Source: a virus. Taken from it: a stretch of DNA of 64,000 bases. The DNA lies in the IMG/VR virus record IMGVR_UViG_3300008954_000005, positions 1 to 64,000 of that record. One strand, written 5' to 3'. Positions within the stretch are counted from its first letter, which is position 1. Each line of letters begins with the position of its first letter. Below the pieces are notes generated by a model, which worked only from the letters and a program-made list of their open reading frames with translations, was not told the DNA's origin and did not search any database. Shown one piece after another: positions 1 through 64,000 of this stretch. The translations under genes were made by a program, and so were the position numbers.

Positions 1-375
1 TTTGAAATCAGTGACGAGTTCCACGCATGGTTCGTGAAGACACACTGCCCATCAAGCCGATTCAATAAGGATTCCTTTAAGGGATGGCTTCGCCGTTCAT
101 TGCGACTAGCGCTTGTTACGCTGGAGCAGGGAAAATATAAAACAATATATTCCAAAATGAACGGTGGAGCGCCCTTCGGGGCATGTAATCCCCAAGCAGG
201 AGATATTATCGTATTCTTTAGCAACGGCTACCGAACTAGAATAGTAAGTAAGGTAACCAAACGAGGCGTCGAACTAGAAGAACTGTTCGACGGAGACACC
301 TACAGGAGGGCTAGTTATGGAGAGATTCATGAGATTACACGCACCCGATCCAAGAGAGCGGGGTCCACATCCTAA
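1..375 (+). CDS. Hypothetical protein, 5' end outside window
   Basis: The reading frame is open from the first base of the window and ends in TAA at 375, so the visible 124 residues are the C-terminal part of a longer protein. A GTG at 34 could serve as a start, but the upstream residues read like normal protein, so I treat the gene as truncated by the edge. The segment is basic and contains a stretch around residues 60-100 that could form a small beta-barrel (alternating Val, Ile and charged residues). I recognise no family. It overlaps the next gene by 59 bases, which supports one transcript. Confidence 0.6.
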   Translation, partial: FEISDEFHAWFVKTHCPSSRFNKDSFKGWLRRSLRLALVTLEQGKYKTIYSKMNGGAPFGACNPQAGDIIVFFSNGYRTRIVSKVTKRGVELEELFDGDTYRRASYGEIHEITRTRSKRAGSTS

Positions 376-538
376 GTGTACGCACCCAACCGAGGACATC
401 TACTGTTCCTTCTGCGACACTTCTTTCAAATGCGGCGGAGCGCCACACGATGACGAAGGCGTTCTCTGCCCAAGCTGCGGCAAGGGGGAGAGTATTCAAC
501 TCGCTTCCTCTCGTGGTGTAACCATTATCAAGCTGTGA
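317..538 (+). CDS. Small zinc-ribbon-like protein
   Basis: 73 residues starting at an ATG preceded by a full AGGAGG seven bases upstream. Cys pairs YCSFC near residue 30 and LCPSCG near residue 50 suggest a single zinc ribbon. Such small Cys-rich proteins are common in large phages, and usually nothing is known of their role. It overlaps the end of the preceding gene and its stop codon overlaps the GTG start of the next gene, which points to translational coupling. Confidence 0.65.
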   Translation: MERFMRLHAPDPRERGPHPKCTHPTEDIYCSFCDTSFKCGGAPHDDEGVLCPSCGKGESIQLASSRGVTIIKL

Positions 539-774
539 GAAGCTGGGATGGTGCTTGCCAACGGTGCTTTACGAAAACCGCTGGCCACATTATGTCTATG
601 TACAATGAGGACTTGATTTGCTTTGACTGCAAAGACAAAGAGAGCCAACGTCCCGATTATAAATTAGCTGAAGCGAAAGATCTCCAAGCCTACGCTAGTA
701 GGCTTCGTTCGTCTGGTATGTCCAGACAAGCAGCGACTGTTGAAGAGGTCGCAGACAAACTTATTAAGGAGTAA
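535..774 (+). CDS. Conserved phage protein with two CxxC pairs
   Basis: 79 residues with a GTG start that overlaps the stop of the gene before it (GTGA). The N-terminal half has CQRC near residue 8 and CFDC near residue 29 around a NEDLIC motif. I recognise this arrangement from small proteins found in many T4-like and other large phages, but their role is unknown. The C-terminal half is a charged helix. No strong ribosome binding site precedes the GTG, so expression probably depends on the upstream gene. Confidence 0.65.
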   Translation: MRSWDGACQRCFTKTAGHIMSMYNEDLICFDCKDKESQRPDYKLAEAKDLQAYASRLRSSGMSRQAATVEEVADKLIKE

Positions 775-778
775 TATC

Positions 779-1018
779 ATGCCCAAAATTGGGAAGGCAC
801 CAAAAGCCGACAGTATTGAAACGGTACTGGAATCGGTATCAAACGTTCTTGCTACGTCTCGAAGCACTGCCTTCGAAAAACAGTTGTGTGTTACATGCGG
901 CAAGGACGCGTCTACGTTTAAATCGGACCTCTGCCGTAAGGAGTACTCTCTTTCCGGTATGTGTCAAGTTTGCCAAGATGGTTTCTTTGTTCCAATTGAG
1001 CCTGAGGGTGACGAATAA
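779..1018 (+). CDS. Conserved phage Cys-rich protein
   Basis: 79 residues starting with MPKIGK after an AAGGAG seven bases upstream. The C-terminal half carries CVTCGKDA, then SLSGMCQVCQ, a pattern I know from a widespread small phage protein with a putative zinc knuckle. The alternative upstream start at 740 lies inside the preceding gene and lacks a ribosome binding site. The stop overlaps the next ATG (TAATG). Function unknown. Confidence 0.7.
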   Translation: MPKIGKAPKADSIETVLESVSNVLATSRSTAFEKQLCVTCGKDASTFKSDLCRKEYSLSGMCQVCQDGFFVPIEPEGDE

Positions 1019-1302
1019 TGGCCCAGGTATATCAAGTACTCGAACCAAGTTTCGGGTTTGAAGACCACTCGTTCCCAGATGAATACGTACTGGTGGCGAC
1101 GGTAGCCAGTGAGGATGTAGACAAGATCTACGAACTCACTAACTCCATCGACAAGTACTGGTGGGAGAACGAGGGTGTAACTAAAGAGTTTATCGGAGAA
1201 GGGTGTCGGTCAACCAGCGTTGGTGATATTGTCATCCTTGACAGCGGTGAGAAGTTTCGGTGTGAGAACATCGGTTGGGCCAGGATGAACACGGAACCAT
1301 GA
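1018..1302 (+). CDS. Hypothetical protein
   Basis: 94 residues, acidic, no Cys pairs of note and no membrane segment. Its start is coupled to the previous stop (TAATG) and its stop overlaps the next start (ATGA), so it sits in a tight five-gene run. The C-terminal half, with DIVILDSGEKFRCENIGW, looks like a small beta-fold. I do not recognise the family. Confidence 0.6.
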   Translation: MAQVYQVLEPSFGFEDHSFPDEYVLVATVASEDVDKIYELTNSIDKYWWENEGVTKEFIGEGCRSTSVGDIVILDSGEKFRCENIGWARMNTEP

Positions 1303-1565
1303 ACTATAAGCCCGACTGGAGCCCGAGGTACCTCACCTCCACAAAAGATAAGCTAGATAAGATTTGTGGCTACGACGTCAAGCTCCTTAAAGAGTTTGAG
1401 GCCGAACTCTACGGAATGTCCCCAGGGATTTCGGTAGGTTTGGGTAGAGGGCAGCATTCGGCATCATTCCAGATGAACGACGCTTGTTGGAATTGGCTTA
1501 GGCCTCTTCTCGAAGAGCTTCGAGAGGCTCGGAAGGCTCGGTCGGATCAAGAGGGGGAGGCGTAG
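1299..1565 (+). CDS. Hypothetical protein
   Basis: 88 residues, last gene of the first plus-strand run. The ATG overlaps the previous stop as ATGA. The C-terminus is a strongly charged helix rich in Glu and Arg. Its last 68 bases overlap the 3' end of a convergent minus-strand gene, so one of the two ends may be dispensable. No family recognised. Confidence 0.55.
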   Translation: MNYKPDWSPRYLTSTKDKLDKICGYDVKLLKEFEAELYGMSPGISVGLGRGQHSASFQMNDACWNWLRPLLEELREARKARSDQEGEA

Positions 1566-1773
1566 CCTCCTCCTCGCCCCAGGCCTTTATGTGTGGTGGC
1601 CGGTCTATCTGCTCAGCAGATAAGTCCATGTACTCTGGGTGAACGCCCTGTAGTGTATCGCAGATCTTCTCGGAACTATATGATGCGGGAGCCTGGACAA
1701 TTACTGTCCAGGGCTCGCCTGTCTCCCGAAGACAAAATGAAATTTTCCAGAAAAGCATTAACGGTTTAGTCAT
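1498..1773 (-). CDS. Hypothetical protein
   Basis: 91 residues if translation starts at the ATG that overlaps the end of the upstream minus gene (GATGACTAA). The middle contains a TVIVQAP beta strand and the C-terminus is Pro- and Glu-rich. A longer reading from 1860 would lie inside the upstream gene and is unlikely. It converges on and overlaps the plus-strand gene ending at 1565. Function unknown. Confidence 0.5.
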   Translation of the reverse strand: MTKPLMLFWKISFCLRETGEPWTVIVQAPASYSSEKICDTLQGVHPEYMDLSAEQIDRPPHIKAWGEEEATPPPLDPTEPSEPLEALREEA

Positions 1774-2089
1774 CAGATCGTCGCACAAACATTCCCGAAG
1801 ATTTTGGTCGAGACGAGGGAGGCTCGGGTAATCCGAAACTAGCAGGTTGGCACTGTACAAGTCTTCGAGCTTCGTGCGTAAATGCTAAACCGTCCTCGAC
1901 TAGATCTTCTACACTCATTTTAGTTGGATCCCCCTCTGTAACTAGTGACAAACCAGAGGCTCCATCAGAGACTGTCCACTGACACATCAGCGTAGTGTTA
2001 CCCGGCTCATCAACATTTTTCAAGTTATGAGCGATGGCCACGCTTATCACCGCTAATAAAATTAGTATTTTCCACTTATGGCGTCTCAT
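1766..2089 (-). CDS. Membrane-anchored or secreted small protein
   Basis: 107 residues with a short basic N-terminus followed by a hydrophobic segment at about residues 8-20 (ILILLAVISVAIA), typical of a signal peptide or single membrane anchor. The rest is soluble, with two Cys residues and a Pro/Ser-rich tail. It is the first gene of a two-gene minus-strand unit diverging from the plus-strand genes at 2165. A spanin or other envelope role is possible but not shown. Confidence 0.55.
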   Translation of the reverse strand: MRRHKWKILILLAVISVAIAHNLKNVDEPGNTTLMCQWTVSDGASGLSLVTEGDPTKMSVEDLVEDGLAFTHEARRLVQCQPASFGLPEPPSSRPKSSGMFVRRSDD

Positions 2090-2164
2090 ATTTAAATGAT
2101 ATGCCCGAAGTATTAGCGTGTGGAAGATGTGTTTATTATTCGTACCCTCTTTTGACCAGGAGCA

Positions 2165-2338
2165 ATGATGAAAAAGAAAAATAAAAAGAAGCCTAAGGCT
2201 CGTAATATCATTGCCTTACAAATGATACTCCGTTCGGGGAACCATGCGGGCAAACATAAAAACAGAAACCACGACTTAGCACGGGGAAGTTCCCGTAAGC
2301 AAAAACACAGGGAGTCTTATGCTGCAACAGACGGCTAA
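2165..2338 (+). CDS. Small basic conserved phage protein
   Basis: 57 residues beginning MMKKKNKKK, very rich in Lys, Arg and His. It has a RNIIALQMILRSGNHAGKHK stretch that resembles a small basic protein present in many phages (RNP-x-A-x-x-L-R type), whose role is unknown. The start follows a CCAGGAG. Its end overlaps the next gene by 20 bases. The composition suggests nucleic-acid binding, which is inference only. Confidence 0.55.
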   Translation: MMKKKNKKKPKARNIIALQMILRSGNHAGKHKNRNHDLARGSSRKQKHRESYAATDG

Positions 2339-2981
2339 AATGCGAATAAGTTCTCAATATATAGGCAGAGCGCAGTACATCTTAGACCCCTCATTGCCAA
2401 TGGCCACCCTATTCGAAACCGCCAGCAATGAAGCGCCCGAGAATAGTTACCGCCGTGGTACTCAGTACAGGCTGGGCTACTCTGTAACCCTGCTGGAAAG
2501 TCCTGGGTACTGTGCCCTTAAGCAATACATACTGAGTACGTTTGGTGATAACGCTGAGGCTGAGCCCGCAAGATACACGACAGAGGAAACTCTAAACGTG
2601 TGGGATTTTGAAGCAAAGAAGGGTTGGGTATCTCTAGAGGAGGGTGAGTGGTGGCAAAAGCTCACTACGAAAGAGTCAAGTGGTTATGGGTATATCCTTG
2701 GATCACAACTAGCAACCTACCTCAACCTGAAGGGCTTATCAGTACGATTGATCGCTATTGGGAATCAATCTTTGGCCATTATCAATGGCATTGGGAATCA
2801 ATCTTTGGCCATTATCAATGGCAAAGACATCGACCGAACTCGTGCGAACCCAGCGACTGGGTCAATCGGTATTGCGAATGGTTTCCACATAATGCCGTAC
2901 AGCCTCTACATTATTGAGGCCAAAGCTCTTCCGAAGAACCCTCTGTTCTCTAGGCGGAAAAGGCAGATTGTCTACACATAA
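2319..2981 (+). CDS. Hypothetical protein with internal 11-residue tandem duplication
   Basis: 220 residues. The ATG at 2319 has GGGAG five bases upstream, whereas the alternative ATG at 2340 has no ribosome binding site. Residues near 147-168 consist of the 11-residue block IGNQSLAIING repeated exactly, encoded by an exact 33-bp repeat. The first half has Tyr- and Trp-rich stretches, the C-terminus is basic. No family recognised. A strong rho-independent terminator follows. Confidence 0.65.
   Translation: MLQQTAKMRISSQYIGRAQYILDPSLPMATLFETASNEAPENSYRRGTQYRLGYSVTLLESPGYCALKQYILSTFGDNAEAEPARYTTEETLNVWDFEAKKGWVSLEEGEWWQKLTTKESSGYGYILGSQLATYLNLKGLSVRLIAIGNQSLAIINGIGNQSLAIINGKDIDRTRANPATGSIGIANGFHIMPYSLYIIEAKALPKNPLFSRRKRQIVYT
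2757..2822 (+). repeat. Exact 33-bp tandem duplication inside a CDS
   Basis: Two adjacent copies, 2757-2789 and 2790-2822, are identical base for base and keep the reading frame. The perfect identity at all codon positions points to a recent slippage or duplication event. Confidence 0.95.
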
Positions 2982-2986
2982 ATTCT

Positions 2987-3050
2987 GAGGTTGGTCTCGT
3001 TAGGGGGTGCGCATACGCGTACCTTTCTAACGAGGCCAGCACCTCATTTT
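2987..3050 (+). terminator. Long-stem terminator
   Basis: GAGGT and TGG-CTCGTTAG at 2987-3003 pair with CTAACGAG-CCA and ACCTC at 3027-3045, followed by ATTTTTA. The stem closes the transcript of the preceding gene. Confidence 0.75.
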
Positions 3051-3085
3051 TACCTATACTTCCCTGCGACGTACTTCGGTTATTA

Positions 3086-3100
3086 GGCATAATAATTATA
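3086..3100 (+). promoter_or_regulatory. Promoter-like motif GGCATAATAATTATA
   Basis: A copy of the recurring motif GG(T/C)ATAA(G)AATTATG lies 13 bases before the ATG at 3113 and just after a terminator. I see no clear -35 box. Its class is inferred from recurrence in the window. Confidence 0.45.
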
Positions 3101-3112
3101 GAGGTACCACGA

Positions 3113-3301
3113 ATGTCGTCAGTCCCTAGGAAAACGCTGTCCTATGCAGAGGTAAAGGAATACTTACGGCGAGCCGGTCTGCGCGACATAAACATCATGA
3201 ACTCCGATGCTAACGCCATCATCGCCAGCCTCGCGCACACTCTACTAGAGACCATCAAGGAACTCGAAGAGCTAAAAAGACAGCGCAATATTAGGCAGTA
3301 A
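3113..3301 (+). CDS. Small hypothetical protein
   Basis: 62 residues, ATG preceded by GAGG at nine bases. The sequence is mainly helical: a possible helix-turn-helix-like start (YAEVKEYLRRAGL) and a C-terminal charged helix. No family recognised. It forms its own unit between a terminator and the next promoter-like motif. Confidence 0.55.
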   Translation: MSSVPRKTLSYAEVKEYLRRAGLRDINIMNSDANAIIASLAHTLLETIKELEELKRQRNIRQ

Positions 3302-3305
3302 TACC

Positions 3306-3320
3306 GGTATAAGAATTATG
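3306..3320 (+). promoter_or_regulatory. Promoter-like motif GGTATAAGAATTATG
   Basis: The best-conserved copy of the recurring motif, 38 bases upstream of the start at 3358. Nearly identical copies occur at 4439 and 5007, each before a separate gene, which supports a promoter role. Confidence 0.6.
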
Positions 3321-3357
3321 CCAGGACTACTTACTGGTTTAACCAAGGAGGGCTCGC

Positions 3358-3870
3358 ATGCCTAACGACCGCGTATTTACGCACATTGGCCATGATGATC
3401 ATGGCATCTCCCCTGAGCAGGTTGAGTTCGTGATGACTCACCCCGCTCTCCTCGACCGACCGGCTGACTCGTTCATCCTTGAGGTCATCGCTCTTCCCGA
3501 AGAACTCGGAACTGCGCCCTCGGCCTTGTATGGTCCTGCGGCGGGTGACGAGCCTGTTGGGGAGGACCGCGTTTTCTACGAGACTCGTGGAAACCGAAAG
3601 GGGCCTTCGCGCCTCATGTTGGCAGGACACCGGCCTGCCACGAACCTCGTCGTTATCGGTATCCGGGGAAGCGCTTGCTTCACCATGTACGGAACCCAGG
3701 CCGACACCCCGTCGCCCAAGGAGCCGTGGGATGCTGCCAATGAGGAGGAGTTGGCTCGTTGTCTGGAGTTTTGGAATCAGCATTGTCTTGCTGAGCCCAA
3801 CCCGGAGTTTCTCGGTCTTCCGAGTTACAGCCACGGACACAAGTATCGTGTCCCACTTCATCTGAAGTAA
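3358..3870 (+). CDS. Hypothetical protein, probably highly expressed
   Basis: 170 residues. The ATG follows a strong CCAAGGAGGG. Codon use is richer in G and C at third positions than in most plus-strand genes here, as in its neighbours at 3985, 4515 and 5164. This suggests strong expression. The N-terminus is His- and Asp-rich, the rest alternates strands and helices, and there is no membrane segment. No family recognised. It lies between its own promoter-like motif and a long stem-loop. Confidence 0.65.
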   Translation: MPNDRVFTHIGHDDHGISPEQVEFVMTHPALLDRPADSFILEVIALPEELGTAPSALYGPAAGDEPVGEDRVFYETRGNRKGPSRLMLAGHRPATNLVVIGIRGSACFTMYGTQADTPSPKEPWDAANEEELARCLEFWNQHCLAEPNPEFLGLPSYSHGHKYRVPLHLK

Positions 3871-3900
3871 ATCTTGGAGTAATTCTGCTTCGAGTAGGAT

Positions 3901-3950
3901 GAGTAGAGGGGGTGGGGATTTTTATCCTTTCTGACCCACCTCCTCTACTC
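3901..3950 (+). terminator. 16-bp stem-loop without a T-run
   Basis: GAGTAGAGG-G-GGTGGG at 3901-3916 pairs with CCCACC-T-CCTCTACTC at 3935-3950 around an 18-base loop. No U-tract follows, so it may be a transcript-end stabiliser or a factor-assisted terminator rather than a classic one. Confidence 0.5.
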
Positions 3951-3984
3951 CGTGTCCTATTAACCTGCCTGTAAGGAGGGCATC

Positions 3985-4230
3985 ATGGCTGAGATTATTG
4001 ACTGCGAGTGTCGGGATGGATGTCAGTGTTCTGTTGACCCTGGTCCCGCCATGCACCTCATCGAGAGAGGCGGGAAGCGCATGCAAGTGTGCTCCCGGTG
4101 TACTCTTCCCGAGGACACCGACATCGAGAAATTCGCGGTGAATCGTAACGCCCTCACGTTCAAGGACGTGATGGACTACGATCCCATCGCTGCGTTCCTG
4201 CTGCTTGCAGAGAGCGCCGAAGAAGCGTAA
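3985..4230 (+). CDS. Small Cys-rich protein
   Basis: 81 residues, start preceded by GTAAGGAGGG. Six Cys in the first 40 residues (CECRDGCQC, then CSRC) suggest one or two bound zinc ions. The C-terminal half is a helical acidic segment. The gene shares the strong ribosome binding site and GC-rich codon use of its neighbours. Function unknown. Confidence 0.6.
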   Translation: MAEIIDCECRDGCQCSVDPGPAMHLIERGGKRMQVCSRCTLPEDTDIEKFAVNRNALTFKDVMDYDPIAAFLLLAESAEEA

Positions 4231-4244
4231 AGAGATTTTGAACA

Positions 4245-4375
4245 GGCCCGTAGACCCCCCCGCCGCTTCAGCCCTTGTGGCTTGCTAATGTGGGCTGGGT
4301 CGGTGGCCGGAATGCGTACTGGTTTGGGCCAGCGTATTCGGTAAGACGCATCCCCAAAGATGTAGTTTCCTGTTC
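4245..4375 (+). other. Structured intergenic RNA segment
   Basis: No gene is visible between 4231 and 4514. The stretch contains CAGCCC pairing with GGGCTG (around 4268 and 4290) and a longer imperfect hairpin, GAATGCG-TA-CTGG with CCAG-CGTATTC (around 4310-4340). It ends in the terminator at 4383. It could be a structured 3' untranslated region or a small RNA. Confidence 0.35.
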
Positions 4376-4382
4376 AGTGGGT

Positions 4383-4413
4383 CGGGGGGAGTAATCCCCC
4401 CGGCTCTTTTTTT
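4383..4413 (+). terminator. Rho-independent terminator
   Basis: A CGGGGGG / CCCCCCG stem with loop AGTAAT is followed by a seven-base T-run. Confidence 0.8.
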
Positions 4414-4438
4414 ACCTGCAATTCCAGCCCCCTTTTTT

Positions 4439-4453
4439 GGCATAAGAATTATG
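4439..4453 (+). promoter_or_regulatory. Promoter-like motif GGCATAAGAATTATG
   Basis: It differs from the motif at 3306 by one base. The flanking upstream sequence TTTTACCTGCAA is also shared with the copy at 5007. It precedes the gene at 4515. Confidence 0.6.
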
Positions 4454-4514
4454 TAGGAAAGGATACCCCTTCCCTGCGTTCAACAATACTTTTGTCCCTA
4501 AGGAGGGAATGCAA

Positions 4515-4898
4515 ATGTTGGAAGCTACTACCCCTATCGCCACTACCAACAACAACACTCCCAGCGAATCCCCGGAGATGCTCGCCCGAGAAGTGATGGA
4601 CCTGTGTGGTGCATCGAAGCTCGGTGAGCAGGTCATGGAGAGCATGCTGACGATGCTGGATGATGAGATCGATCCGGAGTTCCGGCACAAGTTCCTCTCG
4701 CTCGCCAAGCCGGAACAGTTGGTCGATATGATCGTCCCTCTGTACGTGGCCCACTTCGATACGGAAACCCTCAAGGCGCTCATCGACTTCTACAAAACCC
4801 CTGCTGGGGTGAAGTTGATTGCCGCTATTCCCGCGATCACCGAGGCATCGATGAAGGCTGGGCAGCAGTGGGGAACCGAACTGGCCGCGCAACTCTGA
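4515..4898 (+). CDS. DUF2059-like protein
   Basis: 127 residues. The second of two nearby ATGs is chosen because it lies eight bases after AAGGAGGG, while the first is too close. The C-terminal half, residues about 65-125, has the DUF2059 pattern: LVDMIVPLY, then HFD-x4-LKALIDFYKTPAG, then a final helix. DUF2059 proteins are usually secreted or periplasmic, but here no signal peptide is seen and the N-terminus is a Thr/Asn-rich tail. The function of the family is unknown. Strong ribosome binding site and codon bias imply high expression. Confidence 0.65.
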   Translation: MLEATTPIATTNNNTPSESPEMLAREVMDLCGASKLGEQVMESMLTMLDDEIDPEFRHKFLSLAKPEQLVDMIVPLYVAHFDTETLKALIDFYKTPAGVKLIAAIPAITEASMKAGQQWGTELAAQL

Positions 4899-4951
4899 GC
4901 TTCGCTGTGGATTACTAGAAGCGAGTCCCTCGCATAAGTGGGGCGGGAAAG

Positions 4952-4982
4952 GGGAGGGGGTTAATCACCTCTCCCTTTTTTT
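4952..4982 (+). terminator. Rho-independent terminator
   Basis: A GGGAGGGG / CCTCTCCC stem with a short loop is followed by a seven-base T-run. Confidence 0.75.
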
Positions 4983-5006
4983 ACCTGCAAAACGACCCCC
5001 CGATTT

Positions 5007-5022
5007 GGATATAAGAATTATG
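5007..5022 (+). promoter_or_regulatory. Promoter-like motif GGATATAAGAATTATG
   Basis: Third near-identical copy of the motif, with the same TTTTACCTGCAA about 30 bases upstream. It precedes a possible 37-residue ORF and the gene at 5164. Confidence 0.6.
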
Positions 5023-5037
5023 AAGGACCGGTGTAAC

Positions 5038-5151
5038 GTGACATTGACAACAGAGTCCCTTCAGGGGTTGACCAACGCCCCGGAGAATCGCCGTACATAC
5101 TCGGACGGAGCAGGTTGGCAGCGAGTACCCTTTTCAACAATTGTCCCTTAA
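5038..5151 (+). CDS. Possible 37-residue leader protein
   Basis: A GTG-start ORF whose TAA overlaps the TTAAGGAGGG ribosome binding site of the gene at 5164. AAGGA lies about eleven bases before the GTG. The composition reads like protein (Thr, Leu, Asn, Arg mixed). It could be a real small protein or a leader that couples translation to the next gene. No homologue recognised. Confidence 0.35.
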   Translation: MTLTTESLQGLTNAPENRRTYSDGAGWQRVPFSTIVP

Positions 5152-5163
5152 GGAGGGAATGCT

Positions 5164-5568
5164 ATGGACCTTAGTAAAATCGCACTGCTCAGTACCTCTG
5201 ATGCCCGCAAGATCAAGTGGGCCTCCTGCGGGAATGATGCTGAAGAAGTCAACGCTTCTCCCCGCCTTTTGGAACTTCTTGAGGATGGGTACACGGTCTA
5301 CATCGTGTCGACGAGGCCGAAGTTGAGCCCGGAGAAGTACGACAAGTGCCTCTTCGATCTCATCCCCGAGGAGAACTTCTTCACCCCCATTCCGGAGTTG
5401 TTGGACGGCCGTTGCGCTCAGGACGCGGGGTACATCGAGATGTGGGAGCGCGTGCTTACGCACCTCGGCATCCACCCAGGAAGTTTCGACGCTAAGCACT
5501 TTCGTTATGAGCTTTGTTGGATGGACCTTCGTCTGGTCGCAGAAGAGGCGGGAATCACTATTCGGTAA
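5164..5568 (+). CDS. Hypothetical protein
   Basis: 134 residues. The second of two ATGs is placed correctly after CCCTTAAGGAGGG. The protein is soluble, with a mixed fold, and lacks zinc pairs. TVYIVSTRPKLSPEKYDK near residue 50 and RYELCWMDLRLVAEEAG near the end are the most distinctive parts. No family recognised. It shares expression signals with the units at 3358, 3985 and 4515. Confidence 0.65.
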   Translation: MDLSKIALLSTSDARKIKWASCGNDAEEVNASPRLLELLEDGYTVYIVSTRPKLSPEKYDKCLFDLIPEENFFTPIPELLDGRCAQDAGYIEMWERVLTHLGIHPGSFDAKHFRYELCWMDLRLVAEEAGITIR

Positions 5569-5592
5569 ACACTTATGCCTTTAGGAGGGCTT

Positions 5593-5691
5593 ATGGAAAA
5601 AGAAACAACCGGTGTCTGGTGGCAAGAAGTCGCACATGTTGCACTCAAGGGAAGCCTCTACTCGTACATCCTGTACATGGTGCTCTGCTAA
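5593..5691 (+). CDS. 32-residue hydrophobic microprotein
   Basis: The ATG follows TTTAGGAGGG at a good distance, and the stop overlaps the next ATG as TAATG. The C-terminal half, residues 15-32, is rich in Leu, Tyr, Val and Ile and could insert in a membrane. Function unknown, but the perfect ribosome binding site and coupling support a real gene. Confidence 0.5.
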   Translation: MEKETTGVWWQEVAHVALKGSLYSYILYMVLC

Positions 5692-5930
5692 TGCGGGGCG
5701 CTTGTGTGGCGTGCGGGTGCGCTTACCACGAATGTGAATGTGATAGACTTACGTCTACAAATATACCAAACTACAAGCCAAGGAGGCTTACATGTTCTGC
5801 AGAGAATGTTTCCGTCGTCACGGGGTCAAGAAAGCCTTGGTCCCAGGACAAGCCATGCTCCCCTGCTGGGGGAACCGGCGAAACGACCACAGCCGTGGTC
5901 AAACACTCTACGCAGTTGGATCTGTTCTAG
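5691..5930 (+). CDS. Small protein with Cys cluster and C-terminal clamp-binding-like motif
   Basis: 79 residues, start overlapping the preceding stop. The N-terminus has CVACGCAYHECECD, a likely zinc site. The protein ends exactly in TQLDLF, which matches the bacterial sliding-clamp binding consensus QL(S/D)LF. The middle is Ser/Thr/Pro-rich and probably disordered, a common layout for clamp-tethered peptides. It overlaps another ORF in a different frame (5792-6034), so either or both may be real. The clamp interaction is inference from the motif. Confidence 0.45.
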   Translation: MRGACVACGCAYHECECDRLTSTNIPNYKPRRLTCSAENVSVVTGSRKPWSQDKPCSPAGGTGETTTAVVKHSTQLDLF

Positions 5931-6034
5931 GACAGGTGCTGAAGTGCGAGGAGTGTGGTCACTCGGTGTCTTTTAACGGATCGTTACGGATGGTGCTCCC
6001 TGAGCATCACAAGGGATTCGTTTACTCCGTGTAA
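5792..6034 (+). CDS. Small Cys-rich protein, alternative start possible
   Basis: 80 residues from an ATG with a perfect AAGGAGG, overlapping the previous gene by 139 bases. The last 30 residues contain KCEECGHSVSF, a CxxC pair, and read convincingly as protein. A shorter version could start at a GTG at 5936, right after the previous stop and with AGGA upstream. That would avoid the long overlap. I cannot decide between the two starts. Confidence 0.45.
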   Translation: MFCRECFRRHGVKKALVPGQAMLPCWGNRRNDHSRGQTLYAVGSVLGQVLKCEECGHSVSFNGSLRMVLPEHHKGFVYSV

Positions 6035-6128
6035 TCCAAACTGAAGGCTGATGGAATATCGATGCGGTTGTCTGTAAAGACTAGAGCACACATCAGGTTA
6101 TGCCTACCCTCCGGGGTTAGCGCATAGC

Positions 6129-6152
6129 GGGGGGCTTGCCCCCCTCTTCTTA
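6129..6152 (+). terminator. Rho-independent terminator
   Basis: A GGGGGG / CCCCCC stem with tetraloop CTTG is followed by TCTTCTT. Confidence 0.6.
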
Positions 6153-6249
6153 GCTAGGGGAGCAAGACTTGAACAGCGGTGAGAAAGTTTAACAGCCCGT
6201 GTCCCACTTCGACGCAGAAACCCGCGTTTAGTAGATAGGAGGTATTGAT

Positions 6250-6480
6250 ATGCCAATCAAAGACATGTTGAAAAAAGACAGTGACCCGTTCAAAAACGTA
6301 GCCCTACACGGACCAGAAGACATCAGCGAGTGGAAGCGGATACCCGGACTGTTCCGCAAGTGGGAGTTTGCACAGATTGTTGAAGACAGCGACGCAATCA
6401 GCTTTCAAAAGCAAGGCAAGGCCGAGGACGGCACCCAACTGTGGGCGCTCTACCGTCATTGCCCGGAGGCTACGCTATGA
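6250..6480 (+). CDS. Hypothetical protein
   Basis: 76 residues; TAGGAGG lies eight bases before the ATG. Charged, soluble, no motif recognised. The segment SEWKRIPGLFRKWEF is distinctive. The first gene after a terminator. Confidence 0.55.
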   Translation: MPIKDMLKKDSDPFKNVALHGPEDISEWKRIPGLFRKWEFAQIVEDSDAISFQKQGKAEDGTQLWALYRHCPEATL

Positions 6481-6595
6481 GCCAAAAGGTCTACACTTGG
6501 AGCCAGATGTATGCCTTTTTGTCCATAAACCTAAGCCGCTGGTGAGATTCAACTCTCCGAAAATCGTTTAACAGCAGAGAAGGTTAACAAGAAAC

Positions 6596-6679
6596 ATGAG
6601 GAACAATCAGCAGTTGCGATCGACGCAAGAGAACGGGTTGAACCCGCATGAATGGGTAAGGAACAATATTGAGCCATAG
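6596..6679 (+). CDS. Possible 27-residue peptide
   Basis: A short ORF ending NGLNPHEWVRNNIEP, a composition typical of real protein. No good ribosome binding site precedes the ATG. Its last eleven bases overlap the TTG start of the next gene. It may be a leader or an unused frame. Confidence 0.25.
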   Translation: MRNNQQLRSTQENGLNPHEWVRNNIEP

Positions 6680-6974
6680 AGTACAAAATCTATACTGCTC
6701 TACCTGTGGGCACAACCTGACCATGGAAGGGGTGAGGAGCGCACATGCTCACGAGGGTCATGATGAGGAGCCTTTAGGCGTACAAGCTCACAACCCGGTT
6801 CCAATACACATAACGCAATGCGTAAGTCCGTACATAGCCGTACCGCCACAACAAAGGGCATGCGACTGCAAGCTGAGCAACAACTCAAATAGCCAGATTT
6901 GGGTCGCTGTGACTCTAGGGCTTACCATCTTCTCTTTGGTGGCCGGGTTCGTCATGGGCTGGTTAGCTCACTAG
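6669..6974 (+). CDS. Small zinc-ribbon membrane protein
   Basis: 101 residues from a TTG start with AAGGA seven bases upstream. YCSTCGHN at the N-terminus and CDC before the anchor are Cys-containing. Residues 77-99 form one strong transmembrane helix (IWVAVTLGLTIFSLVAGFVM), giving a tail-anchored layout with the N-terminal part probably cytoplasmic. The middle is His-rich. Function unknown. Confidence 0.55.
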   Translation: MSHRVQNLYCSTCGHNLTMEGVRSAHAHEGHDEEPLGVQAHNPVPIHITQCVSPYIAVPPQQRACDCKLSNNSNSQIWVAVTLGLTIFSLVAGFVMGWLAH

Positions 6975-7270
6975 GTCACGCTGTACAAGGTGTAGGCCAC
7001 GGTCAGTTCCTCCCCAGGCCAAATCGGCCTAAGCGTAACCAACTCCATAAATTCCCCACAAGCGCTAGTAAGCTTGCGACAATTCGGATCGTCCGAGTGG
7101 TTGTAGAACCCGCCCAATGGGGTACGTATCCACCCCTCTGAATAGGATTCGTTCTTTATGTGGGACACGCCTAGAGAGCAGTCCCCAGGTATCTCGGTAG
7201 TAGCGAATAGGCCTAAGCCATGAATACCAGAGCCTCGTATGGTTACGTTTTTTGGAAGAGGCTCATACAT
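6971..7270 (-). CDS. Minimal SET-domain protein (putative lysine methyltransferase)
   Basis: 99 residues covering only a SET domain. The S-adenosylmethionine-binding GSGIHGLGLFA lies at residues 13-23, NHSDDPNC at 57-64 and GEELTVAY at 86-93; these are the three hallmark SET motifs in order. SET proteins transfer methyl groups to protein lysines. The shortest known viral members are about 120 residues, so this one is near the minimum, mainly because the region between motifs is short. It is the last gene of a four-gene minus-strand group, and its stop overlaps the convergent gene by four bases. The substrate is unknown. Confidence 0.75.
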   Translation of the reverse strand: MYEPLPKNVTIRGSGIHGLGLFATTEIPGDCSLGVSHIKNESYSEGWIRTPLGGFYNHSDDPNCRKLTSACGEFMELVTLRPIWPGEELTVAYTLYSVT

Positions 7271-7275
7271 GTTTA

Positions 7276-7539
7276 TTACTTAACTACCCGAAGATGTTTA
7301 TATTTTATTATCTCAAAATATTCTGACCAAACAACATCCGACTCTAGTTCAACGCGAAGTATTTTTGCTGCGTTGTCGCCAACAATATCCACCTTCGGCG
7401 GTGACGTGCTGTGCACAACACATTCAATCCCAGGTTCAATCGTATGTTCAGAAAGGTCGTCGTCGCGCAGTATTATTACGGTGACTTCTTTCTTAAAACG
7501 TAAGATCGTCCCGGCTTGGTACGGTCCTCTACTGTCCAC
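7276..7539 (-). CDS. Hypothetical protein
   Basis: 87 residues from a GTG with TGGAAG five bases upstream, overlapping the 3' end of the upstream gene by 64 bases. It is predicted mostly beta (FKKEVTVIILRDD, IECVVHST), perhaps a small barrel. No family recognised. It lies directly before the SET gene and is probably cotranscribed. Confidence 0.55.
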   Translation of the reverse strand: MDSRGPYQAGTILRFKKEVTVIILRDDDLSEHTIEPGIECVVHSTSPPKVDIVGDNAAKILRVELESDVVWSEYFEIIKYKHLRVVK

Positions 7540-7913
7540 TCATCTTCCATTTTTAATTGGTCTAGTCCTATGTACTCTGTAGGCAATGTCATAATTGTCA
7601 TTGTTGATGACTCCGTTATAGTCGTCGTTGTTTGTGAGAGTTGTGTCGCCTCTGGCTGGCTAGCCTGATACGCACGAATAGCTCTCGTTGTTATATATGA
7701 AGGCACTGGGCGTCTATCGATATCCACCTCTTGTGCTGTGGGCAGGCTTACTGCTTTGGTATGTGTTTCTTGTTCCCTGGTGTTCTGCACCCTCAAGAGT
7801 ACAGGTGAAGATAAAAACTGGTCGAGCGGGCGCGGCTTCTCTTCCGTCCGCAAAATAAGGGCGGTCGCGAGAACCGAACAGGTGACTAGTAGTAATGAGC
7901 AGATAACCAGCAT
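7476..7913 (-). CDS. Membrane-anchored Ser/Thr-rich protein
   Basis: 145 residues if started at MLVICSLLL, chosen because this places a hydrophobic signal or anchor at residues 1-20. A longer reading from 8009 has no ribosome binding site and overlaps the upstream gene more. The rest is Ser/Thr-rich (around TTTTITESSTMTIM), probably extracytoplasmic. Its start overlaps the end of the DUF5658-like gene. A surface or envelope role is likely; the family is unknown. Confidence 0.5.
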   Translation of the reverse strand: MLVICSLLLVTCSVLATALILRTEEKPRPLDQFLSSPVLLRVQNTREQETHTKAVSLPTAQEVDIDRRPVPSYITTRAIRAYQASQPEATQLSQTTTTITESSTMTIMTLPTEYIGLDQLKMEDEWTVEDRTKPGRSYVLRKKSP

Positions 7914-8266
7914 GTCGACACTTCGTCGCCTCTCTCCAAAACAGACCAACTCTGTTGGATGCTTGATGGAGATAAGCCGAAGAGCGTGACAGCACCGAAA
8001 ACATGCCATACGGTCACCAAGGCATAAACTATTAACAAGACGCTAAGCAAACGCCTCTGTTTCCCCTTTAGGGAACGATCCAAAAATAATAAACAAACAG
8101 TTACCAACCCAACTTTGATTGATAAAAAACCAACAGCCCCGTACCGAAGAGCGAACCTCATTACAGGGTTTACCTCTAAAACACCCATCTGAACGGCGTA
8201 CAGCGTTAAAACCCCATCGAAGAGGTTCAACAAGAAAAGTATTAGTACTTTTACGTCCCACTGCAT
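7886..8266 (-). CDS. DUF5658-like multi-pass membrane protein
   Basis: 126 residues with about three hydrophobic helices: residues 8-25, 43-62 and 75-95. The pattern LNLFDGVLTLYAVQMG...EVNPVM is the signature of DUF5658, a family of small integral membrane proteins of unknown role. AGGA lies just before the ATG. First gene of the minus group that ends in the SET protein, so the group may act at the host envelope. Confidence 0.65.
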   Translation of the reverse strand: MQWDVKVLILFLLNLFDGVLTLYAVQMGVLEVNPVMRFALRYGAVGFLSIKVGLVTVCLLFLDRSLKGKQRRLLSVLLIVYALVTVWHVFGAVTLFGLSPSSIQQSWSVLERGDEVSTCWLSAHYY

Positions 8267-8364
8267 AAGTCCTGTTCCCTTGCGGGAGGGGGTGATATTA
8301 CGAGTGTATATGGAATTATTAGTGGTGTAGAAGAGGGTAACGAACGCAAGATAGAACTTTGTTA

Positions 8365-8377
8365 GGGTATAAGCATT
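8365..8377 (+). promoter_or_regulatory. Promoter-like motif GGGTATAAGCATT
   Basis: A copy of the recurring TATAAG motif, 33 bases before the ATG at 8410, in the intergenic region between divergent genes. Confidence 0.5.
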
Positions 8378-8409
8378 TCAGAGGTACGTACTTACACAGG
8401 AGGCGCAGA

Positions 8410-8754
8410 ATGTTCTGGAAATCAGTGGCAGGTAACCAATTCATGCAGGGAACCTTGCCTCACATAATTCGCACAGTAGAAAATTTAGCAAACAACATAG
8501 GGAGGTTAGCTATGGCCAGTGAAAAACGTAATGAAACAGTATCAATCGGCGGCGATATGAAATATTTAAAATTCTTACTCGATAATTACGGAGGAAACTG
8601 CTCCGTAGGCGAGGTAGCCGTCAATGAACGTGCTCGGATAGCGGCGAAAAAGCACGAGGAGGTCGAAGGCTTCTTCGATCTCATCGATCCAGCACTAGAG
8701 TCTTTTCGAGAGATGGGCTCTACAGACGATGAGAGTGACCAAGAGTCTAACTAG
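8410..8754 (+). CDS. Hypothetical protein with possible internal start
   Basis: 114 residues, ATG preceded by ACAGGAGG. An in-frame internal ATG at 8512 also has a good GGGAGG in front, so an 80-residue form may be made too. The C-terminus is acidic. No motif recognised. A terminator follows at once, so the gene is a single-gene unit with the motif at 8365. Confidence 0.55.
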   Translation: MFWKSVAGNQFMQGTLPHIIRTVENLANNIGRLAMASEKRNETVSIGGDMKYLKFLLDNYGGNCSVGEVAVNERARIAAKKHEEVEGFFDLIDPALESFREMGSTDDESDQESN

Positions 8755-8762
8755 ACTAAAAA

Positions 8763-8788
8763 GGGGGGTCCGATGCCCCCCTTTTTTT
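8763..8788 (+). terminator. Rho-independent terminator
   Basis: A GGGGGG / CCCCCC stem with a seven-base loop is followed by seven T. Confidence 0.8.
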
Positions 8789-8824
8789 ACCCTATACTCA
8801 GTCTATGGGAACTGAGGAACTTAC

Positions 8825-9265
8825 ATGTTAGGTGACCCAAGACAATCGATACTAAAAGACATAGAGCTTTTTACAACGAGCACGCTCGCACTAAAGCACT
8901 TTGTCTCTGATGTCGCTGTGCACTACCAGACCTTCAATTACCCAGACGCTAATTGTATGTATTTAATACTAGTTAGTGGGGAAAGGTTGCTGGCCTACGG
9001 GATGGAGCTGGATTTAACTCCCGTAACGGATTTCAGTTACTTGTTCGACGAGGACAGCAACGAGCCCTCCCCGCTTGAGTCTCGGGTCTCTCTCTTTTGT
9101 CGGAGGTTTTGGGCAGACAACCCGTACCAAATAGCACAAATCATTGGAGAAGAAAGCGAGAGCGTGTATGAATCTCTGGACCACGTCACACCACGAGAGT
9201 CAGAAACAAACGAAGACTTCTTCCTTCGAAATGCGATGTGGCTTCTGAACCCTACGGTTCATTGA
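8825..9265 (+). CDS. Hypothetical protein
   Basis: 146 residues. GAGGAACTTAC precedes the ATG. Acidic, soluble, mostly helical in its second half; SLFCRRFWADNPYQIAQIIG is the most distinctive part. No family recognised. Its stop overlaps the end of the convergent minus-strand operon by seven bases. Confidence 0.6.
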   Translation: MLGDPRQSILKDIELFTTSTLALKHFVSDVAVHYQTFNYPDANCMYLILVSGERLLAYGMELDLTPVTDFSYLFDEDSNEPSPLESRVSLFCRRFWADNPYQIAQIIGEESESVYESLDHVTPRESETNEDFFLRNAMWLLNPTVH

Positions 9266-9534
9266 GAGTCTAGAAACTCTCTAAGGGGAGGCTCTTCCCA
9301 CTCCTCGACCTCCCAAGGCCAGTACCAGAGGTCACCTACACCACCCCCATCAGGTTTAACCACGTACACTCTATAGAAGTGGTGGAAGGCATGGCCTCTC
9401 AAAGACTCTACCCTAAAGATAGTGTCTGTGTACGGGCCTACCTTGACGATTACCCAAGAACCTATCTCGGGGTGTTCGACCTTTACGCCGCCGTACGTCC
9501 CGGCGTAATTAGCGTAATCTCCGTACAGCGGCAC
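9259..9534 (-). CDS. Hypothetical aromatic-rich protein
   Basis: 91 residues, last gene of the minus operon that starts at 15904. Rich in Tyr, Trp and Gly, predicted beta (IGSWVIVKVGPYTDTIFRV), like a small SH3-type barrel. Its start lies one base after the stop of the previous gene. No family recognised. Confidence 0.55.
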   Translation of the reverse strand: MPLYGDYANYAGTYGGVKVEHPEIGSWVIVKVGPYTDTIFRVESLRGHAFHHFYRVYVVKPDGGGVGDLWYWPWEVEEWEEPPLREFLDSQ

Positions 9535-9535
9535 T

Positions 9536-9895
9536 TCAATTTCCGCCTCCTCGCTGCAGAAGATGGGCAGAGTTATCTGAAAGCTTCTCTACTGCATCTA
9601 AGCGAGTTTCGATCTTGGCTACCTCTACAGAGAGATTTTCGAACTTCCCCTGTAGTGTTACGCCCTGTGCCTGCTGGTTTGTTATGGCGGTCTCTAAGCC
9701 ATCGATTCTCTGAGAGAGAACCTCCGACATGCGAGCAACGTCACTCTTTAACTCTGAAAGAGTGACCGAGTTGCCCGTCTCGTATTGAGTGAGCGCATCT
9801 CGCAATGACCGGTGTTGTTTCGTGACTACCAGAATCGCCGGAGTCAACGCACTAATGATGCCCAGGATCGTAGTGATGATGTACGCTGAATCCAT
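9536..9895 (-). CDS. Membrane-anchored coiled-coil protein
   Basis: 119 residues. Residues 5-25 form a transmembrane helix and the rest is a long heptad-type coiled coil (about 40-110). This layout occurs in phage lysis and holin-associated proteins, and the endolysin is in the same operon. An assignment as holin or spanin would be speculative. Confidence 0.5.
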   Translation of the reverse strand: MDSAYIITTILGIISALTPAILVVTKQHRSLRDALTQYETGNSVTLSELKSDVARMSEVLSQRIDGLETAITNQQAQGVTLQGKFENLSVEVAKIETRLDAVEKLSDNSAHLLQRGGGN

Positions 9896-9974
9896 CTAGA
9901 TTACACCCTTTGTGAAGTTTTTATTCAGCCCTAATAACGTAAGGCTGCTTCATACACAAAAAGTATAACCTCTA

Positions 9975-10379
9975 CTACTCCTCGGAAGAAGTCCCTGGAT
10001 CGTCTTCGGAAACCTCTTCTTGGTTTTCTGGTGGCGTAACGCCCCAGTAGGCGTGAAGATCATCATGAGTCTGTAGCTCCTTCTGGAAGGCTAGGAACTC
10101 CTCATAGTTGGTGATCTCCTTCTCAAGGAGGACCTTCATCTGCGCAAAGGTGAAACTCTCCAGCCGATTAATGGCCTGTCCAGACATCTGGAAGGCTTTC
10201 ATGAGTTCCGTGAGAAGCCCCTCGCACTGACCTAGGCGCTGATTGAAGGTATCGAGAACCTCTTGAAGGCTCATCTGCTTGGGGGCTTCGGCTTCTTCCT
10301 GTGCCCCTTCTTCACTTTTTCCCTCGTTTCGGCTTAGGTTTGCTTGGGGGTTTTTTTCTTGCTGTTCTTGAACGTCCAT
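9975..10379 (-). CDS. Acidic coiled-coil protein
   Basis: 134 residues, highly acidic at both ends, with a helical centre (residues about 40-105). The ATG has TTGGAG nine bases upstream and the gene overlaps the previous one by 68 bases in another frame. No family recognised; possibly a virion or assembly factor given its operon. Confidence 0.5.
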   Translation of the reverse strand: MDVQEQQEKNPQANLSRNEGKSEEGAQEEAEAPKQMSLQEVLDTFNQRLGQCEGLLTELMKAFQMSGQAINRLESFTFAQMKVLLEKEITNYEEFLAFQKELQTHDDLHAYWGVTPPENQEEVSEDDPGTSSEE

Positions 10380-10644
10380 TTGGTTTCGTCTCCAACGAAT
10401 TTAGTTTGTTAAGTTCTTCGCGTTCCGTCTTAATAAGCTCGGAAATATTATCAATAACTGACTCGATAGCCTTATTAGAAACAGTGGGGTTAAGGCACAC
10501 ACCCTCTTCCTCAATCTTTAACTTCTCCGGGTCTAACTCTACATCTGATGGTAAGAATTCTTCAAGATAACCGATAACGTCTTCAAGAACAGCAAGCCGA
10601 TGCTGTTTATCTGTAATCGCCTTTAGTACCTCTTCGATCTTCAT
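10312..10644 (-). CDS. Hypothetical helical protein with basic tail
   Basis: 110 residues. The ATG at 10644 is chosen over that at 10656 because GAGG lies six bases before it. The main body is acidic and helical, and the last 20 residues are Lys/Pro/Arg-rich. It overlaps the next gene by 68 bases. An A7 run occurs in the overlap, but the downstream ORF is in the +1 frame and has its own start, so I do not call a frameshift. Confidence 0.5.
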   Translation of the reverse strand: MKIEEVLKAITDKQHRLAVLEDVIGYLEEFLPSDVELDPEKLKIEEEGVCLNPTVSNKAIESVIDNISELIKTEREELNKLNSLETKPNGRSRTARKKPPSKPKPKRGKK

Positions 10645-10645
10645 C

Positions 10646-11281
10646 TTATGCCTCAATAAGAGCCTTAAACCTAATTGCTAGGTCTCCGCCCCCAACAGTA
10701 TCTTTCATAATACTCTTCAAAGCGTAGAAGACGCAGTCCCTGTCTCTAGCGGCCTCTACCTTCTTCTGGTACTTGAGAAAGGATCGGTCATTAGAATAAA
10801 GATAGTTTCGGGCCTCCTGGAATTTGGAATCCTGCTTAGTGCGGACCATATATACATCTGCACTTCCAGAAAGCAAGTTAAAGAACTCAGACATTCTTTC
10901 AGCAATCTTACTAGACTGCATATTAAACCCGTAACTATCTGGCAAGTTTTCCCGTATACATACTGTTGAGCATACGGGACAAATAACAGGCAAGGAATAC
11001 CAATTGTCGTATTTCTCCTGTAGCTGCCTCGGCCACGAATTTATATCACCATCCCCAGCGGCCTCGGCCTCCCGCTCGGACATAGTGAATACGTCAGAGA
11101 AGAACCCCTTGCACCCAGTGGCAGGACAAAACTTAAGAAGCTCATCACCCTTCCCAAACATCCCCGCCTTCTTCCACAAATTAAAGGAGCCAAGAATATT
11201 GGAGGTATTGGGCTTGAACACAGTACTCACCTGAATAATGTGCTCAGCGACTAAGTTATTAGGATCTAATATCAAACTCAT
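10646..11281 (-). CDS. Hypothetical protein with split Cys pairs
   Basis: 211 residues. CPATGC near residue 53 and CPVCSTVC near residue 100 could form one zinc site. The flanking parts are helical. DVYMVRTKQDSKFQEARNYL resembles structural or assembly proteins only loosely. Middle of the endolysin operon. Function unknown. Confidence 0.55.
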   Translation of the reverse strand: MSLILDPNNLVAEHIIQVSTVFKPNTSNILGSFNLWKKAGMFGKGDELLKFCPATGCKGFFSDVFTMSEREAEAAGDGDINSWPRQLQEKYDNWYSLPVICPVCSTVCIRENLPDSYGFNMQSSKIAERMSEFFNLLSGSADVYMVRTKQDSKFQEARNYLYSNDRSFLKYQKKVEAARDRDCVFYALKSIMKDTVGGGDLAIRFKALIEA

Positions 11282-11285
11282 TGGA

Positions 11286-11735
11286 TTACCTTAGTGGGTG
11301 CACCCTCTTCTGCTGCTCAGAGGTGTAGCCTGCTGAAGACGGTAACGGAACCTCAATCATCCCGCGCTCATCGCCCTGATTAGTGACGTTCCTCACGCCA
11401 GCGTTTTCCACAACATCTACACAGGTTGTGAATAACTTCCTAATGGCCTGCACAGCCTCGTCCAAAGACTCGTCGGACTCAAAGATCAAGACCCAACCGA
11501 AAACCAAGCGGCCCTCGTTCAGAAAATACTTCTTACCAATGAAGGAATACCACCCCTCCTCGTTGTCCAAAAACTCATTGAGAATTCGAAGCCAGCGGGG
11601 TTCATCATTCACTCGGGTAAGGAACCGAATGTCCCCGTTCCTACTCGAAACAGAGACTACCTCCATACACCCCATAGAATCTAAGGTGTCTTTCATCTCT
11701 AATTGGAGTTTCTCCATTGTTCTTTTCTTGGCCAT
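11286..11735 (-). CDS. Hypothetical protein
   Basis: 149 residues. The second of two adjacent ATGs is placed seven bases after AGGAG. Mixed alpha/beta composition with an aromatic central strand segment (EGWYSFIGKKYFL). No motif recognised; in the endolysin operon. Confidence 0.55.
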   Translation of the reverse strand: MAKKRTMEKLQLEMKDTLDSMGCMEVVSVSSRNGDIRFLTRVNDEPRWLRILNEFLDNEEGWYSFIGKKYFLNEGRLVFGWVLIFESDESLDEAVQAIRKLFTTCVDVVENAGVRNVTNQGDERGMIEVPLPSSAGYTSEQQKRVHPLR

Positions 11736-11745
11736 CATCTGTCTC

Positions 11746-12291
11746 CTATGTAGTTATTTTATAACCATGTGTAAGGTCGTTTAGCGCGTTTTGTTTGGTT
11801 GGGCCTCCCAAGAGAACGACCACATCTTTCTCTAGAGGCTCGGTCTCTAACAAGCGAAGACCTATAAAATTGATGAACTCAGTCCCTTCGTACAAAGGGA
11901 GGGTAAGCACAGACGGTATACCGAGCCAGTCCTTAAAGAAGTCTACAGAGCCAACGAACAAGTGCGTGGCTTGGTTCCCAGCACCATTCAGCTTAAGCAT
12001 GGCGTCCATAAGGGCGTCTCTTGGCGGCTTAGAAGAAACAACTTCCTCTAGAACTACCCGAGCCAACACTGATTCCGGCGCTTCGTCCGGTGGCGCAATG
12101 TGGAGAGAGTCGGATATGTCTTTATACCAAGACACTTCGATGGGCCTTCCCGTCCGTAAATGCACAGACTGCACATACGGTTTTGTTAGGACTCTGCGAA
12201 GAACCTCAATAATACCCTCGGCCGTAGAGGGCATGCTGAGTTCCTCGACAGAAAGAACAAGCGATTCGGGTACAGAAGAGGTCTCACTCAT
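11746..12291 (-). CDS. Hypothetical protein
   Basis: 181 residues, start coupled to the upstream stop (ATGA). It contains a region, residues about 20-60, with a helix-strand pattern (EGIIEVLRRVLTKPYVQSVHL), and a hydrophobic C-terminal half without a clear membrane helix. No family recognised. Confidence 0.55.
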   Translation of the reverse strand: MSETSSVPESLVLSVEELSMPSTAEGIIEVLRRVLTKPYVQSVHLRTGRPIEVSWYKDISDSLHIAPPDEAPESVLARVVLEEVVSSKPPRDALMDAMLKLNGAGNQATHLFVGSVDFFKDWLGIPSVLTLPLYEGTEFINFIGLRLLETEPLEKDVVVLLGGPTKQNALNDLTHGYKITT

Positions 12292-12911
12292 ATCTGATCC
12301 ACTTGCACTTTCTTGTTGGTCTTTTGTCTCAGTCTCTCAAGGTACTGAATAATAATTTCGGTCATGGTTGTGTCGTTCTGCGCTGCGTGCAGCTTCAACC
12401 ACTTATGCAAATCAGCGGATATTCTGATCTGCATCATTTTTTTACCAGTCATGTGCTTTATAACCTCCGGAATAACCCTGTTAAAACAGATTTCGTTTTC
12501 TAATTCGCCCGCGTACCGTCGTTTTCCCAGGAAAACCTGACAAAACCACTTCTTGGTGTTCTTGTTGGGCTCGTACGTAGTAATTGCGGAGAGTAGTTCC
12601 CTAGCTGGGGCACTTTGTGGGAAGGTGCTCGTACCAAAGCCAAGACCAGACCGCGCATATGCGGCGGCTGAGAACAGCTTTTTTGATATCTTAGAGTCTT
12701 CATGTGCCTTATCCCCACAATTCCTAGTTTTTGTTATACGAAGCCTTGGTGGGTTAACCCCTCCGCAATTCTTACAAGGCTTTCGTCTCGGTGTGTTCGT
12801 CCTTCTTGGTCGCCCACATGTTGCGCATACCCAATACTCATTAAAATTGCTGTGTAGACTCAGTTGACGTCCAAGCATCTGAGTCATCCTCAGCAGTAGT
12901 TTCATCTTCAT
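12288..12911 (-). CDS. Zinc-finger plus ribbon-helix-helix putative DNA-binding protein
   Basis: 207 residues. CATCGRPRR and CKNCGG at residues 29-50 form a likely zinc ribbon. Residues 160-200, MMQIRISADLHKWLKLHAAQ and following, have the Arc/MetJ ribbon-helix-helix pattern: a short strand, then two helices. Together they suggest a DNA-binding regulator, perhaps of the operon it is in. The start is uncertain: 12905 and 12878 also have ribosome binding sites. The first 70 bases overlap the preceding gene. Confidence 0.5.
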   Translation of the reverse strand: MKMKLLLRMTQMLGRQLSLHSNFNEYWVCATCGRPRRTNTPRRKPCKNCGGVNPPRLRITKTRNCGDKAHEDSKISKKLFSAAAYARSGLGFGTSTFPQSAPARELLSAITTYEPNKNTKKWFCQVFLGKRRYAGELENEICFNRVIPEVIKHMTGKKMMQIRISADLHKWLKLHAAQNDTTMTEIIIQYLERLRQKTNKKVQVDQI

Positions 12912-13200
12912 TCCCAGACGAAATGATCTGGTTCAGGCGTTCTCGTAAGACAGCCTCATCGACAGTCCCATTTCCCTCGGAAACCTCTTCTTCCGAAGCT
13001 TCTTGTTCTTCAATGTCCAACATGTCCCCAAAGGGAACCTGGGTTAGAAGATATTGCGCCTGATCATCCGTGATCGGCAGTGAAAAATCTCTGCCTGACC
13101 CTAAATCCAGCAGAAGAAGTTCTACTGTCTGTTCGCCGCCAAATAAGACGGTGTTTGCGAGTCCGATAATAAGGACTCCTTTGTTAACTTCGACACTCAT
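12841..13200 (-). CDS. Hypothetical acidic protein
   Basis: 119 residues, ATG overlapping the stop of the frameshift ORF upstream (ATGA). The N-terminal half is beta-rich and hydrophobic, the C-terminal half is strongly acidic with many Glu, Ser and Thr. It may be a tail accessory protein because it follows the chaperone pair. No family recognised. Confidence 0.55.
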   Translation of the reverse strand: MSVEVNKGVLIIGLANTVLFGGEQTVELLLLDLGSGRDFSLPITDDQAQYLLTQVPFGDMLDIEEQEASEEEVSEGNGTVDEAVLRERLNQIISSGNEDETTAEDDSDAWTSTESTQQF

Positions 13201-13520
13201 ATCTTTTTATCCTCCAAGGGGGTAACCATAATGGGACCAGCCGCAAACGCTCTTTCCAGAACAGCTTTTGTTCTGTCTCTCTCGTCAACTGCTGTCTTGA
13301 GAACATACGGAAACTTAGCCCGTTTGTACTTCTCAAAGCACTCTTGCTTCATCTTCGTATCTGTATGTAATCCAGTAAGTAATCCATAAAACTCTTGCTC
13401 CTGCCTATAACGAAACACCAGTATGCAGAGAGCCTCCTTCAGGCTTCCCGGCACGGGTGGAGCGGCAAGTTTGTCGTAAAACAAATTGGCCCGTGCCCAG
13501 CCCAGAGGAGACTCTAGCCA
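13197..13520 (-). CDS. Frameshift extension of the putative tail assembly chaperone
   Basis: This frame opens just before the stop of the upstream gene and has no ATG or GTG start with a ribosome binding site; the nearest candidate, a TTG at 13484, has none. Entered by a -1 slip at the A-AAA-AAT heptamer, it adds 107 residues (WLESPLGWARANL onwards) and gives a product of about 350 residues. This mirrors the G and G-T pair of many phages. The C-terminus overlaps the next gene as ATGA. A conventional start at 13484 would instead give a 95-residue protein. Confidence 0.55.
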   Translation of the reverse strand, partial: WLESPLGWARANLFYDKLAAPPVPGSLKEALCILVFRYRQEQEFYGLLTGLHTDTKMKQECFEKYKRAKFPYVLKTAVDERDRTKAVLERAFAAGPIMVTPLEDKKI

Positions 13521-14248
13521 TTTTTTAGTTGACCAAAGTCATCATCAGACAACCTCTCCACACGGTCGGCAAACCAACTAAGATTAACCAGTAGGTACTC
13601 CACAGGCTTTTCCCCGAGATCCATAATCTTGTCGAACTTGTTTCGGAACAAAGCCTCGTCAATCACCTTCGTCTCGTCTGTCCTGTGAACAGGCCCAAAC
13701 TCTCTCCCATTTAATGAGAGAATAGACAACGTGAGTCTGGCGTACCCCATCCAACTCCGAAGAGCCCAGTCAGACAAAGCTTCCTTCTCGGCTTGGCGCT
13801 CTACCCAAAAGTTCTCAGACGCCTTCAGCGAGTGGTACTCAACCTCAAGCTTCCCTGGGAGGATAGGGATTTGCTGGCTAACACGGCCGGTGAGGACAAG
13901 GTCCGCAAAATCCATCTCATCGCAGCGCTCCTCAATAGCCCTACGGGTGTCTGGGTTGTCGGCAACAGTTCCTCGATAGAACGTGGGGTCATTCCGATAG
14001 GCCTCAGTGATTTCCTCAGGAACCTCATCGATAACCACACGATTCTTTTCAATCTCCTCTTGCTCTTTAGCGGCCTCGTCCCTTTGGGACTGGACCTCTT
14101 TAGCAAAAGCTGCCACCTGCTCCATCGTCTCGGGCCGAGCCCTGTCCGATAGGTTCCGTGTGGGGGGCGGCTTTGCCTCTGGCTCTTCTTCTGGTTGGCC
14201 GATTCTTCCTTTTACAGAATCGATATTGGGGCGCTTACGCTTGGCCAT
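13514..14248 (-). CDS. Putative tail assembly chaperone (0-frame product)
   Basis: 244 residues. The N-terminal 70 are charged and Pro/Glu-rich. Residues about 100-240 carry FADLVLTGRVSQQIPILPGK and EVEYHSL, a pattern I associate with phage tail chaperones and gp26-like assembly proteins. The gene ends two codons after a slippery A-AAA-AAT, as expected for such genes. It lies right after the endolysin, with no tape measure nearby, which is unusual. Homology is by eye and the identity is moderately sure. Confidence 0.5.
   Translation of the reverse strand: MAKRKRPNIDSVKGRIGQPEEEPEAKPPPTRNLSDRARPETMEQVAAFAKEVQSQRDEAAKEQEEIEKNRVVIDEVPEEITEAYRNDPTFYRGTVADNPDTRRAIEERCDEMDFADLVLTGRVSQQIPILPGKLEVEYHSLKASENFWVERQAEKEALSDWALRSWMGYARLTLSILSLNGREFGPVHRTDETKVIDEALFRNKFDKIMDLGEKPVEYLLVNLSWFADRVERLSDDDFGQLKNG
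13520..13526 (-). other. -1 programmed frameshift site A-AAA-AAT
   Basis: On the minus strand, codons CTA AAA AAT GGC TAG end the 0-frame gene. The heptamer X-XXY-YYZ is in the correct phase, and the -1 frame leads directly into a 107-residue open frame. A short AGAG/CTCT stem follows a few bases downstream. Confidence 0.65.
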
Positions 14249-15098
14249 CTACTTTGTCCTCCAGTACTGTTTTAAACGGAAACCCCGCTACGTCCCACTT
14301 CCTTTTCGTGATGTGATAGTGAGCTAGGTGTCCTTGATAATTTTCAGGGTTTTCGATGATTGTTGCTTCTTCCGGGGAAGATAGTGGTATAGAAAAGGTT
14401 TCATTAATAAAAGACGCTAGTTTTGTGGCAGTTTCAATCTGCGCGTCATAATAACCGAGCAGGGTGCGGTCCTTCCCATGAACCGTGGCTTCGATTACAG
14501 GTCTAGGACCCCACCTCCGCTCGTAATAAGATTGATACCTTGTATAAACGGCATTTGATACAGAAATGCCAATAGAGCGCTTGTTGACCTCACGGTGTCC
14601 CGCGTGCCAACCAACGTGTTTTGATAAGTCTAGGTGTTGTAGGAAAGTCCCGTCGTTGTCTATAACCCCGTGATACGACAACCCCCTCCGCTTTAGAATT
14701 TTGTAGCAGGACTCCCCGCTTAACGCTGCATCCCAATGCCATACCGCCTGAATGGGCTCCTCTGTCCTGCTTGAGTGGCCCCCTAGACCGATAAGAGAAT
14801 AAGGTGAATTAGGCCCAGCCGGTTGAGCGGGAAAATCGACAGGTGTGACCAGCCCCCCAACAAGAACAAAGCCTTTCGCGTCTGGGTACTCCTCGATGCG
14901 TTTGAACTCCGCGACAGTCTGAAGTCTTAGCCATGTCATTGGCCCGACCTTTCCGTCTGCGTCCAGTTCGTGCTTCAGTTGAAATTCGACTACTGCGGCA
15001 ACGGTGTCTGCCATTGTCGCATCACAGGCAAGCCCAAGGTGCTCAGGTCCCCACCCGTACTTATCCATTGTCTTCTTATTGTATTCTGCGGCGGTCAC
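14235..15098 (-). CDS. Endolysin: peptidoglycan-binding domain plus N-acetylmuramoyl-L-alanine amidase
   Basis: 287 residues, GTG start with GGAGG nine bases upstream. Residues about 20-62 look like a peptidoglycan-binding_1 repeat (VVEFQLKHELDADGKVGP then MTWLRL). Residues 115-275 form an amidase_2 domain: zinc ligands H121 (WHWDA) and H262 with D269 (HITKRKWD), and WHAGH near 164. It cuts the amide bond between MurNAc and L-Ala to free progeny. There is no signal peptide, so release would need a holin. It is in the same operon as the membrane protein at 9536. Confidence 0.85.
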   Translation of the reverse strand: MTAAEYNKKTMDKYGWGPEHLGLACDATMADTVAAVVEFQLKHELDADGKVGPMTWLRLQTVAEFKRIEEYPDAKGFVLVGGLVTPVDFPAQPAGPNSPYSLIGLGGHSSRTEEPIQAVWHWDAALSGESCYKILKRRGLSYHGVIDNDGTFLQHLDLSKHVGWHAGHREVNKRSIGISVSNAVYTRYQSYYERRWGPRPVIEATVHGKDRTLLGYYDAQIETATKLASFINETFSIPLSSPEEATIIENPENYQGHLAHYHITKRKWDVAGFPFKTVLEDKVDGQA

Positions 15099-15354
15099 GT
15101 TTCTTGTCCTCCGGGTTTACAAACCGGCCATTCCCGGTTGTTTTTCTACACCCATTACAACTGAATGAGCCCCAATTCCTGTGCGCAGCGAAGCTTAGGC
15201 ACTGGTCGTAGTTGGGGCAGTCCATGTGTCTTGGAACTTTCTTGGCTTCAGAAGCCAATTCAAATGGGCCTATCCCATTATTTTTGTCAGCCGACGCGGC
15301 CATGAGCTTGCCGATGCATTCCCATAGCCCTCTCTGGTCGTTCGCTTTAATCAT
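15076..15354 (-). CDS. Small conserved phage zinc-binding protein
   Basis: 92 residues. The ATG at 15354 has GAGG close upstream and overlaps the end of the HD gene; longer readings are unlikely. CPNYDQC and FSCNGC, about 20 residues apart, give a four-Cys zinc site of a kind frequent in small phage proteins. The C-terminus is basic. Function unknown. Confidence 0.6.
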   Translation of the reverse strand: MIKANDQRGLWECIGKLMAASADKNNGIGPFELASEAKKVPRHMDCPNYDQCLSFAAHRNWGSFSCNGCRKTTGNGRFVNPEDKKRDRRRIQ

Positions 15355-15904
15355 TCGTATCCTCAAGCATGGAGGAGTACTCGTAGAATCTCTTAAGAAA
15401 CCGAGCCTCTGCGGGTCCAGGGGGAAGTGTGGCCAACGCCACCTCCTCATCAGCGAAAGGAGCTACCGATCTAAATTCCCTGGCCAAAATCACCTTATCT
15501 GCTTGATGGACCTCGTCGGGCCAGGGGTACTCGATAGAGAACCTTTCCGCAACACACCGCTCTACCGTAGCCTCAATCTCTTTAAATTCAGACAAGAGGG
15601 TCTTTAGCGGAGACACTACGTCCCCGATGTACGTCTCCGCAGCATCGTGGAGAAGACCAGCAAGAGCAATCTTGGGATCCTTTGTCTGAGAGAACACCAT
15701 ATCAGCGACTAATACCGAATGCTCCGCAACAGAGTAGTGCTCCGTTGTGTGGCCGTTGAACCGACACTGGAGGGATAGGGCGTGGGCTATGTCCTCAATA
15801 GTAACCTCCTCAACCTTGGGATCTAGATAGTAGAACCTACCCCCACCCCAAGTGTGGATCCAAGGGCCTCTGTCTGCGTCAATTGTGGCGTCATCTAAGG
15901 GCAT
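15347..15904 (-). CDS. HD-domain phosphohydrolase (YfbR-like nucleotidase)
   Basis: 185 residues. The HD signature is clear: H at VAEHSVLVADM, then LLHDAAETYIGD, and a distal Asp in HQADKVILAREF. Phage and bacterial members such as YfbR remove phosphate from deoxynucleoside monophosphates, so it may tune nucleotide pools together with the reductase at 25.2 kb. First gene of the long minus-strand operon; a TATATAC sequence about 25 bases upstream could be its -10 box. Confidence 0.8.
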   Translation of the reverse strand: MPLDDATIDADRGPWIHTWGGGRFYYLDPKVEEVTIEDIAHALSLQCRFNGHTTEHYSVAEHSVLVADMVFSQTKDPKIALAGLLHDAAETYIGDVVSPLKTLLSEFKEIEATVERCVAERFSIEYPWPDEVHQADKVILAREFRSVAPFADEEVALATLPPGPAEARFLKRFYEYSSMLEDTND

Positions 15905-15969
15905 CTTGCGTCTCCAGCGATTAGTATATACTTCATTGCTTTCAATACAGCAAACATTATCGGTATTTC

Positions 15970-15984
15970 AGTATAAGTATCTTG
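15970..15984 (+). promoter_or_regulatory. Promoter-like motif AGTATAAGTATCTTG
   Basis: The TATAAG motif lies 38 bases before the plus-strand gene at 16022, in the gap between divergent operons. Confidence 0.45.
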
Positions 15985-16021
15985 CAGAGTCAACCTAGCA
16001 CATAACCATAGGAGATAAGTA

Positions 16022-16777
16022 ATGGGACTAGACTGGTGTGTACGTGACCGGGTCATAGAGGGCCAAGAAGCAAACAACGTGTTCGCTGAGGCGCACTGTG
16101 CACGGATAAACGGAGAGATAAGTGAAGCTTATCGAGTATATTTAGAAACCAATGGTTTGGAAAGCCCAACCGCCTTCCCAAACGATGTAACAATGGCATT
16201 TCACGCTACCCCAGCGTACGCCAGCCTTGAGGCCGAGCTAAGTCGATGGGAAGAAACCAGACTGCTTTGCGTGGTGACACCAATGCAAACACTGGGGGCT
16301 CCCCAAATTGGCGTAGACCCCGAAGCTGACGAGTGGGCGATTAATTATTACAATGAAATAACCAGTGAAATCAAGAGTAAACCCAACCCCACAGAGAGGC
16401 TAGCTACTTTCTTAAAGATGTTCCCTACCACCGAGGAATACATCGAGAAGAACTCTGGAAAGTACGTAGCTGAGCTAGCCAAGAACAAGGGAGGTCTTGG
16501 GAAAGTAATTGGGATGTGTGTGGGTCCTGAGTCCTTTCGTGGAAAGATGCTCCGGTACATGGAGTGGCTTGACGAAAATCTTCAAAACCAAGCCTACGAA
16601 AACCACGAGCCTTCTGAGCTTGAGGCATATGGAAGGAGGCTTCTTGAAGCAGCCGTTAAGCAGGAGCCCAACGCAAAAACAGAGGAACAGAAAGAAGAAG
16701 TACAAACCCTAAAGGACGCCGCAGCTTGGTGTATCTTTTGGGGTGAGAACGGCCACGCAATGGCCGCTTGGTATTAA
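16022..16777 (+). CDS. Hypothetical protein (MGLDW-type, conserved in phages)
   Basis: 251 residues, ATG preceded by TAGGAG. It starts MGLDWCVRD, an opening that I have seen in conserved proteins of other large phages, function unknown. Mostly helical, with a Cys-containing C-terminus (AAWCIFWGENGHAMAAW). A terminator follows directly, so it is a single-gene unit under the motif at 15970. Confidence 0.65.
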   Translation: MGLDWCVRDRVIEGQEANNVFAEAHCARINGEISEAYRVYLETNGLESPTAFPNDVTMAFHATPAYASLEAELSRWEETRLLCVVTPMQTLGAPQIGVDPEADEWAINYYNEITSEIKSKPNPTERLATFLKMFPTTEEYIEKNSGKYVAELAKNKGGLGKVIGMCVGPESFRGKMLRYMEWLDENLQNQAYENHEPSELEAYGRRLLEAAVKQEPNAKTEEQKEEVQTLKDAAAWCIFWGENGHAMAAWY

Positions 16778-16781
16778 CCCT

Positions 16782-16821
16782 AGAGGGGGTTGGGTCGCAC
16801 ATGACTCAACCCCCTCTTTTT
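16782..16821 (+). terminator. Rho-independent terminator
   Basis: A 15-bp stem, AGAGGGGGTTGGGTC with GACTCAACCCCCTCT, is followed by TTTTT. Confidence 0.85.
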
Positions 16822-16838
16822 ATCGAAAGAGAGGCCTA

Positions 16839-17210
16839 ATGAAAGTATTCACTGCAGGAAACGCCCACAACATGCTTGGGGTTCGAACAAAGTTTGCACT
16901 TGGAAAAGTTGTTGCGACCAACAACTTCATAGACACGGTTCTAGACAAATGCTTCGGTGCGACAGCAGAGGAAATCAAAGAGTCTGAGTACGACAACGAA
17001 GTAGCCGATGAGGCGATGAAGGCCCTAATTCGCCACGCACATGGTGACTGGGGTGAGGTCTGTGACGAGGACAAGAAGCGCAACGACGAATCCGTAAAAG
17101 ATGGAACACAAATACTGTCTGTTTACACATCCCAAAACGGAATCAAGTTCTGGGTAATCACTGAGGGAGATCGCTCAGTCACTACGATACTTCTGCCAGA
17201 GGATTACTAA
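16839..17210 (+). CDS. Conserved phage/plasmid protein
   Basis: 123 residues, starting MKVFTAG. The C-terminal half, with HGDWG...DEDKKRNDESV and a final WVITEGDRSVTTILLPEDY, matches a widespread small protein of plasmids and phages often annotated only as hypothetical. First gene of a run of small genes reaching 19.3 kb. Function unknown. Confidence 0.65.
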   Translation: MKVFTAGNAHNMLGVRTKFALGKVVATNNFIDTVLDKCFGATAEEIKESEYDNEVADEAMKALIRHAHGDWGEVCDEDKKRNDESVKDGTQILSVYTSQNGIKFWVITEGDRSVTTILLPEDY

Positions 17211-17212
17211 TA

Positions 17213-17395
17213 ATGAATGAACTGCTAGCTGAGTACCAAGACCGCATGGGTTGGAACGAACAATCACTACTAAGCATCATGTCCGACTACATCGAATATA
17301 CCAGTAAGCCAGACCACGAGTGTCTGCCTTTTAGGGACTACATAGAGAACCGGGCTTTGGAAGAAGAGGCCATGGGAGAAGAGGAGGAAGAATGA
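17213..17395 (+). CDS. Small acidic hypothetical protein
   Basis: 60 residues starting three bases after the previous stop. Acidic C-terminus ending in a run of Glu, with an ATGA overlap to the next gene. Helical. No family recognised. Confidence 0.5.
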   Translation: MNELLAEYQDRMGWNEQSLLSIMSDYIEYTSKPDHECLPFRDYIENRALEEEAMGEEEEE

Positions 17396-17826
17396 CATCA
17401 CCAAACGATCAAGATCCACCTGACTACGTCACGGGGGACACAGAAGAGAACGCGTTCTTTGAAACTATATATGAGAAGTTTCCTTGGCTAATGGCCGTAG
17501 AGGAGATGCTTGGAGATGACGTAGTGTTCACCGGGGAGCCCATTGAGGGAGTCCACGAGATGCTCACGTTCGTTATCAACGAGTCTGTTAAATGGGGGCG
17601 GGAAAACGAACGAGTCGAATCAGGCGAGTACCTACAACAATTAGAACAAGAAGCCCTCGACGCCATTAGTATGGTTCTAGACGCCGCTACAGAAGAAGGT
17701 CACGAACTAAGTGACAGCGAAATCTGTAACGCTATTGATTGGGAGCAGCATTGGGAGCAGCTTAGAAAAACAGAGAAAAAGTGGAAAGAAACCTGGGGGT
17801 GGTACTCAGAAGGAGAAAGAACATGA
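17392..17826 (+). CDS. Hypothetical acidic protein
   Basis: 144 residues, coupled to both neighbours by ATGA overlaps. Very acidic and helical (ESGEYLQQLEQEALDAI), with Trp residues near the C-terminus. No recognised motif. Confidence 0.55.
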   Translation: MTSPNDQDPPDYVTGDTEENAFFETIYEKFPWLMAVEEMLGDDVVFTGEPIEGVHEMLTFVINESVKWGRENERVESGEYLQQLEQEALDAISMVLDAATEEGHELSDSEICNAIDWEQHWEQLRKTEKKWKETWGWYSEGERT

Positions 17827-18056
17827 GAAATTATGGATTACCAGAGTCAGATGTCTTGAGTAAACCAGTGGCAAAACCGGTTCAATCCGGTGGCGCTTTC
17901 GTACAATGCCCAAACTGTGGGTGCGAACAGATGATGGAGATTACCCTTCAGGTCAAGCAAGACCTGATCGCATCAACCACATCTACAGGCACCTACGTTG
18001 GTTGCCCAGCTTGTCCCTTTGCTAGCCCAATGGTTGTCATCGGGAATAAGGACTAA
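17823..18056 (+). CDS. Small zinc-ribbon protein
   Basis: 77 residues. CPNCGC near residue 27 and CPAC near residue 63 form a classical zinc ribbon with a beta-hairpin between (MMEITLQVKQDL). Coupled to the previous gene by ATGA. Function unknown. Confidence 0.55.
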   Translation: MRNYGLPESDVLSKPVAKPVQSGGAFVQCPNCGCEQMMEITLQVKQDLIASTTSTGTYVGCPACPFASPMVVIGNKD

Positions 18057-18064
18057 AGTGTTTT

Positions 18065-18589
18065 ATGGGAGATCGAACATACGTCCGTATCGCCGTCCAC
18101 CCCCTAGATTGGCATCTTGTCTACAACCTATTCGACGCCGATGAATCGATTTCTTCCTTGAAGGCTTTGGTGGAACAGCGCAGTGAGGGGTTCGATTCCT
18201 CAAAGATACACTGTTCCGATTGGATCTCATTACAAGAAACGCCATACAAAGCTGTTGAAGTAGAGGTCTACGAAGCCAACTATGGCTGGTACGATGAGAT
18301 GCATGAAGCTGCTAGTACCGGGGCCAGATTTTACGGCTACCATAGTTACGGTGGCGATTATGATTGTGGCGAATGCATTGGCTATGGTTTCAAAGCCCAC
18401 TACCTACGAGTAACCCGTGAACAAGAACCCTATGCCAGGGTGCTTGGAGGAGAAGTAGTCGAAGACGATGTGAGACAGATTAGAGAACATATCGAAGCTG
18501 AAAATAAATTCATTGCTTCAGTAAACCTACTGCCCCCCACCTGGGAGGAGATTATCGAATTATGCCCCCCCAAGACGCTAAATGGGTAA
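18065..18589 (+). CDS. Hypothetical protein, conserved phage type
   Basis: 174 residues starting MGDRTYVRIAV. Aromatic- and Gly-rich centre (FYGYHSYGGDYDCGECIGYG) followed by a helical C-terminus. Proteins with this opening occur in other phages without known role. It overlaps the next gene by 28 bases. Confidence 0.6.
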   Translation: MGDRTYVRIAVHPLDWHLVYNLFDADESISSLKALVEQRSEGFDSSKIHCSDWISLQETPYKAVEVEVYEANYGWYDEMHEAASTGARFYGYHSYGGDYDCGECIGYGFKAHYLRVTREQEPYARVLGGEVVEDDVRQIREHIEAENKFIASVNLLPPTWEEIIELCPPKTLNG

Positions 18590-18816
18590 GCACAGATACC
18601 TGGATTTGTATGAACCACATTCCGGCTGCGAGACTTCCGGCTGGCTTAGAGAAGTGCTGGTATCAGGACTGTTCTGTGCGACCCGCTCGACCACGACCTG
18701 TTTGTTCGTGGGATAGTTGCGAGTCCACCGCGAGAGAAAAATCCAAGTACTGCTCCCGTACGTGCTCAAACAAGAACGCCAGAAAACGGCACCGAGAGCG
18801 CAAGAAGGTTGCGTAA
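18562..18816 (+). CDS. Small Cys-rich basic protein
   Basis: 84 residues. A CSWDSC and CSRTC pair precede a basic tail (NARKRHRERKKVA). The pattern YCSRTCSNKNARKR resembles a short zinc-finger DNA- or RNA-binding module seen in other phages. Overlaps its upstream neighbour. Function unknown. Confidence 0.5.
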   Translation: MPPQDAKWVSTDTWICMNHIPAARLPAGLEKCWYQDCSVRPARPRPVCSWDSCESTAREKSKYCSRTCSNKNARKRHRERKKVA

Positions 18817-18827
18817 AGGAGAGAAAC

Positions 18828-18983
18828 TTGCCTTACGTACATGACAAGCAAAGCGCGAAAGAGATGCTTGATGCTGTCCACTTCTGGGCAAACATATTCA
18901 AGAGAATCGGTGCGTGGATAAAGAAAACAACCCTTCGGGTTTTTTGTAGACATAGACAAAAGGAGGACCAACCTAACGACTGA
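18828..18983 (+). CDS. Small hypothetical protein, TTG start
   Basis: 51 residues from a TTG five bases after AAAGGAGAG, starting twelve bases past the previous stop. An amphipathic helix (residues 12-32) is followed by a basic end. The quality of the ribosome binding site supports it. Confidence 0.45.
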   Translation: MPYVHDKQSAKEMLDAVHFWANIFKRIGAWIKKTTLRVFCRHRQKEDQPND

Positions 18984-18997
18984 CAAAGGAGAGCCCA

Positions 18998-19285
18998 ATG
19001 CAGCCAAACCAAGGCACCGTCTTTTATGAAGAAGTACACGCAGAAACACCAGAAGAGGGTCTCTGCCAAATAGACGCTGAAGTGCAGCATTCCAAGATCG
19101 TGATGTGCCGCGTACCTAGGGGAAAAGACCCCTATACGTTCGCAAACCAAATGCTAGAAAATTCAGACCCAAGAGTGGGTGAGAACCAAGTTGCCTGTAT
19201 AAACATAACCTTGTCCTCACGTAATAAAAAGAAGAAGAGGCAGAATGAACTACCTCTATGGCTATTCTTTGGATGGGAGGAATAA
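18998..19285 (+). CDS. Hypothetical protein
   Basis: 95 residues, ATG preceded by AAAGGAG. Mixed alpha/beta, with a basic KKKKR stretch and a hydrophobic end (LPLWLFFGW). The stop overlaps the next ATG (TAATG). No family recognised. Confidence 0.55.
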   Translation: MQPNQGTVFYEEVHAETPEEGLCQIDAEVQHSKIVMCRVPRGKDPYTFANQMLENSDPRVGENQVACINITLSSRNKKKKRQNELPLWLFFGWEE

Positions 19286-20901
19286 TGGCTATTCAATACC
19301 CAAAGACACATCATGATTGGGCACTAAAAACCTCAGACTCCTGGCAGGGTCTTCCGGGGATGCTCGCTACACTAAAGCATATTACCAGCCTAATGGACGG
19401 CGGCGACACGGGGACGGGCTTCGGCACGTCAATCGCAACGATGAATAATATAAACGCCCTGTCCGACTGGGTGGTCTCAGAGTTCCTCGTTGGGCCATAC
19501 GATGAGGTTGCAAGAGTAGAGCTACAGTGCCTGCTCTTCTACAGAGAGTTTGATCGACAGATCTTCTGTTTGAACCCAATCATTCAAGAGATGTTCGACA
19601 AAACTGATGTGGGTAAGGTTGGGTTGGCCGAGATAAAGAAGCTTCCGTACCCTTGCTTCTACATCAACCTAGCCAAGTCAAAACTCAAAGTTAAGAACTT
19701 TGAAACGGGTAAGTACTACCCGGTGTCTGGGTTCTATGTATTAAGAGATAATACAGACGGGGACGTGGATAAGCTTACCTTCTTCGTTCATGCTGAGGGT
19801 GACAATAACAAGTTTGGAGGGAAGTACTACTTCTCTTTCTCCTTGGAACGCTGCTTCTCAGAGTTCGACAGTGTAGGTGACTACGTTAAGTTCGTTTGTC
19901 GAAACCCTGAGCGAGACAGTTCTTCTCCTGGGGTAGAGCACACTAATAAAGACCTTCGTGAACACGCTAAGATGTTCATGTCGATCTATAGAATTTTCGC
20001 GGCTTTCCTTATGTACCTAAACATGGAGGACCCGAGCCTTAGAAAAGATGTGGCCGATGTACAACGACAGAAAGAGTTAGAGGGTAAAAGAGACCGGGCC
20101 AAAAACCCGAGCAGAAAGAAAAAGTATGAGACCCGTCTCCAGAAGTTGAAGCAGCGAGCCAACATCACCCATGTTGGTGAACGAGAAGAGACTAGAATTC
20201 TCGGTCAATGCGGTGGTTACGAAACCGAGCGCCATTGGCGTCGCGGCCATGACCACAGGTTCTGGATTGGCCCCAAGAAGAACAAGGAAACTGGTGAAGA
20301 CTGGTCCGTTGTTCCTGAGGGGGTGCTCCCAGAAGTGTATTGGGAGGGTCGTCGTATCTTGCTGTCGAAGTGGGTTGAACCAACGCTCATCCATCCCGAA
20401 AAGGAATTGATCGAGCAGGAGACTGGTCACAACTACTCCCTGGCGGTTCCGGCGTCTTACCTAGAGAAGAGGAAAATCCTCGAAGACATGTACTCGGCAA
20501 TGGAAGGAGAACTGGAGACGGTCACCCTAAATCGCCATGAACGAAGCAAGAAAAACCAACGAAACTGCTTCAAGCATTGGGGTTTCGAGTGTCGTGTCTG
20601 TGGTTTCGACCCAGTTAGGGATCACCCGCTAGGTGAGATGGTAGAAGATCTTCCGTCTCGTGGGTTGGAAGCACACCACCTTACCCCCCTTGGCGATAGC
20701 GATGAGGGTCGGCTAGTGAGCGCAATCGATGATATGCGCCCTCTATGCCACGTCTGTCACAAGGTTGTGCACGCACGAGGCACAAAGGAGCCACCAAGGG
20801 ATGTAGAGAAGATGCGTAAGGTGGTTGCGGATGAACTGACCAAACGGGCAATGATTCTTCATGCAGCCAACGAGCAGACTACGCCTCCCCAGGCTTCATA
20901 A
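19285..20901 (+). CDS. Large protein with C-terminal HNH nuclease domain
   Basis: 538 residues, ATG preceded by GGGAGGAA. The last 100 residues are an HNH endonuclease: CRVC, then LEAHHLTPLGD (HH at 464-465), then CHVCHKVVH at 488-496, giving the zinc-Cys HNH fold. Residues 317-322, HWRRGH, with an arginine-rich, Tyr/Trp-rich context, recall the RHW-x-RGH region of AcrVA2-related proteins. The N-terminal 290 residues are unfamiliar, with a charged helix around 265-300. It may be a multi-domain nuclease acting on nucleic acid or transcripts. The AcrVA2 link is by eye only. Confidence 0.65.
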   Translation: MAIQYPKTHHDWALKTSDSWQGLPGMLATLKHITSLMDGGDTGTGFGTSIATMNNINALSDWVVSEFLVGPYDEVARVELQCLLFYREFDRQIFCLNPIIQEMFDKTDVGKVGLAEIKKLPYPCFYINLAKSKLKVKNFETGKYYPVSGFYVLRDNTDGDVDKLTFFVHAEGDNNKFGGKYYFSFSLERCFSEFDSVGDYVKFVCRNPERDSSSPGVEHTNKDLREHAKMFMSIYRIFAAFLMYLNMEDPSLRKDVADVQRQKELEGKRDRAKNPSRKKKYETRLQKLKQRANITHVGEREETRILGQCGGYETERHWRRGHDHRFWIGPKKNKETGEDWSVVPEGVLPEVYWEGRRILLSKWVEPTLIHPEKELIEQETGHNYSLAVPASYLEKRKILEDMYSAMEGELETVTLNRHERSKKNQRNCFKHWGFECRVCGFDPVRDHPLGEMVEDLPSRGLEAHHLTPLGDSDEGRLVSAIDDMRPLCHVCHKVVHARGTKEPPRDVEKMRKVVADELTKRAMILHAANEQTTPPQAS

Positions 20902-21121
20902 ACATTGCCATAGAGAGCAGCATCAGATGTCTGGTGACTGCTTTATAGAAGTCGTCTTTTAATCCAAAGGCGTCCAGTGTGTCTCTCCATTGATCACCAT
21001 CAAGCTCGGTGCCCGTAGAAGGGCACCGGGCGTGATCGATGGAGAAGACATCCACTGCTTTGTAGTTCATTTCGGGGTACTTACGGACTTCCTGATGCAC
21101 CGAACATTTGATTTCCCACAC
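20879..21121 (-). CDS. Hypothetical protein, lone minus-strand gene
   Basis: 80 residues if started at the GTG at 21121, which follows GGGGG. The reading covers an otherwise empty 240-base gap between plus-strand genes, and the sequence (DQWRDTLDAFGLKDDFYKAV) has typical protein character. Longer starts would run antisense into the gene at 21144. Its 3' end overlaps the HNH gene by 23 bases. No family recognised. Confidence 0.45.
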   Translation of the reverse strand: MWEIKCSVHQEVRKYPEMNYKAVDVFSIDHARCPSTGTELDGDQWRDTLDAFGLKDDFYKAVTRHLMLLSMAMFMKPGEA

Positions 21122-21143
21122 CACCCCCGAGATGGAGAACGAG

Positions 21144-21422
21144 ATGAAGAAAGATAGCTCATCAAACAAAGAAGACATTACCAATAATATTACTAACAAT
21201 TCTCTTCGGGACACAGACGTAGCCGACAAAGAGAATAATGATTTAGTTCAAAAAATAATTGATTACGAACAAGACACTATGTCCGACGAGGACATACCTG
21301 CCTTTTTCCAGCACCTCATTAACACGGGCCAAGCCTGGGAACTGCAGGGGCACTATGGACGAATGGCTAAATACCTTATCGACATTGGAGTATGCAATGA
21401 AGTTGTACCACGGAACGAGTGA
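21144..21422 (+). CDS. DUF7417-like small phage protein
   Basis: 92 residues; the ATG at 21144 has TGGAG seven bases upstream, better than the ATGs before it. The C-terminal half, with FFQHLINTGQAWELQGHYGR, resembles a small domain common in phage proteins (DUF7417). The first 40 residues are Asn-, Asp- and Ser-rich and probably flexible. Overlaps the next gene by 26 bases. Confidence 0.6.
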   Translation: MKKDSSSNKEDITNNITNNSLRDTDVADKENNDLVQKIIDYEQDTMSDEDIPAFFQHLINTGQAWELQGHYGRMAKYLIDIGVCNEVVPRNE

Positions 21423-22635
21423 AAGCTCACTAAAACGTATCCTTAGAGAGGGCCTGCTTCCCAGGTCAATGAGTAATGTCCCAAGTAACTGGGAACACAC
21501 CGTAGATGCTTCCCCTGACCGAGTGTACCTGAGTCTTGGTTACGCTCCTTACTTTGCCATGTCGGCATGTGAGGAAGGAGAACGGTGGGCAATCCTAGAG
21601 ATAGATAAAGACCGAATGGTCAACGACGCTTTCTCTAATATGTCCGCTGAGGACTCGTTGTCGGGGAAGGGTTTTGATTACTTCTACCCTGACGAGGACT
21701 ATGTGGAAAACGTTCTTCGTTCGGTAGAAACCTCAGCGGGCCTAAAGAAACATAACGCATGGCTCGCAGAAGAAATGGACACCAGAGGATTCCCTTGGAG
21801 TGCCGAGGTTATGGAAAGAACGGGTTGGATTCGGGACAACATAGACCTGTTCAAGTTCATGGCAGAGGGGTCTTTAGAGCATTTGGGTAACGTCAGTTAC
21901 TCTAGGCACATTCCTCTCAAGTGCATCACACGAGCGGTTCTATACGATCCCAGATCAAATCCAACCATGACCATCGCGGCTATGGATCCAACGATCACCA
22001 CCATGAACTGGCGTATCTGCTCCCAGAAGTACACCGAGCTTACTCGATGGTTCCTTGGGTATGAAGACGTGAAAGGGGAAACCATTCGCGGATACAACGG
22101 GGCTGGTGAAGATGACAATGAGAAGAAGCTCAACGGCCTCAAGACCTTCCTAGGCGAACTAGAAGGTCTAGACGAAAGCCGTATGGATACTGTCCCGGAC
22201 ATCAGCCTCGACTACAAAGGAGACCTCAGAGGTGTTGATGTGGGTGAGGAGTTTCGGGATAAAACCCCACGAGAAGTAATCGAAACCGTTAAGGGGCAAA
22301 TCGACTTCTACCAACGGTATGTTGACTCAACGGAACAATTCAATAACGAAGTGCTCCCAAACCGAAGCGGTATTGAGCTAATTGAAGTAGCTCAATTCGG
22401 TCTCGGTGGAACCGCGAAAACCATTAAACGGGAAGAGTTTTACGAACGATGCTTAGATAAGATCGTCGGTAAATCAAACCCCGTCACCGGTATTCGCTCT
22501 GGGAACAGTTGGGTTCAGCAACATGAGCACTGGGACGCTATGACGGCACGGTACGGTGCTGACTACGTCGGCAAGGAGATGGAAAAGTCGGTACGTAAAA
22601 CACTAGATAACGCGTATAAAACCGAAGAGTTCTAG
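21397..22635 (+). CDS. ADP-ribosyltransferase-like protein
   Basis: 412 residues from MKLYHGTSE, with TTGGAG six bases upstream. LYHGTS, then a helix ending in REGLLPR, then DRVYLSLGYAPYFAM and WAILEIDKDRM follow the order of motifs in ADP-ribosyltransferase and KptA-type folds (HGT as NAD-binding His, YLS as central strand). Residues 1-100 hold this core; the remaining 300 are unfamiliar, with a long helical C-terminus. Phages use such enzymes to modify host proteins or RNA. The catalytic Glu cannot be fixed by eye. A strong terminator follows. Confidence 0.6.
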   Translation: MKLYHGTSESSLKRILREGLLPRSMSNVPSNWEHTVDASPDRVYLSLGYAPYFAMSACEEGERWAILEIDKDRMVNDAFSNMSAEDSLSGKGFDYFYPDEDYVENVLRSVETSAGLKKHNAWLAEEMDTRGFPWSAEVMERTGWIRDNIDLFKFMAEGSLEHLGNVSYSRHIPLKCITRAVLYDPRSNPTMTIAAMDPTITTMNWRICSQKYTELTRWFLGYEDVKGETIRGYNGAGEDDNEKKLNGLKTFLGELEGLDESRMDTVPDISLDYKGDLRGVDVGEEFRDKTPREVIETVKGQIDFYQRYVDSTEQFNNEVLPNRSGIELIEVAQFGLGGTAKTIKREEFYERCLDKIVGKSNPVTGIRSGNSWVQQHEHWDAMTARYGADYVGKEMEKSVRKTLDNAYKTEEF

Positions 22636-22642
22636 AAATAAA

Positions 22643-22671
22643 GCGGGGGGCAAAGTGCCCCCCGTTTTTTT
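22643..22671 (+). terminator. Rho-independent terminator
   Basis: A CGGGGGGCA / TGCCCCCCG stem with a three-base loop is followed by seven T. Confidence 0.9.
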
Positions 22672-22720
22672 ACATCGCTTTTCGTCGACTGGACTAACGC
22701 GTTTTATAAGCCTAATACTA

Positions 22721-24208
22721 CTAGCAGCCCTCCCCAGGGAGAGCATGGATAACAGCGACCAAGCCCCTATCTTTATCATGCAAATAAACGGGCAAGCTCT
22801 TAGGGGAACCAACGTACCCAGAACGAGCGTGCCATCTATCCGGGCCACTCAAACTAGGTAACTGTCGGCGTGTGACGCCATAAGCTACGTCTGTTTCGGT
22901 TTTCTCATAATGTAGATGGCCTGTGTAAATGGTCCGGTATGGACAGTGGGACCATTCCTTAGCGGCCTCTCTTGCCATATGGCCAGCTAGGTCTTTTGTT
23001 TTCCCTACCGTATCTCCGTGGGCAAAGCCAATTAAATTTTTACCGTACGCCACATACTGCCGAGCAGTTGTTTCAGTAGTGATCGTGACGTCAGGAGCAT
23101 TCCTAAAGAATGCCCTTAGATACAAGAGGATCACATATCCCATAGCCCGGTCGTGGTTTCCGTTCATAAGAACTAGGTGTACAGGAGCCACTTGTCTTAG
23201 TGACTCGATCCACTCTTCCATAAGGGTGCAGCCCGTCTCCAGGATACTATAAAAGTTACCATCATTGTCCTGTGGAGTCCCACGGGTAGTGGTTCCAGCA
23301 TCATTGTCTATGTGTAAAAAATCGCTCCCAATAGGAACGATAATCTTCTCTGGTGCCCCAAACTGGACAAGGCGACTAACGGCATCCTCTGTACAAGAGA
23401 ACAACCGTTTACGAGCTATATTACGATCAAATAACTCACCATTCTCCATATCGGAATATTTGCCCCAATGAAAATCTGAGAGGCCGACGACAGCGGCATA
23501 AGGAGCTTTTGCTACCTTGATGTTCAACTTATGGACTTTGGCTGGGCTCCTATCCCCAATGGTCTCAAGGAGCTGTCTAAGAACTTGGTCCTCAAACTCA
23601 CGCCACTTGTTCGCTTCCTTCTGGACCTCGCTCCATTTCTTTTTCTCAAACCGACGATAGAACGTAGCCCGTCTTTTTTGAAGGGCCTCTTCAACCAACT
23701 CGTCAGTATCCCTAGCCATCATTTCTTCGGCTGTGAAGGGCTCATGGTCCTTCGTCCAACCATGAATCTTCTTGTACTTGACGAACCACACGCGAGGCAT
23801 GCCAAACTCTCGGCAAACCATGTTGATGGTTCCCTCGCCAATGGTGTTGGAGTACATATCAAGCATGGCCCTATGCACCGTTCCGGGAACCGTTAATGGG
23901 CCAACGTCTGGGATAAAAGTGACGTAGCTGTCATTTTCTTTATCGTACCAGTACCGATCATCACTGACGAAGTTCTCGTCAACAATGACCTCTTCTTGCT
24001 CGATATCCTCTGTCTCGGGTGACGTCTCTTTTCGAAGAGACCTAGACCACTTCCCAAAGGCTACGAGTTCATCGTAGTCCATCCCAAGCTTTTCGCCGTG
24101 CCTATCGGATACTACCCGCCACTCTCGATTTAAAAATTGTTTATACAGTCGGTCCCCATACTCCTCATCGAGTTGGAACCAGTGCTCTGGTATATGTTCG
24201 TTACTCAA
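22721..24208 (-). CDS. Calcineurin-like metallophosphoesterase with N-terminal extension
   Basis: 495 residues from a TTG placed seven bases after TGGAGG; a GTG 15 bases upstream lacks a ribosome binding site. The C-terminal half has all metallophosphoesterase motifs in order: SDFHWGK, GSDFLH, NGNHDR, FAHGD and TGHLHYEK. The first 200 residues contain a likely helix-turn-helix (INMVCREFGMPRVWFVKYKK) that could bind DNA. Enzymes of this fold act as nucleases or phosphatases. It is downstream of the 24382 gene, separated by a stem-loop. Confidence 0.8.
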   Translation of the reverse strand: MSNEHIPEHWFQLDEEYGDRLYKQFLNREWRVVSDRHGEKLGMDYDELVAFGKWSRSLRKETSPETEDIEQEEVIVDENFVSDDRYWYDKENDSYVTFIPDVGPLTVPGTVHRAMLDMYSNTIGEGTINMVCREFGMPRVWFVKYKKIHGWTKDHEPFTAEEMMARDTDELVEEALQKRRATFYRRFEKKKWSEVQKEANKWREFEDQVLRQLLETIGDRSPAKVHKLNIKVAKAPYAAVVGLSDFHWGKYSDMENGELFDRNIARKRLFSCTEDAVSRLVQFGAPEKIIVPIGSDFLHIDNDAGTTTRGTPQDNDGNFYSILETGCTLMEEWIESLRQVAPVHLVLMNGNHDRAMGYVILLYLRAFFRNAPDVTITTETTARQYVAYGKNLIGFAHGDTVGKTKDLAGHMAREAAKEWSHCPYRTIYTGHLHYEKTETDVAYGVTRRQLPSLSGPDRWHARSGYVGSPKSLPVYLHDKDRGLVAVIHALPGEGC

Positions 24209-24330
24209 AAAAAGCCTCCACACGAAAATCTACGTTATGTAGCGCACGATTTCTGCGCTAGGTCCCCGGTTCCGTGTGTTGTTCATAAGTAGAACAGGGC
24301 TAAAAAATAAGAGATGACGTAGCCGCTGAT

Positions 24331-24371
24331 CCTGTACCCCCCAACACGAAAAGCGCATCGGGGGATACAGG
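24331..24371 (-). terminator. Stem-loop between minus genes
   Basis: CCTGTA-CCCCC pairs with GGGGG-A-TACAGG around a loop of about 19 bases. There is no T-run, so this may be a pause or processing site rather than a full terminator. Confidence 0.4.
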
Positions 24372-24381
24372 CACAGCATTA

Positions 24382-25053
24382 CTAGATTAAATTTAGGGCT
24401 CCCGTTGTAGCCAATGTACTTCCCTCTGTCTGTCGCAAAGCCATCCAACGCTCCCTATTGAAAAGCGGATTACCGGTTAATATGGAATCAACATAATCCA
24501 TGACGGCAATATCATCCGCAGGTTTAGTATAGTCCTGCGCAGACACCTTGTCGTAGAGGGTCTCCCAAAGAAGATAGCGATAAGCCTTCCGGTAATAGTC
24601 ACTAAGCTCGTTCTCCCAATAAGACGTCCACCGTTCATCGTTGCGTCGGCCTTCGAGGGTATACCCCCACATCTTGTTTATCAGAGCATCGAGGCTCCTA
24701 CCATTCTCAGAGAAGTTGCAATCTGTCTGATAACGTGTTCCTCTGTAAACTTGTAGGGCAGAGGTATGGCTACTTTGGTCACCATGCATCAATCTAAAAT
24801 TTCCGGGGAACCACCTATCCGCGCACATCGACATGGTGTCAGAGGACTGTCCGCTGTGGTGAAGTCCGGGAAGAACCGGATATGCCCCTACACAAACATT
24901 GAGATGCCTACACCTATCCAGCGCAGTCATAAAAGCTAGCTTGCCTACCTTTTGGCCGTAGAAAAGCGTCGCGGTGTCTAAAAAACTTTTGTCTAGTAAA
25001 CCCCCCTCTTTTGAAAGAAAGTTTGCTAGAATCTTCTCCGTGGTGTACGTCAT
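24382..25053 (-). CDS. Hypothetical protein
   Basis: 223 residues, ATG preceded by AGGAGG. His- and Cys-containing centre (RCRHLNVCVGAYPVLPGLHH) and a Tyr/Trp-rich helical second half. No family recognised. It is a single gene or the first of two, under a promoter-like motif 55 bases upstream. Confidence 0.6.
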   Translation of the reverse strand: MTYTTEKILANFLSKEGGLLDKSFLDTATLFYGQKVGKLAFMTALDRCRHLNVCVGAYPVLPGLHHSGQSSDTMSMCADRWFPGNFRLMHGDQSSHTSALQVYRGTRYQTDCNFSENGRSLDALINKMWGYTLEGRRNDERWTSYWENELSDYYRKAYRYLLWETLYDKVSAQDYTKPADDIAVMDYVDSILTGNPLFNRERWMALRQTEGSTLATTGALNLI

Positions 25054-25104
25054 AGTGCCTCCTTAGCGTACAGTTTCAGCTATTTTAGGCCACTTTGACC
25101 TCAA

Positions 25105-25116
25105 AGAGCTTATACC
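25105..25116 (-). promoter_or_regulatory. Promoter-like motif GGTATAAGCTCT
   Basis: A minus-strand copy of the recurring motif, preceded by TTGTT as at 27802, 52 bases before the start at 25053. Confidence 0.5.
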
Positions 25117-25223
25117 AACAAGGTGCACAATCCTGCGAAGAAAGATAAAAGTACTTACAGATACATTTCCTTATGGAAAACCAAGAAACACCATAAAAGC
25201 CAACTAATAAGAGGAGGGTCTAA

Positions 25224-27203
25224 ATGATCTTTGAACAGGTGTCCGATGCCAGAAAAGTGAGAAACTTTACGCTGCCTTCAGCGTTTCTAGAACAATACAT
25301 GGGGAAGCAGCCGAAGTGGGGACCACTTGGGTATTTCACCTTTAAACGAACTTACGCCCGACCGCTAAAAGATGGAACGACAGAGGAATTCTGGCAGACC
25401 TGTAAACGCGTTGTGGAGGGTGTCTATAACATTCAAAAGCTCCACTGCAGTAACCTGCGCCTCCCTTGGGATCACGCGAAAGCCCGAAGGTCTTCACAAG
25501 AGATGTTTGAGCGGATGTGGACCTTCAAGTGGCTCCCACCCGGTAGAGGCTTGTGGACCATGGGAACAGACATGGTCTACGAAAAAGGCAGTGCCGCTCT
25601 AAATAACTGCGCCTTCGTCAGCACGGAAGAGATCGACGTAGACTTTGCTGCTCCCTTTGTGTTCCTGATGGATATGAGCATGTTGGGTGTCGGAGTTGGT
25701 GGAGACACCAAAGGTGCCGACCGTATTCAGGTTGTTGTCCCTAAGTACCACGACGAGCCTTACATTGTTGAGGATAGTCGTGAGGGGTGGGTAGAGCTTA
25801 CGCGGGTAGTCTTAAACGCTTTCGTCAGTAAGGGCCAATACCCCACCAACATCGACTATTCCCAAATTCGCCCCAAAGGTGCGCCTATCCTCGGATTTGG
25901 TGGCACCGCATCTGGGCCGAAGCCTCTGGTTGATTTGATTGATAACCTGTCCGAACTGCTTATGCCGAAGGACGGGGAACCATACAAAATCACTAGCGCC
26001 ATTATCGTAGACATCTTCAACTACATCGGTAAGTGCGTTGTTGCGGGCGGTATCCGAAGAACTGCGGAGATCATGTTCGGTGACGCGGATGATCGTGAGT
26101 TCATCACTCTGAAGCAAGACGTGGAAGCTCTACAAGACAGGCGGTGGGCCTCAAACAACAGTGTCTTCGGAACAGTCGGAATGGACTACACCAGTGTGGT
26201 GGACTCCATCGCAGAGAACGGAGAGCCTGGGTTGATTTGGCTAGATAACATGCAGCATTACCGCCGAATGGATGGTAAGCGAAATGGTTACGACGTTCGG
26301 GCTATGGGCAGTAACCCCTGCAGCGAGCAGACCTTAGAAAGCTTTGAGTTGTGTTGCTTAGTAGAAACATTCCCAGCGAACCACGATAGTTTCGATGACT
26401 ACCAACGTACGCTGAAGTTTGCCTACCTCTATGCCAAGACCGTCACTCTTGTTCCCACGCATGACCCGCGAACGAATGCGGTGATGATGAGAAACCGCCG
26501 TATAGGTTGTTCAATGAGCGGCATCGTACAAGCTCTTAACAAGCACGGTCGTCGCGAGTTTCTCAAGTGGTGTGACAACGGCTACCAGTACATAAGACAA
26601 CTTGATCGCCTGTATTCTGAGTGGTTGTGTATCCCACGGTCAATCAAGGTTACAAGCGTCAAGCCTAGTGGAACGGTTAGTCTCCTTTGTGGTGCTACGG
26701 CAGGTATTCATTACCCCCACAGTGAGTACTACATCAGGAACATTCGTGTCTCCGATATCTCTCCGCTTGTGAAAGCTGCGAAAGATGCTGGGTATCCGGT
26801 CGAACCAGACGCATACGCAGACAGTACTGTTTGCATAAGCTTCCCTGTACACGAGCCGCACTATGCTAAAGGAAAGAGTGAAGTCTCGATCTGGGAGCAG
26901 TTCGCTAATGCTGCGGACCTACAAAAGTACTGGGCCGACAACCAAGTGTCTGTGACGGTTACGTTCACTAAAGAGGAGATTCAGGACATCAAGTCTTGTC
27001 TTGAGGTGTACGAAACCCGTTTGAAGTCCGTGTCTATGCTCCCACTTATGGATAAAGACCACGGCTACAAACAGGCCCCGTACATTGCGATCACAAAAGA
27101 GCAGTACGACAACATGTCGACTAAAACCAAGCCTCTGAATCTGGCTCAGTCAGTGCATGAGGTTACGGAGAAGTTTTGTGATGGGGACTCCTGTACTATC
27201 TAA
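25224..27203 (+). CDS. nrdJ: Adenosylcobalamin-dependent ribonucleoside-triphosphate reductase (class II, monomeric)
   Basis: 659 residues, ATG preceded by GAGGAGGG. It converts ribonucleoside triphosphates to deoxy forms using B12. Seen motifs: NNCAFVST near 129, NPCSEQ at 364-369 with the following ESFELCC, VKPSGTVSLL near 480, and the C-terminal redox pair C652 and C657 in CDGDSC. The overall pattern fits the monomeric RTPR type, not the dimeric NrdJ. It lets the phage make dNTPs without oxygen or a partner subunit, but the host must supply B12. I looked for a cobalamin riboswitch in the 170-base leader and saw none. Confidence 0.93.
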   Translation: MIFEQVSDARKVRNFTLPSAFLEQYMGKQPKWGPLGYFTFKRTYARPLKDGTTEEFWQTCKRVVEGVYNIQKLHCSNLRLPWDHAKARRSSQEMFERMWTFKWLPPGRGLWTMGTDMVYEKGSAALNNCAFVSTEEIDVDFAAPFVFLMDMSMLGVGVGGDTKGADRIQVVVPKYHDEPYIVEDSREGWVELTRVVLNAFVSKGQYPTNIDYSQIRPKGAPILGFGGTASGPKPLVDLIDNLSELLMPKDGEPYKITSAIIVDIFNYIGKCVVAGGIRRTAEIMFGDADDREFITLKQDVEALQDRRWASNNSVFGTVGMDYTSVVDSIAENGEPGLIWLDNMQHYRRMDGKRNGYDVRAMGSNPCSEQTLESFELCCLVETFPANHDSFDDYQRTLKFAYLYAKTVTLVPTHDPRTNAVMMRNRRIGCSMSGIVQALNKHGRREFLKWCDNGYQYIRQLDRLYSEWLCIPRSIKVTSVKPSGTVSLLCGATAGIHYPHSEYYIRNIRVSDISPLVKAAKDAGYPVEPDAYADSTVCISFPVHEPHYAKGKSEVSIWEQFANAADLQKYWADNQVSVTVTFTKEEIQDIKSCLEVYETRLKSVSMLPLMDKDHGYKQAPYIAITKEQYDNMSTKTKPLNLAQSVHEVTEKFCDGDSCTI

Positions 27204-27223
27204 AAAGAGCCTTCCGGCTCATA

Positions 27224-27256
27224 GGGGAGGGGGCATTACGCCCCCTCCCCTTTTTT
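27224..27256 (+). terminator. Rho-independent terminator
   Basis: A GGGGAGGGGGC / GCCCCCTCCCC stem is followed by TTTTTT. A smaller GAGCC/GGCTC hairpin lies just upstream at 27206-27219. Confidence 0.9.
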
Positions 27257-27258
27257 AG

Positions 27259-27771
27259 CTATGCCACCTCTTGTGTGGACTCGGTGTGAACCGTAGGCCT
27301 AATGTCGCTCTCAATCTCTTCCAACAGACAAAGGCACTCATCAAGGAAGCAGTCTCCGGGACTGTGATCGTATCCGGCCTCAGAGGCAGACTCTGACGCA
27401 TACTCCCCGCAATAGTATGAAGAGCTTGCAGCGCCGATTGCATCGCTAAAGCACTCACTAACAGAAGACTGCTGTTCTCTAAGGTCAGACGCTAACCTCT
27501 GAATCTTATCCAGCACCGACACGGTCACGTTCTCCGACGTCAACGCAGGAACCGAGCCGATAGGGGCGTCAGTAAGCGACTTCTCAAAAACCGTGAACAG
27601 CTTGTGTAAATCTAGGCTGTGCCCATTTACTTGGATTTCTACTGCAAGATTCGTCATATCAATCTCGCCGCCCTCATTTCTAGAGAGTTGTGCTTGTAGT
27701 ACTTGGCTAAGCGAGCAGCCCAGCAAGCGCCCAAACAACGTGTCTTTAACTACCTCATAGTTTGCTTCCAT
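27259..27771 (-). CDS. Hypothetical acidic protein
   Basis: 170 residues; the ATG at 27771 has GAAGGAGG in front. Acidic, Ser-rich C-terminal half with several Cys (CGEYASESASEAGYD, CFLDECLCLLEEIES). No family recognised. A minus-strand single-gene unit with a promoter-like motif 31 bases upstream. Confidence 0.6.
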   Translation of the reverse strand: MEANYEVVKDTLFGRLLGCSLSQVLQAQLSRNEGGEIDMTNLAVEIQVNGHSLDLHKLFTVFEKSLTDAPIGSVPALTSENVTVSVLDKIQRLASDLREQQSSVSECFSDAIGAASSSYYCGEYASESASEAGYDHSPGDCFLDECLCLLEEIESDIRPTVHTESTQEVA

Positions 27772-27801
27772 ATGTCCTCCTTCGTGGCTATAGGTTTGGA
27801 G

Positions 27802-27816
27802 CAAAATCCTTATACC
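27802..27816 (-). promoter_or_regulatory. Promoter-like motif GGTATAAGGATTTTG
   Basis: A minus-strand copy of the recurring motif, with TTGTT upstream as at 25105. The 240 bases between here and 28043 contain no gene I can support. Confidence 0.55.
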
Positions 27817-28042
27817 AACAAAAGGTACAAACCTACCGCGCACTCTAAAGCTTTCGTAATTGATATACAGAGGCGCATAAACGCGGTTAACTACTGGCTT
27901 ATCGGTGAATCATTAAGTACTGCTATGGATACATAGGGTACCTGTTATTAACGGGTAATGGGCGCAGCTACGACCCACCCCCCAAAGGGGACTACAATGT
28001 AGAAAACACCAGTATCCTCAGAGGATTACGGGAGCCCTGTAG

Positions 28043-28423
28043 ATGAGTAAGAAAAAGAAGACCTACCCAGACAACGTTATTCCCTTCCCTTCGGGTAGGA
28101 CGGAAGCGGTGTCTGAAGAAGACCTTAGAAAACTAGAAATATCTCACCAGTCTGTCCAAGACCTTGTAATCATGGCGGCGTGCGTAAACATGAGCACGAC
28201 CTACAAAGGCAAATTCGAGGATCAATGCCGAGAGAACGTTAAAAACGAAACCTTCCCTTGCTCAGAAAATTGTGGTTGTTATACACACATGCTCTCGTCG
28301 ATGGCGCTTGAACTCATCTTTGATGGACCGAGAGCAGACGAAGCGCGTGGACAACTCTATAGAGAATATTCTGACCTAATACGGAAAGCCAAGGAGCGCG
28401 GCTCAGACGACGCAATAGACTAA
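28043..28423 (+). CDS. Hypothetical protein with Cys cluster
   Basis: 126 residues. The first 20 residues are basic and Pro-rich. CRENVKNETFPCSENCGCY in the middle could bind a metal. The C-terminal half is helical. No family recognised. Only a weak ribosome binding site (GGGAG at 12 bases) precedes the ATG. Confidence 0.55.
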   Translation: MSKKKKTYPDNVIPFPSGRTEAVSEEDLRKLEISHQSVQDLVIMAACVNMSTTYKGKFEDQCRENVKNETFPCSENCGCYTHMLSSMALELIFDGPRADEARGQLYREYSDLIRKAKERGSDDAID

Positions 28424-28430
28424 CTTTATG

Positions 28431-28443
28431 GGGTATAAGTTTA
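28431..28443 (+). promoter_or_regulatory. Promoter-like motif before the tRNA block
   Basis: GGGTATAAGTTTA lies 22 bases upstream of tRNA-Lys, which fits a promoter for the tRNA and gene cluster. Confidence 0.5.
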
Positions 28444-28464
28444 CTGGTCCCGAATTAGCTTCAG

Positions 28465-28540
28465 GGGCCGGTAGCTCAACCGGTAGAGCACCAGACTTTT
28501 AATCTGTAGGTTGTGGGTTCAAGTCCCACCCGGCTCACCA
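28465..28540 (+). tRNA. tRNA-Lys (UUU)
   Basis: A 76-base cloverleaf with acceptor GGGCCGG / CCGGCTC, loop CTTTTAA giving anticodon TTT, T-arm GTGGG-TTCAAGT-CCCAC and an encoded CCA. The top pair of the anticodon stem is mismatched. Confidence 0.93.
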
Positions 28541-28566
28541 ATCACCCAATAAGGAGGAGGGACTCT

Positions 28567-28959
28567 ATGTCCGAAGAAAAGAAAGACCCCATGAGCATGT
28601 CTGACGTCATGCGAGAATTTTATTCCTTTGTAGAACAAAAAGTAAACGACGAAGAGGACCAAGAACTACGAGAGGCTCTTCTTCCAGAACTAGAACGGCT
28701 AAGGGATACAGTCCTAGAATCAGAGAGATTCATCTCTGAGTACCCCAACATCTCCGGGTTGTTTTCATCCATGTGCGGCATCATCTCCGAGCACGAGAGC
28801 AAGCTTGAGCTAGTCAAAGACGTTCTCGTCTCAAATGGTCTTATGATTCAAATCGAAGCCAGCACAGAAGAAGAGGCTGTGGAGATGGCAAAAAAGACGT
28901 TTGAGGAAGACATGCTCAACCGAATGATGGCAAACGTGGATAAATCCACAATCCACTAG
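28567..28959 (+). CDS. Hypothetical acidic helical protein
   Basis: 130 residues, ATG after AAGGAGGAGGG. Very acidic and helical with no Cys pairs (EDQELREALLPELERLRD). It lies between two tRNA genes and is probably cotranscribed with them. No family recognised. Confidence 0.6.
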   Translation: MSEEKKDPMSMSDVMREFYSFVEQKVNDEEDQELREALLPELERLRDTVLESERFISEYPNISGLFSSMCGIISEHESKLELVKDVLVSNGLMIQIEASTEEEAVEMAKKTFEEDMLNRMMANVDKSTIH

Positions 28960-28967
28960 TAAAGCTA

Positions 28968-29054
28968 GGGGCTGTGGCGGAATCGGTAGACGCAACGGAC
29001 TTAAAATCCGTTATCCTTCTGGGTGTGAGGGTTCGATCCCCTCCAGCCCCACCA
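28968..29054 (+). tRNA. tRNA-Leu (UAA)
   Basis: An 87-base class II tRNA with a long variable arm, acceptor GGGGCTG / CAGCCCC, loop CTTAAAA giving anticodon TAA, and encoded CCA. Confidence 0.93.
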
Positions 29055-29183
29055 TATCTAAAATGATATCTTTAGAAGGTAAATCAGACCAAGGACCGCA
29101 TAGAATGGACCAACCTCAGACCGCCATAGGCTAGGGGAGAGGGCACCGCTCTCTCCCCTAGAGGTGGCATCAGCCCTTTTTAC

Positions 29184-29259
29184 GCGCCCTTAGCTCAGAG
29201 GTTAGAGCCCCACTCTTATAAGGTGGTAGTCCTGGGTTCAAGTCCCAGAGGGCGTACCA
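29184..29259 (+). tRNA. tRNA-Ile (UAU)
   Basis: A 76-base cloverleaf with acceptor GCGCCCT / AGGGCGT, loop CTTATAA giving anticodon TAT, T-arm CTGGG-TTCAAGT-CCCAG and encoded CCA. It reads AUA without lysidine modification. Confidence 0.9.
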
Positions 29260-29311
29260 TGCTAAAAACTAGACTACTACTACGCAAGTAGCTATGAGAC
29301 TATACTTAGAT

Positions 29312-29331
29312 TGTGGCCAGCCCTGGTCACA
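29312..29331 (+). other. Hairpin in the gene-free stretch after tRNA-Ile
   Basis: TGTG-G-CCAG pairs with CTGG-T-CACA around a two-base spacer. The stretch 29260-29531 holds no convincing gene; several GC-rich segments (29450-29480) may fold further. It could be an RNA or a processing signal. Confidence 0.4.
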
Positions 29332-29539
29332 TAGGGAGAGTAGAGATGCGCAGCGCCTCAGACAGACCTGTACACGAGGTAGAGAACTCCATTACAGGAC
29401 CGAGTTTCTCGTGCTTGTGCCCTACTTCTTCCGTACCCGCAGGGAGGCATGGGGGAGCCCCGCCGCATGAGTGCTAAGCTACCGGCGCGATTGCATAGCT
29501 AAACAGATGCCTCACTTTTTATAGGAGATACCATGCCAA

Positions 29540-29899
29540 GTGTATTATCGAGCTAAAGAACTAGCCCGTGAGAATGGGCAGCAATATCACCTTGCTGCAA
29601 TACTGAAGCGTAAAAATAAAACCATCCGTATCGGAACTAATTCCGCTAAAACACACCCCGCGTACGGAAGAAAATACCCAGACGGAACCCACGGCTACAC
29701 AATGCATGCGGAGATGAACGTTCTCCGATTTGCCGAGCCGGGGGATCATATCGAGGTGTTGAGGGTATCAAAGGGAGGGGACCTCACAATGGCTAAGCCT
29801 TGTGTGCACTGCCAGCGTATGATGAGATATGCAAAAATCCGCTCAGTCAGATACACAGGGTCTGACGGGTCATGGGAGACACTCAAACTGTATGGCTAA
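29540..29899 (+). CDS. Cytidine/dCMP deaminase-fold protein
   Basis: 119 residues. The zinc site is complete: HAE at 56-58 and PCVHC at 87-91. This is the cytidine deaminase-like fold acting on free nucleosides, nucleotides or nucleic acid. At 119 residues it is short, close to free cytidine deaminases. The start is puzzling: AGGAG is best placed for an ATG at 29532, which is in another frame and stops after seven codons; the in-frame GTG at 29540 is twelve bases from AGGAG. The substrate cannot be told. Confidence 0.75.
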   Translation: MYYRAKELARENGQQYHLAAILKRKNKTIRIGTNSAKTHPAYGRKYPDGTHGYTMHAEMNVLRFAEPGDHIEVLRVSKGGDLTMAKPCVHCQRMMRYAKIRSVRYTGSDGSWETLKLYG

Positions 29900-30038
29900 A
29901 TCGGTTATTTCTATAAGATGCACAAAATGCAAAGAACATTATCGTTCAAAACTAAACAGGGGCGTGCCTTTACGAAAATGTCCGGGCTGTGGGCACCACA
30001 ACAAACCTGATGCAAATCGTAACCTGTGCAACATGTAG
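29892..30038 (+). CDS. Small zinc-ribbon protein
   Basis: 48 residues overlapping the end of the deaminase gene by eight bases. CTKCKEH and CPGCGHH form a Com-like zinc ribbon. It may bind nucleic acid. Function unknown. Confidence 0.5.
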   Translation: MAKSVISIRCTKCKEHYRSKLNRGVPLRKCPGCGHHNKPDANRNLCNM

Positions 30039-30714
30039 CCAGACATTCTTGCCTGACACCCCCTATTGCCCGTATTGTTGGGCCGGGGATTATTATTCCT
30101 TAATACCTTATTCAAAGAAGGAGACTCAAATGAGTTTTAACAAAAACTGGGCAGGAGACCTGCCAAAAGAAACCCTACAAAAATTTATAGCGATTGGGGA
30201 CGGTCACACGCTGTTTGACCCCGAAACCTATCTAGAGATCGGCGTCCCTAAAGAGGTCGTTGACCACTACACCCGAACCCATATAAGCCCAAAAAGACCT
30301 CATCCGGAAGCAGTAGACTCACTTAGCGACGCTCTTCGTACTGTGGCCCAAACGTATCTTACCCAGCAAGACGAGCAGGTAGACCCGGATGAACCTTGGT
30401 CTGTCCAAACGTTTATGGGCCACCTTCTAAACGAGGAGGATGACTGGTTCTCTTCTGAATTCGCCAGCCTTCTGTTGGAGAAGATGATTGAGGCTGGTGT
30501 AGATTCTGTCTACGGCTACCACCCAAAAGAGGCTATGTGGGACAACCAAGGAAACGTGATCGAATCCTTGGAAGCTGTTTACGGCCTAGAAATCACAAGA
30601 GGTCTCTGTACAAGCCTGTCTCTAGAGTACGACGGGAAAATTGGTAGGGGATCACAGTATGATGCATACTGCGAGGCCATTCGTGGGTATATCGACGGGA
30701 AGGAGGCATCATAA
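30010..30714 (+). CDS. Hypothetical protein with N-terminal zinc ribbon, two possible starts
   Basis: 234 residues from the ATG at 30010. CATCSQTF and CPYC in the first 25 residues form a ribbon. A second in-frame ATG at 30130 has a much better AAGGAG and would give a 194-residue form without the ribbon. The common part is acidic and globular, unfamiliar. It overlaps the previous small gene by 29 bases. Confidence 0.55.
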   Translation: MQIVTCATCSQTFLPDTPYCPYCWAGDYYSLIPYSKKETQMSFNKNWAGDLPKETLQKFIAIGDGHTLFDPETYLEIGVPKEVVDHYTRTHISPKRPHPEAVDSLSDALRTVAQTYLTQQDEQVDPDEPWSVQTFMGHLLNEEDDWFSSEFASLLLEKMIEAGVDSVYGYHPKEAMWDNQGNVIESLEAVYGLEITRGLCTSLSLEYDGKIGRGSQYDAYCEAIRGYIDGKEAS

Positions 30715-30715
30715 T

Positions 30716-30781
30716 ATGAATTGCTCTAACCCCAAAAAACCATTAAATTATTCCGAACATGGAGGTTACCCATATGTGTAA
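30716..30781 (+). CDS. Possible 21-residue leader peptide
   Basis: ATG nine bases after AAGGAGG; the ORF contains the next gene's GGAGG and its stop overlaps that gene's start (ATGTGTAA). Translation may help expose the next ribosome binding site. It could also be chance. Confidence 0.3.
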   Translation: MNCSNPKKPLNYSEHGGYPYV

Positions 30782-31049
30782 ACCAGCTTATGTCGAATTC
30801 CCAGACGCTCAGGTCAAGGGGAGCAGTGTGTGGGTAAACCCCTCACATATTATTGTAATCATCCCCTCGCCCGAGGCGGCTAAAACCCAATGTACCTTAA
30901 TGTTAAGCAGCAATCTTGACTCTGGGATAGAGGTTGAAATGTCTGCCGACGCGGCGGTGGAACACCTAAAAACGTCTATTGAGGCAGCAATGAACTCAGG
31001 GTACTACGTCGCAGTTGATCGTAAGATGTACAATACTGATGCCACGTAG
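30774..31049 (+). CDS. Hypothetical protein
   Basis: 91 residues from the ATG at 30774, eight bases after GGAGG. Beta-rich N-terminal half (SVWVNPSHIIVIIPS) and a helix after it. No metal site except a single Cys pair too far apart. No family recognised. Confidence 0.55.
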   Translation: MCKPAYVEFPDAQVKGSSVWVNPSHIIVIIPSPEAAKTQCTLMLSSNLDSGIEVEMSADAAVEHLKTSIEAAMNSGYYVAVDRKMYNTDAT

Positions 31050-31107
31050 TAATACTCACTCGGGAAACCCCTGTCTGAGTATGACCGCTGCTTAGAGGAT
31101 TTTCGCT

Positions 31108-31605
31108 ATGCTCATTTGTATCGATCTCAGCGCACTTTACTTTACTATTCGGAAGTTGGGCATCACTGTGAATTATGAGAAGTTGACGGACTGGTTAAGC
31201 TCCGACTGCTTCAAAAACCTTTACCCAGATGATGTACTCGACAAGCCTGTAGAACTACACGCGTTTACAGTGGCAGACCCAAAGAACACTTCCCAAACAA
31301 AGTTTTTGGAGAGGCTAAAAGCTTTGGGCTACACCCTGCACGTATACAACTTCACTACTAAACCCTGCTTCTCAATTGAAATGGCTGTGCTAGCTGCGCT
31401 GTCCGACCACGACAAGCAGGTGTTCATGACAAATGACGATTCTCTGATGAGGTCTTTTAGTCTACTAAGCGGTGCGGGGAAGGACCCAGCACTATGCTTC
31501 TTTAGTGAAGCTCTGCACGGAAATTGGACCCCAAAAATACTATCGAGAGAAGTTAGATTCACCGATCTATCCGATCCGGCAGTAAGGGCCAAAGTATCCT
31601 CCTGA
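31108..31605 (+). CDS. NYN/PIN-like putative ribonuclease
   Basis: 165 residues. MLICIDLSALYFTIRK at the N-terminus, a long middle with ELHAFTVADPKN, and QVFMTNDDSLMRSF near residue 110 resemble the NYN (PIN-like) fold, whose active site uses Asp residues at the start and after the central strand. Such proteins cut RNA. Sequence similarity is weak, so this is a tentative fold call. It lies upstream of tRNA-Arg. Confidence 0.45.
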   Translation: MLICIDLSALYFTIRKLGITVNYEKLTDWLSSDCFKNLYPDDVLDKPVELHAFTVADPKNTSQTKFLERLKALGYTLHVYNFTTKPCFSIEMAVLAALSDHDKQVFMTNDDSLMRSFSLLSGAGKDPALCFFSEALHGNWTPKILSREVRFTDLSDPAVRAKVSS

Positions 31606-31623
31606 CCTGCTTTTTCTACCTGA

Positions 31624-31700
<77 letters not shown>

Positions 31701-31702
31701 TC

Positions 31703-31969
31703 TTGAAAACCATAATTCATGTAAATCAGCATGTAATAAAAAAGAACCGAAAAGCGGGAAGCGCGGATCCGGTCCTCACAGTAAAGACCTATAAGAGTAA
31801 TACCTACGGGCACGAAGCTGTCTTGTTTGACAAGGAGGGGAATGAAGTAGCTACCGTTATCTACCGACCTGACAAGCCGCTATCCTGCGGCGCACACGTT
31901 TGGATTGAAACCCAGAACCCTGTCGATGTAATTGTTTACGAAGACGGCGAGGAAGTTAGTGATGAATGA
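31703..31969 (+). CDS. Hypothetical protein starting at TTG right after tRNA-Arg
   Basis: 88 residues. The TTG start is only two bases after the tRNA's CCA, and the AGGGGG of the acceptor stem is the only ribosome binding site. Translation would thus use unprocessed transcript or an alternative fold. Beta-rich, no motif recognised. The end is coupled to the next gene. Confidence 0.5.
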   Translation: MKTIIHVNQHVIKKNRKAGSADPVLTVKTYKSNTYGHEAVLFDKEGNEVATVIYRPDKPLSCGAHVWIETQNPVDVIVYEDGEEVSDE

Positions 31970-32189
31970 CCCTAATAAAACCTCTACCTCTGAACAGGCC
32001 CCTAGGCCACTAACAGTCTACCTTGGAGAAAGTGGGAACGCCCACGACAGCCAGCGAGTAGACATTCTCCCACACGGTATCTCAATTTCCGTATCGGTTG
32101 ACGCAACCGGAGTACGGGTTTGTGATATCTCTGGGGGAGAACAAACAACTATTTGGAGCGTCGACTACGATGACCTACCTGTCCGATGA
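31962..32189 (+). CDS. Hypothetical protein
   Basis: 75 residues, overlapping the preceding end by eight bases. Strand-rich (ISISVSVDATGVRVCDIS). No family recognised. It overlaps the next gene by 20 bases. Confidence 0.5.
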   Translation: MNDPNKTSTSEQAPRPLTVYLGESGNAHDSQRVDILPHGISISVSVDATGVRVCDISGGEQTTIWSVDYDDLPVR

Positions 32190-32376
32190 AGAGCTTTCAG
32201 CTATAGAAGAAGAACTAAAACAGACATCACCCAGCGTTCACTCGTTCACGATGTCCTTAGACCAAGCTACAGCACTAATTGCTGAGCTAATTGCGAATCG
32301 AGGGGTCGCCAAAACTGCGCCCAGGGGCCAGCAAATAGACCTATTCGATACCTCGTATATCTCAGGACGACGATAA
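32170..32376 (+). CDS. Small protein with QIDLF clamp-binding-like motif
   Basis: 68 residues. An N-terminal acidic helix and a LDQATALIAELIANR helix precede GQQIDLFD near residue 55, close to the sliding-clamp consensus QLxLF. This could tether it to the replisome, but the motif is short. Function otherwise unknown. Confidence 0.5.
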   Translation: MTYLSDEELSAIEEELKQTSPSVHSFTMSLDQATALIAELIANRGVAKTAPRGQQIDLFDTSYISGRR

Positions 32377-32390
32377 CCTCAGGAGGTTGG

Positions 32391-32660
32391 ATGATCGACG
32401 CAAAGGAAAAAATTGAACTGGACGTGACGGAAGATACGCCAGAGACCATCATTAAGTTCTTCAAGCATTTACTAGACCTTGGGATCTTCCCACGCGCCTA
32501 CGACCCAAACAGTAAGAAACTCTACGAAGCCGCTAAAGTTATACACAAGCATCTGTGTACGTTAGACACGGGCTACTACTCACCAACACGAGAAGTTAAG
32601 CTAATAGAGTTCGCAAGCGCGTACGCCAAAGTCCATAGTGGGCTTAGGGAACTAGACTAG
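32391..32660 (+). CDS. Hypothetical protein
   Basis: 89 residues, ATG after CAGGAGG. Helical, charged, no motif recognised. IIKFFKHLLDLGIFPRAYDP is the most distinctive part. Confidence 0.55.
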   Translation: MIDAKEKIELDVTEDTPETIIKFFKHLLDLGIFPRAYDPNSKKLYEAAKVIHKHLCTLDTGYYSPTREVKLIEFASAYAKVHSGLRELD

Positions 32661-32670
32661 TCTTGAAAAA

Positions 32671-32808
32671 ATGAAATCAAAATTCTCGTGGCTCCTGGCT
32701 TTAGCCGCTCTTTGTTTGGCAACCGCCCTATGGGTCTTTGTCCAAAAGGAAGAAACCCATGAAACGCAATCTCCCCACGTCCATCCAAGTTGGGGGCCAC
32801 GAGATTAA
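32671..32808 (+). CDS. 45-residue single-pass membrane peptide
   Basis: MKSKFSW start and a Leu/Ala-rich transmembrane or signal segment at residues 6-24, then a polar tail with several His. No strong ribosome binding site precedes it. It overlaps the next gene in another frame by 50 bases. It could be a small inhibitor or lysis peptide. Confidence 0.4.
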   Translation: MKSKFSWLLALAALCLATALWVFVQKEETHETQSPHVHPSWGPRD

Positions 32809-33055
32809 GATCGAACGACGCGCTGGCCTTATTGATTACTGTGAGGCCTTCGGTTTGTTCGATCCTACAAGCCTGACCATAGCCATAGACGAGAGCCTAA
32901 CAAATACGATGGCGTGGGAAACACTATGGCACGAAGTTGTTGAGGCTATTAACTTTTTCTCGGAAGCCGAGATGGAGCACAAGTCAATTCAAGTATTCGG
33001 CCTCTTGCTACACCAAGTGATAGACTCTATATTTATACGTAGTAAGAAACCCTAA
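32759..33055 (+). CDS. Conserved phage protein with HExxE motif
   Basis: 98 residues; the ATG at 32759 has AAAGGAAG in front. SLTNTMAWETLWHEVVEAINFF resembles a short metallopeptidase-like motif (HExxE rather than HExxH) that occurs in conserved phage proteins of about this size. Since the third ligand is not certain, activity is unproven. Confidence 0.55.
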   Translation: MKRNLPTSIQVGGHEIKIERRAGLIDYCEAFGLFDPTSLTIAIDESLTNTMAWETLWHEVVEAINFFSEAEMEHKSIQVFGLLLHQVIDSIFIRSKKP

Positions 33056-33079
33056 CTTCCGATATTACGAGATAATATA

Positions 33080-33550
33080 ATGCCTATACCGAAAACAAAT
33101 AAGTCAGAAGAGCGGCAACGAAACAGACACCAAGCAGCCAGAGCGCTAGTTGGTGGTGGCATGATCGGAACTGGTGTCGGGGTTGGTACTGGTGTTGGCC
33201 ACTACGAGATAAACAAAGAATACTACAACACACTCACCAAGAAGCTGAAAGAGGGCTTGACTTCGGGAGAGAAGGAAGTAGTAAAGAAGCTAGAGTCCCG
33301 AGGGTGGCTTGGAAGAAGATTTGCCCGAAACATAACCCCAGGAACACTCAAGAAAAAGGTTCCTGCGTGGTCTGCTGTGTCTGGCGAAGTAGCAAAAGGA
33401 TCTAAAAGGCTTGGAAGAGCGGCCGGTATTGGCTCAGGGGCTTTAGCCGCCTTAGCCATACTCACACTAGATAAAATGAGAAGTGCTGAGCCCAAGGGCA
33501 AAAAGGCTTCCGTAGAAAGGGAGTATCTCCTAGCTGTTTTGGGCCATTAA
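33080..33550 (+). CDS. Basic Gly/Ala-rich protein, virion-like
   Basis: 156 residues. A hydrophobic glycine-rich helix (GGGMIGTGVGVGTGVG) near residue 25 and a second hydrophobic helix near 120-135 flank a basic centre. The segment LKEGLTSGEKEVVKKL resembles part of the virion-region protein at 62765. It contains KASVEREYLL near the end, perhaps a processed tail. A virion or ejected protein is possible. No firm family. Confidence 0.5.
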   Translation: MPIPKTNKSEERQRNRHQAARALVGGGMIGTGVGVGTGVGHYEINKEYYNTLTKKLKEGLTSGEKEVVKKLESRGWLGRRFARNITPGTLKKKVPAWSAVSGEVAKGSKRLGRAAGIGSGALAALAILTLDKMRSAEPKGKKASVEREYLLAVLGH

Positions 33551-33578
33551 GCCCCCATGCAAAAACGTATATTACGGT

Positions 33579-33593
33579 GGTATAAGTATTTTG
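33579..33593 (+). promoter_or_regulatory. Promoter-like motif GGTATAAGTATTTTG before a gene-free stretch
   Basis: A copy of the recurring motif with no coding gene for 340 bases downstream; a terminator lies about 250 bases later. Confidence 0.55.
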
Positions 33594-33594
33594 C

Positions 33595-33857
33595 TGAGCG
33601 CTTTTAGTTTTATTTCTTGGGTCCCCGGTGGTGCACTACCGACATACTCTTGTGTAACTCTACTGGCGTGAAGTCACGCTTCTATACCGTGTAGCTGGCA
33701 TCTTTATAGAGATGTGCAGTGAGATAGTGTGGAATGACAGCCCGGAAAAGCCGGTCTCACCGGATGCGCATCTGGTGAGATAGTGGGGATAGGCGCACCC
33801 GAGGGTACCGATTTCTCCCAGCTAGGATAAGCCTTCCGCCGAAACAAGGCCTTTTTT
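33595..33857 (+). ncRNA. Candidate structured noncoding RNA
   Basis: The stretch 33551-33935 holds no coding frame I can support. Between the motif at 33579 and the T-run at 33852 are several hairpins: CGGTGGTGCACTACCG near 33626, GCGTG-AAGT-CACGC near 33666, and an 11-bp palindrome centred on GCGC at 33756-33779. GTGAGATAGTG occurs twice (33719 and 33775). This points to a phage RNA of about 260 bases. It does not match RNase P, tmRNA or 6S signatures that I can recall. Confidence 0.5.
33829..33857 (+). terminator. Terminator of the candidate RNA
   Basis: GCCTT pairs with AAGGC around a ten-base loop and is followed by CTTTTTT. Confidence 0.6.
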
Positions 33858-33935
33858 CTTTACAGGTATTGGGCGCGAGGGATAACCTTGCTGCCCTTTA
33901 CTTGTAGAGGAGCTAAGTAAAAAGAGGAATTTGCC

Positions 33936-34556
33936 GTGAACAAACAAAAACTAGTTCCATTATTTCTAGTGCTATCTGGGTGTCTATACCTTGTGCCCGC
34001 CAATGCTCAAACGTACAGCGGGTCTGGGCGAAGACCACCAAACCAGTTGACTGAAAATCAGTTGACGATGCTAGACCACGTAAATAGACAGATCCCAGCA
34101 ACAGAGGATCGCTTTGAGATACTTGCTATTATCTTGGTCGAGTCCAACCTGAACCATGAAGCGGTCAGTAGGACAGGTGACTACGGTTTGATGCAAGTTA
34201 ATTGTCGAATATGGCGGCAAACCCTTTTAAGAGAATTCGAGATTCACGACTGTGAAGCAGAAATGATGTCGGTCCAAACAAGCCTCATGGCAGGGATCTA
34301 CATCCTAAATCGATTTAAACGTTATAGAAGATGTCGAGGCTCCCGTGTTTACGCCTGTTACAACGGGGGGCAAAACTGGCGCGGCCGAGCAGAGAACTGT
34401 GAAGCTGCTTGCGCTGACGACGCTTGCAAGAGACGCTGTTGGAGACCGATGCGGTATTCAGACAGTGTCCGTCGACACATACGGTTTTTGAGAAGAAACT
34501 ACGCTGACCGTATCCAAAATATTAATACTACAGTAGGTTCTCCGCACCCTGGTTAG
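33936..34556 (+). CDS. Secreted lytic transglycosylase (SLT fold)
   Basis: 206 residues from a GTG with GAGGA in front. A signal peptide (hydrophobic residues 7-20, likely cut after ANA at 24) precedes an SLT core: catalytic E69 in ILVESNLNH, then GLMQVN at 84-89, and ACYNGG near 143. It cleaves the glycan strands of peptidoglycan. The C-terminal part has many Cys and Arg, probably disulfide-bonded in the periplasm. It may assist DNA entry or lysis. It lies just before the ubiquitin-like cluster. Confidence 0.8.
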   Translation: MNKQKLVPLFLVLSGCLYLVPANAQTYSGSGRRPPNQLTENQLTMLDHVNRQIPATEDRFEILAIILVESNLNHEAVSRTGDYGLMQVNCRIWRQTLLREFEIHDCEAEMMSVQTSLMAGIYILNRFKRYRRCRGSRVYACYNGGQNWRGRAENCEAACADDACKRRCWRPMRYSDSVRRHIRFLRRNYADRIQNINTTVGSPHPG

Positions 34557-34579
34557 AAGACATTTTAGTGGAGACATGG

Positions 34580-34930
34580 ATGAAGGAAAAAGGAGACACG
34601 GTAGACTTACTGCCGTTTGCTCAGCAAGTTAATGCTTCTCTCCAGAAGCAGAGCAAAGTAAAAAGTACGCTATATGAAAACTGGTTGGTGGACATCTACT
34701 TTGGGCCTAGCCCTACAGCAGATGAAGAACTACCAAGACTAGGTTTTATCGCTTGTGCATCGACACAAGACAAAGAGGCTGGTCCTCTCCCCAACTTGAG
34801 TAACTCAAGTGGGGTGCGAGTAGACTTCGACGAGAAGTCGGTTGTGTGGTGGTCCGGTGACTCACTGGACGATTTAGAATCTAAAATCACAAACGCATTC
34901 CCAGAAATTACCTGGAATAGGGAGGACTAA
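34580..34930 (+). CDS. Hypothetical protein preceding the ubiquitin-like gene
   Basis: 116 residues; the ATG at 34580 has GTGGAG six bases upstream, better than the GTG at 34568. Alpha/beta with a VVWWSGDSLDDLESK helix near the end. The stop overlaps the start of the ubiquitin-like gene (TAATG), so the two are cotranscribed and probably linked in function. No family recognised; it could be a partner or target adaptor. Confidence 0.6.
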   Translation: MKEKGDTVDLLPFAQQVNASLQKQSKVKSTLYENWLVDIYFGPSPTADEELPRLGFIACASTQDKEAGPLPNLSNSSGVRVDFDEKSVVWWSGDSLDDLESKITNAFPEITWNRED

Positions 34931-35361
34931 TGTCCACAGAGAATCTTCAAGAACAGCTTGATTCAGCAATCAAGACCAGAGATGAACATGTTCAAAATAT
35001 GGGAGATGAATTCAGCCAAGCCAATATGGATCGGCTGTCTGCACTCCAGAAGGCCGTTGCATCCGCAAAGACTGCCTTGGAAACCGCCGCTGCTGCAGCG
35101 GCTGCTCCTGCGGTAGAGGGAAATACCGACCTTTGTGTCGTATCTCTAATCCGAAGCGGAAAAAGCGACCGGGTCGTCGAGGTTCCTACGGATACCTCGG
35201 TGAGCGACCTTATGAATACTCTTGGTTGGCCAACCAACGACTTCACGTTTAAGCGTCGAGTCGGCCCAGGCCAAACCGTAGAGATTACCAATCTTGCAGC
35301 CACCCTCGGTACAGGTGATCACGAAATCTTCGTATCACCTCGTGTTGCAGGAGGCTTCTAG
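34930..35361 (+). CDS. Ubiquitin-like beta-grasp protein (PRTRC-C/MoaD-like) with Gly-Gly-Phe end
   Basis: 143 residues. Residues 1-50 are helical and 51-62 are Ala-rich, a likely linker. Residues 66-143 follow the beta-grasp order: strands LCVVSLIRSG and RVVEVPT, a short helix SVSDLMNTLG, strands FTFKRRV and EITNL, and a last strand IFVSPRV before AGGF. G141 and G142 are followed by one Phe, so the JAB protease encoded next door would expose the Gly-Gly. It would be activated by the E1-like enzyme and passed to the E2-like protein. A terminator follows it, so it may be made in excess. Confidence 0.75.
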   Translation: MSTENLQEQLDSAIKTRDEHVQNMGDEFSQANMDRLSALQKAVASAKTALETAAAAAAAPAVEGNTDLCVVSLIRSGKSDRVVEVPTDTSVSDLMNTLGWPTNDFTFKRRVGPGQTVEITNLAATLGTGDHEIFVSPRVAGGF

Positions 35362-35390
35362 ACTCTAGTCTAACTAGAGATTCCCTCCTT

Positions 35391-35428
35391 GGGGGTGGGG
35401 CTACTTCGGTAGCTTCACCCCCTTTTTA
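35391..35428 (+). terminator. Terminator between the ubiquitin-like and E2-like genes
   Basis: GGGGGTG and CTAC pair with GTAG and CACCCCC around TTCG, followed by TTTTTATTT. Read-through would supply the enzyme genes. Confidence 0.8.
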
Positions 35429-35444
35429 TTTACGGAGAATACCC

Positions 35445-36539
35445 ATGGCTTCAACAAGCAACACACAATGGGAATGGAGAGTTGACGACGACAGCGACAA
35501 TCTCGAATTCCTTCTATCTAAAATTATTGATGACTCCGTAGCCTCCTCCAAAGTCAACACAGTTGAACTGGAAACAGAGCTAGCAAAGCTCACAGCAAAA
35601 CGCACTGCTTGGGAGAGTAAGCTAACGCGGAGAAAGTCTATAGAGCAGTCTGTGCGAGAACGCCTAGAAAAACGACAAGTCGAACTCAGAAAAGCTCAAG
35701 ACGCCTTCCATAAAGCTAGGCAAAAAACTAGAGCAGTAGGCTACAAAGTTTCTCAGGCAGTTGAAGACTCAAGGGCTCTTAGTAATACCCTCGGACAGGA
35801 AAAGCTCTTTCTAGACAACTTCGCTGGTATCTACACAGAGGACGCCTTTAAGAACAGGGCCTTTATGGTGATGTCCCTGCGCGAGCGCATTGACTCATCT
35901 ATTCCCATCTCGTTCTCTCATGATAGAGACCAAAAGAAGATGCGGCTCTCGTGGGTCACTGGAGACATCTACATAAATAACTCCTTAGAGGGCGGTGTCT
36001 GGCCATTTAACTTTGGGCAGTACCGCGTAGAGGTCACCTTCAGCTATATGAACGGACATAGAGACGCCAGAGTGCTTATCCGTGGCCACCGAAGAAATAC
36101 CATTGTTTCAGGTGAGTACTTTCACCCGCATATCCGGAGCGATGGTACGGCCTGTCTAGGCAATGTCGCCAGGATGCTAATTGAGCACATGGCTAACCAA
36201 GACGTGGCCCAAGTCATTTGCACAGTTACGGAATATCTGTGTCACTACAACGAACAAGATCCGTACAGAAAACTGATGTTCTGGGGTGTAGCTAATCCTT
36301 ACGACCTCCCACACATCAACATGTACCAGTCTCACTTAGTGTTTGACTCAGGGCCAAAGAACCCCTGTGGCCTCTCACAATCTGACTGCATGGTTCAGCA
36401 TTTGACAGATAAAGCTGGGGAGTGCTCGTCGAGGAGCCTGCCCGCAGAGGTAGTTGTGACAGCAACATCCGTATATGAAAATCTTCAATCTTTTAGGGAG
36501 CGACTTAATGGCGAAGGTAACGAAGAAACCAACGGTTAG
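35445..36539 (+). CDS. E2 ubiquitin-conjugating-like protein with N-terminal coiled coil
   Basis: 364 residues, ATG preceded by ACGGAG. Residues 35-110 are a long charged coiled coil. Residues 140-300 contain a UBC-like core: strands with WPFNFGQYRVEVTFSY, then YFHPHI at 225-230 and DGTACLGN at 233-240. HPH...C matches the HPN...C of E2 enzymes, making C237 the probable thioester residue. It would accept the ubiquitin-like protein from the E1-like enzyme. It overlaps the JAB gene by 32 bases. Confidence 0.8.
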   Translation: MASTSNTQWEWRVDDDSDNLEFLLSKIIDDSVASSKVNTVELETELAKLTAKRTAWESKLTRRKSIEQSVRERLEKRQVELRKAQDAFHKARQKTRAVGYKVSQAVEDSRALSNTLGQEKLFLDNFAGIYTEDAFKNRAFMVMSLRERIDSSIPISFSHDRDQKKMRLSWVTGDIYINNSLEGGVWPFNFGQYRVEVTFSYMNGHRDARVLIRGHRRNTIVSGEYFHPHIRSDGTACLGNVARMLIEHMANQDVAQVICTVTEYLCHYNEQDPYRKLMFWGVANPYDLPHINMYQSHLVFDSGPKNPCGLSQSDCMVQHLTDKAGECSSRSLPAEVVVTATSVYENLQSFRERLNGEGNEETNG

Positions 36540-37506
36540 GTTCAGTCAAAAAGCCTACCAACAAATGTTTGCGTTAACGAACGCGTGTAAAATCGAAATC
36601 AGTGCTATGGGTATTGTTGCTACTGCCGAACAAAAAGAAGACGCGGGTGTAACTGAAGACTTCTATGTAACTGAGTTCTTTGTCATTGATCAGGAGTGCA
36701 CAGGCACGTCAACTGATCTAGATGATGATGCAATGGTGGACCTTCTTATGAACCTGCGTGATCAGGGAATTAAGTCGGAGCAAATGTGTGTTTGGTGGCA
36801 TAGCCACGTAAACATGGCCACTGCTCACTCAGGAACAGATGAAGCCCAAATCGAAAGATTTGATTTCGACACAGTCTGCATCTCTATTATCACTAATAAG
36901 AAGGGTGAGCTAAATCTGCGCGTGGACATGTTCCAGCCGTTTAGACACACCTTCGAGAAGTGTGATTACGTTCTAGACTTCGTAGATATCCTCCCAGATA
37001 ACTGGGCTGAGGAGATGGTCGCCACTCATGTAAATGAGAAAAAGATCATCCCGCAGAGGCTCAACGTTGTGAAATCACGATCACGCGGAGTTGTCACCGG
37101 ATACGGTGGGAACTGGGGTGGTTGGAGTCGTTGGGAAGATGACGATGACGAGCGTAACGTGCTTGGGGCATCCACCACTAGTGGTCGTGAAATCGTTAAG
37201 TCCTCCGACCTACTGAAAGAAGGCGATGACGATGACCTCCCGGCATTTGACGCCCTCGATCTCCCAAAAGAATTGGGTCATCTACAAGACGCGTGGGATC
37301 TAAATCTGCTCGACACTCAGGACGTAATGGAACTCTTTGCGAGATGGTATGCAAAAGAGTTGAGTACAGAAGAAGTTGTCCAAGAGCTAGAGGAAACCCA
37401 CAACATCCTTGTAAGCGATTTAAAAGCTGGAGACGATGAGGATCCGGCTGATGCTGTCGTGGATACTGAAGTAGATGACCTGTTAACTTTTGGAGGTACT
37501 GCATGA
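36508..37506 (+). CDS. JAMM/JAB isopeptidase-like protein
   Basis: 332 residues from the ATG at 36508, which has GGGAG seven bases upstream. The metal centre is complete: E30, H98-S-H100, and S108-x-x-D111 (HSHVNMATAHSGTD), exactly the JAMM spacing. Such enzymes cut ubiquitin-like proteins from targets or trim their C-termini. The C-terminal half, residues 190-332, is acidic and ends LLTFGGTA, itself resembling a Gly-Gly tail. It overlaps E2 and E1 genes on both sides. Confidence 0.88.
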   Translation: MAKVTKKPTVRFSQKAYQQMFALTNACKIEISAMGIVATAEQKEDAGVTEDFYVTEFFVIDQECTGTSTDLDDDAMVDLLMNLRDQGIKSEQMCVWWHSHVNMATAHSGTDEAQIERFDFDTVCISIITNKKGELNLRVDMFQPFRHTFEKCDYVLDFVDILPDNWAEEMVATHVNEKKIIPQRLNVVKSRSRGVVTGYGGNWGGWSRWEDDDDERNVLGASTTSGREIVKSSDLLKEGDDDDLPAFDALDLPKELGHLQDAWDLNLLDTQDVMELFARWYAKELSTEEVVQELEETHNILVSDLKAGDDEDPADAVVDTEVDDLLTFGGTA

Positions 37507-38165
37507 TTGACACCACGAGGCAGTCTGGAATTATTCCAGACGACCGCCTCTCGGACGTGTCGGTAGCGATCATCGGTGTGGGGGCCATTGGCTCTCACAC
37601 CGTTGAGTCGCTCTCAAAAATGGGAATCCGACATTTTCATATATTTGATGATGACGTTGTAGAAGAACACAACCTAGCCAACCAAGGCTATTTCCTACCC
37701 GAAATCGGGTATAAGAAAGTTGAAGCCTTAGCTAATCGTATTTCGGTTGGAACTGGGGCGGAGGTTGTTGCTGACGCATGTCGAGTAGAAGACAACCACG
37801 ACTTTACGGAACGGTACGTAATCTCTGCTGTAGACAATATGGCCTCTCGAAAAAGCATTTTCGAATCATTCCTCAACAGCACCACATCCCGTTTCTTTTT
37901 GGATGGTCGTATGGCGGCTCGGTTCGGGCAAGTCTACTTCGTAGACAAACTCAAACCAGAAACCATCGAAAAGTATGAAAACAGCCTATTCAGTGATGAG
38001 GAAGCTGTTCCCCTGCCGTGCACGGAGAAGGCCACAATCTTCTGCGCGTATGGGATTGCGTCTTTTATGTCCGCTCTTATCGCAAAGAGCATTATCGAAG
38101 AGCCCATTAAGTTTATGTCTGCGGAACTAGATTTCGCAAACATACTCCTGATGCAAGCTCTTTAA
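37503..38165 (+). CDS. ThiF/E1-like adenylating enzyme
   Basis: 220 residues, ATG overlapping the previous stop. The nucleotide motif GVGAIG lies at 25-30, the Asp cluster FDDD at 48-51, NLANQG at 57-62, and SAVDNMASR with D111 and R116 fits ThiF enzymes. C173 in LPCTEKAT is the best candidate for the catalytic Cys. At 220 residues it is a minimal E1 without the separate ubiquitin-fold domain. It would adenylate the Gly-Gly end of the ubiquitin-like protein. Confidence 0.85.
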   Translation: MIDTTRQSGIIPDDRLSDVSVAIIGVGAIGSHTVESLSKMGIRHFHIFDDDVVEEHNLANQGYFLPEIGYKKVEALANRISVGTGAEVVADACRVEDNHDFTERYVISAVDNMASRKSIFESFLNSTTSRFFLDGRMAARFGQVYFVDKLKPETIEKYENSLFSDEEAVPLPCTEKATIFCAYGIASFMSALIAKSIIEEPIKFMSAELDFANILLMQAL

Positions 38166-38215
38166 ATCAACCAATCGGGCTACGTCCCGAACTTAGAACC
38201 CTTAAGGAGGGAATT

Positions 38216-38959
38216 ATGGCGAATGACAAGCAGAAAAGTTGGACCACCGGTCTTCCTATGGAGGGCCTCATCAGCCCGTCTCGGGCACCCGATGTGATCA
38301 GCGTGGAATTCAACGGTACTACCACCAAGCTTCTGAAGCAGGTGGTAGCGAAGGATGAGGAGGGCACCGCCGTCTCCATCCGATACGTTGGAACACCTGT
38401 TGGTCCTGACGGGCGGTCCTGCCGCTTCGCAATGTCCATTGAAACAAATGGATTCGTGCGAGGCTCTGCGGCGATGAACTTCATCGCTGCGGGTGGTTGG
38501 GGTCGTGGTACGACTAAGCCCGATGAGGCTACCAAGCGTGAGAGCCGGAACAACTTCGTTCGTGGACTCATCACTAGCGCAATCGTCCATCAGGGTATGG
38601 ACAACAGCGCGGAGATGAAGTCCGTGATCGAACGGGAAACCGGCCTCACGGTTACTGACGGTGAGATGTCCCCAGAGGACAAGAACCTGTACGCTCTGTT
38701 GGGCGTTCGGGCGTACATCGTCACCTTGGCGGAAAGCCGGAACCTCAAGTTCTCGGTGGACCTCAAGAGCTTCATGGGCAAGGTGGTTCAGCCTACCTAT
38801 GCCGCCATCGTTGAGGGGGAGTGGGATGAGGAAAGTGACGAAGTCGCTCTCACCTCTGCTCTGAGCGAGGCTCACGTTCAACTGCTCACTGGTGCAGGCC
38901 TGAAGTTCCGCAAGGTTCGGAGGGCTCGTGGGGTGCAAAGGAAGACTCAGACCTCGTAG
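38216..38959 (+). CDS. Hypothetical protein, probably highly expressed
   Basis: 247 residues, start after CCCTTAAGGAGGG, the same strong leader used at 4515 and 5164. Codon use is GC-rich. Globular alpha/beta, ending in a basic tail. No family recognised. It is the last gene before a terminator in the ubiquitin-like cluster, so it might be an abundant substrate or partner. That link is only positional. Confidence 0.6.
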   Translation: MANDKQKSWTTGLPMEGLISPSRAPDVISVEFNGTTTKLLKQVVAKDEEGTAVSIRYVGTPVGPDGRSCRFAMSIETNGFVRGSAAMNFIAAGGWGRGTTKPDEATKRESRNNFVRGLITSAIVHQGMDNSAEMKSVIERETGLTVTDGEMSPEDKNLYALLGVRAYIVTLAESRNLKFSVDLKSFMGKVVQPTYAAIVEGEWDEESDEVALTSALSEAHVQLLTGAGLKFRKVRRARGVQRKTQTS

Positions 38960-39004
38960 TCTGATCTCCCAATTGTACGCTTAGCCGTGCGGGCCTTATA
39001 GAGA

Positions 39005-39035
39005 GAGGGGGGTTTATCCCCCCCTCTTTCTTTTT
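39005..39035 (+). terminator. Rho-independent terminator
   Basis: A GAGGGGGG / CCCCCCCTC stem is followed by TTTCTTTTT. Confidence 0.8.
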
Positions 39036-39074
39036 ACCCCAAACCCTATTAAGGTGTAATACCGATTGATAGAA

Positions 39075-39094
39075 TGACAGAGAATACCCTGTCA
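39075..39094. promoter_or_regulatory. Dyad TGACA-N10-TGTCA, copy 1
   Basis: A 20-bp inverted repeat with AT-rich spacer. Copy 2 begins 21 bp later, two helical turns, suggesting cooperative protein binding. Confidence 0.7.
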
Positions 39095-39095
39095 C

Positions 39096-39115
39096 TGACA
39101 AACAATAGACTGTCA
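39096..39115. promoter_or_regulatory. Dyad TGACA-N10-TGTCA, copy 2
   Basis: Same half-sites and spacing as copy 1, offset by 21 bp. Confidence 0.7.
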
Positions 39116-39154
39116 GTAAAACACTAGGTTTATCCGCTAGTTACGTATTTTTTA

Positions 39155-39168
39155 GGGTATAAGTACCC
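39155..39168 (+). promoter_or_regulatory. Promoter-like motif GGGTATAAGTACCC
   Basis: The recurring TATAAG motif, immediately followed by dyad copy 3, so a protein bound there would block transcription of the gene at 39226. Confidence 0.55.
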
Positions 39169-39188
39169 TGACAGACAATTACTTGTCA
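39169..39188. promoter_or_regulatory. Dyad TGACA-N10-TGTCA, copy 3
   Basis: Exact half-sites directly downstream of the promoter-like motif; a likely operator. Confidence 0.7.
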
Positions 39189-39225
39189 GTCCCTTCTATT
39201 CCCACAGTCCACAAGGAGGATTCAA

Positions 39226-40308
39226 ATGTCGATAAGGTTGATGAACACACGTGTTCCAGACCATATTCTTGTAAAAGGCGTGGTCACAAAAAGGTCTACG
39301 GCGTATTCAACCAACCTTTTCTGTGACCCAAACGACCCAGAAGAAACAGCTTACTTCGAAGATGAACTTACCCCGCTTGAAAAGGGTCACGTCTACCTTT
39401 GGAAAGAAGATGAATCTGGTGCAGTCTTAGTCCACATGCCATACAGAATTATGGATAAAGAAACTGGTTCCCTTCTGAAGGGTCTCAGTTCCTATAGGTC
39501 AATTGGGACTTTAATTGCTAGAAGCATACCCCAGAAAATGACTCTATCTCCAAAATCTTGCTTACAGGATTTTTTACTGAGCTATACCGATTTTAAAGTA
39601 TTCTCTCATAGAGTAGAGACCTTAGGGGGTACTACTGAAAAGGACTCAGTTGACCTAGAGCAGTTCCTGAAAGACATGCAGTACATCACTTCAGAAGCAA
39701 GTACCCTCCAAGCAAAAATAGGGACACTCAGGACAAAATACTGTATGTCTAGTTCAGAAGAATTATTGGACACAGAGGAAAAACTAAACGAAGTTCTTAG
39801 AGAGTTTGCCTGGGTAAGAGAAGAGATAACAGAGCTTGGTAACAAGCGGGTACTTATTGTTAAGAAGCTTGCCGCATTGAAGTGTGAAATCAATAGGACA
39901 ACTGACTATATCAGAGCTTCAGCGGAACAAGAGCAAGTACAAGAAGCCCTTAAGATGCTTAACCAAACCAACTTCGACAGAATTACCAGAGAAGCGATAC
40001 ACAAACACAATATCGATTCAGGCAGAGAACAGTCTACTGTGATACCTGCCCATATTGGTTCTCTGGCTAGCGCAATAGCGGAACTTAGAACGTACTACCC
40101 AGCCCTCACAAAGCTGACAGGTCATGGAGAGAACGTAGTCATAAGCCTCTCAGGTCTTAGGCTCATTCTTACACCAACTACCATAAAGGTAGAAGGAGAC
40201 CCATCAGTATTGAAGCCCTACATGGGTGAGGGCGCTACAGTAGACGCTTCCGGAAATGCTTCTCTTCGGAGAAGGAGGAGGAACATTGTACCAGATGTAA
40301 AGAAGTAA
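39226..40308 (+). CDS. Coiled-coil protein between dyad clusters
   Basis: 360 residues, ATG after ACAAGGAGG. Residues 1-120 are globular with strands; residues 125-250 form long coiled coils; residues 265-340 are again globular, ending in a basic RRRRR stretch. AT-rich codon use compared with the genes around it suggests a separate origin. No family recognised. The dyads on both sides suggest it belongs with the ParB-like protein, for example as a partition or packaging partner, or as the regulated target. Confidence 0.6.
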   Translation: MSIRLMNTRVPDHILVKGVVTKRSTAYSTNLFCDPNDPEETAYFEDELTPLEKGHVYLWKEDESGAVLVHMPYRIMDKETGSLLKGLSSYRSIGTLIARSIPQKMTLSPKSCLQDFLLSYTDFKVFSHRVETLGGTTEKDSVDLEQFLKDMQYITSEASTLQAKIGTLRTKYCMSSSEELLDTEEKLNEVLREFAWVREEITELGNKRVLIVKKLAALKCEINRTTDYIRASAEQEQVQEALKMLNQTNFDRITREAIHKHNIDSGREQSTVIPAHIGSLASAIAELRTYYPALTKLTGHGENVVISLSGLRLILTPTTIKVEGDPSVLKPYMGEGATVDASGNASLRRRRRNIVPDVKK

Positions 40309-40315
40309 CACACAC

Positions 40316-40335
40316 CGACAGAGTATAGATTGTCA
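40316..40335. promoter_or_regulatory. Dyad CGACA-N10-TGTCA, copy 4
   Basis: One half-site differs by one base. It lies just after the coiled-coil gene. Confidence 0.6.
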
Positions 40336-40388
40336 AGCCAATAGGCGGTTGATCTCGAAGTAAGTACAGGCAATTACTACGTTTTTAA

Positions 40389-40408
40389 CGACAAAGATTA
40401 CCTTGTCA
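40389..40408. promoter_or_regulatory. Dyad CGACA-N10-TGTCA, copy 5
   Basis: Paired with copy 6 at the same 21-bp offset as copies 1 and 2. Confidence 0.65.
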
Positions 40409-40409
40409 G

Positions 40410-40429
40410 TGACACACATTATATTGTCA
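40410..40429. promoter_or_regulatory. Dyad TGACA-N10-TGTCA, copy 6
   Basis: Exact half-sites; lies 85 bases before the start of the ParB-like gene. Confidence 0.7.
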
Positions 40430-40513
40430 TTTTATTCCTAATGGAGAACCTACTACCGATGAATATTTATGCAGCGGTATTGAGAACAAAACCAACAAAT
40501 GGAGGTTATTACC

Positions 40514-41413
40514 ATGCAGCTTGAGCAGCAGGTATTCCCAATTGACAGCATCGAGCGAAATGTGCTCGGTTTCCGAAACAGTCGATCCGATGTTGGAGAT
40601 ACGCGAGAACTTCGCGCCTCCATCATTTCCGATGGGCTGCTAAACCCCCCAATCGTTCACGTTACTACAGATGAAGATGGTAATGAGAGAGTCCTTCTCA
40701 TTGCGGGCTATCGACGACTCCAGGCTATTCTGGATGAGCGGCAGGCTCGAAGTGAGGGGGAGGATGAAGAGGCTTTCTTCGAAGACATCGCATGCGGTGT
40801 CCACGTTGGATCTCTTGAGTCCGCTCTCGCCCTGAACATTGCAGAGAACCTGCAGCGTGAAACGCTAAACTTCGCAGATAAGTGTGAAGCCGTATTCCGA
40901 CTTAATGAGCGCATCGGTAATCAGCAAGAAGTTGCTGATATGCTGAACATCTCTCAGCCCCAGGTGAGCGTTCTTTGCTCCACCTACAAGGGACTGAGTA
41001 CTGTTGCGTTCGATTGTCTTCGGCACGGTCGAATCACCATGGGACAGGCTAAGAAGCTTGCCAAGGTGGTGAAGGCTGACGGTACTCCAGACGCTGGTCA
41101 GCAGGATGAAATCCTTGAACAGCTTCTGGGACAGGGTAAGGATGAGGTTCCTGACACTAAGCAGCGTCAGCGAGCTAAGACCTACCGCTCGAAGAAGGAA
41201 GTCGAAGAGCTTCGTACCGCTCTTGCAAACGACGAAACCGGACTGGATCAGGAGCACAAGGACGCGGCGACCCGCTTCGTTCAGTGGTACTTCTGCGAAA
41301 TCGATACTGATGAACTCATTCATCGTATTGATGCGGTCGAAGAGGTTACGGTCGAAGATAAGCCCACCAAGAAGACGATTAAGCGTAAGCGTCGTATTCG
41401 GGTAGGTGACTAA
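40514..41413 (+). CDS. ParB-like DNA-binding protein
   Basis: 299 residues, ATG after TGGAGG. The N-terminal ParB/Srx domain has GLLNPPIV near 41, AGYRRLQA at 64-71 (the G-x-R-R CTP/DNA motif) and ENLQRETL at 111-118. A helix-turn-helix follows at about 136-158 (QEVADMLNISQPQVS). ParB proteins bind palindromic sites; the six dyads around 39.1-40.4 kb are the obvious candidates. No ParA is seen. PRTRC plasmid cassettes also join a ParB-like protein with ubiquitin-like, E2, JAB and ThiF proteins. It could control or segregate DNA. Confidence 0.85.
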   Translation: MQLEQQVFPIDSIERNVLGFRNSRSDVGDTRELRASIISDGLLNPPIVHVTTDEDGNERVLLIAGYRRLQAILDERQARSEGEDEEAFFEDIACGVHVGSLESALALNIAENLQRETLNFADKCEAVFRLNERIGNQQEVADMLNISQPQVSVLCSTYKGLSTVAFDCLRHGRITMGQAKKLAKVVKADGTPDAGQQDEILEQLLGQGKDEVPDTKQRQRAKTYRSKKEVEELRTALANDETGLDQEHKDAATRFVQWYFCEIDTDELIHRIDAVEEVTVEDKPTKKTIKRKRRIRVGD

Positions 41414-43006
41414 ATGAACCGGAGCGTCGAAGAACTCGACGTTCTCATTAGGGCTGCGCACCCGGTGATCTTTGTGGTTAGCCATGAAGAACATCGGGTT
41501 GCGCAAGCTCTTCATGAGATTGTTGAGCGCAAAAATAAAAGTTCAGAGGCTAACGCCTCTCTGTGGACATGGTCTATGACCGATGGAGCCTACTGCGGCG
41601 ACGAAAACTTCACAGATTTAGACGGTCCTCTTGAGATTCTTGAGCATATCGGAAAGTACGAAAAATCCGGTGTCTTTATGTTGAAGGACTTCGCGTATTT
41701 CCTGAATGAAGGCCCTGCCTATCTTGTTCAAAGAAAACTACGCGACCTCACGTCAGCTATGGGGCATGGAATTTCCATCGTAATTGTGGATAGTGAGTTA
41801 AACATCCCACCCCGTCTTGAGAAGCTTATGACCGTTGTGGACTTCGACCTCCCAACAGCACAAGAACTTGAGAGCTACACGGCGTGGGTAGTTAAGGACC
41901 ACCTAGGTAAGCAGAAGGACGTACCCCAAATTCATGAGGACGCCTGTAATGCTGCCGTAGGCCTTACTGCTACAGAAGTTGAAAACGTCTTCTGTAAGTC
42001 GCTCGCTAAAAATAGCACGCTTGATCCTAAAGTGATCATGGAAGAGAAGAAGCACATCATTCGTAAGTCTGGGGTGCTTCAGTACCATGACGTAGATAGG
42101 GATATGGCTGATGTAGGTGGACTCGCAACCCTTAAGGGATGGGTCAACCAACGAGGTCGGGCGTTCACCTCCAAGGCTAGAGAGTATGGTCTTCCACACC
42201 CAAGAGGAGCCCTCATTGTGGGAATTCCGGGTACTGGTAAATCCTTGATTGCAAAGTGTATCGGCGCATCATGGAAGATGCCGGTGCTGCGTATGGATGT
42301 GGGCGCTTTGTTCGGACAGTTTGTCGGGCAGTCAGAAGCAAATATGCGGAAGGCCCTGAAGACTGCGGAAGCTCTAGCTCCCTGTGTATTGTGGATTGAT
42401 GAACTCGAAAAGGGTTTTGGTAGTGCGGGTGGTGGGGGTGCTCACGATAGCGGAACCTCTGCCCGTGTGTTTGGTAGCTTCCTATCTTGGATGCAGGAGA
42501 AAACTTCTCCTGTATTCGTAGTTGCTACCGCAAATGACGTAAGCCAACTTCCACCAGAGATGCTTAGAAAAGGAAGATTTGACGAATTGTTTTTCGTAGA
42601 CCTTCCAAATGAAGCAGACAGGAAGGAAGTATTCCGTATCCACATTAGCAGGCTGGGGAGAGACCCAGACATGTTTGATCTCGGTGATCTTGTCAAACTC
42701 ACGAACGGTTTTACCGGCGCTGAGATTGAGCAAGTGATCGTTGACGGTTTATTCTTGGCCTTTGATGAGGACAGGGAACCAACCCTAAATGATTATTCAA
42801 TTGCTGCTGCTAGGACAGTCCCAATCTCCAAAACAATGGAGAAGAAGATTGAAGCTCTTCGTGGCTGGGCAAATGGTCGTGCTCTCATGGCCAATGAGTC
42901 TGACAAGCGAAAGAACGCTCCTACAAGCAGAGCGGCCAAGCGTGAAGGACGAGTCAAGCCAACAACAGGCTCTGACTGGTCCGGTCTGAAGAAGAAGGCA
43001 AATTGA
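41414..43006 (+). CDS. Ycf46-like AAA+ ATPase
   Basis: 530 residues, ATG one base after the ParB stop. Residues 1-230 are the degenerate N-terminal half of Ycf46-type proteins. The AAA+ core has Walker A GIPGTGKS at 270-277, Walker B VLWIDELEK near 327, TANDVSQLPPEMLRKGRFDE with the arginine finger near 390, and FTGAEIEQ as sensor 2. Such ATPases remodel proteins. Together with the DUF2997 and DUF1257 genes downstream it forms a trio known from cyanobacteria and plastids. The substrate may be proteins tagged by the ubiquitin-like system. Confidence 0.88.
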   Translation: MNRSVEELDVLIRAAHPVIFVVSHEEHRVAQALHEIVERKNKSSEANASLWTWSMTDGAYCGDENFTDLDGPLEILEHIGKYEKSGVFMLKDFAYFLNEGPAYLVQRKLRDLTSAMGHGISIVIVDSELNIPPRLEKLMTVVDFDLPTAQELESYTAWVVKDHLGKQKDVPQIHEDACNAAVGLTATEVENVFCKSLAKNSTLDPKVIMEEKKHIIRKSGVLQYHDVDRDMADVGGLATLKGWVNQRGRAFTSKAREYGLPHPRGALIVGIPGTGKSLIAKCIGASWKMPVLRMDVGALFGQFVGQSEANMRKALKTAEALAPCVLWIDELEKGFGSAGGGGAHDSGTSARVFGSFLSWMQEKTSPVFVVATANDVSQLPPEMLRKGRFDELFFVDLPNEADRKEVFRIHISRLGRDPDMFDLGDLVKLTNGFTGAEIEQVIVDGLFLAFDEDREPTLNDYSIAAARTVPISKTMEKKIEALRGWANGRALMANESDKRKNAPTSRAAKREGRVKPTTGSDWSGLKKKAN

Positions 43007-43875
43007 GTCGCGGGCGGCATCATACTGGAATAATCCAGCTAGACGAATTTCTTCAGGGAGGTCTTCCTTCGGGTATCTGCGAAGTTATCGGGGAAGACGC
43101 GAGTGGGAAATCTACGTTGGGGTTTAGTGTGATGAGGGAGGCCTCTTTAAGGGGCCTCCCAACCGCCTTGATTCATACGGAAGGGTATCCCGATAAAGGG
43201 TATATCCGTAGGTCCGGTCCAACCGAATGCTTAGTTAGTGTACCTACTAACGCCGAAGCAGCTATCGAATCTGCCCACGTTTCCCTCCTTAGTGGGTGTG
43301 TGATCGTAGTGATCGATTCTCTTTCGGCTGCTGAGTCTGTATGCGATCAGGCTCAAGTTGTCGGTGACCGTGTCCCTTTCGCTGCTAGGAAGATGGCTTA
43401 CCATGGCCTTAGTATCCTCCGAGAAGAAGCCTTAAAAAGAAACGCATTGGTGCTGGTCGTGAATCAGCTAAGAACGCCTATCCAATCCCTAGTGCCCACA
43501 CCCTGTTCCTCATTTGAGGGGACTATAAACAGGTTGTGTGCCGTGCGGATAAGGACCGTTAGAGAAACCACCAGAAATGAGTATGGGGAGCTTGCCTACC
43601 TAAAGGTGCGGTTCAACATCTATCGCTCATTGGTTTCTCCCCCAAGTGACAGAGCCTACGGATTTCTCTTTAATCAAAAAGGGTTTTGTCGGGGCTTCGA
43701 ACTTATGCGTGCTCTATTATCGGCTAATATACTAGACCAAAAAGGCGCATACCTTATCGGTCAAGATGGCAAATCGCTAGGCCCTGGGTATCTAGGTGCC
43801 GCAGAGCAAATCAATAAAAATTTTGAACACTATCGGAGGATCTACGATGATCGAAGTCAAAGTAGTAGTCCATGA
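43003..43875 (+). CDS. RecA-like ATPase
   Basis: 290 residues from a TTG that overlaps the previous stop (TTGA). It has Walker A GEDASGKST near residue 30, VIVVIDSLSAA near 105 as Walker B and LVLVVNQLRTP near 148 corresponding to the RecA L2-proximal strand. The start QLDEFLQGGLPSGICEVIG is typical of RecA/UvsX-type recombinases. The sequence diverges from host RecA, so it is a phage recombinase. The coupling with the AAA+ gene is notable. Confidence 0.82.
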   Translation: MSRGRHHTGIIQLDEFLQGGLPSGICEVIGEDASGKSTLGFSVMREASLRGLPTALIHTEGYPDKGYIRRSGPTECLVSVPTNAEAAIESAHVSLLSGCVIVVIDSLSAAESVCDQAQVVGDRVPFAARKMAYHGLSILREEALKRNALVLVVNQLRTPIQSLVPTPCSSFEGTINRLCAVRIRTVRETTRNEYGELAYLKVRFNIYRSLVSPPSDRAYGFLFNQKGFCRGFELMRALLSANILDQKGAYLIGQDGKSLGPGYLGAAEQINKNFEHYRRIYDDRSQSSSP

Positions 43876-44032
43876 AGACGGAACCGTTGAGACCGAGGTT
43901 AATGGCGTAAAGGGAAAGGGTTGTACCCAGTACACAAACGCTGTAATCAAGGCCTTGGGCGGTGAAGTAGTCAAGGATGAAAAGAAACAAGAGTATTATG
44001 AGTCCGAGTCTACCTCTGTGAAGAGTAGATGA
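43847..44032 (+). CDS. DUF2997 protein
   Basis: 61 residues, ATG after CGGAGG, overlapping the RecA-like gene by 29 bases. IEVKVVVHEDGTVETEVNG then VKGKGCTQYTNAV and ALGG match the DUF2997 family, small proteins that typically neighbour Ycf35/Ycf46-type genes. Function unknown. Its stop overlaps the next start (ATGA). Confidence 0.75.
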   Translation: MIEVKVVVHEDGTVETEVNGVKGKGCTQYTNAVIKALGGEVVKDEKKQEYYESESTSVKSR

Positions 44033-44616
44033 GGATCCATAGAGTTACCTACGGAAGTCGTGTAAACGGCCCCGGTGTAAGAACAGTTCTACATACACAG
44101 GGATGCACAATAGGCTGCGCCGGTTGTTTCAATGCACACACCTGGGATGCCGACAAAGGCGACGAACTCACGGTAGATACCGTTATTGAACTGCTTCTGT
44201 CCGACATTAAGGACGGAGTGACTATTTCTGGTGGAGAGCCCACCGAGCAATGGGAAGAGCTACACGTAGTTCTTCAAAGACTTAAAGACGTAGGCCACAG
44301 TGTGGTCCTATTTACAGGACTAACCAAAGCCCAACTAGAAGAACGTGAGATCTGGAAAGATCTTCAGAGCCTAACCGATATCCTTATCGTTGGGCCATAT
44401 GACAGAACAAAACATATACAAAGTGAACCTTTAAGAAGCTCCTCTAATCAGGAAGTCTTCTTCTTCTCAGAATACACATCTGATGATCTAGAATCCGTAC
44501 CGGAAATCGAAGTACACGTTGACGGGGATACCGTCACCATTGCTGGGTTTCCTACTAAACCAATAAGAACAACTCTCTTACGAGAGTTAAAGGAGGGCGC
44601 ATGTCGCACCTTGTAA
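44029..44616 (+). CDS. Radical-SAM protein, NrdG-like small type
   Basis: 195 residues. C26, C30 and C33 (CTIGCAGC) form the CxxxCxxC cluster motif for a 4Fe-4S centre; GVTISGGEPTEQ near 65 is the SAM-binding GGE. It has the length of activating enzymes such as NrdG, but no anaerobic (class III) reductase is in the window, so its partner may be another protein in this operon. The C-terminal 50 residues are beta-rich and unusual. Confidence 0.8.
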   Translation: MRIHRVTYGSRVNGPGVRTVLHTQGCTIGCAGCFNAHTWDADKGDELTVDTVIELLLSDIKDGVTISGGEPTEQWEELHVVLQRLKDVGHSVVLFTGLTKAQLEEREIWKDLQSLTDILIVGPYDRTKHIQSEPLRSSSNQEVFFFSEYTSDDLESVPEIEVHVDGDTVTIAGFPTKPIRTTLLRELKEGACRTL

Positions 44617-45020
44617 GTTGTAAGTCCTGTATGAAGGACAAAGATGCCGTACTCTCCGCTCTTAGTAAGCTAGGGGTTCCCGCAGAACTGATTCAAGTAG
44701 CGCAAGATGGCCAAACCCTGGACCTCCAAGGTTACATGCGTGGCCACACTGCGAAAGTGGATATCCTTGTGGATAGATCTTTTCACGGCGGATACGGACC
44801 TTTTGGTTTTTCCAAGAGTGAGGACGGAACATATCAAGTTCACGTAGACGATATGGATGACCGTGGCGCACTAGCTGCGAAGACTAAGACTAGTACATTT
44901 TCCACTGGAGTAAGTCAGTGGTACAGCGCTCTGAAAGCCCAGAGAGCCTTAAAGAAGCAAGGTCTCTCCACCAAAATCAAGCAAGAAGGGCAAAAGCTGG
45001 TGGTTTTGGCTAAGGGATAA
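44601..45020 (+). CDS. DUF1257 (Ycf35-like) protein
   Basis: 139 residues, ATG after AAAGGAGG, overlapping the radical-SAM gene by 16 bases. MSHLVSCKSCMKDKDAVLSA at the start, then DLQGYMRGHTAKVDILVD, FGFSKSEDGTYQVHVDD and a final helix fit DUF1257/Ycf35. Its function is unknown; it co-occurs with DUF2997 and Ycf46-type genes. Last gene of the plus-strand operon before a terminator. Confidence 0.75.
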   Translation: MSHLVSCKSCMKDKDAVLSALSKLGVPAELIQVAQDGQTLDLQGYMRGHTAKVDILVDRSFHGGYGPFGFSKSEDGTYQVHVDDMDDRGALAAKTKTSTFSTGVSQWYSALKAQRALKKQGLSTKIKQEGQKLVVLAKG

Positions 45021-45028
45021 TACACTAA

Positions 45029-45062
45029 ATGCGGACTCCCCCGGTGGGGTCCGCATTTTTTT
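45029..45062 (+). terminator. Rho-independent terminator
   Basis: An ATGCGGAC / GTCCGCAT stem with C- and G-rich upper part is followed by seven T. Confidence 0.85.
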
Positions 45063-45083
45063 ACCTATAAATGAGGAGGATAA

Positions 45084-45443
45084 ATGTGGTTAAAAATAAC
45101 GGAGTTCTTTAGTAAGGTCTGGAGCCTCTTAAAGAAGACCCCTGGGGCAATCATTCTAGTTCTATTGGCATTGGTTGCTGTGGTCTGGTGGTTAGTGAAT
45201 CGACAACTTCTCCTTAAGAAGAAGCTACAGATCCAAAAAGAGATCACCAACATCGAGACCGACGCAGCTACGGCTCGGGCTATGGCGGAAGCCACACACA
45301 GCGCAGAGACAGCCGCCGCTACTAAAGAGTATGAAGAAGAGAAGGCTAAGCTAGAAGAACAAAAGAAGCGTATCGAGGAGGCCGAGAAAAAAGGCCCTGT
45401 AGCAATAGCTGAAGAATGGAAGAAGTTCCTGTCAGGAGGGTGA
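45084..45443 (+). CDS. Membrane-anchored coiled-coil protein
   Basis: 119 residues, ATG after AGGAGG. A transmembrane helix at residues 20-39 (GAIILVLLALVAVVWWLV) is followed by a long charged coiled coil at 48-105. Such a layout occurs in inner-membrane spanins and virion-associated membrane proteins. It lies one base before the next envelope protein gene, so the two may form a pair. Confidence 0.6.
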   Translation: MWLKITEFFSKVWSLLKKTPGAIILVLLALVAVVWWLVNRQLLLKKKLQIQKEITNIETDAATARAMAEATHSAETAAATKEYEEEKAKLEEQKKRIEEAEKKGPVAIAEEWKKFLSGG

Positions 45444-45444
45444 G

Positions 45445-45879
45445 ATGAAGAATGTACTAAACTCTATTACCGTTGTAATGGTCTCCGTAGGATTGGTGTT
45501 CACACCTGTTATCGCCTACGCAGATGACCCCCCGTCAGAGGCGTGCACTGAGCCTGTGGCAGTGACCACGCCGTGTTCCGGAGTACTGCTCCCACCAGAT
45601 GCGGCGGCGGAGGGGCTACGCTGTTTGAGCGTTACCGTTCCAAGGCTTCAGTTGGATATCGACTTCCTGAACACGACTTACACAAGCCGGGAAACCCGCT
45701 ATCAATTACTGCTAGACGCAGAAAGAACCAGGGGAGACCGGCTGTTTGAACAACTACAGGACGCAGCCGGTATGACTGCCCCCAAGTGGTACGAACATCC
45801 TATCTTCTGGTTCTCTGTGGGATTCATAGTAGCTGGAGCGACCACTGTAGGGATTACCTACGCGGTGAATAACGAGTAA
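45445..45879 (+). CDS. Secreted protein with C-terminal membrane helix
   Basis: 144 residues. A signal peptide (residues 6-25, ending AYA-DD) leads to a region with CSGVLLPPDAAAEGLRC, a pattern I know from phage envelope proteins encoded near lysis genes. A coiled segment follows, and a final transmembrane helix at 118-138. Probably acts in the envelope, perhaps in lysis. It ends one base from the convergent virion module. Confidence 0.55.
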   Translation: MKNVLNSITVVMVSVGLVFTPVIAYADDPPSEACTEPVAVTTPCSGVLLPPDAAAEGLRCLSVTVPRLQLDIDFLNTTYTSRETRYQLLLDAERTRGDRLFEQLQDAAGMTAPKWYEHPIFWFSVGFIVAGATTVGITYAVNNE

Positions 45880-45880
45880 G

Positions 45881-46168
45881 CTACTGTTGTCGCCAGTCAC
45901 CAACTCGTAAGAGCGTTTTTGCCGCCTTTGCCACTCTTTGGCCCGCAGGCTGTACCCGAGGTGGTCGTATCTTCGGCGGAGCAGCACCAATACTAGCAAC
46001 GCCCTTTGGCCCGAGAACTGGAGCTTGCTTCGGTCGCCAAGAACCTGCTCGGAAGAGCGTTTTTGCCGCTCCCCCCACTCTTCCCAAGAGGCTTTGCTCC
46101 TGGGCAATCTTGGTAAGCTCTCTTACAAGAAGCTTTCTAGCAGCATGCTTTCCCAAAGCGTTCATAAG
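45881..46168 (-). CDS. Small basic protein with internal repeat
   Basis: 95 residues; the ATG at 46168 has AAAGG upstream and avoids overlap, in preference to a GTG at 46189. The block AAKTLFRAGSWR near 30-41 recurs as AAKTLLRVGDWR near the C-terminus. Basic with many Pro. Last gene of the leftward virion operon. Possibly an internal virion peptide. Confidence 0.5.
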   Translation of the reverse strand, partial: LMNALGKHAARKLLVRELTKIAQEQSLLGRVGGAAKTLFRAGSWRPKQAPVLGPKGVASIGAAPPKIRPPRVQPAGQRVAKAAKTLLRVGDWRQQ

Positions 46169-46169
46169 T

Positions 46170-46913
46170 TTAACCTTTATCTCCGGCACGTTTCAGCGCC
46201 CTAATTGCCATAGCGTCTGATGATCCTATACCACCCTCATAACCAGTTCTGGCTCTTCCGCGAGCGGCTCTTGCGTGTATTGCTCGAAGAAGGGCTTGTG
46301 CACCATAACCAGCACCACCGCCCATAAGGCCCATCAAAGCGGCCCCCTTAAGGCCACCAATCGCACCACCCAATCCCGCGCCAGCAAGTCCCCCGAGGGC
46401 ACCGGTGCCGGAAGCGCTAGTAATTGCTCTTGATAGAGGATTGGTTCCGTGGGAACGGCCTTTTGACTCTGTTTCCCCGCTTGCGCGTAAAGCGCGAAGA
46501 AGCCTTTGCTCAGAACCACCAATACCTTCTTGGCCCTGTCGTGCGCGACCACGAGCAGCCCTAGCTCGAATTACACGAAGCAATGCCGATGATGCCGCAC
46601 CCGTTAAAGCGCCACCTATCATTAGTTTGGCGTAATTTGGCTTCATCTTCCCTATAAATGGTTTTGCCTTAGCAAGGATCTCCACCGCCTCTTTATTGCC
46701 CCCCGCTGCTGCTCTTTGGAGTTTATCGACACCCAGACCTCCCAAACCCGCTAGTGCGGCTCCACCGAGGCCCTTCTGTGCAGCCGCAATCGCCCCGAAC
46801 CCTCCGGGGTTTGTAAAGGTTCTGGAGATCGGGAAGGTGCGCTCATCTTTCTCAGCGAGCTTTATGATCAGACGTCGTTTTGCGGTGTGCTTTACTAAGG
46901 CGGAATATTCCAT
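46170..46913 (-). CDS. Gly/Ala/Arg-rich protein, virion-associated
   Basis: 247 residues; the ATG at 46913 has TTGAGGAAC in front, while the longer start at 46952 does not. Several glycine-rich hydrophobic stretches (GALGGLAGAGLGGAIGGLKG) alternate with RARAARGRAR-type basic blocks, which occur twice (around residue 120 and 215). KLAEKDER near residue 18 resembles a possible protease site. It may be an ejected protein that crosses the membrane. Confidence 0.55.
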   Translation of the reverse strand: MEYSALVKHTAKRRLIIKLAEKDERTFPISRTFTNPGGFGAIAAAQKGLGGAALAGLGGLGVDKLQRAAAGGNKEAVEILAKAKPFIGKMKPNYAKLMIGGALTGAASSALLRVIRARAARGRARQGQEGIGGSEQRLLRALRASGETESKGRSHGTNPLSRAITSASGTGALGGLAGAGLGGAIGGLKGAALMGLMGGGAGYGAQALLRAIHARAARGRARTGYEGGIGSSDAMAIRALKRAGDKG

Positions 46914-46921
46914 TTTGTTCC

Positions 46922-47221
46922 TCAACGGCACCGAGCGCCGGTTGCTTGGCAAATAGAGCTAATGTTTTCAGCAGCCCTGCTTTGCTCAGTACGAATAACG
47001 CGCTGTTCCATAATCATTTCGCGGGTATCCTCTTCAAGAGACTCAACACGCTCCTCAATGACCGGGTGTGCATCAAGCTTTTCATGCTCTTGGATATGGA
47101 TATCGTTGGTAGCCGCCTGTGCGGAAGTCTGGTGCTGTTGGTAGTACAGAGAACCCGAGGCAAAGATAATGGGCACCAACCACAGAGCTACCTTAAACGC
47201 GTTTTGTGTTCGAGCAGTCAT
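46922..47221 (-). CDS. Membrane-anchored helical protein
   Basis: 99 residues. A transmembrane or signal helix at 8-25, then a His/Glu-rich coiled segment (HPVIEERVESLEEDTREMI). A spanin-like or tail-membrane role is possible. Its start is three bases before the previous gene's stop, in a tight run. Confidence 0.5.
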   Translation of the reverse strand: MTARTQNAFKVALWLVPIIFASGSLYYQQHQTSAQAATNDIHIQEHEKLDAHPVIEERVESLEEDTREMIMEQRVIRTEQSRAAENISSICQATGARCR

Positions 47222-47224
47222 TGT

Positions 47225-47533
47225 TCAGCCCTTGTACGCATCGATAAGCTTCTCAATCTTCTTATATAGAAGGATTGAGAGAATACCACCAGAGGCCCCT
47301 ACGGAAACATCCCAGGGAAAAGCGTAAGGAAAAGACAATCCCACCCCTGCACCAATCAGGAGTGGGATTAGCCTAAACGCCGCTTGCCACATCCATGGGT
47401 CGGCGGAATTAACATCCCGACCAACCCACTTGCCGCAGATAAGTTTTATTATCTGCGTAATACCATAGCTAAGCACGCCCGAAATCGCGAGCAGTGCTAA
47501 AAGCTCTGGCATAGATGGCATGGAAGACTCCAC
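47225..47533 (-). CDS. Small multi-pass membrane protein, holin-like
   Basis: 102 residues with three hydrophobic segments: residues about 8-28, 48-66 and 72-90. Size and topology match class I holins, but the gene is far from the endolysin (14.2 kb) and inside the virion module, so the call stays tentative. Confidence 0.45.
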   Translation of the reverse strand: MESSMPSMPELLALLAISGVLSYGITQIIKLICGKWVGRDVNSADPWMWQAAFRLIPLLIGAGVGLSFPYAFPWDVSVGASGGILSILLYKKIEKLIDAYKG

Positions 47534-47535
47534 GA

Positions 47536-48300
47536 TTATACGGCCGTCTCAGAGGTGAAACCACCAGTGTCATCCGCAAGGACACCACTGATAAGCTGCA
47601 ACTGAGTAAGCTTAATCGGAACCATCTTCTCGTACTGGATTCCTACCGACTCTTGAATCAGTAGCCCCTGGGCATCTACAGCCAAAGAGTGCTGAGGTAC
47701 ATAACACTGGTCAAGGTAGACCGTTGCAATGTTGTTTTCCTCATTGTCCTTGAAGATCAACAGCAACCCAAGTGGCTGGCTGAACAGGTCAGAAGCCAGA
47801 TTGAGGAACATGTTGTCGTAGCCAGGGGGAACCTTAACGGAGTGGAGCCCCGCGCTAACGCCGTCAGCGCCAGTAACAGAGAAGGGGTTCACACCAAGTC
47901 CAGCAGATTCCATAAGAGGGCTGATCTTGTACTCATCCGATCCACCATCGGAGGTGTCATAATATGCGTATAGACATCTCAGGAGGCTCGGGCCGTGGTA
48001 AACCACGCGACCGAGGGAAAGCTGTCCAACGCTACGACCAGAGATGAAGTAGCTTCGATCTGAACCGATCTCAAAGATTCGGCTGATAGCCTTGTTCTGT
48101 GACAACGCAATGTTCTGAGTAAGTCCGATTGGGTAAACAATCGTGTTTGTCAGATCAGTGTCGCCAGAGCCTAGGGCTACTTGGCTGAAAAAGGGAGGTC
48201 CCGCGCAGATAAGGATAAACTGCCCGTTAAGGAAGTTACCTTCTCGGAGACCACCCTGTACGTGGGTCTTGTATGGTGACCAATTTTCTAAACCGGGCAT
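47536..48300 (-). CDS. Putative tail tube or virion structural protein
   Basis: 254 residues, ATG after AAGGAG. Beta-rich throughout, no signal peptide. Its place two genes downstream of the sheath, together with size, fits a tail tube protein. I see no motif that proves it. Alternative: another abundant structural protein. Confidence 0.5.
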   Translation of the reverse strand: MPGLENWSPYKTHVQGGLREGNFLNGQFILICAGPPFFSQVALGSGDTDLTNTIVYPIGLTQNIALSQNKAISRIFEIGSDRSYFISGRSVGQLSLGRVVYHGPSLLRCLYAYYDTSDGGSDEYKISPLMESAGLGVNPFSVTGADGVSAGLHSVKVPPGYDNMFLNLASDLFSQPLGLLLIFKDNEENNIATVYLDQCYVPQHSLAVDAQGLLIQESVGIQYEKMVPIKLTQLQLISGVLADDTGGFTSETAV

Positions 48301-48334
48301 GATTTCTCCTTATCCGGGCGTGGTTTCAAATGTT

Positions 48335-49126
48335 CTAGGCATCCGTTACGCGGAAGTCGCCAACACGGATAATGCTGCTTCCATACACAAGAAAAATGCC
48401 GAGTTGCCCAGCACCAACATCGGGCGGGTCAGACGTAAGAGTTGCGTTTGCACAAGAAAGTGACGAGTCAGTCCAAGAAATCGAACCAGAGGCCGGATCA
48501 AGACCGGTACCAGCGATCTCACCAATGTGAACCTGAAGGTTGGCACCCTGACCACCCGAAAGGTTGGTCTGAGAAATCAGGTCAGCCTCGGCCCAAGCCG
48601 TCCCAGCGCCCGATTCAACAGCGGCGAAAACCAAGTTGTCGGCGTCGGTGTCGGCATTGATGAGAGCGACTAACTCAGTCGTCGTCGTAGCGTCATCGCT
48701 TTCTTGTACGAGAGCGATGTCCGTACCAGAAGTGGTACAGGCGTCACCACCAGCATCTTCAGTCAGAGTAAGGGTAATATCATTACCACCTGTACCGGGG
48801 CGAAGTGCCGTTACACTGAACGAAGCTGTACCAGCAGCGTTCGAGAACGTCTTGGTTGCCGCTGCCAACTGGGTGGGGTCACCGAGGTCAGCCAGCCAGA
48901 AGTTGTCACCGGTCAAAATGACACTCACGCTGCCCGCGCCGGAACCGTTGTTAGCCGTGATAACACCGGATGCGTTGTACAGAGTTGGTGAACTAGAACC
49001 ACCCTCCATTGCCGCAAAAGCTGTTTCGATATCGGCCCGAAGGTCCGCAATCGCCTCACCGACGATACCATCACGGAATTCCTTGCCCGCGAGGTTCTTG
49101 GTGGGTCCAAAAGAATTACTTGCCAT
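48335..49126 (-). CDS. Beta-rich virion protein with sheath-like module
   Basis: 263 residues, ATG after AGGAGG. Residues about 75-190 (AGTASF, then PGTGGNDITLTLTEDAGGD, then ALINADTDAD) resemble the insertion modules in the sheath upstream, so it may derive from one by duplication. Rich in Gly, Ala, Thr and Asp. Possibly a tail surface or decoration protein. Confidence 0.5.
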   Translation of the reverse strand: MASNSFGPTKNLAGKEFRDGIVGEAIADLRADIETAFAAMEGGSSSPTLYNASGVITANNGSGAGSVSVILTGDNFWLADLGDPTQLAAATKTFSNAAGTASFSVTALRPGTGGNDITLTLTEDAGGDACTTSGTDIALVQESDDATTTTELVALINADTDADNLVFAAVESGAGTAWAEADLISQTNLSGGQGANLQVHIGEIAGTGLDPASGSISWTDSSLSCANATLTSDPPDVGAGQLGIFLVYGSSIIRVGDFRVTDA

Positions 49127-49156
49127 TGTTCAAATCCTCCTAAGATTCCTAATTGA

Positions 49157-52100
49157 TTACACGTAAATCGTGATTTTGATGTAGTTGGCCGGGTAAAACG
49201 GCACGATTGTTACTTCTGCCTGAATGGTATCAGGGTTCTCCGAGTCCTGGATAAGGGAGTCAAGACTAGCTTCGGCAACAACCGACCCAGTCACACTCGC
49301 CAATGCTCCCTGCATACCCAGGGAAACTGCTTCTAAAAGCTGCTTTGTAATGTTGTTACGTCCAATAAATTTCTTGACCTGTCCACGAAGCAGTTTAGCT
49401 ACGTAGTCTACAGCTTTAAGAATAGACAACTCCCTGGTCTTCAACGAAGAGACGTCTGTGGTCAATTGGTGTCTTGACACACAAGGAGCCCCAGGAACAT
49501 CCTGGATAACCCAATAAATACCGCCAGCGGCTGCAGTAGCCATAGCGTTCTCACTAAACAGATCATTCGAACCAATCGGACGGGTGAACCCAACCATCGG
49601 TAGGTTGGTGAACGGTTGTGACGGATTCTGTTGTCCAATCATCGCAGCAACACCAGCGGCTAGGTAGTAGCCAGGGACCAAAGTCTCTAGACCACCAACA
49701 GAAACCGCACACTGGTCAGGCTGCATCATAATCAGTCGACGATTCTGGAACCCAGTTACGCCGCCAGCGATTTCAGCAAGAGTCTCGCAAGTCTCCAACT
49801 TCCCACCAGTGGACGAGTTGTCCAGAGCGGCCTGTCGAACAAAGACACTACCCGCTTCGGGTACATCTGTGATGTCTTCAGGGGCAGCTTCGTTGTAGTA
49901 GGAATCCTCGTTACCCGATGTTGCAGGGCCGTAGACACCGGCTTGGTAAATATCATCCGTCTCTAGAATGATAGTCGTATCGGTCTCTCCATCGAGAAGA
50001 CCAACGACCAAGTACCGGAAAGCGTCACCCTCACGGTCAAAGTAAACACCGTCAGCAGGGTCAAAGGCTTGCGTCGGATCTAGTCCCTCACCAGCAGCGT
50101 TCGAAATCGAACTATCAGCAAGAGCCAAGAAGACGTTTTTACCGGAGTCTTGGAGAGTGGCCGTGTACTGGGTACCCGACTTGTGCTCGATAACCCAATC
50201 ACCAGAGATGGCTAGACCCGAAGGCTTCTCAGTGGGTAGCTCGGGACAAGTAAGGGCCATACGCTCTTTCTTAGCGGTAGGCGCAGACATGTCCGTTACA
50301 TGCTGATTGAAAACCTTGATGACTTCCATATCGTGGGTGAGGGGCGCAAGTGCGTATACCTCTTTCAACTGTAGGAAATCGAGGGCTTCAGCGTAGGCCT
50401 TGACGGTACCCATCGGGGCATCGTCAGTAGTCGCAGAGATCCCGATAGCCGAAACATTGATATTAGTCGTGTTCAAGAACGCGAGGTACATACCAAAGGC
50501 AAGCGGGTTCGCAGGGTCAATCGGACCAATCGTGGACTCAACCTCAGCAATACTATTAAAGGTTAATAATCCGGGATTGGCTGCTGCACCAGTCACGTCC
50601 TTACGGAGAGCTTTATAATCAACGTAGATGTCAGCGCTTCCGGAAGATGCGATACCAGCGGCGTCGCGGTTCAAACCACCCTTGATTGTGTAAGACTGCT
50701 CAAGATCGTTTCCAGAGCCCTCGGGCTGAATGCTGCGGTCAGTGGCGACCGTATCATCATCAAGACCCTCGGCAGTAAGATACCAAGTACTAAGGTTGTC
50801 CTTGTTATCAACAGTCAGGTCATCAAGAACCAGCATGGCTCCAGTGAACGAAGACGCTGGGGTCGACAAGTTCTCCTGACCAACGACAAGACCTAGAGCG
50901 GTCCCATTGTCATACAGCCGGTCTGCAAGAGCGGTCGAGTTACTAGCACCGTGGAAGATCCGACTCGTATAGCTAGACGCTGCAGCCTTCGCCGCAGACG
51001 CCCAAGCACGCTTGTAGGTAATATCCCAAGTAGTGGAGGTCGTGAATCGGAACACAATGGGCTCAGCGGTCTGGGAGTTTCCAGCATTTTCATCGCCAGA
51101 GAAGCACAGGCTGATTTGTCCCGTTGAGTACGCGATACGGCTCATAGCCTTACCGGTATTTGCGGTTACCCCGCCGTCAAAGCACCAATCAGTGAATGCA
51201 TCTGACGAGGGCGCGTTGACCACATGCGATAGGGAGTTGGAGATGGAGTAGATCTCCATTCCATAATCACCAGCGCCGTTGTCTTTAAGAACCACATCAA
51301 CCGCAACAGACGTTGAGGTGTTCGCCGCATCATCGGTGGCGTCGGTACCAGTATCCGACAACCCGAGCCAAGCAAGTAGCGCAGCATCGGTATCAGCAAG
51401 TACAGCGATTGCGTCACCCACAGCAGGCGCACCGTTGTGGAAGAGAACAATCTCTCCAGCGTGATTACAGGCTTCGACACCCGTTCCATCAAGAGCGCCA
51501 GGGGCATTAAGAATGGTTACACAGTCATCGATGTCGGCCTCGGCACCACCCACAGTTACTGTGAGTTCTGCAGAAGCTGCACCATCTACAGAGATGTAGA
51601 GGGAGTAGGCACCCGCTGCTGGGATGTTGGCAACCGCAGCATCCTCGCAACGAATTGCGGGAACAGCAGTGAGGCTACCAAGCGCGATGGTTTGGCCCCC
51701 AGGCTGAAGCGCCTTCTGCATGACAGAGGTTACCGCTGTGGACCCCATCATGTTGTAGTCGCTAGAATCAAGCTGCGCTCCACGACCATTGGCCATCGAA
51801 GCAGAGCCGGAGTTTACGAGGTCGGTAAGCTGACCAGCACTAAAGGTGCCCGTCTTGTTTCCTTCCAGGGCACCAGACCACAGATTGTAAATAGCAGCCG
51901 CGCTACTCATGCTCATTTCAAGCATGGAGTCAGCGCCATCGTTAGAGTCCGTCTTAATCCGTAGAGGAGCGAAGGTTTCACCAATCTCGTTAGCAAGGTT
52001 GTAGCCAAGAACACTGGCTTCACCATCATCGAGAAGAGCGGTGATTACCGTCGCAGGAACATCTGTTGCCGCGAAGGTATGGGAAACAGCCGTTCCACCA

Positions 52101-53554
52101 TCTACCGCGATAGTGATGCTTTCCCCAGTAAGGTCCAGGTCAGCAGCAGTAGCGGCTCCGATATCGATGGAACCGCAGATGTAAGCGCATCCCTGGTCTT
52201 CCGCAGCTTCTGCATTACCGACCGCTAGTGTCGCATCAGCGTCAGCAGTAAAGTCGACCGGGTCATGCCCACCGCAGAGGTTCCATTGCCCAGCGCCAGC
52301 AGCACTAATCAACCCGCCACCAAGGGCAGCGGCTCCAGTACCATCGAAGTCAAGCACCCGGACAAGAGAAGTATCCGAATCGGATACATCACTTCGGAGG
52401 TATACAGCGATTTCGTCAGAGGCCGCAGCAATCGTTGCTGACGAATCGATAGCAGACGCTAGATCAGCGAAAGTGGTCGTATCTTCCAGCGTAATGGTAA
52501 GTGTCGGGGATGCGTAAACAGCGCTTACCGCGCCTTCAGCAAGAACCACAACAATATCGTTACCCGCATCACCGATGCTTGCAGCAGCGCCCATATCAGA
52601 AGCTACGCCACTATCCTTGTAGGTAGAAAGCCCAAGAGCAACCACCTCAATGTAGTTAGCACCCTGTGGGTCGGGCCACTGTGCCGCACCAAGAAGCTCA
52701 GAAGCATCAGGAGCGATATCATGGCCGAGGGGGATCTTCACAGAAGCTTCCCCACCCATAGCGGCTAATTTATTAGTCTTTAATCCAGACGAGACAATAC
52801 CGAACAACTCACCCTTGGTATCGTGAAGTGCGGGAGAGTGCGACCGTCCAGTTACCTTTTCGGTTCCATCAGATACGTGATAACGCGTAGGCGAGACATG
52901 GTACGCGTTTACGTTGACCGCGCTATCTTCCGAGAACTCCTGCAGCGTTCCACCAAAGTATCGATACAGCTTCGTGTTGGCATCGCTGATGACAATTTCG
53001 TCCACGTCAGCCAGCGGTGAGGGGAAGCTGCTGTAAGGAATGATGTATTCGCTATTGGTGTACTGAGTTTGCCCAGAGACCTTTTGTCCCTCGACAAAAC
53101 CAAGTTCCGTGTAGGCGTCATCAGCAACCGCAACCAGTTCAAGCGACTGGCTAGAGCCGCTGGAATCAGTCTGGATAACAAGTTTCTCATTCACGAACGA
53201 CGCCGTAGCGCCGGAAAGAGCCTTGTTAATCTGGTTCTTAATAAGGTTGTGGTCCAACCCTGAGTTGGACAGGGTGGGAGGGAACGTTACAACTGTCGCC
53301 AAGTTGCCGTTAATCTTGATAGAAATGCTCTTACCCTCGATAGAGACAAGCTCTCCGAGAGCAGCACTGCTACGCAAAATCGCGGCTACATCGACAAGAG
53401 CGTCTGTATCCAGACTCCCTTCACTGTCGATTGGTGAAACAATTTGATAACAAGGCCCAACGAGGCACGGGACCAAGGTGGGGGTAAGGACTGTAGGCGC
53501 ACCGGCAGTGATTTCCTGTGCAATCTCTACGCCTGGACGAGTAAGCGTTGCCAT
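49157..53554 (-). CDS. Giant tail sheath protein
   Basis: 1465 residues, about twice a T4-type sheath. The N-terminus TRPGVEIAQEITAG then PCLVGPCYQIV, and the C-terminal domain, residues about 1330-1465 (SRHQLTTDVSSLKTRELSI, then VAKLLRGQVKKFIGR), are typical of contractile sheaths. The middle 800 residues are rich in Ala, Asp, Thr and Gly and appear as repeated beta domains (AGNDIVVVLAEG, TADLDLTGESITIAVDGG). They probably project from the tail surface. No signal peptide. It polymerises around the tube and contracts at infection. Confidence 0.85.
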   Translation of the reverse strand: MATLTRPGVEIAQEITAGAPTVLTPTLVPCLVGPCYQIVSPIDSEGSLDTDALVDVAAILRSSAALGELVSIEGKSISIKINGNLATVVTFPPTLSNSGLDHNLIKNQINKALSGATASFVNEKLVIQTDSSGSSQSLELVAVADDAYTELGFVEGQKVSGQTQYTNSEYIIPYSSFPSPLADVDEIVISDANTKLYRYFGGTLQEFSEDSAVNVNAYHVSPTRYHVSDGTEKVTGRSHSPALHDTKGELFGIVSSGLKTNKLAAMGGEASVKIPLGHDIAPDASELLGAAQWPDPQGANYIEVVALGLSTYKDSGVASDMGAAASIGDAGNDIVVVLAEGAVSAVYASPTLTITLEDTTTFADLASAIDSSATIAAASDEIAVYLRSDVSDSDTSLVRVLDFDGTGAAALGGGLISAAGAGQWNLCGGHDPVDFTADADATLAVGNAEAAEDQGCAYICGSIDIGAATAADLDLTGESITIAVDGGTAVSHTFAATDVPATVITALLDDGEASVLGYNLANEIGETFAPLRIKTDSNDGADSMLEMSMSSAAAIYNLWSGALEGNKTGTFSAGQLTDLVNSGSASMANGRGAQLDSSDYNMMGSTAVTSVMQKALQPGGQTIALGSLTAVPAIRCEDAAVANIPAAGAYSLYISVDGAASAELTVTVGGAEADIDDCVTILNAPGALDGTGVEACNHAGEIVLFHNGAPAVGDAIAVLADTDAALLAWLGLSDTGTDATDDAANTSTSVAVDVVLKDNGAGDYGMEIYSISNSLSHVVNAPSSDAFTDWCFDGGVTANTGKAMSRIAYSTGQISLCFSGDENAGNSQTAEPIVFRFTTSTTWDITYKRAWASAAKAAASSYTSRIFHGASNSTALADRLYDNGTALGLVVGQENLSTPASSFTGAMLVLDDLTVDNKDNLSTWYLTAEGLDDDTVATDRSIQPEGSGNDLEQSYTIKGGLNRDAAGIASSGSADIYVDYKALRKDVTGAAANPGLLTFNSIAEVESTIGPIDPANPLAFGMYLAFLNTTNINVSAIGISATTDDAPMGTVKAYAEALDFLQLKEVYALAPLTHDMEVIKVFNQHVTDMSAPTAKKERMALTCPELPTEKPSGLAISGDWVIEHKSGTQYTATLQDSGKNVFLALADSSISNAAGEGLDPTQAFDPADGVYFDREGDAFRYLVVGLLDGETDTTIILETDDIYQAGVYGPATSGNEDSYYNEAAPEDITDVPEAGSVFVRQAALDNSSTGGKLETCETLAEIAGGVTGFQNRRLIMMQPDQCAVSVGGLETLVPGYYLAAGVAAMIGQQNPSQPFTNLPMVGFTRPIGSNDLFSENAMATAAAGGIYWVIQDVPGAPCVSRHQLTTDVSSLKTRELSILKAVDYVAKLLRGQVKKFIGRNNITKQLLEAVSLGMQGALASVTGSVVAEASLDSLIQDSENPDTIQAEVTIVPFYPANYIKITIYV

Positions 53555-53578
53555 GTCTTTTTAACTCCTGTCGGTTTG

Positions 53579-54199
53579 CTATTCCAAACCCATATGTAGG
53601 TTAACAGCTTGTACTAATGAGTAGAAGTCCTTCTCCTCAGCGGAGATTACTTCCTGTATGTAGAACGGTATAATCAGTTGGACCATTTTCCACTCTGGGG
53701 TTGATGACCCCGGCACAATCTGCCCTTGTTGGGTTTCCTGCGTCAAAGTAATATTATTACCGATAGCGTGCAATCTTCCTAACCGCATTATTTGCGGTTT
53801 GAATATAGGTATCATGCGAAAAAGGGTGTAAGCTATACTTTGTGCCTCTAAGCCTTCTCTGGCTACCACCGTGATAGTCATAGAAGTTCCCAAAAGATCA
53901 GCAACGATCCTCTTAGGTGATTGAAACACAGGTTGCATAGACTGCCCCAGAGACGTACTTGAATAAGTCGCTGGTCCACGAGCGGTACTAATAATTGGTC
54001 TCTTGTTCGTGTTTTCAACACCGGAGGGATTTTGATCAGTAATTATGATCTCAGTCTCTTCAACATTAGACGACCACTTGTAGTACCCGGAAGGCCTGCT
54101 TCTAAATAACCCTTGAATAAAAATCAACCATGCCCGAGTAGCCACAAGAAGTCTATCTTCTGGCAGGGTAAAGTTGACGTCTGGTGCTACGGCTTCCAT
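53579..54199 (-). CDS. Putative tail completion or neck protein
   Basis: 206 residues directly upstream of the sheath. Beta-rich with two helices, and YSSTSLGQSMQPVFQSPKRI in the middle. Position between neck-type genes and the sheath and size suggest a tail terminator or completion protein. No motif confirms this. Confidence 0.45.
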   Translation of the reverse strand: MEAVAPDVNFTLPEDRLLVATRAWLIFIQGLFRSRPSGYYKWSSNVEETEIIITDQNPSGVENTNKRPIISTARGPATYSSTSLGQSMQPVFQSPKRIVADLLGTSMTITVVAREGLEAQSIAYTLFRMIPIFKPQIMRLGRLHAIGNNITLTQETQQGQIVPGSSTPEWKMVQLIIPFYIQEVISAEEKDFYSLVQAVNLHMGLE

Positions 54200-55096
54200 T
54201 TAATCTCTATTACTGAATATATCAGTCAATACATTAGATAATTTCGCTGATTCCAACGTCTGTGGGTTCGTATAGTTTCTGTCTGGCGAAGCAGACAAGT
54301 CTTTTATCTCATCGTCAGACATATTAATAGGCAGTTTATACTCAATATCCCCTTTTGGGATTCTGTGTAGTGCTGCCTGTTGCCTAACTAATGATCTAGC
54401 TTTTTTGATTTTTGACATTGTGGAAGAAACACGCCAACGAACATTCTCCGCTTCAACCACAACGTCCCCCTCAAATAATTCAGGGTAGTTGCCTAGTTGA
54501 AGGGTTGTGTTCTCGTTTTCCACGTTGCCGAAGTTAGCATGAATGGTCTGTTCATTAGGCGTAACAACTAACCCATAAGCTTCTACGGGGGCGTGGTAGC
54601 CGCCAACCCAGGAACTGTCAAAGCAGACAGCGCACTGTGATCTGAGTTTTCTCTGGGAGACCTTGTCAAAACAAACGCCGCAACGTTGGCCTGTCTTCTT
54701 TTTAGGGAAGATCCAAAGCTTACGCCCAGAGAACTCTTTTAGCTTTAAGTTATTGAGTCGGGCCATCTCTAACGCAGATAAATCAGGCTTAGCAGCTAGC
54801 TTAAAACCGCCTAATTCTGGGTAGGTAAGCGTAGCTCCGGTCTCACGATTACGGACCACTACCCGGTAGTATATTTTGTTGTAATACGAGTGACGGCCAC
54901 GAACAGAGCTATCTCTGAAGTGGTACTTGTCAACCATCGCACTACTTACAGCGACGTACAGACCAAACTCCGTGTCTGCCCTCTCGACGATAAACTCGTA
55001 TCCATTTATATCTTCAAAGGCATCTTCAAGTGTCCAGTAGATATCTAAGTAGTCGATATCAAAACTTTTAACTTGTATGTCTGCCACTTTAATCAA
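54200..55096 (-). CDS. Virion protein with FN3-like start and two CxxC pairs
   Basis: 298 residues, next to the tail completion candidate. Residues 5-95 look like a fibronectin III-type fold (YEFIVERADTEFGLYVAV). CGVCFD near 139 and CAVCFD near 156 form a zinc site in the middle. The C-terminus is helical and polar. Likely a neck or head-to-tail protein by position. Confidence 0.5.
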   Translation of the reverse strand: MIKVADIQVKSFDIDYLDIYWTLEDAFEDINGYEFIVERADTEFGLYVAVSSAMVDKYHFRDSSVRGRHSYYNKIYYRVVVRNRETGATLTYPELGGFKLAAKPDLSALEMARLNNLKLKEFSGRKLWIFPKKKTGQRCGVCFDKVSQRKLRSQCAVCFDSSWVGGYHAPVEAYGLVVTPNEQTIHANFGNVENENTTLQLGNYPELFEGDVVVEAENVRWRVSSTMSKIKKARSLVRQQAALHRIPKGDIEYKLPINMSDDEIKDLSASPDRNYTNPQTLESAKLSNVLTDIFSNRD

Positions 55097-55107
55097 CGAA
55101 CTAACCC

Positions 55108-55485
55108 TCAGCTTTTAGCTTTTAGCAGTTGTTTCAGCTTTCGTTTACTTTGCGCTTTTGGGGTTTCCCCACCGGTAACCGCTTTAGCCATTGCCTTAGG
55201 TTCCGCAATTTCAGTCTGCTTAGGAACTGCTCTCGCCTTTCCGGCTGTACTTGCGGATTCGGAATGGATTTTTGAGATGCTGGGTGCCTTTTGTGTACGC
55301 CCGCCAAGAGAGGATCTCAATCTAGCAGTCGTCGTCCCCTTGCTCTTTAGGAGGTCTTTTGTTTGGTCCCTGGCAATTGCGCGAGCGGAGGACTCCTTCT
55401 TGAGGGACAAAAAGAACTCAACCCGATCCATGTAACGATCATCGGTACGCTCTGTGTCATTGAGGGCTTCGAATGGATTGTCCAT
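55108..55485 (-). CDS. Basic hypothetical virion-region protein
   Basis: 125 residues. The first 60 are helical and charged, the rest Lys/Ala/Ser-rich and probably disordered. It lies between capsid and tail genes. No family recognised; possibly an internal or processed virion peptide. Confidence 0.5.
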   Translation of the reverse strand: MDNPFEALNDTERTDDRYMDRVEFFLSLKKESSARAIARDQTKDLLKSKGTTTARLRSSLGGRTQKAPSISKIHSESASTAGKARAVPKQTEIAEPKAMAKAVTGGETPKAQSKRKLKQLLKAKS

Positions 55486-55488
55486 TGT

Positions 55489-55854
55489 TTACTTCCTCCC
55501 CTCACTGTAGAGCGAGCCAGTCATCGTAACGGTCACGGTGACCTCGACCGACGTCCCGGCGTCGTTGTCTGTGATGCCCAACCGAACGCCCCCTTTTGCC
55601 GGGGCTCCAATATCCACGATGTTCACGCCACTAGCGTTTAGCGTCACTTGTGCGGCAGCACCCGTTTCAGTCGTGTACAGGTTACGCCAACCGCTCCCAA
55701 GATTAACCTGGATTGTGAGTCCCGTTACATTAGTGTGGACAGCATCAATAATAAACTTTGTGTAATTGCGGGCGTTAGTAATCTCTAAGTTTGCTTCACC
55801 ATTTACGCATGTATGCGTAAAGGCGATAGACTTAGTGTGTGCGATTTGAGGCAT
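55489..55854 (-). CDS. Small beta-sandwich virion protein
   Basis: 121 residues of alternating strands (YTKFIIDAVHTNVTGLTIQV, TSVEVTVTVTMTGS), probably an Ig-like or jelly-roll fold. This suits a head decoration or tail surface protein. Preceded by AGGAG. No family recognised. Confidence 0.55.
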   Translation of the reverse strand: MPQIAHTKSIAFTHTCVNGEANLEITNARNYTKFIIDAVHTNVTGLTIQVNLGSGWRNLYTTETGAAAQVTLNASGVNIVDIGAPAKGGVRLGITDNDAGTSVEVTVTVTMTGSLYSEGRK

Positions 55855-55863
55855 AACGTACTC

Positions 55864-56400
55864 CTATAACTCGTCAAAGTAGCCGTTAATCAAAGAGTAC
55901 TCTGAGGCTACGCCTTTTCCGTTCAACGCCGTGCCTAGATTAATAGCCTGCTTAAGACGGAATTTCTTTTGTTCGTAGTTCTGAGCGAACATGTTGATCC
56001 AGTTAGCTAATTGAGGTCCCTTGTCGGACACACTAACAGACACCCCTTGTCCGTCAGAGTACTGCATGTGATTTCTTGTCTGAAGAAGTCCTACAGATTC
56101 CAACACCATGATTATACTCCCCCTAATAAGCAGGGACATAGAGGGAAAATCCTCAATAGTATATGGGGTGATTAACGGAGGGGTGGTATTGAAATCATCA
56201 ATCGCCTCCATAACAGCGAAAGCGATCTCCCTATCCGAAGTTTCGTGCCCCTCAATGAGCCTATTTAGTTCGGGGTAATCACGCATCTTGGCCCGCACCA
56301 GTACGATAGTATCCAAAAGCTTTTTTGGAATGCCCTTCTTAACAGTTGCATCTGCGCCTGTTGTATTGGTGCTGGGCTTTTGTGCGTCATTGCTAGCCAT
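55864..56400 (-). CDS. Hypothetical virion-region protein
   Basis: 178 residues from MASNDAQ, overlapping the upstream stop by eight bases; a longer start at 56445 would only cover overlapping sequence. Helical, with AVMEAIDDFNTTPPLITPYT in the middle, a pattern reminiscent of head-completion or adaptor proteins. Not proven. Confidence 0.5.
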   Translation of the reverse strand: MASNDAQKPSTNTTGADATVKKGIPKKLLDTIVLVRAKMRDYPELNRLIEGHETSDREIAFAVMEAIDDFNTTPPLITPYTIEDFPSMSLLIRGSIIMVLESVGLLQTRNHMQYSDGQGVSVSVSDKGPQLANWINMFAQNYEQKKFRLKQAINLGTALNGKGVASEYSLINGYFDEL

Positions 56401-56659
56401 CAGTCTTCGTACTCTTAGCCTTAGACTTAGAAGAAGCCTTGGCACCCTTTAGGTCTTTCTGTTTAGTTGATGCCCTTGCTCGACGACGAGAAGCTGCCTT
56501 CTTTTTTTCGTCTGGGTGGTCATCTAAAACGACGAGGTCCCCGGAGCTAAGCAGACTACGGTAATCCTTGAGTTGCTCAGCCGTGATGGGCATGACAGCG
56601 CCTTTAGTCAGGTGCTTCCCTAGGATCTTCCAAGTACGCTTTTCGCTTCGAATATACAT
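56393..56659 (-). CDS. Small basic protein
   Basis: 88 residues, start coupled to the preceding stop (TAATG). The N-terminal 50 residues are globular, the rest is a Lys/Ser/Ala tail. Could bind DNA inside the head. No family recognised. Confidence 0.5.
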   Translation of the reverse strand: MYIRSEKRTWKILGKHLTKGAVMPITAEQLKDYRSLLSSGDLVVLDDHPDEKKKAASRRRARASTKQKDLKGAKASSKSKAKSTKTDG

Positions 56660-57177
56660 TACTTGTCCTCAGCCTTTTTGCGCTTCCGACGCCTCGATTG
56701 AACCTTCTTCTTAGGCTTTTCTGCCTTCTTTGGTTCTGGCTCGGGAGCAGGTTCCGGTTCCGGTTCGGGCTCAGGTTCGGGCTCAGGTTCGGGCTCGGGT
56801 TCCGGCTCTGGCTCTGGCTCGGGTGTTGGTTCTTCAGCAGCCGCCTCAACCGGGGCTTCTTCAGCAGCAGCTTCTTCAGGTGCTGCCTCTTGTGCCTCTT
56901 CGGCCGGTGGCTCTACTGGTACGTGGATCTGTTCTGGTTCCCAGTTACTCGCTGCGCCCAGTTTGCGTAGCTCGATAATTCCAGCTTTAGCTAAGGCAGT
57001 GATTTGGGCTTCGTTTCTCTCAAACACTGTGTCGCTGATAGACACAGACTTACCGGCCTTAATGGACCGTTTTCCAATGTGGAGTCGTGCGGAATTTCTA
57101 ACAACGAAGGGGCTCCGATGCCCACGACGATTCGGATCTCTCCGCGTGCCGACCAGACTTTTAATGATGTAGGGCAT
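56659..57177 (-). CDS. Virion-region protein with Pro-Glu repeat
   Basis: 172 residues from MPYIIKS, eight bases after AGGAG. Residues 1-75 are a compact basic domain (RDPNRRGHRSPFVVRNSARL). Residues about 75-150 consist of Ala/Glu and then about 17 Pro-Glu dipeptides, and the end is Lys/Arg-rich. The stiff Pro-Glu rod would separate the two basic ends. Next gene downstream of the capsid, so perhaps a head fibre or linker. No family recognised. Confidence 0.55.
   Translation of the reverse strand: MPYIIKSLVGTRRDPNRRGHRSPFVVRNSARLHIGKRSIKAGKSVSISDTVFERNEAQITALAKAGIIELRKLGAASNWEPEQIHVPVEPPAEEAQEAAPEEAAAEEAPVEAAAEEPTPEPEPEPEPEPEPEPEPEPEPEPEPAPEPEPKKAEKPKKKVQSRRRKRKKAEDK
56735..56826 (-). repeat. 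Hexanucleotide-type repeat coding for Pro-Glu
   Basis: Tandem six-base units, GGTTCC or GGCTCA-like on the plus strand, vary mainly at third codon positions. The drift suggests selection for the dipeptide rather than recent slippage alone. Confidence 0.75.
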
Positions 57178-57264
57178 CCTATTAGCTCCTAATATGAATA
57201 AATGAAGGGGTGAGACACCCCCCAGCCGAAGCCAGGGGGTGCCCACCAGTACTACTACAAAAGG

Positions 57265-58458
57265 CTAGAAGTTCGAGATGCTGGGGAAGGTTTCGCCTTC
57301 CTCAACAAGGTTGTTCTTCGCACCAAGATCGGCCTCTGCCTTGGGCAGGTATGCGGCCCGTGTGGTCGCATTGTCAGCGGCAGTACCAACGGTCTCGACC
57401 GCACCGGCGTAAAGCTCAAGCTTACGCACACCAGCGACGTTACCAACGTACATACCAATGTCTTCCCATGCCTCAAACGAGACCCGGTTCCGTTCCTTAT
57501 CGGCAAAGAACTTGGTCTTGTTGAGAAGCAGGAAGCCACCCAAGTACTCCGGAGAGCAGAACGCGTAGATGTTACCGGGACGGAGGATGTCCGTCTTCAG
57601 GGTACGCACAAAGCGACGCCCAATGAGCGTCTTGTACTTGAACCCGTCAACGGTCGTCTCACCGACCTTCTCGCCCATATCGCTATGAGCCCACGCGTTG
57701 ATGTCTTCGAAGTCAGTGTCAGTGATCAGGAACTGATCACAACGCAAACGCGAACCACGGTTACCCGTACCAGTGAAAAGCTGGAACAGCTTAATCAGGT
57801 CATCCTTCTGGATGGGGTAGACGAGATCCTCATCAAGGCTGTCCGAAGCGTTAGCTACGGCAGTATTGTTGAGAACATCAACACCCTTGCACTTACCGAC
57901 CTCAGACAGGCTGTTATTCTCGACGTTCCATGCCGAGAAGGCAGCAGCGTCGGCGTAAGCAGCGCCAAAGGTAAGGCTCTGTGCATCCTGCTGGAGTGAC
58001 TGAACAGCCGACTCCATGTGGTTCAGGAACACCCGATCCTCGATCTCCTGGATGTCGTTAACAATGTTACGACGGATGATCTCGGTGATCGGAAGCGTGT
58101 AGGCCATAAGCTCCTGCTCGGTCTGCTCGTAACGGAGCGAACCGACCGTGTGGAACGGAACCTCAAAACGCGGGCCAGTGTAGTACTTCACCGAGGGCTG
58201 GCCTCGGAAAGACATCGACATGGCACGGCTCTGGGGTTCGACCTCTACGATCTTCACCAGGGTGTCGTGGGCAACACTGACCTGAAGGTCAGAGCGAGAA
58301 ACCGACTTCGGGGGGAGGACTTTGCGAGCAAAGCTCTCCTCACGCAGACGATCACGAATGTAATCACCACCTAGGGCAGCAATCTTTTCTTTACCAGCCT
58401 CACTATCGAGTTTCGAAACGAAAAGCTCGTTGAGGACTTCATTAGGTACACTAGACAT
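57265..58458 (-). CDS. Major capsid protein (HK97 fold)
   Basis: 397 residues, ATG after TTAAGGAGG. The first 50 residues are helical and charged, followed by VKYYTGPRFEVPFHTVGSLR and MAYTLPITEIIRR-x-IVNDIQEIED, which I recognise from capsid proteins of large phages. It assembles the head shell. KIAALGGD near residue 23 may be a maturation site for the protease encoded upstream. Expression is expected to be very high. Confidence 0.85.
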   Translation of the reverse strand: MSSVPNEVLNELFVSKLDSEAGKEKIAALGGDYIRDRLREESFARKVLPPKSVSRSDLQVSVAHDTLVKIVEVEPQSRAMSMSFRGQPSVKYYTGPRFEVPFHTVGSLRYEQTEQELMAYTLPITEIIRRNIVNDIQEIEDRVFLNHMESAVQSLQQDAQSLTFGAAYADAAAFSAWNVENNSLSEVGKCKGVDVLNNTAVANASDSLDEDLVYPIQKDDLIKLFQLFTGTGNRGSRLRCDQFLITDTDFEDINAWAHSDMGEKVGETTVDGFKYKTLIGRRFVRTLKTDILRPGNIYAFCSPEYLGGFLLLNKTKFFADKERNRVSFEAWEDIGMYVGNVAGVRKLELYAGAVETVGTAADNATTRAAYLPKAEADLGAKNNLVEEGETFPSISNF

Positions 58459-58471
58459 GATTTAGCCCTCC

Positions 58472-59053
58472 TTAAGCTTGAGCGTTGTCTTCGATGATTC
58501 TGGGTTCGGAGTAGAGCATGACCTCAATCTCTCCAGTTCCAGAAGTGGCGGAATCGTTTACGACGCGAACGACGTATCCGACGACCCAGGCAGCTACGCC
58601 ACCCGATTCCTGCACAGGGGCAAGAAACAGGCGGTTAGCCGTACCACGGTGAGCGCCGCTAGGGGCGGCAACGGTAAGTGCGGCTCCGGCCGTGTACCCA
58701 TCAGTCGAAGGCGCATTGCCATCGGTGAGAAAGGTCTTCATCCGGAAACGACCGCCACCGTGCATGATCACCGGGCACTTCTGGTCTCCCAGAGCCTGAC
58801 GATCCGAACGGCGGGCGGAAGCCCACACCATACGCAGTGCGCCACCAAGCTCTCCTAGAGCATTGGAACTCGCTGCGTATGCAGTACAAGTAGCAGCTTC
58901 CGCACCGGGAAGCGCTACAATAAATTGGCCATCTTCGGGCATTTCGGCAAACCCACTAGCATCCATATCCTCAACAAGCATCTTGAGGGTTGACGTGGTG
59001 GGGCTGACGTTCCGCCTTTTGCTGGCCTCCATGACAGTATCATTAAATGCCAT
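58472..59053 (-). CDS. Putative head decoration protein
   Basis: 193 residues directly before the capsid gene, ATG after GTAGGAG. Gly- and Ala-rich with beta strands (FIVALPGAEAATCTAY, VVRVVNDSATSGTGEIEV). Position and composition suggest a capsid-stabilising or decoration protein. No family recognised. Confidence 0.5.
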   Translation of the reverse strand: MAFNDTVMEASKRRNVSPTTSTLKMLVEDMDASGFAEMPEDGQFIVALPGAEAATCTAYAASSNALGELGGALRMVWASARRSDRQALGDQKCPVIMHGGGRFRMKTFLTDGNAPSTDGYTAGAALTVAAPSGAHRGTANRLFLAPVQESGGVAAWVVGYVVRVVNDSATSGTGEIEVMLYSEPRIIEDNAQA

Positions 59054-59078
59054 TTTGGTTCTCCTACAATTGGTTTAG

Positions 59079-59426
59079 TTAGTCTCCGAGAAGGAAATTC
59101 TCGAAGGCGGAAGTTGCATCTGTGTTTTCAGGCACATCGGAAATAGATGCAAAGGACAAGTCGGGTGCGGATAGGGCCAATGCTTCTTTGACTACTTCCA
59201 GATCCTTCTTAGAAGCTAGCAATGCAGCTACCTTCTTCTTAAAAGGAACGGCTTTGTCAGAGAATCCACGGGCATCCATCATGCTCACGATTTCTTCCGC
59301 TTTCTCCCGTTGCTCAAAATCTGCCAAAGCAGTTGCGAGCTTGGTGTTCTCTTCTACAAGCGCCCGAAGAACATCGGGAACCTGCGAGAGGACTTCCTTG
59401 GTTGAAGTTGGGTCCATTGTGCTCAT
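59079..59426 (-). CDS. Hypothetical helical protein in the head module
   Basis: 115 residues, overlapping the preceding stop (ATGA). Mostly coiled coil in the middle. It may be part of the scaffold or core. No motif. Confidence 0.5.
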   Translation of the reverse strand: MSTMDPTSTKEVLSQVPDVLRALVEENTKLATALADFEQREKAEEIVSMMDARGFSDKAVPFKKKVAALLASKKDLEVVKEALALSAPDLSFASISDVPENTDATSAFENFLLGD

Positions 59427-60166
59427 GACTGTGCCTCCTTACCGACAGTGGCGAGGAGTTTCTCTTTGAGAACCTCTACACCTTGTTTACGGGCTTTCGG
59501 CCCGTTGCCACCACGAACGCCAGCAGTCTTCGCATCCTCATCTGGGACACTCTCCTGAACTTGTTCGTCAGAGCTAAGTGCTGCATTCAGCACATCAGCG
59601 AGGCTTTGATCAACGCTTGCAGCCTTGACCTCTTCCTCGGATGAAGCTTCATTCGAAACTTCGGGTTCGTCGTTACTATAAGGGCTGGTTTCAAAAGCTT
59701 CCTCTAAGGGCTCAACAGAAGCCGTTTCGGGCTTCTCCTCAACCTCAGTCTCTTCTTCTGAAGAACCAGATCGTAGGGCTAGCAGTCTGCCTAATACATT
59801 TTGGGCAACCTGCGAAGCCTGCTGATCTTCTTCTACGGTTTCCGTTTCCGTCTTCTTAGCTAGCTGCGCTTGTAGGCGCTCACGCATAAGATCGGAAATT
59901 TGGGAAACGTTTTCAACCACAGGCGTTTCTTCTGTGACTTCAGAAGCAACAGGCGCTGCGGTTTCGGATACTTGCGTTTGGGGCTCTTCTTGCTGATTTG
60001 GATACTGGTCCACGATAAAGTCTACCGCAGAAGCCAATTTCTCTACGAAAACCGGATCAGTTAATGAATCAGATAAAACCGTTGCTTCTTCAACAATCGG
60101 TTCTGCCGCAGAAACAGAAGAGTTCGCCCCAGCAAGTTTTTGAATGAGTGTGTCTAAAGATGACAT
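59423..60166 (-). CDS. Acidic scaffold-like protein
   Basis: 247 residues, ATG after AGGAGATAGGG. Extremely rich in Glu, Val, Ser and Thr, with short repeated helices; likely a prohead scaffold or internal core protein. EVKAASVD near residue 183 and DAKTAGVR near 222 resemble the KTA-type sequences also found in the next gene. Confidence 0.5.
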   Translation of the reverse strand: MSSLDTLIQKLAGANSSVSAAEPIVEEATVLSDSLTDPVFVEKLASAVDFIVDQYPNQQEEPQTQVSETAAPVASEVTEETPVVENVSQISDLMRERLQAQLAKKTETETVEEDQQASQVAQNVLGRLLALRSGSSEEETEVEEKPETASVEPLEEAFETSPYSNDEPEVSNEASSEEEVKAASVDQSLADVLNAALSSDEQVQESVPDEDAKTAGVRGGNGPKARKQGVEVLKEKLLATVGKEAQS

Positions 60167-60189
60167 TTTTCCCTATCTCCTGGGGATAA

Positions 60190-60217
60190 CCCCTGGCTGA
60201 GTTTCCCCAGCCAGGGG
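60190..60217 (-). other. 10-bp stem-loop before a head gene
   Basis: CCCCTGGCTG pairs with CAGCCAGGGG around an eight-base loop, 24 bases before the ATG at 60166. No T-run follows, so it may stabilise the messenger or control ribosome access. Confidence 0.5.
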
Positions 60218-60332
60218 GTCTCTCATTGTACTTCTGTGGCTAGGTTCAATAATATTACGGACTAATAGAGTAAGCAAACCGTATCTACCAATTAAATTAG
60301 TTAATTCTGAGTGCTTACCCAACATAGTTCGC

Positions 60333-60986
60333 TTACTGATCCCCGTAGATGGCCTGGGCGATAGCGTTGACGTCGTAGCCAGCTTCGTTAAGAAGCTCAC
60401 CGGCACGCGACATCACAGCCGTCTCAAGCTCCTCGTCGTCAAAAGCAGAGGACTGCTTCGACGTACCATCGGTATCGATGAAGTCGAGGATCTCCTGGGC
60501 GCGAGTCAGCGCAGCATCTTCAAACTGCTGCATTACTTCGGGGCTAATCTCGGGCTCACCCGCTACAGCCTCGTCGCCAGCAGTCTTCAGAAAGTGGTCG
60601 CTCTTACGAGCGCCAGCAGTCTTCTCAGTGCCATCGGTCTGAATGGACGTGAGTTCATCGTAGAACGCATGAGCCATAGTGCGGCCAAGGAAATCAGCTT
60701 CAGCCAACTTGGCCTCGCCTTCCTCTACCTCACCACCCTCAGTGGTCTCCGTGGTCTCCGTGGTCTCGTCGCCTTCAGCGGCGGCGGTCTTCTCCGTCTC
60801 ACCCATAGCCTCGGTGATGATCTCAAGAATATCGTTGTCGTCAAACTCATTAAGGTCGATACCTTCAGCGGTAGCGATCTTCTCAAGTTCTTCCAAAAGG
60901 ACGGCCTCAGCAGTCTTCTCCGTGTCACCGGAGTTGGCCTGAATGTTAGCCTCGGTTCCGTATGCCTGTGCAAGCAATTCGTTCAT
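60333..60986 (-). CDS. Acidic scaffold-like protein with repeated KTA motifs
   Basis: 217 residues, ATG after AGGAGGG. Very acidic, Glu/Thr-rich. KTA occurs at residues 24, 66, 122 and 134, each time with small residues after it, and KIATA at 36. Multiple such sites, in the gene next to the protease, fit a core protein that is cut to peptides during maturation. No sequence family recognised. Confidence 0.55.
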   Translation of the reverse strand: MNELLAQAYGTEANIQANSGDTEKTAEAVLLEELEKIATAEGIDLNEFDDNDILEIITEAMGETEKTAAAEGDETTETTETTEGGEVEEGEAKLAEADFLGRTMAHAFYDELTSIQTDGTEKTAGARKSDHFLKTAGDEAVAGEPEISPEVMQQFEDAALTRAQEILDFIDTDGTSKQSSAFDDEELETAVMSRAGELLNEAGYDVNAIAQAIYGDQ

Positions 60987-61086
60987 TTTAGTACCCTCCT
61001 AGGGTGTTTTCAGGTTTAGTTTGCACTCGTTACTTTGCCAAGGCACCATCTTCGGCTGAATATTCGGCCTAAATACCTCATGGCGA

Positions 61087-62772
61087 TTAATCAATCTTAG
61101 CAATTGCCTTCTCCCAAGCTCTACCGAGATGACCCTTACTATGAGCCTTAAGCCCTAGACGAGTCAGCCCTACCAGTACAGAGGTTGCCAAGATTGGATG
61201 TCGCTCCACAAATCGATCAAGTGCGCTGATGTCCTGTCCGGAACCTCGCTTCTTTCGAACGTTGGCCCCGTAAAGATACATAAGTGGAAACACTCCCAAG
61301 AGAGCACTAGGTAGCCCTTTTCCCTCTTTGGTAAGTTCGTGTCCCATAAATGCGTCTTCTAGTTCCACGCCATTGTCGATTGTAGAAAGCAACTTTATAT
61401 CACCTCTGGTAATATCCTCAACTATGGAGCCTATTTTCTCCAATAATTGTTCGCGGTACCCATTGTAACCTGCTGCGATCTTACTAAGAAGAGCATTTTC
61501 TTCGTCTGTGAGATCAACATTGGTTTCTCCAAGTTTCCGCATACCCAGCATACGCTGTGCTTGGGGGTTTGTAGAAGCCCCTGTGGATTTAATGATAATT
61601 ATACGTTTGCGCAATACGGGCTCAAACATACTCCGTTGTTGTACGGAATTTAATAACAGATTTCTTATTAAAGAGGAATGGTCAGATGGAGCACCAATTC
61701 GGATGCTCTTATCCACCATTGGCGACGGATTGAATACGTGTCCTGCATTGTCGAGACGATTTGCCAAACTAGGTCTTCCGATCCTAATGAGTATTATTCT
61801 CTGATACTCCTTAGGCTTTAACACAATTCCACCAGCAGATGCAGTAGTTAATACTTTCTCTACCGGATGCCTAGCTAATCTATCAAGAAGGCTGGTCTTG
61901 AGATCTGGTTCTGTGTCGGCAACTGGCTTTATGTGCTTCGCAGACAAGGCGGGGACCTGCTTCAACAATTCAGAAGTTTTCCTCTTGTTAGCCAACTTCT
62001 CCCGAAGAGACTCAAGAGCAACCCCATCCCGAAGACCCCCAGTTTCAGCGGCTAGGGCGGAAGAACCACCGAAGACAGAAGCCACTTTAGCCATTGCATA
62101 ACTAGTTCTGTCTGCCCCTATGATGACAAAACTAATGTCAAAGAATCTAGGTCGGGGGTTGTAGACAAACACCTTTCTACCATCCGGAAAGATTTTGCCC
62201 ATCATAGTCTTGGTGTGTACGCAGTAGTCTTTTCTCGTCTTGGACTTATGCCCACAGATCGAGCAGACATCGTACTTTACCTTACACCCCATACTGACAG
62301 CGGGATGCTCACCAGCATCCAACTTTCGAACTAAATCCTCATGCCCCACTTCGGAAGCTTTTTCTCGATCAATTCGAATGATCAACTCGACTCTGTGCAT
62401 AACGGGGTTGTAACAAGCACAAACAATCTCCCCCATAGAGCGGCTGATGTCTTTGTTTTTGTGGTGCCTGTACACACCAGACTTCTTGAACGTTTTGTAC
62501 CCCGAAAGCTCAGTGTCTGTTTTGGGAGCGAGTTCGGACTCCTCAAAATAGTCCCCATTGATATTACTACCGTAATACTCACCGGCACCGAGAGCATTAA
62601 CTAGAACATACAAGTGTTTGTCTGACGGACTGATCCCATCAATGTGGCTTTTAATCGTATCGTGGAGGTCTGAGTGAGAGGCCTGCTTTACCAACCCCTC
62701 GGTTGGATTAATGGCCTGCACAAAGATGTTTCCATCTTCATCTGATCCGGGGAATGTGAGTAACTTAAGCAT
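61087..62772 (-). CDS. Prohead maturation protease with zinc-binding insert
   Basis: 561 residues. NALGAGEYYGSNINGDYF near 59-76, YRHHKNKDISRSMGE at 101-115 with a catalytic-type His, and AGEHPAVSMGCKV at 153-165 with S160 resemble prohead core proteases. A C170, C173, C184, H186 group (CSICGH then YCVH) forms a probable zinc site. FDISFVIIGADRTSYAM near 213 is also typical. The last 330 residues are unfamiliar and may be removed on maturation. It cuts scaffold and capsid during head assembly. Confidence 0.75.
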   Translation of the reverse strand: MLKLLTFPGSDEDGNIFVQAINPTEGLVKQASHSDLHDTIKSHIDGISPSDKHLYVLVNALGAGEYYGSNINGDYFEESELAPKTDTELSGYKTFKKSGVYRHHKNKDISRSMGEIVCACYNPVMHRVELIIRIDREKASEVGHEDLVRKLDAGEHPAVSMGCKVKYDVCSICGHKSKTRKDYCVHTKTMMGKIFPDGRKVFVYNPRPRFFDISFVIIGADRTSYAMAKVASVFGGSSALAAETGGLRDGVALESLREKLANKRKTSELLKQVPALSAKHIKPVADTEPDLKTSLLDRLARHPVEKVLTTASAGGIVLKPKEYQRIILIRIGRPSLANRLDNAGHVFNPSPMVDKSIRIGAPSDHSSLIRNLLLNSVQQRSMFEPVLRKRIIIIKSTGASTNPQAQRMLGMRKLGETNVDLTDEENALLSKIAAGYNGYREQLLEKIGSIVEDITRGDIKLLSTIDNGVELEDAFMGHELTKEGKGLPSALLGVFPLMYLYGANVRKKRGSGQDISALDRFVERHPILATSVLVGLTRLGLKAHSKGHLGRAWEKAIAKID

Positions 62773-63499
62773 TCGAAGCTCCCAACCCTTGGATAGTCTT
62801 AAGAAGACGGCGCTCGCTCGGGAGCAGTTTTCGCTTCTTATCTAGTCTATCACGGAGAGCCTTAGCCATAATAAACCCTCTATACTTTGTATCTGCGGCG
62901 GAAGTCGAACTGTTTAACACGGCTCCACCCGCCCTAGCCAGCGCTGATCCCGGCATTACGGCTGTAATTGCTGCTGCTGTTAAGCCCATCTTTTTGGGAG
63001 ACCAATAGATGTCTTCTGCCTTTTGGAGGCCTGTGGACTTTATCCGAGAACGCTTAGGGAATCTACGGATATCCGCCACCCGCGACAACGCCTCTTTCTC
63101 AGAGCGACTGAGTTTTTTACCGGCCTGAATCTTATGTGCCAAGTTATCGGCGTAAGCTTTCCTCTCGAACTTGGCAGTCAACCCAGAAAGTCCCGCACCA
63201 AGAGCGGTAGCAGTACCTATACTCCCCTTACTTAGAAGGCCACCAGAAGCAAGCGTCTTATTTATCGCAGCATTGGCCCTTGTAGATGGACCAAAGCCAA
63301 GCTCTAGTTGTCTGTTCCTTTTAAGGGGAAGACGGCTAGCCCGCTCAAAAACCTTGCTAGTGATGGCACGAGCCGCACGGGTGCCTAACGCCTTTCGCAT
63401 TGCGATAAGCGTTCCAGCCGTTACGGCCCCTGACGTTAAAGCCTTTCCGGGTGCCCCAGTTAGCTTTTCATACAGGGTAGTTTTACCCTCATCCGCCAC
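62765..63499 (-). CDS. Basic Gly/Ala-rich virion-region protein
   Basis: 244 residues, overlapping both neighbours by a few bases. Hydrophobic Gly/Ala helices alternate with Arg/Lys-rich segments. KLSRSEKEALSRVAD and KLLPSERRLLKTI are similar to each other and to a segment in the protein at 33080. Possibly an internal or ejected virion protein. Confidence 0.5.
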   Translation of the reverse strand: MADEGKTTLYEKLTGAPGKALTSGAVTAGTLIAMRKALGTRAARAITSKVFERASRLPLKRNRQLELGFGPSTRANAAINKTLASGGLLSKGSIGTATALGAGLSGLTAKFERKAYADNLAHKIQAGKKLSRSEKEALSRVADIRRFPKRSRIKSTGLQKAEDIYWSPKKMGLTAAAITAVMPGSALARAGGAVLNSSTSAADTKYRGFIMAKALRDRLDKKRKLLPSERRLLKTIQGLGASNA

Positions 63500-64000
63500 C
63501 GGCAGCAGCCCCCATCATTGCCTGAAGAAGAGATTCCTTACCCCTGGAGTCAGACCTCATCTTGTTGATCTCAGCTAAAGTCTTCACATCCTGCGGCTGG
63601 ATTCCTTCATCCTTGTATTGCAAGGATCGGCGCATGAACGACCCGGCTACCAGTGGATCCTTGGCCATGTCGGGGTTGAAGGTGTGCAGCGTGCGGAAGA
63701 TCTTCTTTACGTCGCCTTGGTCTTCTTTCTTGAGGTTGGGGTTCTCATCCATCATCGCATTGAAAGCCTTCCGTTGACGGATAGGCCCTCCAATCGAATC
63801 AATGGCTGCGTCAGCGCCCCTGATACCAGCAGTTAAGCCAGCAGCGCCCAGACCAAGACCCAGAACCTTTTCGCCAGTAGACAGGTCTGCTACACGGCGA
63901 GACAACATCCCACCCTGCGACGGATCAACATTGATCCCAAAACGTCTCCCAAAACCACCTACTCGACGTCCAAGTGCAGCCCTTAGTGCCTGTAGACGAC
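63489..64000 (-). CDS. Virion-region protein, 5' end outside window
   Basis: The frame stays open to the window edge; an ATG at 63908 is internal because the upstream RRVGGFGRRFGINVD reads as normal protein. The visible 170 residues include a Gly-rich hydrophobic stretch (VLGLGLGAAGLTAGIRGADA) and a helical, charged C-terminus ending in Gly/Ala. First visible gene of the leftward virion operon. No family recognised. Confidence 0.6.
   Translation of the reverse strand, partial: RLQALRAALGRRVGGFGRRFGINVDPSQGGMLSRRVADLSTGEKVLGLGLGAAGLTAGIRGADAAIDSIGGPIRQRKAFNAMMDENPNLKKEDQGDVKKIFRTLHTFNPDMAKDPLVAGSFMRRSLQYKDEGIQPQDVKTLAEINKMRSDSRGKESLLQAMMGAAAGGG

Follow-up and report, generated by a model that had tools for sequence, protein, structure and literature searches.

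Why would a large bacterial virus carry a complete set of ubiquitin-like conjugation genes? Bacterial operons of this kind have mostly been interpreted as host defence systems or plasmid cassettes. The genes considered here lie in a window of 64,000 nt, the whole stretch of DNA analysed, which comes from a 155,722-base IMG/VR phage contig. Four adjacent genes, all of them real, encode a ubiquitin-like protein (Ubl) of the beta-grasp type, an E2, a JAMM/JAB peptidase, and a minimal E1. We put the probability at roughly 0.7 that they constitute a phage-encoded pathway for Ubl conjugation and removal that acts during replication, the catalytic steps and the targets being putative. Here, we describe the cassette, its relatives, and the alternative explanations.

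The gene order Ubl-E2-JAB-E1 is kept in IMG/VR contigs L002, L003, L004, L006, and L007–L009, i.e., in five distinct phages, with L007–L009, which are alike at the cassette locus, counted as one. In a sixth relative (L005), the contig begins inside the JAB gene and the cassette is incomplete. Together with the invariance of key residues in these relatives, the conserved order confirms the four-gene set proposed in the preliminary description. Indeed, the set exceeds four genes, since a conserved 120-aa gene precedes the Ubl gene, sharing one base of its stop codon with the Ubl start codon (TAATG), and a conserved 247-aa gene follows the E1 gene; family-model searches with the 247-aa protein gave no match. 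The features are listed in Table 1.

Table 1. Features of the cassette and its surroundings (window coordinates).
Feature	Position	Strand	Basis
120-aa protein, no assigned fold	34568..34930	+	same place in L002, L003, L004, L006, L007–L009; 25–41% identity
Ubiquitin-like modifier, 143 aa	34930..35361	+	AlphaFold2 beta-grasp, Foldseek, GG conserved
Predicted intrinsic terminator at Ubl-E2 junction (14-bp stem, TTCG loop, T run)	35390..35431	+	sequence prediction
E2-like conjugating enzyme, 364 aa	35445..36539	+	motifs, profile alignment, predicted topology
UBC-like core of E2 (residues 130–275)	35832..36269	+	AlphaFold2 topology, alignment A6
C-terminal Cys/His cluster of E2 (C308, C315, H319, C327)	36366..36425	+	relatives' alignment
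JAMM/JAB metallopeptidase, 332 aa	36508..37506	+	E30, H98xH100, S108xxD111; Prok-JAB; RPN11
Minimal E1/ThiF-type activating enzyme, 220 aa	37503..38165	+	Pfam ThiF, UBA5 match, conservation
247-aa protein, basic C-terminus, final cassette gene	38216..38959	+	all IMG/VR relatives, 40–57% identity
Terminator-like hairpin and T run 3' of cassette	39001..39038	+	sequence prediction; less conserved
Conserved neighbours, probably outside pathway: ParB-like (40499–41413), AAA+ ATPase (41414–43006), RecA-like (43003–43875)	40499..43875	+	

The Ubl consists of two N-terminal helices, a beta-grasp domain (residues 68–137), and a tail ending in AGG-F. The AlphaFold2 model has a b-b-a-b-b-b arrangement (strands 68–75 and 78–86, helix 91–98, strands 105–112, 115–118, and 130–137; pLDDT about 86–91), and its Foldseek matches include SUMO, ubiquitin, and the Caldiarchaeum ubiquitin. 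The C-terminus reads VSPRVAGGF. The Gly-Gly pair is invariant (6/6) and is followed by 1–21 further residues across the relatives. Given the confident model and the conserved glycines, the initial picture of a beta-grasp protein with a helical N-terminus ending in Gly-Gly-Phe holds. Among viral structures in the library searched, the top match is a 289-aa protein of Flavobacterium phage Fpv3, equal in length to the Fpv1 Ubl that was earlier identified by gene position. Profile comparison (hhalign) revealed no link between the window Ubl and the crAss-like, PhiXhv-16, or PRTRC Ubls.

The E1 matches Pfam ThiF at 9.8e-22 (77.7 bits; cut-off 28.1) and, as its best PDB match, UBA5 at 2.3e-11. Residues G25xGxxG30, D49, D51, K72, D111, and C173 are invariant (7/7), in agreement with the proposed ThiF-type enzyme with a GxGxxG motif and a candidate C173. 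C181 is likewise invariant within the window-type family, but C173 is the better catalytic candidate because it alone has counterparts in other lineages. For the JAB peptidase, every residue of the predicted E...HxHx7SxxD zinc site (E30, H98-S-H100, S108, and D111) is invariant (6/6). The best PDB profile match is RPN11, and the window protein aligns to the crAss-like JAB at 2.3e-6 (hhalign). Pfam Prok-JAB is matched by four of the six JAB members at sub-threshold scores (best 0.012; window protein 0.019). The JAB gene probably starts at the ATG at 36508 rather than at 36475, from which the reading frame is open; the numbering of E30 in the preliminary description already agrees with this start.

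In the E2-like protein, H227-P228-H229, G234, and C237-L-G-N are invariant (6/6), and the window profile aligns in register to the E2s of crAss-like phages and PhiXhv-16 on HPH/HSH...CLG; the flap deviates from HPN, being HPH in the window and HSH in crAss-like phages. The suggested UBC-like protein with HPH...C237 and a coiled coil (residues 17–129) is thus supported in its motif, while its UBC fold is putative: the core in the AlphaFold2 model of the E2 (mean pLDDT 68) contains a helix, a beta-meander, the HPH flap, the catalytic Cys loop, and further helices, and the Pfam UQ_con score (0.027) is below the cut-off. Foldseek matches of the whole protein are dominated by the coiled coil, and a UBC-core profile matched no PDB chain at E-values up to 10. 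Searches by tblastn with the window E2 against INPHARED and with a single E2 against IMG/VR returned nothing, which we attribute to fast divergence of the E2. Since the Pfam scores of both E2 and JAB fall under their cut-offs, we base the two identities on sequence motifs, alignment register, the topology of the fold, and genomic context. Near the E2 C-terminus, C308, C315, and H319 are invariant among the relatives, whose E2s have extra cysteines (CxC, CxxC) upstream of the Cys/His cluster that the window protein has lost. A RING-type E3 was considered for this region and rejected, because C308, C315, H319, and C327 are kept without the upstream cysteines, unlike a cross-brace.

The cassette was originally judged unusual for a phage; however, it recurs in other lineages. 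CrAss-like phages carry an equivalent set in the order Ubl-E2-JAB-E1 (e.g., crAss001 gp79–gp76), as does Flavobacterium phage Fpv1, in which a Rfam search of an insertion in the JAB gene found no intron. Xanthomonas/Erwinia phages have the set without a detected JAB. In Xanthomonas phage PhiXhv-16 (Ubl-E2-E1), profile A5 found no JAB, although the same profile fails to detect the JAB known from crAss001. The crAss-like Ubl differs from that of the window in having an SG motif and then a long C-terminal extension, rather than GG and a short tail. Alignment-based searches added no phages to those of the first E1 scan, and the 84,980 species genomes searched yielded no bacterial relative. Existing annotations in crAss001 and its relatives, Fpv1, and PhiXhv-16 read ThiF, metalloprotease, or hypothetical. 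We found no earlier report of the phage cassette in the literature searched.

The arrangement of the genes bears on their expression. With the JAB start at 36508, the E2 and JAB genes overlap by 32 bases and the JAB and E1 genes by 4 bases, as anticipated for enzymes made together; by contrast, a predicted 14-bp-stem terminator at 35390–35423 between Ubl and E2 means that the Ubl is not simply co-transcribed with them. All six window-type phages have a predicted terminator here, as do six of seven crAss-like loci, with differing stem sequences. Overall, a scan using a trimmable stem and equal thresholds for all loci placed one at 12 of 15 junctions, against 0.097 per kb overall. In L002 and L007, the T run is itself base-paired within the stem, and a stricter scan overlooked both terminators. 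The conserved terminator suggests that the Ubl is probably expressed separately from, and in excess of, E1, E2, and JAB, assuming that the terminator is leaky.

The cassette was placed between virion and replication genes. The replication side of this placement stands, as ParB, AAA+, and RecA-like genes lie directly downstream; the virion side is loose, with the identified head and tail genes on the opposite strand at about 49–63 kb. Cassettes lie near DNA-replication genes in every phage lineage found. Neighbours include a primase, a uracil-DNA glycosylase, and nucleases in crAss-like phages, and a DNA ligase and a topoisomerase in PhiXhv-16. The middle genes of crAss001 are largely devoted to replication, recombination, and nucleotide metabolism (PMC8375218). 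Location across lineages therefore favours a role in DNA replication over one in virion assembly. Lambdoid TAPI/TAPK likewise pair a phage-encoded beta-grasp (Ub-like) domain with a JAB, at a tail-assembly location and with no E1 or E2 (PMC1779556). The window cassette differs in having the full set near replication genes, and we rejected a tail-assembly role for it.

Conserved catalytic residues, the confident beta-grasp model, the E2-like topology, and conserved order in several lineages together support the complete conjugation and removal cassette first proposed. In such a pathway, the JAB peptidase would trim the residue or residues beyond the Ubl Gly-Gly. The minimal E1 would adenylate the exposed glycine and accept the Ubl on C173, from which it would move to C237 of the E2 and then to target-protein lysines. 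In the apparent absence of a separate E3, targets would perhaps be selected by the coiled coil of the E2 and the Cys/His cluster near its C-terminus. JAB would also remove the Ubl from targets, and the Ubl-E2 terminator would let the modifier be produced apart from, and probably above, the catalysts. The likeliest targets would be phage or host proteins at sites of phage replication and recombination, because the cassettes have replication and repair genes as neighbours in separate lineages, although neighbourhood is a weak guide to targets.

The same machinery could instead serve counter-defence, by tagging host defence proteins or by saturating the E1/E2 of Bil or of CBASS Cap2 with a decoy Ubl. 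Bil (PMC11354881) and CBASS (PMC10097602) are anti-phage Ubl systems, and a phage would benefit from blocking either. We consider this unlikely, since a decoy requires just a Ubl or a JAB rather than a retained E1-E2-JAB set, and the set occurs in lineages with very different hosts, beside replication genes and in no obviously variable accessory region. The cassette itself belongs to neither system. It resembles Bil in having Ubl, E2, JAB, and E1 as four genes and a Ubl precursor with a tail past the Gly. However, it has a single Ubl domain, an HPH...C E2, and a 220-aa E1, whereas in Bil two Ubl domains are present in BilA, a CEHH motif in BilB, and two adenylation domains together with a Cys domain in BilD (PMC11354881). 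With type II CBASS (Cap2/Cap3) it shares a JAB removal enzyme and an E1 domain that matches PADLOC E1-E2 at up to 6e-16. Cap2, however, joins E2 and E1 in one protein that acts on a CD-NTase, whereas the window cassette has unfused E2 and E1 and a dedicated Ubl; the PADLOC match covers the E1 part only, and the cassette genes scanned include no CD-NTase.

We give little credence to the idea that Ubl tags direct proteins to the adjacent CDC48-like AAA+ ATPase, in analogy to ubiquitin-dependent unfolding. The AAA+ gene follows the cassette in all window-type relatives and matches CDC48/proteasomal ATPase models, yet phages of Rhizobium, Agrobacterium, and Rhodobacter carry members of the same family without an annotated adjoining cassette, no such gene is annotated beside crAss-like cassettes, and no peptidase partner was found. 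A sulfur carrier role deserves still less: the E1 would thiocarboxylate the Ubl for sulfuration of tRNA, a cofactor, or DNA bases, with JAB maturing the Ubl and the E2-like protein as a scaffold. The E1 is indeed minimal and ThiF/MoeB-like, and bacterial sets of Ubl, JAB, and E1 function in sulfur assimilation (Iyer et al. 2006; PMC1779556). Against this, every intact cassette has an E2-like protein with an invariant HPH...C, and the cassette genes scanned include no rhodanese or sulfurtransferase.

Another relative in layout is the PRTRC plasmid cassette, operon type 6d of Iyer et al. (C = Ubl, B = E2, A = JAB, ThiF = E1; PMC1779556). Both have the four activities in the relative order C-B-A-ThiF, with a minimal stand-alone E1 and near-contiguous enzyme genes, and some Burkholderiaceae PRTRC cassettes have a terminator directly after the Ubl. 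The PRTRC resemblance noted at the outset is thus real in gene order, but membership does not follow. The window ThiF and ParB score far under the PRTRC cut-offs (PRTRC_ThiF, 1.5e-16, 60.5 bits against 144.75 for TIGR03736; PRTRC_parB, 1.9e-8, 33.3 bits against 278.6 for TIGR03734), and NCBIfam models of PRTRC A, B, C, E, and F matched none of E2, JAB, Ubl, and the flanking genes. The JAB lacks the N-terminal region of PRTRC A, and the Ubl has a helical N-terminal part and ends in GG-x. PRTRC B has no HPN histidine but a conserved downstream His (PMC1779556); the window E2 has HPH before the Cys, and its downstream H248 is not conserved in L006 and L007. In the E1 tree, phage and plasmid PRTRC enzymes are separated (support 97/91). 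Acquisition of a PRTRC cassette for plasmid-like genome maintenance with ParB, for which no gene is annotated beside the crAss-like cassettes, therefore merits scarcely any belief, and recent transfer into the phage is largely refuted.

Returning to conjugation during replication, we suggest tentatively, at somewhat less than even odds, that the cassettes represent a distinct and old phage-specific Ubl pathway, common to unrelated lineages including crAss-like gut phages, which modifies replication-site proteins with a modifier held in excess through a conserved terminator. The terminator after the Ubl, present also in some PRTRC plasmids, suggests a common expression rule in which modifier exceeds enzyme. 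If this reading is correct, bacterial viruses modify proteins reversibly with a system of their own while they infect, and because crAss001 can be cultured in Bacteroides intestinalis, the pathway is directly testable.

The parent contig of the window, an IMG/VR virus, is 155,722 bases long, and the window covers its bases 1-64000. It carries genes for a tail sheath, major head protein and head maturation protease, as well as for RecA-like proteins and a class II ribonucleotide reductase. Judged by this gene content, its source is a tailed phage, probably with a contractile tail. Six close-set genes precede ParB, AAA+ and RecA-like genes and include the ubiquitin-like (Ubl), E2-like, JAB and E1 genes. 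As the preliminary description held, the E2, JAB and E1 genes overlap, by 32 bases (E2/JAB) and 4 bases (JAB/E1), and the stop of the 120-aa gene shares one base with the Ubl start. The AAA+ ATPase of the window has relatives (phrog_8638) in Rhizobium, Rhodobacter and Agrobacterium phages and in mycobacteriophages. The window phage encodes a radical-SAM protein alongside its ribonucleotide reductase.

Features of the phage cassettes and related loci (window genes in map order)
Source	Feature	Coordinates	Strand	Length (aa)	Remarks
Window	Flanking gene		+	120	
Window	Ubl		+	143	
Window	Terminator, Ubl-E2 gap	35390-35423			14-bp stem, T run (consensus scan)
Window	E2-like		+	364	
Window	JAB	start ATG 36508	+	332	
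Window	E1		+	220	
Window	Flanking gene		+	247	
Window	AAA+ ATPase	41414-43006			CDC48-like
Window	Radical-SAM protein	44029-44616			4Fe-4S
Window	Ribonucleotide reductase	25224-27203			B12-type (class II)
crAss001	gp79, Ubl-like				...KIKSGA
crAss001	gp78, E2-like				HSH...C-T-G
crAss001	gp77, JAB				HSHNNMATFFSGTD
crAss001	gp76, E1				
PhiXhv-16	Ubl				ends SGG
PhiXhv-16	E2-like	L021:5238-7916		893	coiled coil, HPH...CLG, Cys-rich tail; Cys-rich stretches at both ends
PhiXhv-16	E1				
Fpv1	JAB, interrupted	L020:5668-7960			insertion of about 1 kb just upstream of HSH motif
Window-type phage (L047)	Short JAB-like ORF	G001:142900-144000	-	about 110	
Window-type phage (L048)	Short JAB-like ORF	G004:170500-171700	-	about 110	
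Burkholderiaceae PRTRC plasmids	Strong terminators, near-identical, 3' of protein C gene	L015:4429-4446; L049:2377-2398; L053:2390-2407			
Bacillus amyloliquefaciens plasmid	Two adjacent ThiF-like genes	L044:1962-5971			one with degenerate nucleotide loop

A scan with the window E1 matched eight further IMG/VR contigs. Seven carry all cassette genes in unchanged order (three of them, L007-L009, gave alignments identical to one another), and the eighth, L005, starts inside the JAB gene. Compared with the window, E1 identity drops as low as 58% and E2 identity to 28-33%, but the catalytic residues do not vary: Ubl GG; E2 H227-P-H229...C237-L-G-N; JAB E30, H98, H100, S108 and D111; and E1 G25, G27, G30, D49, D51, K72, D111 and C173. 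Family searches with Pfam agreed in part, with ThiF matching E1 at 9.8e-22, whereas Prok-JAB (JAB, 0.019) and UQ_con (E2, 0.027) fell below the Pfam cut-offs. Against PDB sequences, UBA5 ranked first for the E1 profile (2.3e-11) and RPN11 for the JAB profile (0.013). Two window-type phages have an extra short JAB-like ORF reading WWHSHVNM...TDQDE or IDQDE, with Ser replaced by Thr or Ile; it may be a paralogue that is inactive or has a regulatory role.

From the Ubl alignment, AlphaFold2 predicted a pair of helices at the N-terminus, then a domain of b-b-a-b-b-b topology (pLDDT about 86-91), in line with the proposed beta-grasp fold. PDB structure matches include SUMO1/2, ubiquitin, UBX and Caldiarchaeum ubiquitin. 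In a viral structure library the best match came from Flavobacterium phage Fpv3, a protein 289 aa long; the Fpv1 Ubl, earlier assigned by its place in the cassette, has the same length, and since Fpv1 and Fpv3 are sister phages of one host group, this suggests that the two are the same protein. The E2 model (mean pLDDT 68, C-terminus unmodelled) has the anticipated coiled coil (17-129), then a helix, beta-meander, HPH...C237 loop and two helices, the topology expected of UBC. The coiled coil dominates its Foldseek matches, so the UBC fold is only probable.

The cassette is also found in other phages. INPHARED tblastn with E1 matched crAss-like phages (cr85_1, 3e-22; crAss001, 7e-16), phages of Flavobacterium psychrophilum, Xanthomonas/Erwinia phages with lengths near 228 kb and a small number of further phages. 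Neighbouring genes complete the cassette in crAss001 (gp79-gp76) and likewise in cr85_1, cr128_1, Dulem virus 41, bajarodcaudo virus, DAC17 and cr106_1 (the last three assigned from gene layout and inclusion in profiles), and Fpv1 carries the same set. Within the Fpv1 JAB insertion, the annotation places an ORF on the other strand; the insertion matches no Rfam intron family. In PhiXhv-16 the neighbouring genes give Ubl, E2 and E1. No JAB was found there with the window-type profile, which also misses the crAss001 JAB, so that PhiXhv-16 may still encode one. Profile alignments, each E-value from one comparison, link window and crAss-like E1 (1e-29), JAB (2.3e-6) and E2 (0.004), and window and PhiXhv-16 E2 (0.0012); both E2 alignments are in register on HPH/HSH...CLG.

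The likeness to plasmid PRTRC cassettes holds for activities and relative gene order, but model cut-offs and architecture fail, ruling out membership. Two other systems do not match either: Bil has a pair of Ubl domains, a CEHH E2 and an E1 of two domains (PMC11354881), and CBASS has a fused E2-E1 protein and a CD-NTase. The E1 tree places window, crAss-like, Fpv1 and PhiXhv-16 proteins opposite PRTRC ThiF and two other plasmid E1s (97/91); its branches are long and finer placement is unsafe. Iyer et al. 2006 (PMC1779556) described a phage Ub-like TAPI with JAB, with no phage E1 or E2 found in the parts consulted. Neither ubiquitin nor ThiF came up in term searches of the genome paper on crAss001, the survey of crAss-like phages from 2021, the paper on crassvirus structure and the review of Crassvirales. 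We found no report of phage cassettes in full-text literature; subscription literature was covered incompletely, and earlier notice is possible.

Predicted terminators, with differing stems, occupy the Ubl-E2 junction in all six window-type phages. When a single fixed rule was applied to all loci, a terminator lay there in 12 of the 15 phage cassettes (6/6 window-type, 6/7 crAss-like), and in each of the six crAss-like loci it is the only plus-strand terminator in 12.6-16.7 kb. The non-window loci have 0.097 terminators per kb overall. The chance of one falling in this gap is about 0.007-0.03 per locus, although the phages are related and the test was post hoc. The same scans found none in Dulem virus 41, because its Ubl and E2 genes overlap. 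Fpv1 has a weaker-GC hairpin and T run that fails the rule, and in PhiXhv-16 the hairpin is GC-rich and its T run poor. Lowering the minimum stem from 8 to 7 showed a terminator directly 3' of the protein C gene in three PRTRC cassettes out of eight, those of pMOL28, Robbsia and Cupriavidus taiwanensis. The simplest reading is that Ubl, as a modifier needed in stoichiometric amounts, would be transcribed separately and at a higher level than its enzymes.

By established Ub/Ubl chemistry, JAB would expose the Ubl Gly-Gly, which E1 would adenylate before loading Ubl on C173; Ubl would then pass to E2 C237 and on to target proteins, from which JAB would also remove it. Counter-defence is the main rival account of the cassette's purpose. 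In the window the cassette lies beside ParB/AAA/RecA genes. Its neighbours in crAss-like phages are primase, uracil-DNA glycosylase and nuclease genes, and in crAss001 it falls in the genome region for replication and repair. In PhiXhv-16 it lies beside genes for DNA ligase and topoisomerase. Middle genes of crAss001, as a class, are expressed from 10-30 min and are largely for replication, recombination and nucleotide metabolism (PMC8375218). Together, these neighbourhoods and this gene class favour a role in replication.

Follow-up and report, generated by a model that had tools for sequence, protein, structure and literature searches.

Genes and features of the locus

The window is the stretch from position 1 to 64,000 of the 155.7-kb virus record IMGVR_UViG_3300008954_000005, and this record may itself be a fragment. 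A sequence-only reading had placed ParB, AAA+, RecA, DUF2997, radical-SAM and DUF1257 genes at 38216-45020, directly after a ubiquitin-like (Ubl) cassette; all are open frames there. The genes g247 and g360 also lie inside this interval and were missing from the title of that reading. The features, with predicted terminator hairpins, are:

34930..35361, + strand, Ubl-like protein of the neighbouring module, C-terminal GG plus one residue
35391..35422, + strand, terminator hairpin after Ubl, 14-bp stem and T run
35445..36539, + strand, E2-like protein, invariant Cys, HPH...ACLGN
36475..37506, + strand, JAB/JAMM isopeptidase-like protein, motif HSH-x7-S-x2-D
37503..38165, + strand, E1/ThiF-like protein, PF00899 9.8e-22
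38216..38959, + strand, g247, clade-restricted, no family match above cut-off
39001..39030, + strand, terminator hairpin after g247, -23 kcal/mol and T run
39226..40308, + strand, g360, clade-restricted, no family match above cut-off
40499..41413, + strand, ParB-like DNA-binding protein, PHROG ParB 3.1e-13
41414..43006, + strand, Ycf46-type AAA+ ATPase with Cdc48-like AAA domain, PF00004 2.5e-29, phrog_8638 4e-140
43003..43875, + strand, RecA-like recombinase, PF00154 2.7e-16
43844..44032, + strand, DUF2997 protein, PF11211 1.7e-13, 50.7 bits against a cut-off of 24.1
44029..44616, + strand, NrdG/PflA-like radical SAM protein, CxxxCxxC, GGEP and SSNQ, Fer4_12 6.7e-29
44601..45020, + strand, DUF1257 (Ycf35-type) protein, PF06868 22.9 bits against a cut-off of 22.2, marginal
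45027..45058, + strand, terminator hairpin after DUF1257, closing the operon, 13-bp stem and T run

The window and six distinct viral contigs form a clade of large phages (n=7), and the order g247, g360, ParB-like, Ycf46-type AAA+, RecA, DUF2997, NrdG-like radical SAM, DUF1257 is retained in all six other contigs. The compared neighbourhood is collinear far past the block, with sheath-like and further structural genes near the locus. Because the compared flanks are also collinear, the conserved order reflects common descent and has no evidential value for function, and synteny was discarded as functional evidence.

In all seven clade phages a PRTRC-like set lies upstream of the block, as the sequence-only reading had it. 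A ubiquitin-like conjugation signature is present at the level of motifs: the Ubl GG, the E1, the E2 Cys and the JAMM motif. The GG is found in 7/7 clade sequences and is followed by a tail of 1-3 residues (21 in L007); the Ubl-like protein has no Pfam family above cut-off in a Pfam search. In three aligned sequences C237 of the E2-like protein is invariant, as are HSH-x7-S-x2-D and E41 of the JAB-like protein, with UQ_con (E 0.027) and Prok-JAB (E 0.019) both below cut-off. One E2 scan of viral contigs returned no matches. The E1/ThiF-like protein matches PRTRC_ThiF at 1.5e-16 (60.5 bits, below the cut-off of 144.75).

Both orphan genes were detected in clade contigs only. The AlphaFold model of g247 (pLDDT 81) has no Foldseek match in the PDB at E <= 0.001, and its best VIA-align Z of 4.0 is too weak for naming a fold. 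Kinship of g247 with crAss gp75 or PRTRC E/F was also considered; single- and three-sequence profile comparisons returned nothing at that depth. The g360 protein has a predicted coiled-coil-like middle with weak SMC/Rad50-type matches. Comparison of the g247, g360 and DUF1257 sequences with solved structures gave nothing of weight.

Predicted transcription units

The block had been described as tightly coupled. This holds from ParB to DUF2997, where junctions range from -98 to +7 nt in 6/6 tabulated loci, but not for the first genes: gaps in the tabulated clade loci are 143-677 nt for g247-g360 and 190-276 nt for g360-ParB. The DUF2997-rSAM (radical SAM) junction is -4 nt in the window and 249-405 nt in the other five tabulated loci. 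Hairpins recur at the equivalent place in 7/7 clade loci after Ubl (-23 to -29 kcal/mol) and after DUF1257 (-13 to -20 kcal/mol), while the hairpin after g247 is strong in the window, L007 and L009 and weaker in L017, L018, L019 (9-bp) and L008. A promoter scan was uninformative (4 sites against 11.5 expected). Together, the predicted hairpins, which an antiterminator could override, and the wide gaps around g360 suggest a ParB-DUF1257 operon separate from the Ubl, E2, JAB and E1 genes.

Proteins of the operon

In the AAA+ protein, Walker A (G270-S277), Walker B (D329 E330), N374, R385 and R388 are invariant among eight aligned sequences. It is 43-44% identical to cyanobacterial homologues (L079, L083 and others) over residues about 6-496, N-terminal region included, and the label Ycf46-type is supported because these homologues have DUF1257 next door, just downstream. 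The solved domains nearest to its AAA domain are those of Cdc48/p97, from which the phage protein differs in having a single conserved AAA ring and a Ycf46-type N-terminal region.

The ParB-like protein matches TIGR00180 at 1e-11 but below the model cut-off, as do Pfam HTH_ParB and ParB_N, and scores 33.3 bits against the PRTRC ParB model (cut-off 278.6). The RecA-like protein is the sole strong RecA match in the 155.7-kb record.

The DUF2997 gene likely starts at the ATG at 43844, and its protein has a Cys conserved in 77/77 sequences and two Gly in 76/77 and 75/77. A glycyl-radical reading of DUF2997 was tried and stays an idea, the family lying outside Gly_radical and the seven clade records, which are possibly incomplete, giving no Gly_radical match. 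The DUF1257 protein was unreported by a genome-level search of the clade records; a purpose-built profile unites it with other DUF1257s. Its AlphaFold model (pLDDT 94) has no Foldseek match at E <= 0.001, and the best VIA-align Z of 5.7 (tied rows for phosphoglucomutase and Integrator C-terminal domains) is too weak for naming a fold. A natural DUF1257-DUF2997 fusion occurs at L124 9194-9775; a joint alignment of the two families on this fusion went unused, the DUF1257 rows having fallen on the DUF2997 half.

The radical SAM protein scores highest with NrdG and PflA, is below the NrdG equivalog cut-off (TIGR02491, 99.2 against 126.1 bits), and keeps CxxxCxxC and GGEP invariant in 43/43 sequences. 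NRDD had no match in the window's record (the one record searched, possibly a fragment; a host NrdD could serve).

Relatives of the AAA+ gene and their neighbours

The neighbourhood survey took the top 80 of 520 confirmed loci in genomes and, from 154 viral loci, the 80 best (75 of them new); these are nearest relatives and a non-random sample. Of 155 loci, 150 were counted; L121 and L122 (own clade) and L154, L158 and L188 (neighbour tables duplicating another row) were dropped, and near-copies at zero or no tree distance (L170/L184, L189/L191, L151/L164) are still included. Among these nearest-relative loci (best 80 of 520 and 80 of 154), DUF1257 lies within 2 kb of the AAA+ gene in 53/150, DUF2997 in 56/150 and rSAM in 25/150, with 18 rSAM matches at most 150 bp away; densities per 100 kb for DUF1257, DUF2997 and rSAM are 9.8, 10.0 and 4.5 within 2 kb versus 0.34, 0.23 and 0.40 beyond, and 135/136 near matches are on the AAA+ strand. 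In the same best 80 of 520 and 80 of 154, rSAM occurs in 28/75 loci with DUF1257 or DUF2997 versus 3/75 without (Fisher p 3.6e-7, uncorrected for kinship). The set is not obligatory, since neither DUF is in reach in 75/150 of these best-scoring loci and rSAM is absent from 47/75 DUF-bearing ones. On the AAA+ tree (a quick method with 164 rows, long branches flagged, L037 and short rows excluded) the rSAM label requires 12 changes, at least four of them forced by starred branches.

The sequence-only reading described the trio as otherwise known from cyanobacteria and plastids, but among the surveyed loci (best 80 of 520 and 80 of 154) it extends to numerous other bacteria, to some archaea and to further phages. 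Loci in Planctomycetota, Spirochaetota, Bacillota, Melainabacteria and phages resemble the operon in having the four families on one strand, often with short spacing, but there rSAM is mostly just upstream of AAA+, whereas in the clade it is between DUF2997 and DUF1257. In the surveyed cyanobacterial loci (best 80 of 520) the 8 kb around AAA+ contain DUF1257 but neither DUF2997 nor rSAM, and the phage operon adds RecA, ParB and rSAM. To our knowledge, Ycf46, Ycf35 (DUF1257) and DUF2997 have long been retained in cyanobacteria and plastids, and their biochemical role is not agreed.

Co-residence of the two gene sets

Clade E1, JAB, E2 and Ubl profiles, broadened by crAss and PRTRC sequences, were searched against 165 Ycf46-type AAA+ loci, where they matched only the own clade (two loci) and one E1 at L186. 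L186 and its relatives are a second, unrelated phage lineage with PRTRC-type E1 and E2 in trio-bearing genomes, far from the clade on the AAA+ tree: in L186 both modules lie within 11 kb, and in 2/4 relatives E2 and ThiF are elsewhere in the genome. Recurrent co-occurrence of the trio with conjugation genes, on which the earlier proposal of one system was to stand or fall, did not firmly emerge. In 48 viral records picked by hand, with preference for larger contigs, ThiF is in 3/20 trio records outside the clade versus 1/23 controls (p 0.32). If L128, a control with a DUF1257 match 3.8 kb from AAA+, is reclassified, the figures become 4/21 versus 0/22 (p 0.048); with the L186 lineage treated as a single case, p is 1.0 or 0.18. 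Co-residence of ThiF with the trio is thus not firmly above control. DUF2997 was found in 0/10 E1-bearing phage and plasmid records examined.

The PRTRC plasmid system shares ThiF, JAB, E2-like, Ubl-like and ParB-like gene types with the locus, but the phage order differs, there is no protein E/F match, and AAA+, DUF1257, DUF2997 and rSAM are foreign to PRTRC; of the PRTRC ThiF, ParB, A, B and C models only ThiF and ParB gave matches, both below cut-off. The crAss-like cassette (crAss001 gp79-gp76) is similar in its Ubl-like protein, E2-like position, JAB and E1 within the replication region, but DUF2997 is absent from three crAss-like records and profile comparison supports only E1 and JAB as homologues.

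Interpretation

Our preferred reading, to which we assign a probability of about one half, is that this large-phage lineage has two adjacent, separable modules. The first would be a PRTRC/crAss-like conjugation cassette of Ubl, E2, JAB and E1, with g247; the second, the operon ParB-AAA+-RecA-DUF2997-rSAM-DUF1257, would hold a widespread set of AAA+, DUF1257, DUF2997 and often rSAM. The AAA+ protein, as a putative Cdc48-like ring, may open or remodel a client, with DUF1257 and DUF2997 as a candidate partner or adaptor pair, and the rSAM could modify the exposed client, or else DUF2997, by a radical-based or Fe-S/thiol-linked reaction. A link to Fe-S chemistry comes independently from Synechocystis, where PMC4284462 places fed7, an Fe-S partner, in a cluster with DUF2997 and ycf35. 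RecA and ParB would serve the phage itself in recombination and DNA binding and share a transcript with the AAA+ module. Their presence within the operon is a point against the two-module reading, being unexplained by a pure AAA+/rSAM module.

A bolder form, which we consider speculative and rather doubtful, is that AAA+, DUF1257, DUF2997 and the NrdG-like rSAM are an unrecognised, widespread machine: powered by ATP, it would remodel a client and so open it to radical chemistry, with DUF2997 carrying the thiol or radical. At least two phage lineages would have joined this machine to a Ubl tagging cassette, which may select clients.

It is unlikely that the operon genes are ordinary passengers, with RecA as the phage recombinase, rSAM as the NrdG of an anaerobic ribonucleotide reductase and the others as small, unrelated genes that happen to lie in the replication region. 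The highest-scoring rSAM families and the single strong RecA are as this would predict, but NRDD and Gly_radical went unmatched in the records described above, although those may be incomplete and an enzyme of the host could stand in, and the rSAM family adjoins AAA+ in bacteria as well.

Also unlikely, by our estimate, is the one integrated system that had been proposed, in which Ubl would be conjugated to phage or host proteins, AAA+ with DUF1257 and DUF2997 would extract or unfold the conjugates, and ParB would direct it to DNA. Both modules are indeed present in 7/7 clade phages and in the distant L186 lineage, and the AAA domain is nearest to Cdc48/p97. Against it are the collinear flanks, which attest descent, the conserved hairpins and gaps that separate the units, the lack of firm ThiF enrichment, the E1-bearing records without DUF2997, and the abundance of the trio without Ubl genes.

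A phage-plasmid with a PRTRC-type system for its maintenance, in which ParB and the Ubl cassette would segregate or maintain the genome with AAA+ as an accessory, is very unlikely: ParB and E1 each weakly match PRTRC models and IncC plasmids encode an AAA+ of this family together with DUF2997, but all PRTRC matches are far below cut-off, ParA-type AAA_31 (PF13614) had no match in 5/5 clade records searched (possibly fragments), ParB is coupled to AAA+ rather than to the Ubl genes, and structural genes, one sheath-like, are close by.

The radical-SAM link, the DUF1257-DUF2997 fusion and the invariant DUF2997 Cys are the new points of the two-module reading; searches of open-licence PMC literature turned up nothing that ties Ycf46, DUF1257 or DUF2997 to radical SAM or to a phage Ubl cassette, and novelty is unproven. 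These three points give a testable proposal for Ycf46, Ycf35 and DUF2997, namely an AAA+ remodeller combined with radical or thiol chemistry, and they do so in organisms and phages much more tractable than plastids. In several phage lineages, E1/JAB-type genes are annotated merely as thiamine biosynthesis or hypothetical.

Association of the AAA+ protein with DUF1257, DUF2997 and a radical SAM protein

The main lasting result is a set of four genes that travel together, encoding a Ycf46-type AAA+ protein, DUF1257, DUF2997, and an NrdG-like radical SAM protein. Profile scans with the AAA+ protein supplied full-length relatives from the best 80 of 520 confirmed genome loci and from 75 new viral loci among the best 80 of 154; five redundant or own-clade rows were removed, and neighbors were counted in 150 loci. 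Within 2 kb of the AAA+ gene, DUF1257 is found in 53/150 loci, DUF2997 in 56/150, and the radical SAM gene in 25/150, at densities 29, 43, and 11 times those in more distant parts of the same loci. RecA is this close in 14/150, ParB in 1/150, and E1 in 0/150. DUF1257 or DUF2997 lies within 8 kb in 75 of the 150; radical SAM occurs in 28 of these, versus 3 of the 75 without either. Family-free clustering of neighbors in 165 loci returned DUF1257 (63), DUF2997 (62), and radical SAM (28) as its top three.

Hosts of the AAA+ loci include Planctomycetota, Spirochaetota, Bacillota, Myxococcota, Cyanobacteriota, Hodarchaeota, and phages, and the radical SAM label changes 12 times on the AAA+ tree, at least four changes being forced by well-supported branches. 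AAA+, DUF1257, and DUF2997 are present on IncC-type plasmids and one Nostoc plasmid, while a Treponema succinifaciens plasmid (L036, 11366-13521) has an AAA+ protein 46% identical to that of the window, with radical SAM just upstream, inside a VgrG/baseplate-type gene cluster. One compared locus, L124, has DUF1257 and DUF2997 in a single frame. The DUF2997 cysteine is invariant in 77 sequences, and two glycines are kept in 76 and 75.

In two Planctomycetota loci (L100 and L089), two DUF1257 genes flank a radical SAM-AAA+ pair, one upstream with DUF2997 and the other just downstream. A 314-amino acid family (L176, 11960-12904, and relatives) adjoins AAA+ in 21 loci, 19 of them on viral contigs, most or all without DUF1257/DUF2997.

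Published work lists DUF2997, ycf35, and fed7 as one gene cluster in Synechocystis (PMC4284462), describes E1/E2/JAB/Ubl operons in bacteria as well as phage tail Ubl/JAB genes (PMC1779556), and names an SGI1 antitoxin related to SpoVK/Ycf46/Vps4 (PMC10954446). In the open-licence PMC literature, no paper was found joining the set to radical SAM or to a phage Ubl cassette.

Genes of the viral locus and a proposed mechanism

The virus record holding the window is 155.7 kb, and a search of it for end repeats found none. The genes are as follows:

Upstream of the block: putative Ubl, with a C-terminal GG (this and the next three genes identified by sequence motifs)
Upstream of the block: putative E2, with an invariant cysteine
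Upstream of the block: putative JAB, with a JAMM motif
Upstream of the block: putative ThiF-type E1
38216-38959: g247, orphan gene 5' of the block
39226-40308: g360, orphan gene 5' of the block
40499-45020: the block; ParB-like, Ycf46-type AAA+, RecA, DUF2997, NrdG-like radical SAM, and DUF1257 genes (family matches)

Open frames and family matches confirmed that the genes named in the sequence-only reading are present at 40499-45020. The AAA domain is intact, with Cdc48/p97 closest among solved chains. DUF1257 (pLDDT 94) and g247 both gave good predicted models, neither of which had a close fold match among solved structures.

In the proposed mechanism, the AAA+ protein would assemble into a ring that remodels a client, DUF1257 and DUF2997 would serve as its partner pair, and the radical SAM protein, of the activase branch, would act either on DUF2997 or on the client once it is exposed. 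Searches for NRDD in the window's record and for Gly_radical in seven clade records gave no match, so a glycyl-radical enzyme encoded by the phage does not stand out as the client; one supplied by the host could still be.

Gene order and transcription units

The Ubl-to-DUF1257 order is kept in six further distinct viral contigs (L007; L008 with L026; L009; L017; L018; L019) at about 29-74% amino acid identity; L010 and L011 gave the same figures as L009 and were counted with it. Contig searches found g247 and g360 solely in these clade contigs. The flanks that were compared, spanning roughly kb 28-54 in the window, are likewise collinear as far as the loci reach, so order alone is uninformative on joint function.

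The ParB-AAA+-RecA-DUF2997 junctions are touching or overlapping (-98 to +7 nt) in 6/6 tabulated loci, and the radical SAM-DUF1257 junction is -16 to +3 nt in 5/6 (261 nt in L007). Among tabulated clade loci, the DUF2997-radical SAM junction is tight solely in the window, and gaps are 143-677 nt for g247-g360 and 190-276 nt for g360-ParB. Terminator-like hairpins are predicted in 7/7 loci both directly 3' of Ubl (35391-35422 in the window, same place in six clade loci; -23 to -29 kcal/mol) and 3' of DUF1257 (-13 to -20 kcal/mol). The hairpin 3' of g247 is strong in three loci (the window, L007, and L009) and less so in the other clade loci; none of note was found 3' of g360 in clade loci. Because 22 terminator-like sites were found in the window versus 13 expected, single weak sites mean little, and the case for terminators rests on conserved position. 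These predictions suggest two or more transcription units between Ubl and DUF1257, and the Ubl hairpin could lift the dosage of this protein above that of its enzymes.

Relationship to ubiquitin-like conjugation

Profiles of E1 and the cassette, built from clade, crAss, and PRTRC proteins, were run on 165 AAA+ loci, and E1 matched in three: two own-clade loci and the phage locus L186. The latter has a PRTRC-type ThiF (5.1e-21, under the cut-off), an E2 that scores 35.5 bits with Pfam Prok-E2_D, over the cut-off, and a weak Ubl match, all upstream of radical SAM, AAA+, DUF1257, and DUF2997. This PRTRC-type E1-x-E2-Ubl piece (2351-5033) is absent at the same spot in the related phages L159, L172, L193, and L195; in L172 and L193, E2_D and ThiF are encoded at other positions of the record.

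The proposal that the trio (AAA+, DUF1257, DUF2997) co-occurs with conjugation genes beyond chance did not prove firm. Over 48 viral records, ThiF was found in 5/5 own-clade, 3/20 other trio-bearing, and 1/23 control records (p 0.32). The sole ThiF-positive control, L128, has a DUF1257 match 3.8 kb from AAA+; moving it to the trio-bearing group gives 4/21 versus 0/22 (p 0.048), while counting the L186 lineage once gives p 1.0, or 0.18 with L128 moved. DUF2997 was found in 0/10 E1-bearing records (three crAss-like phages, one PRTRC plasmid, KLEB27-3, Arash, D69, ME3, Fpv3, and PhiXhv-12), of which Arash, D69, and PhiXhv-12 were counted on a ThiF match alone rather than a whole cassette. The proposal of a single integrated system is thus partly supported: Ubl cassette and AAA+ set are paired in two lineages that are widely separated on the AAA+ tree. 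The hairpins and the DUF2997 count speak against such a system, and the collinear flanks take away the argument from order.

In crAss-like phages (L033, 5289-10511; L034; L035), Ubl-like gp79, gp78, JAB-motif gp77, and E1 gp76 form a replication-region cassette annotated as thiamine biosynthesis, metalloprotease, or hypothetical. In Flavobacterium phage Fpv3 (L201, 2610-7712), ThiF (gp52) lies amid uncharacterised genes of similar sizes, adjoining uracil-DNA glycosylase and exonuclease genes, and this is perhaps the same cassette.
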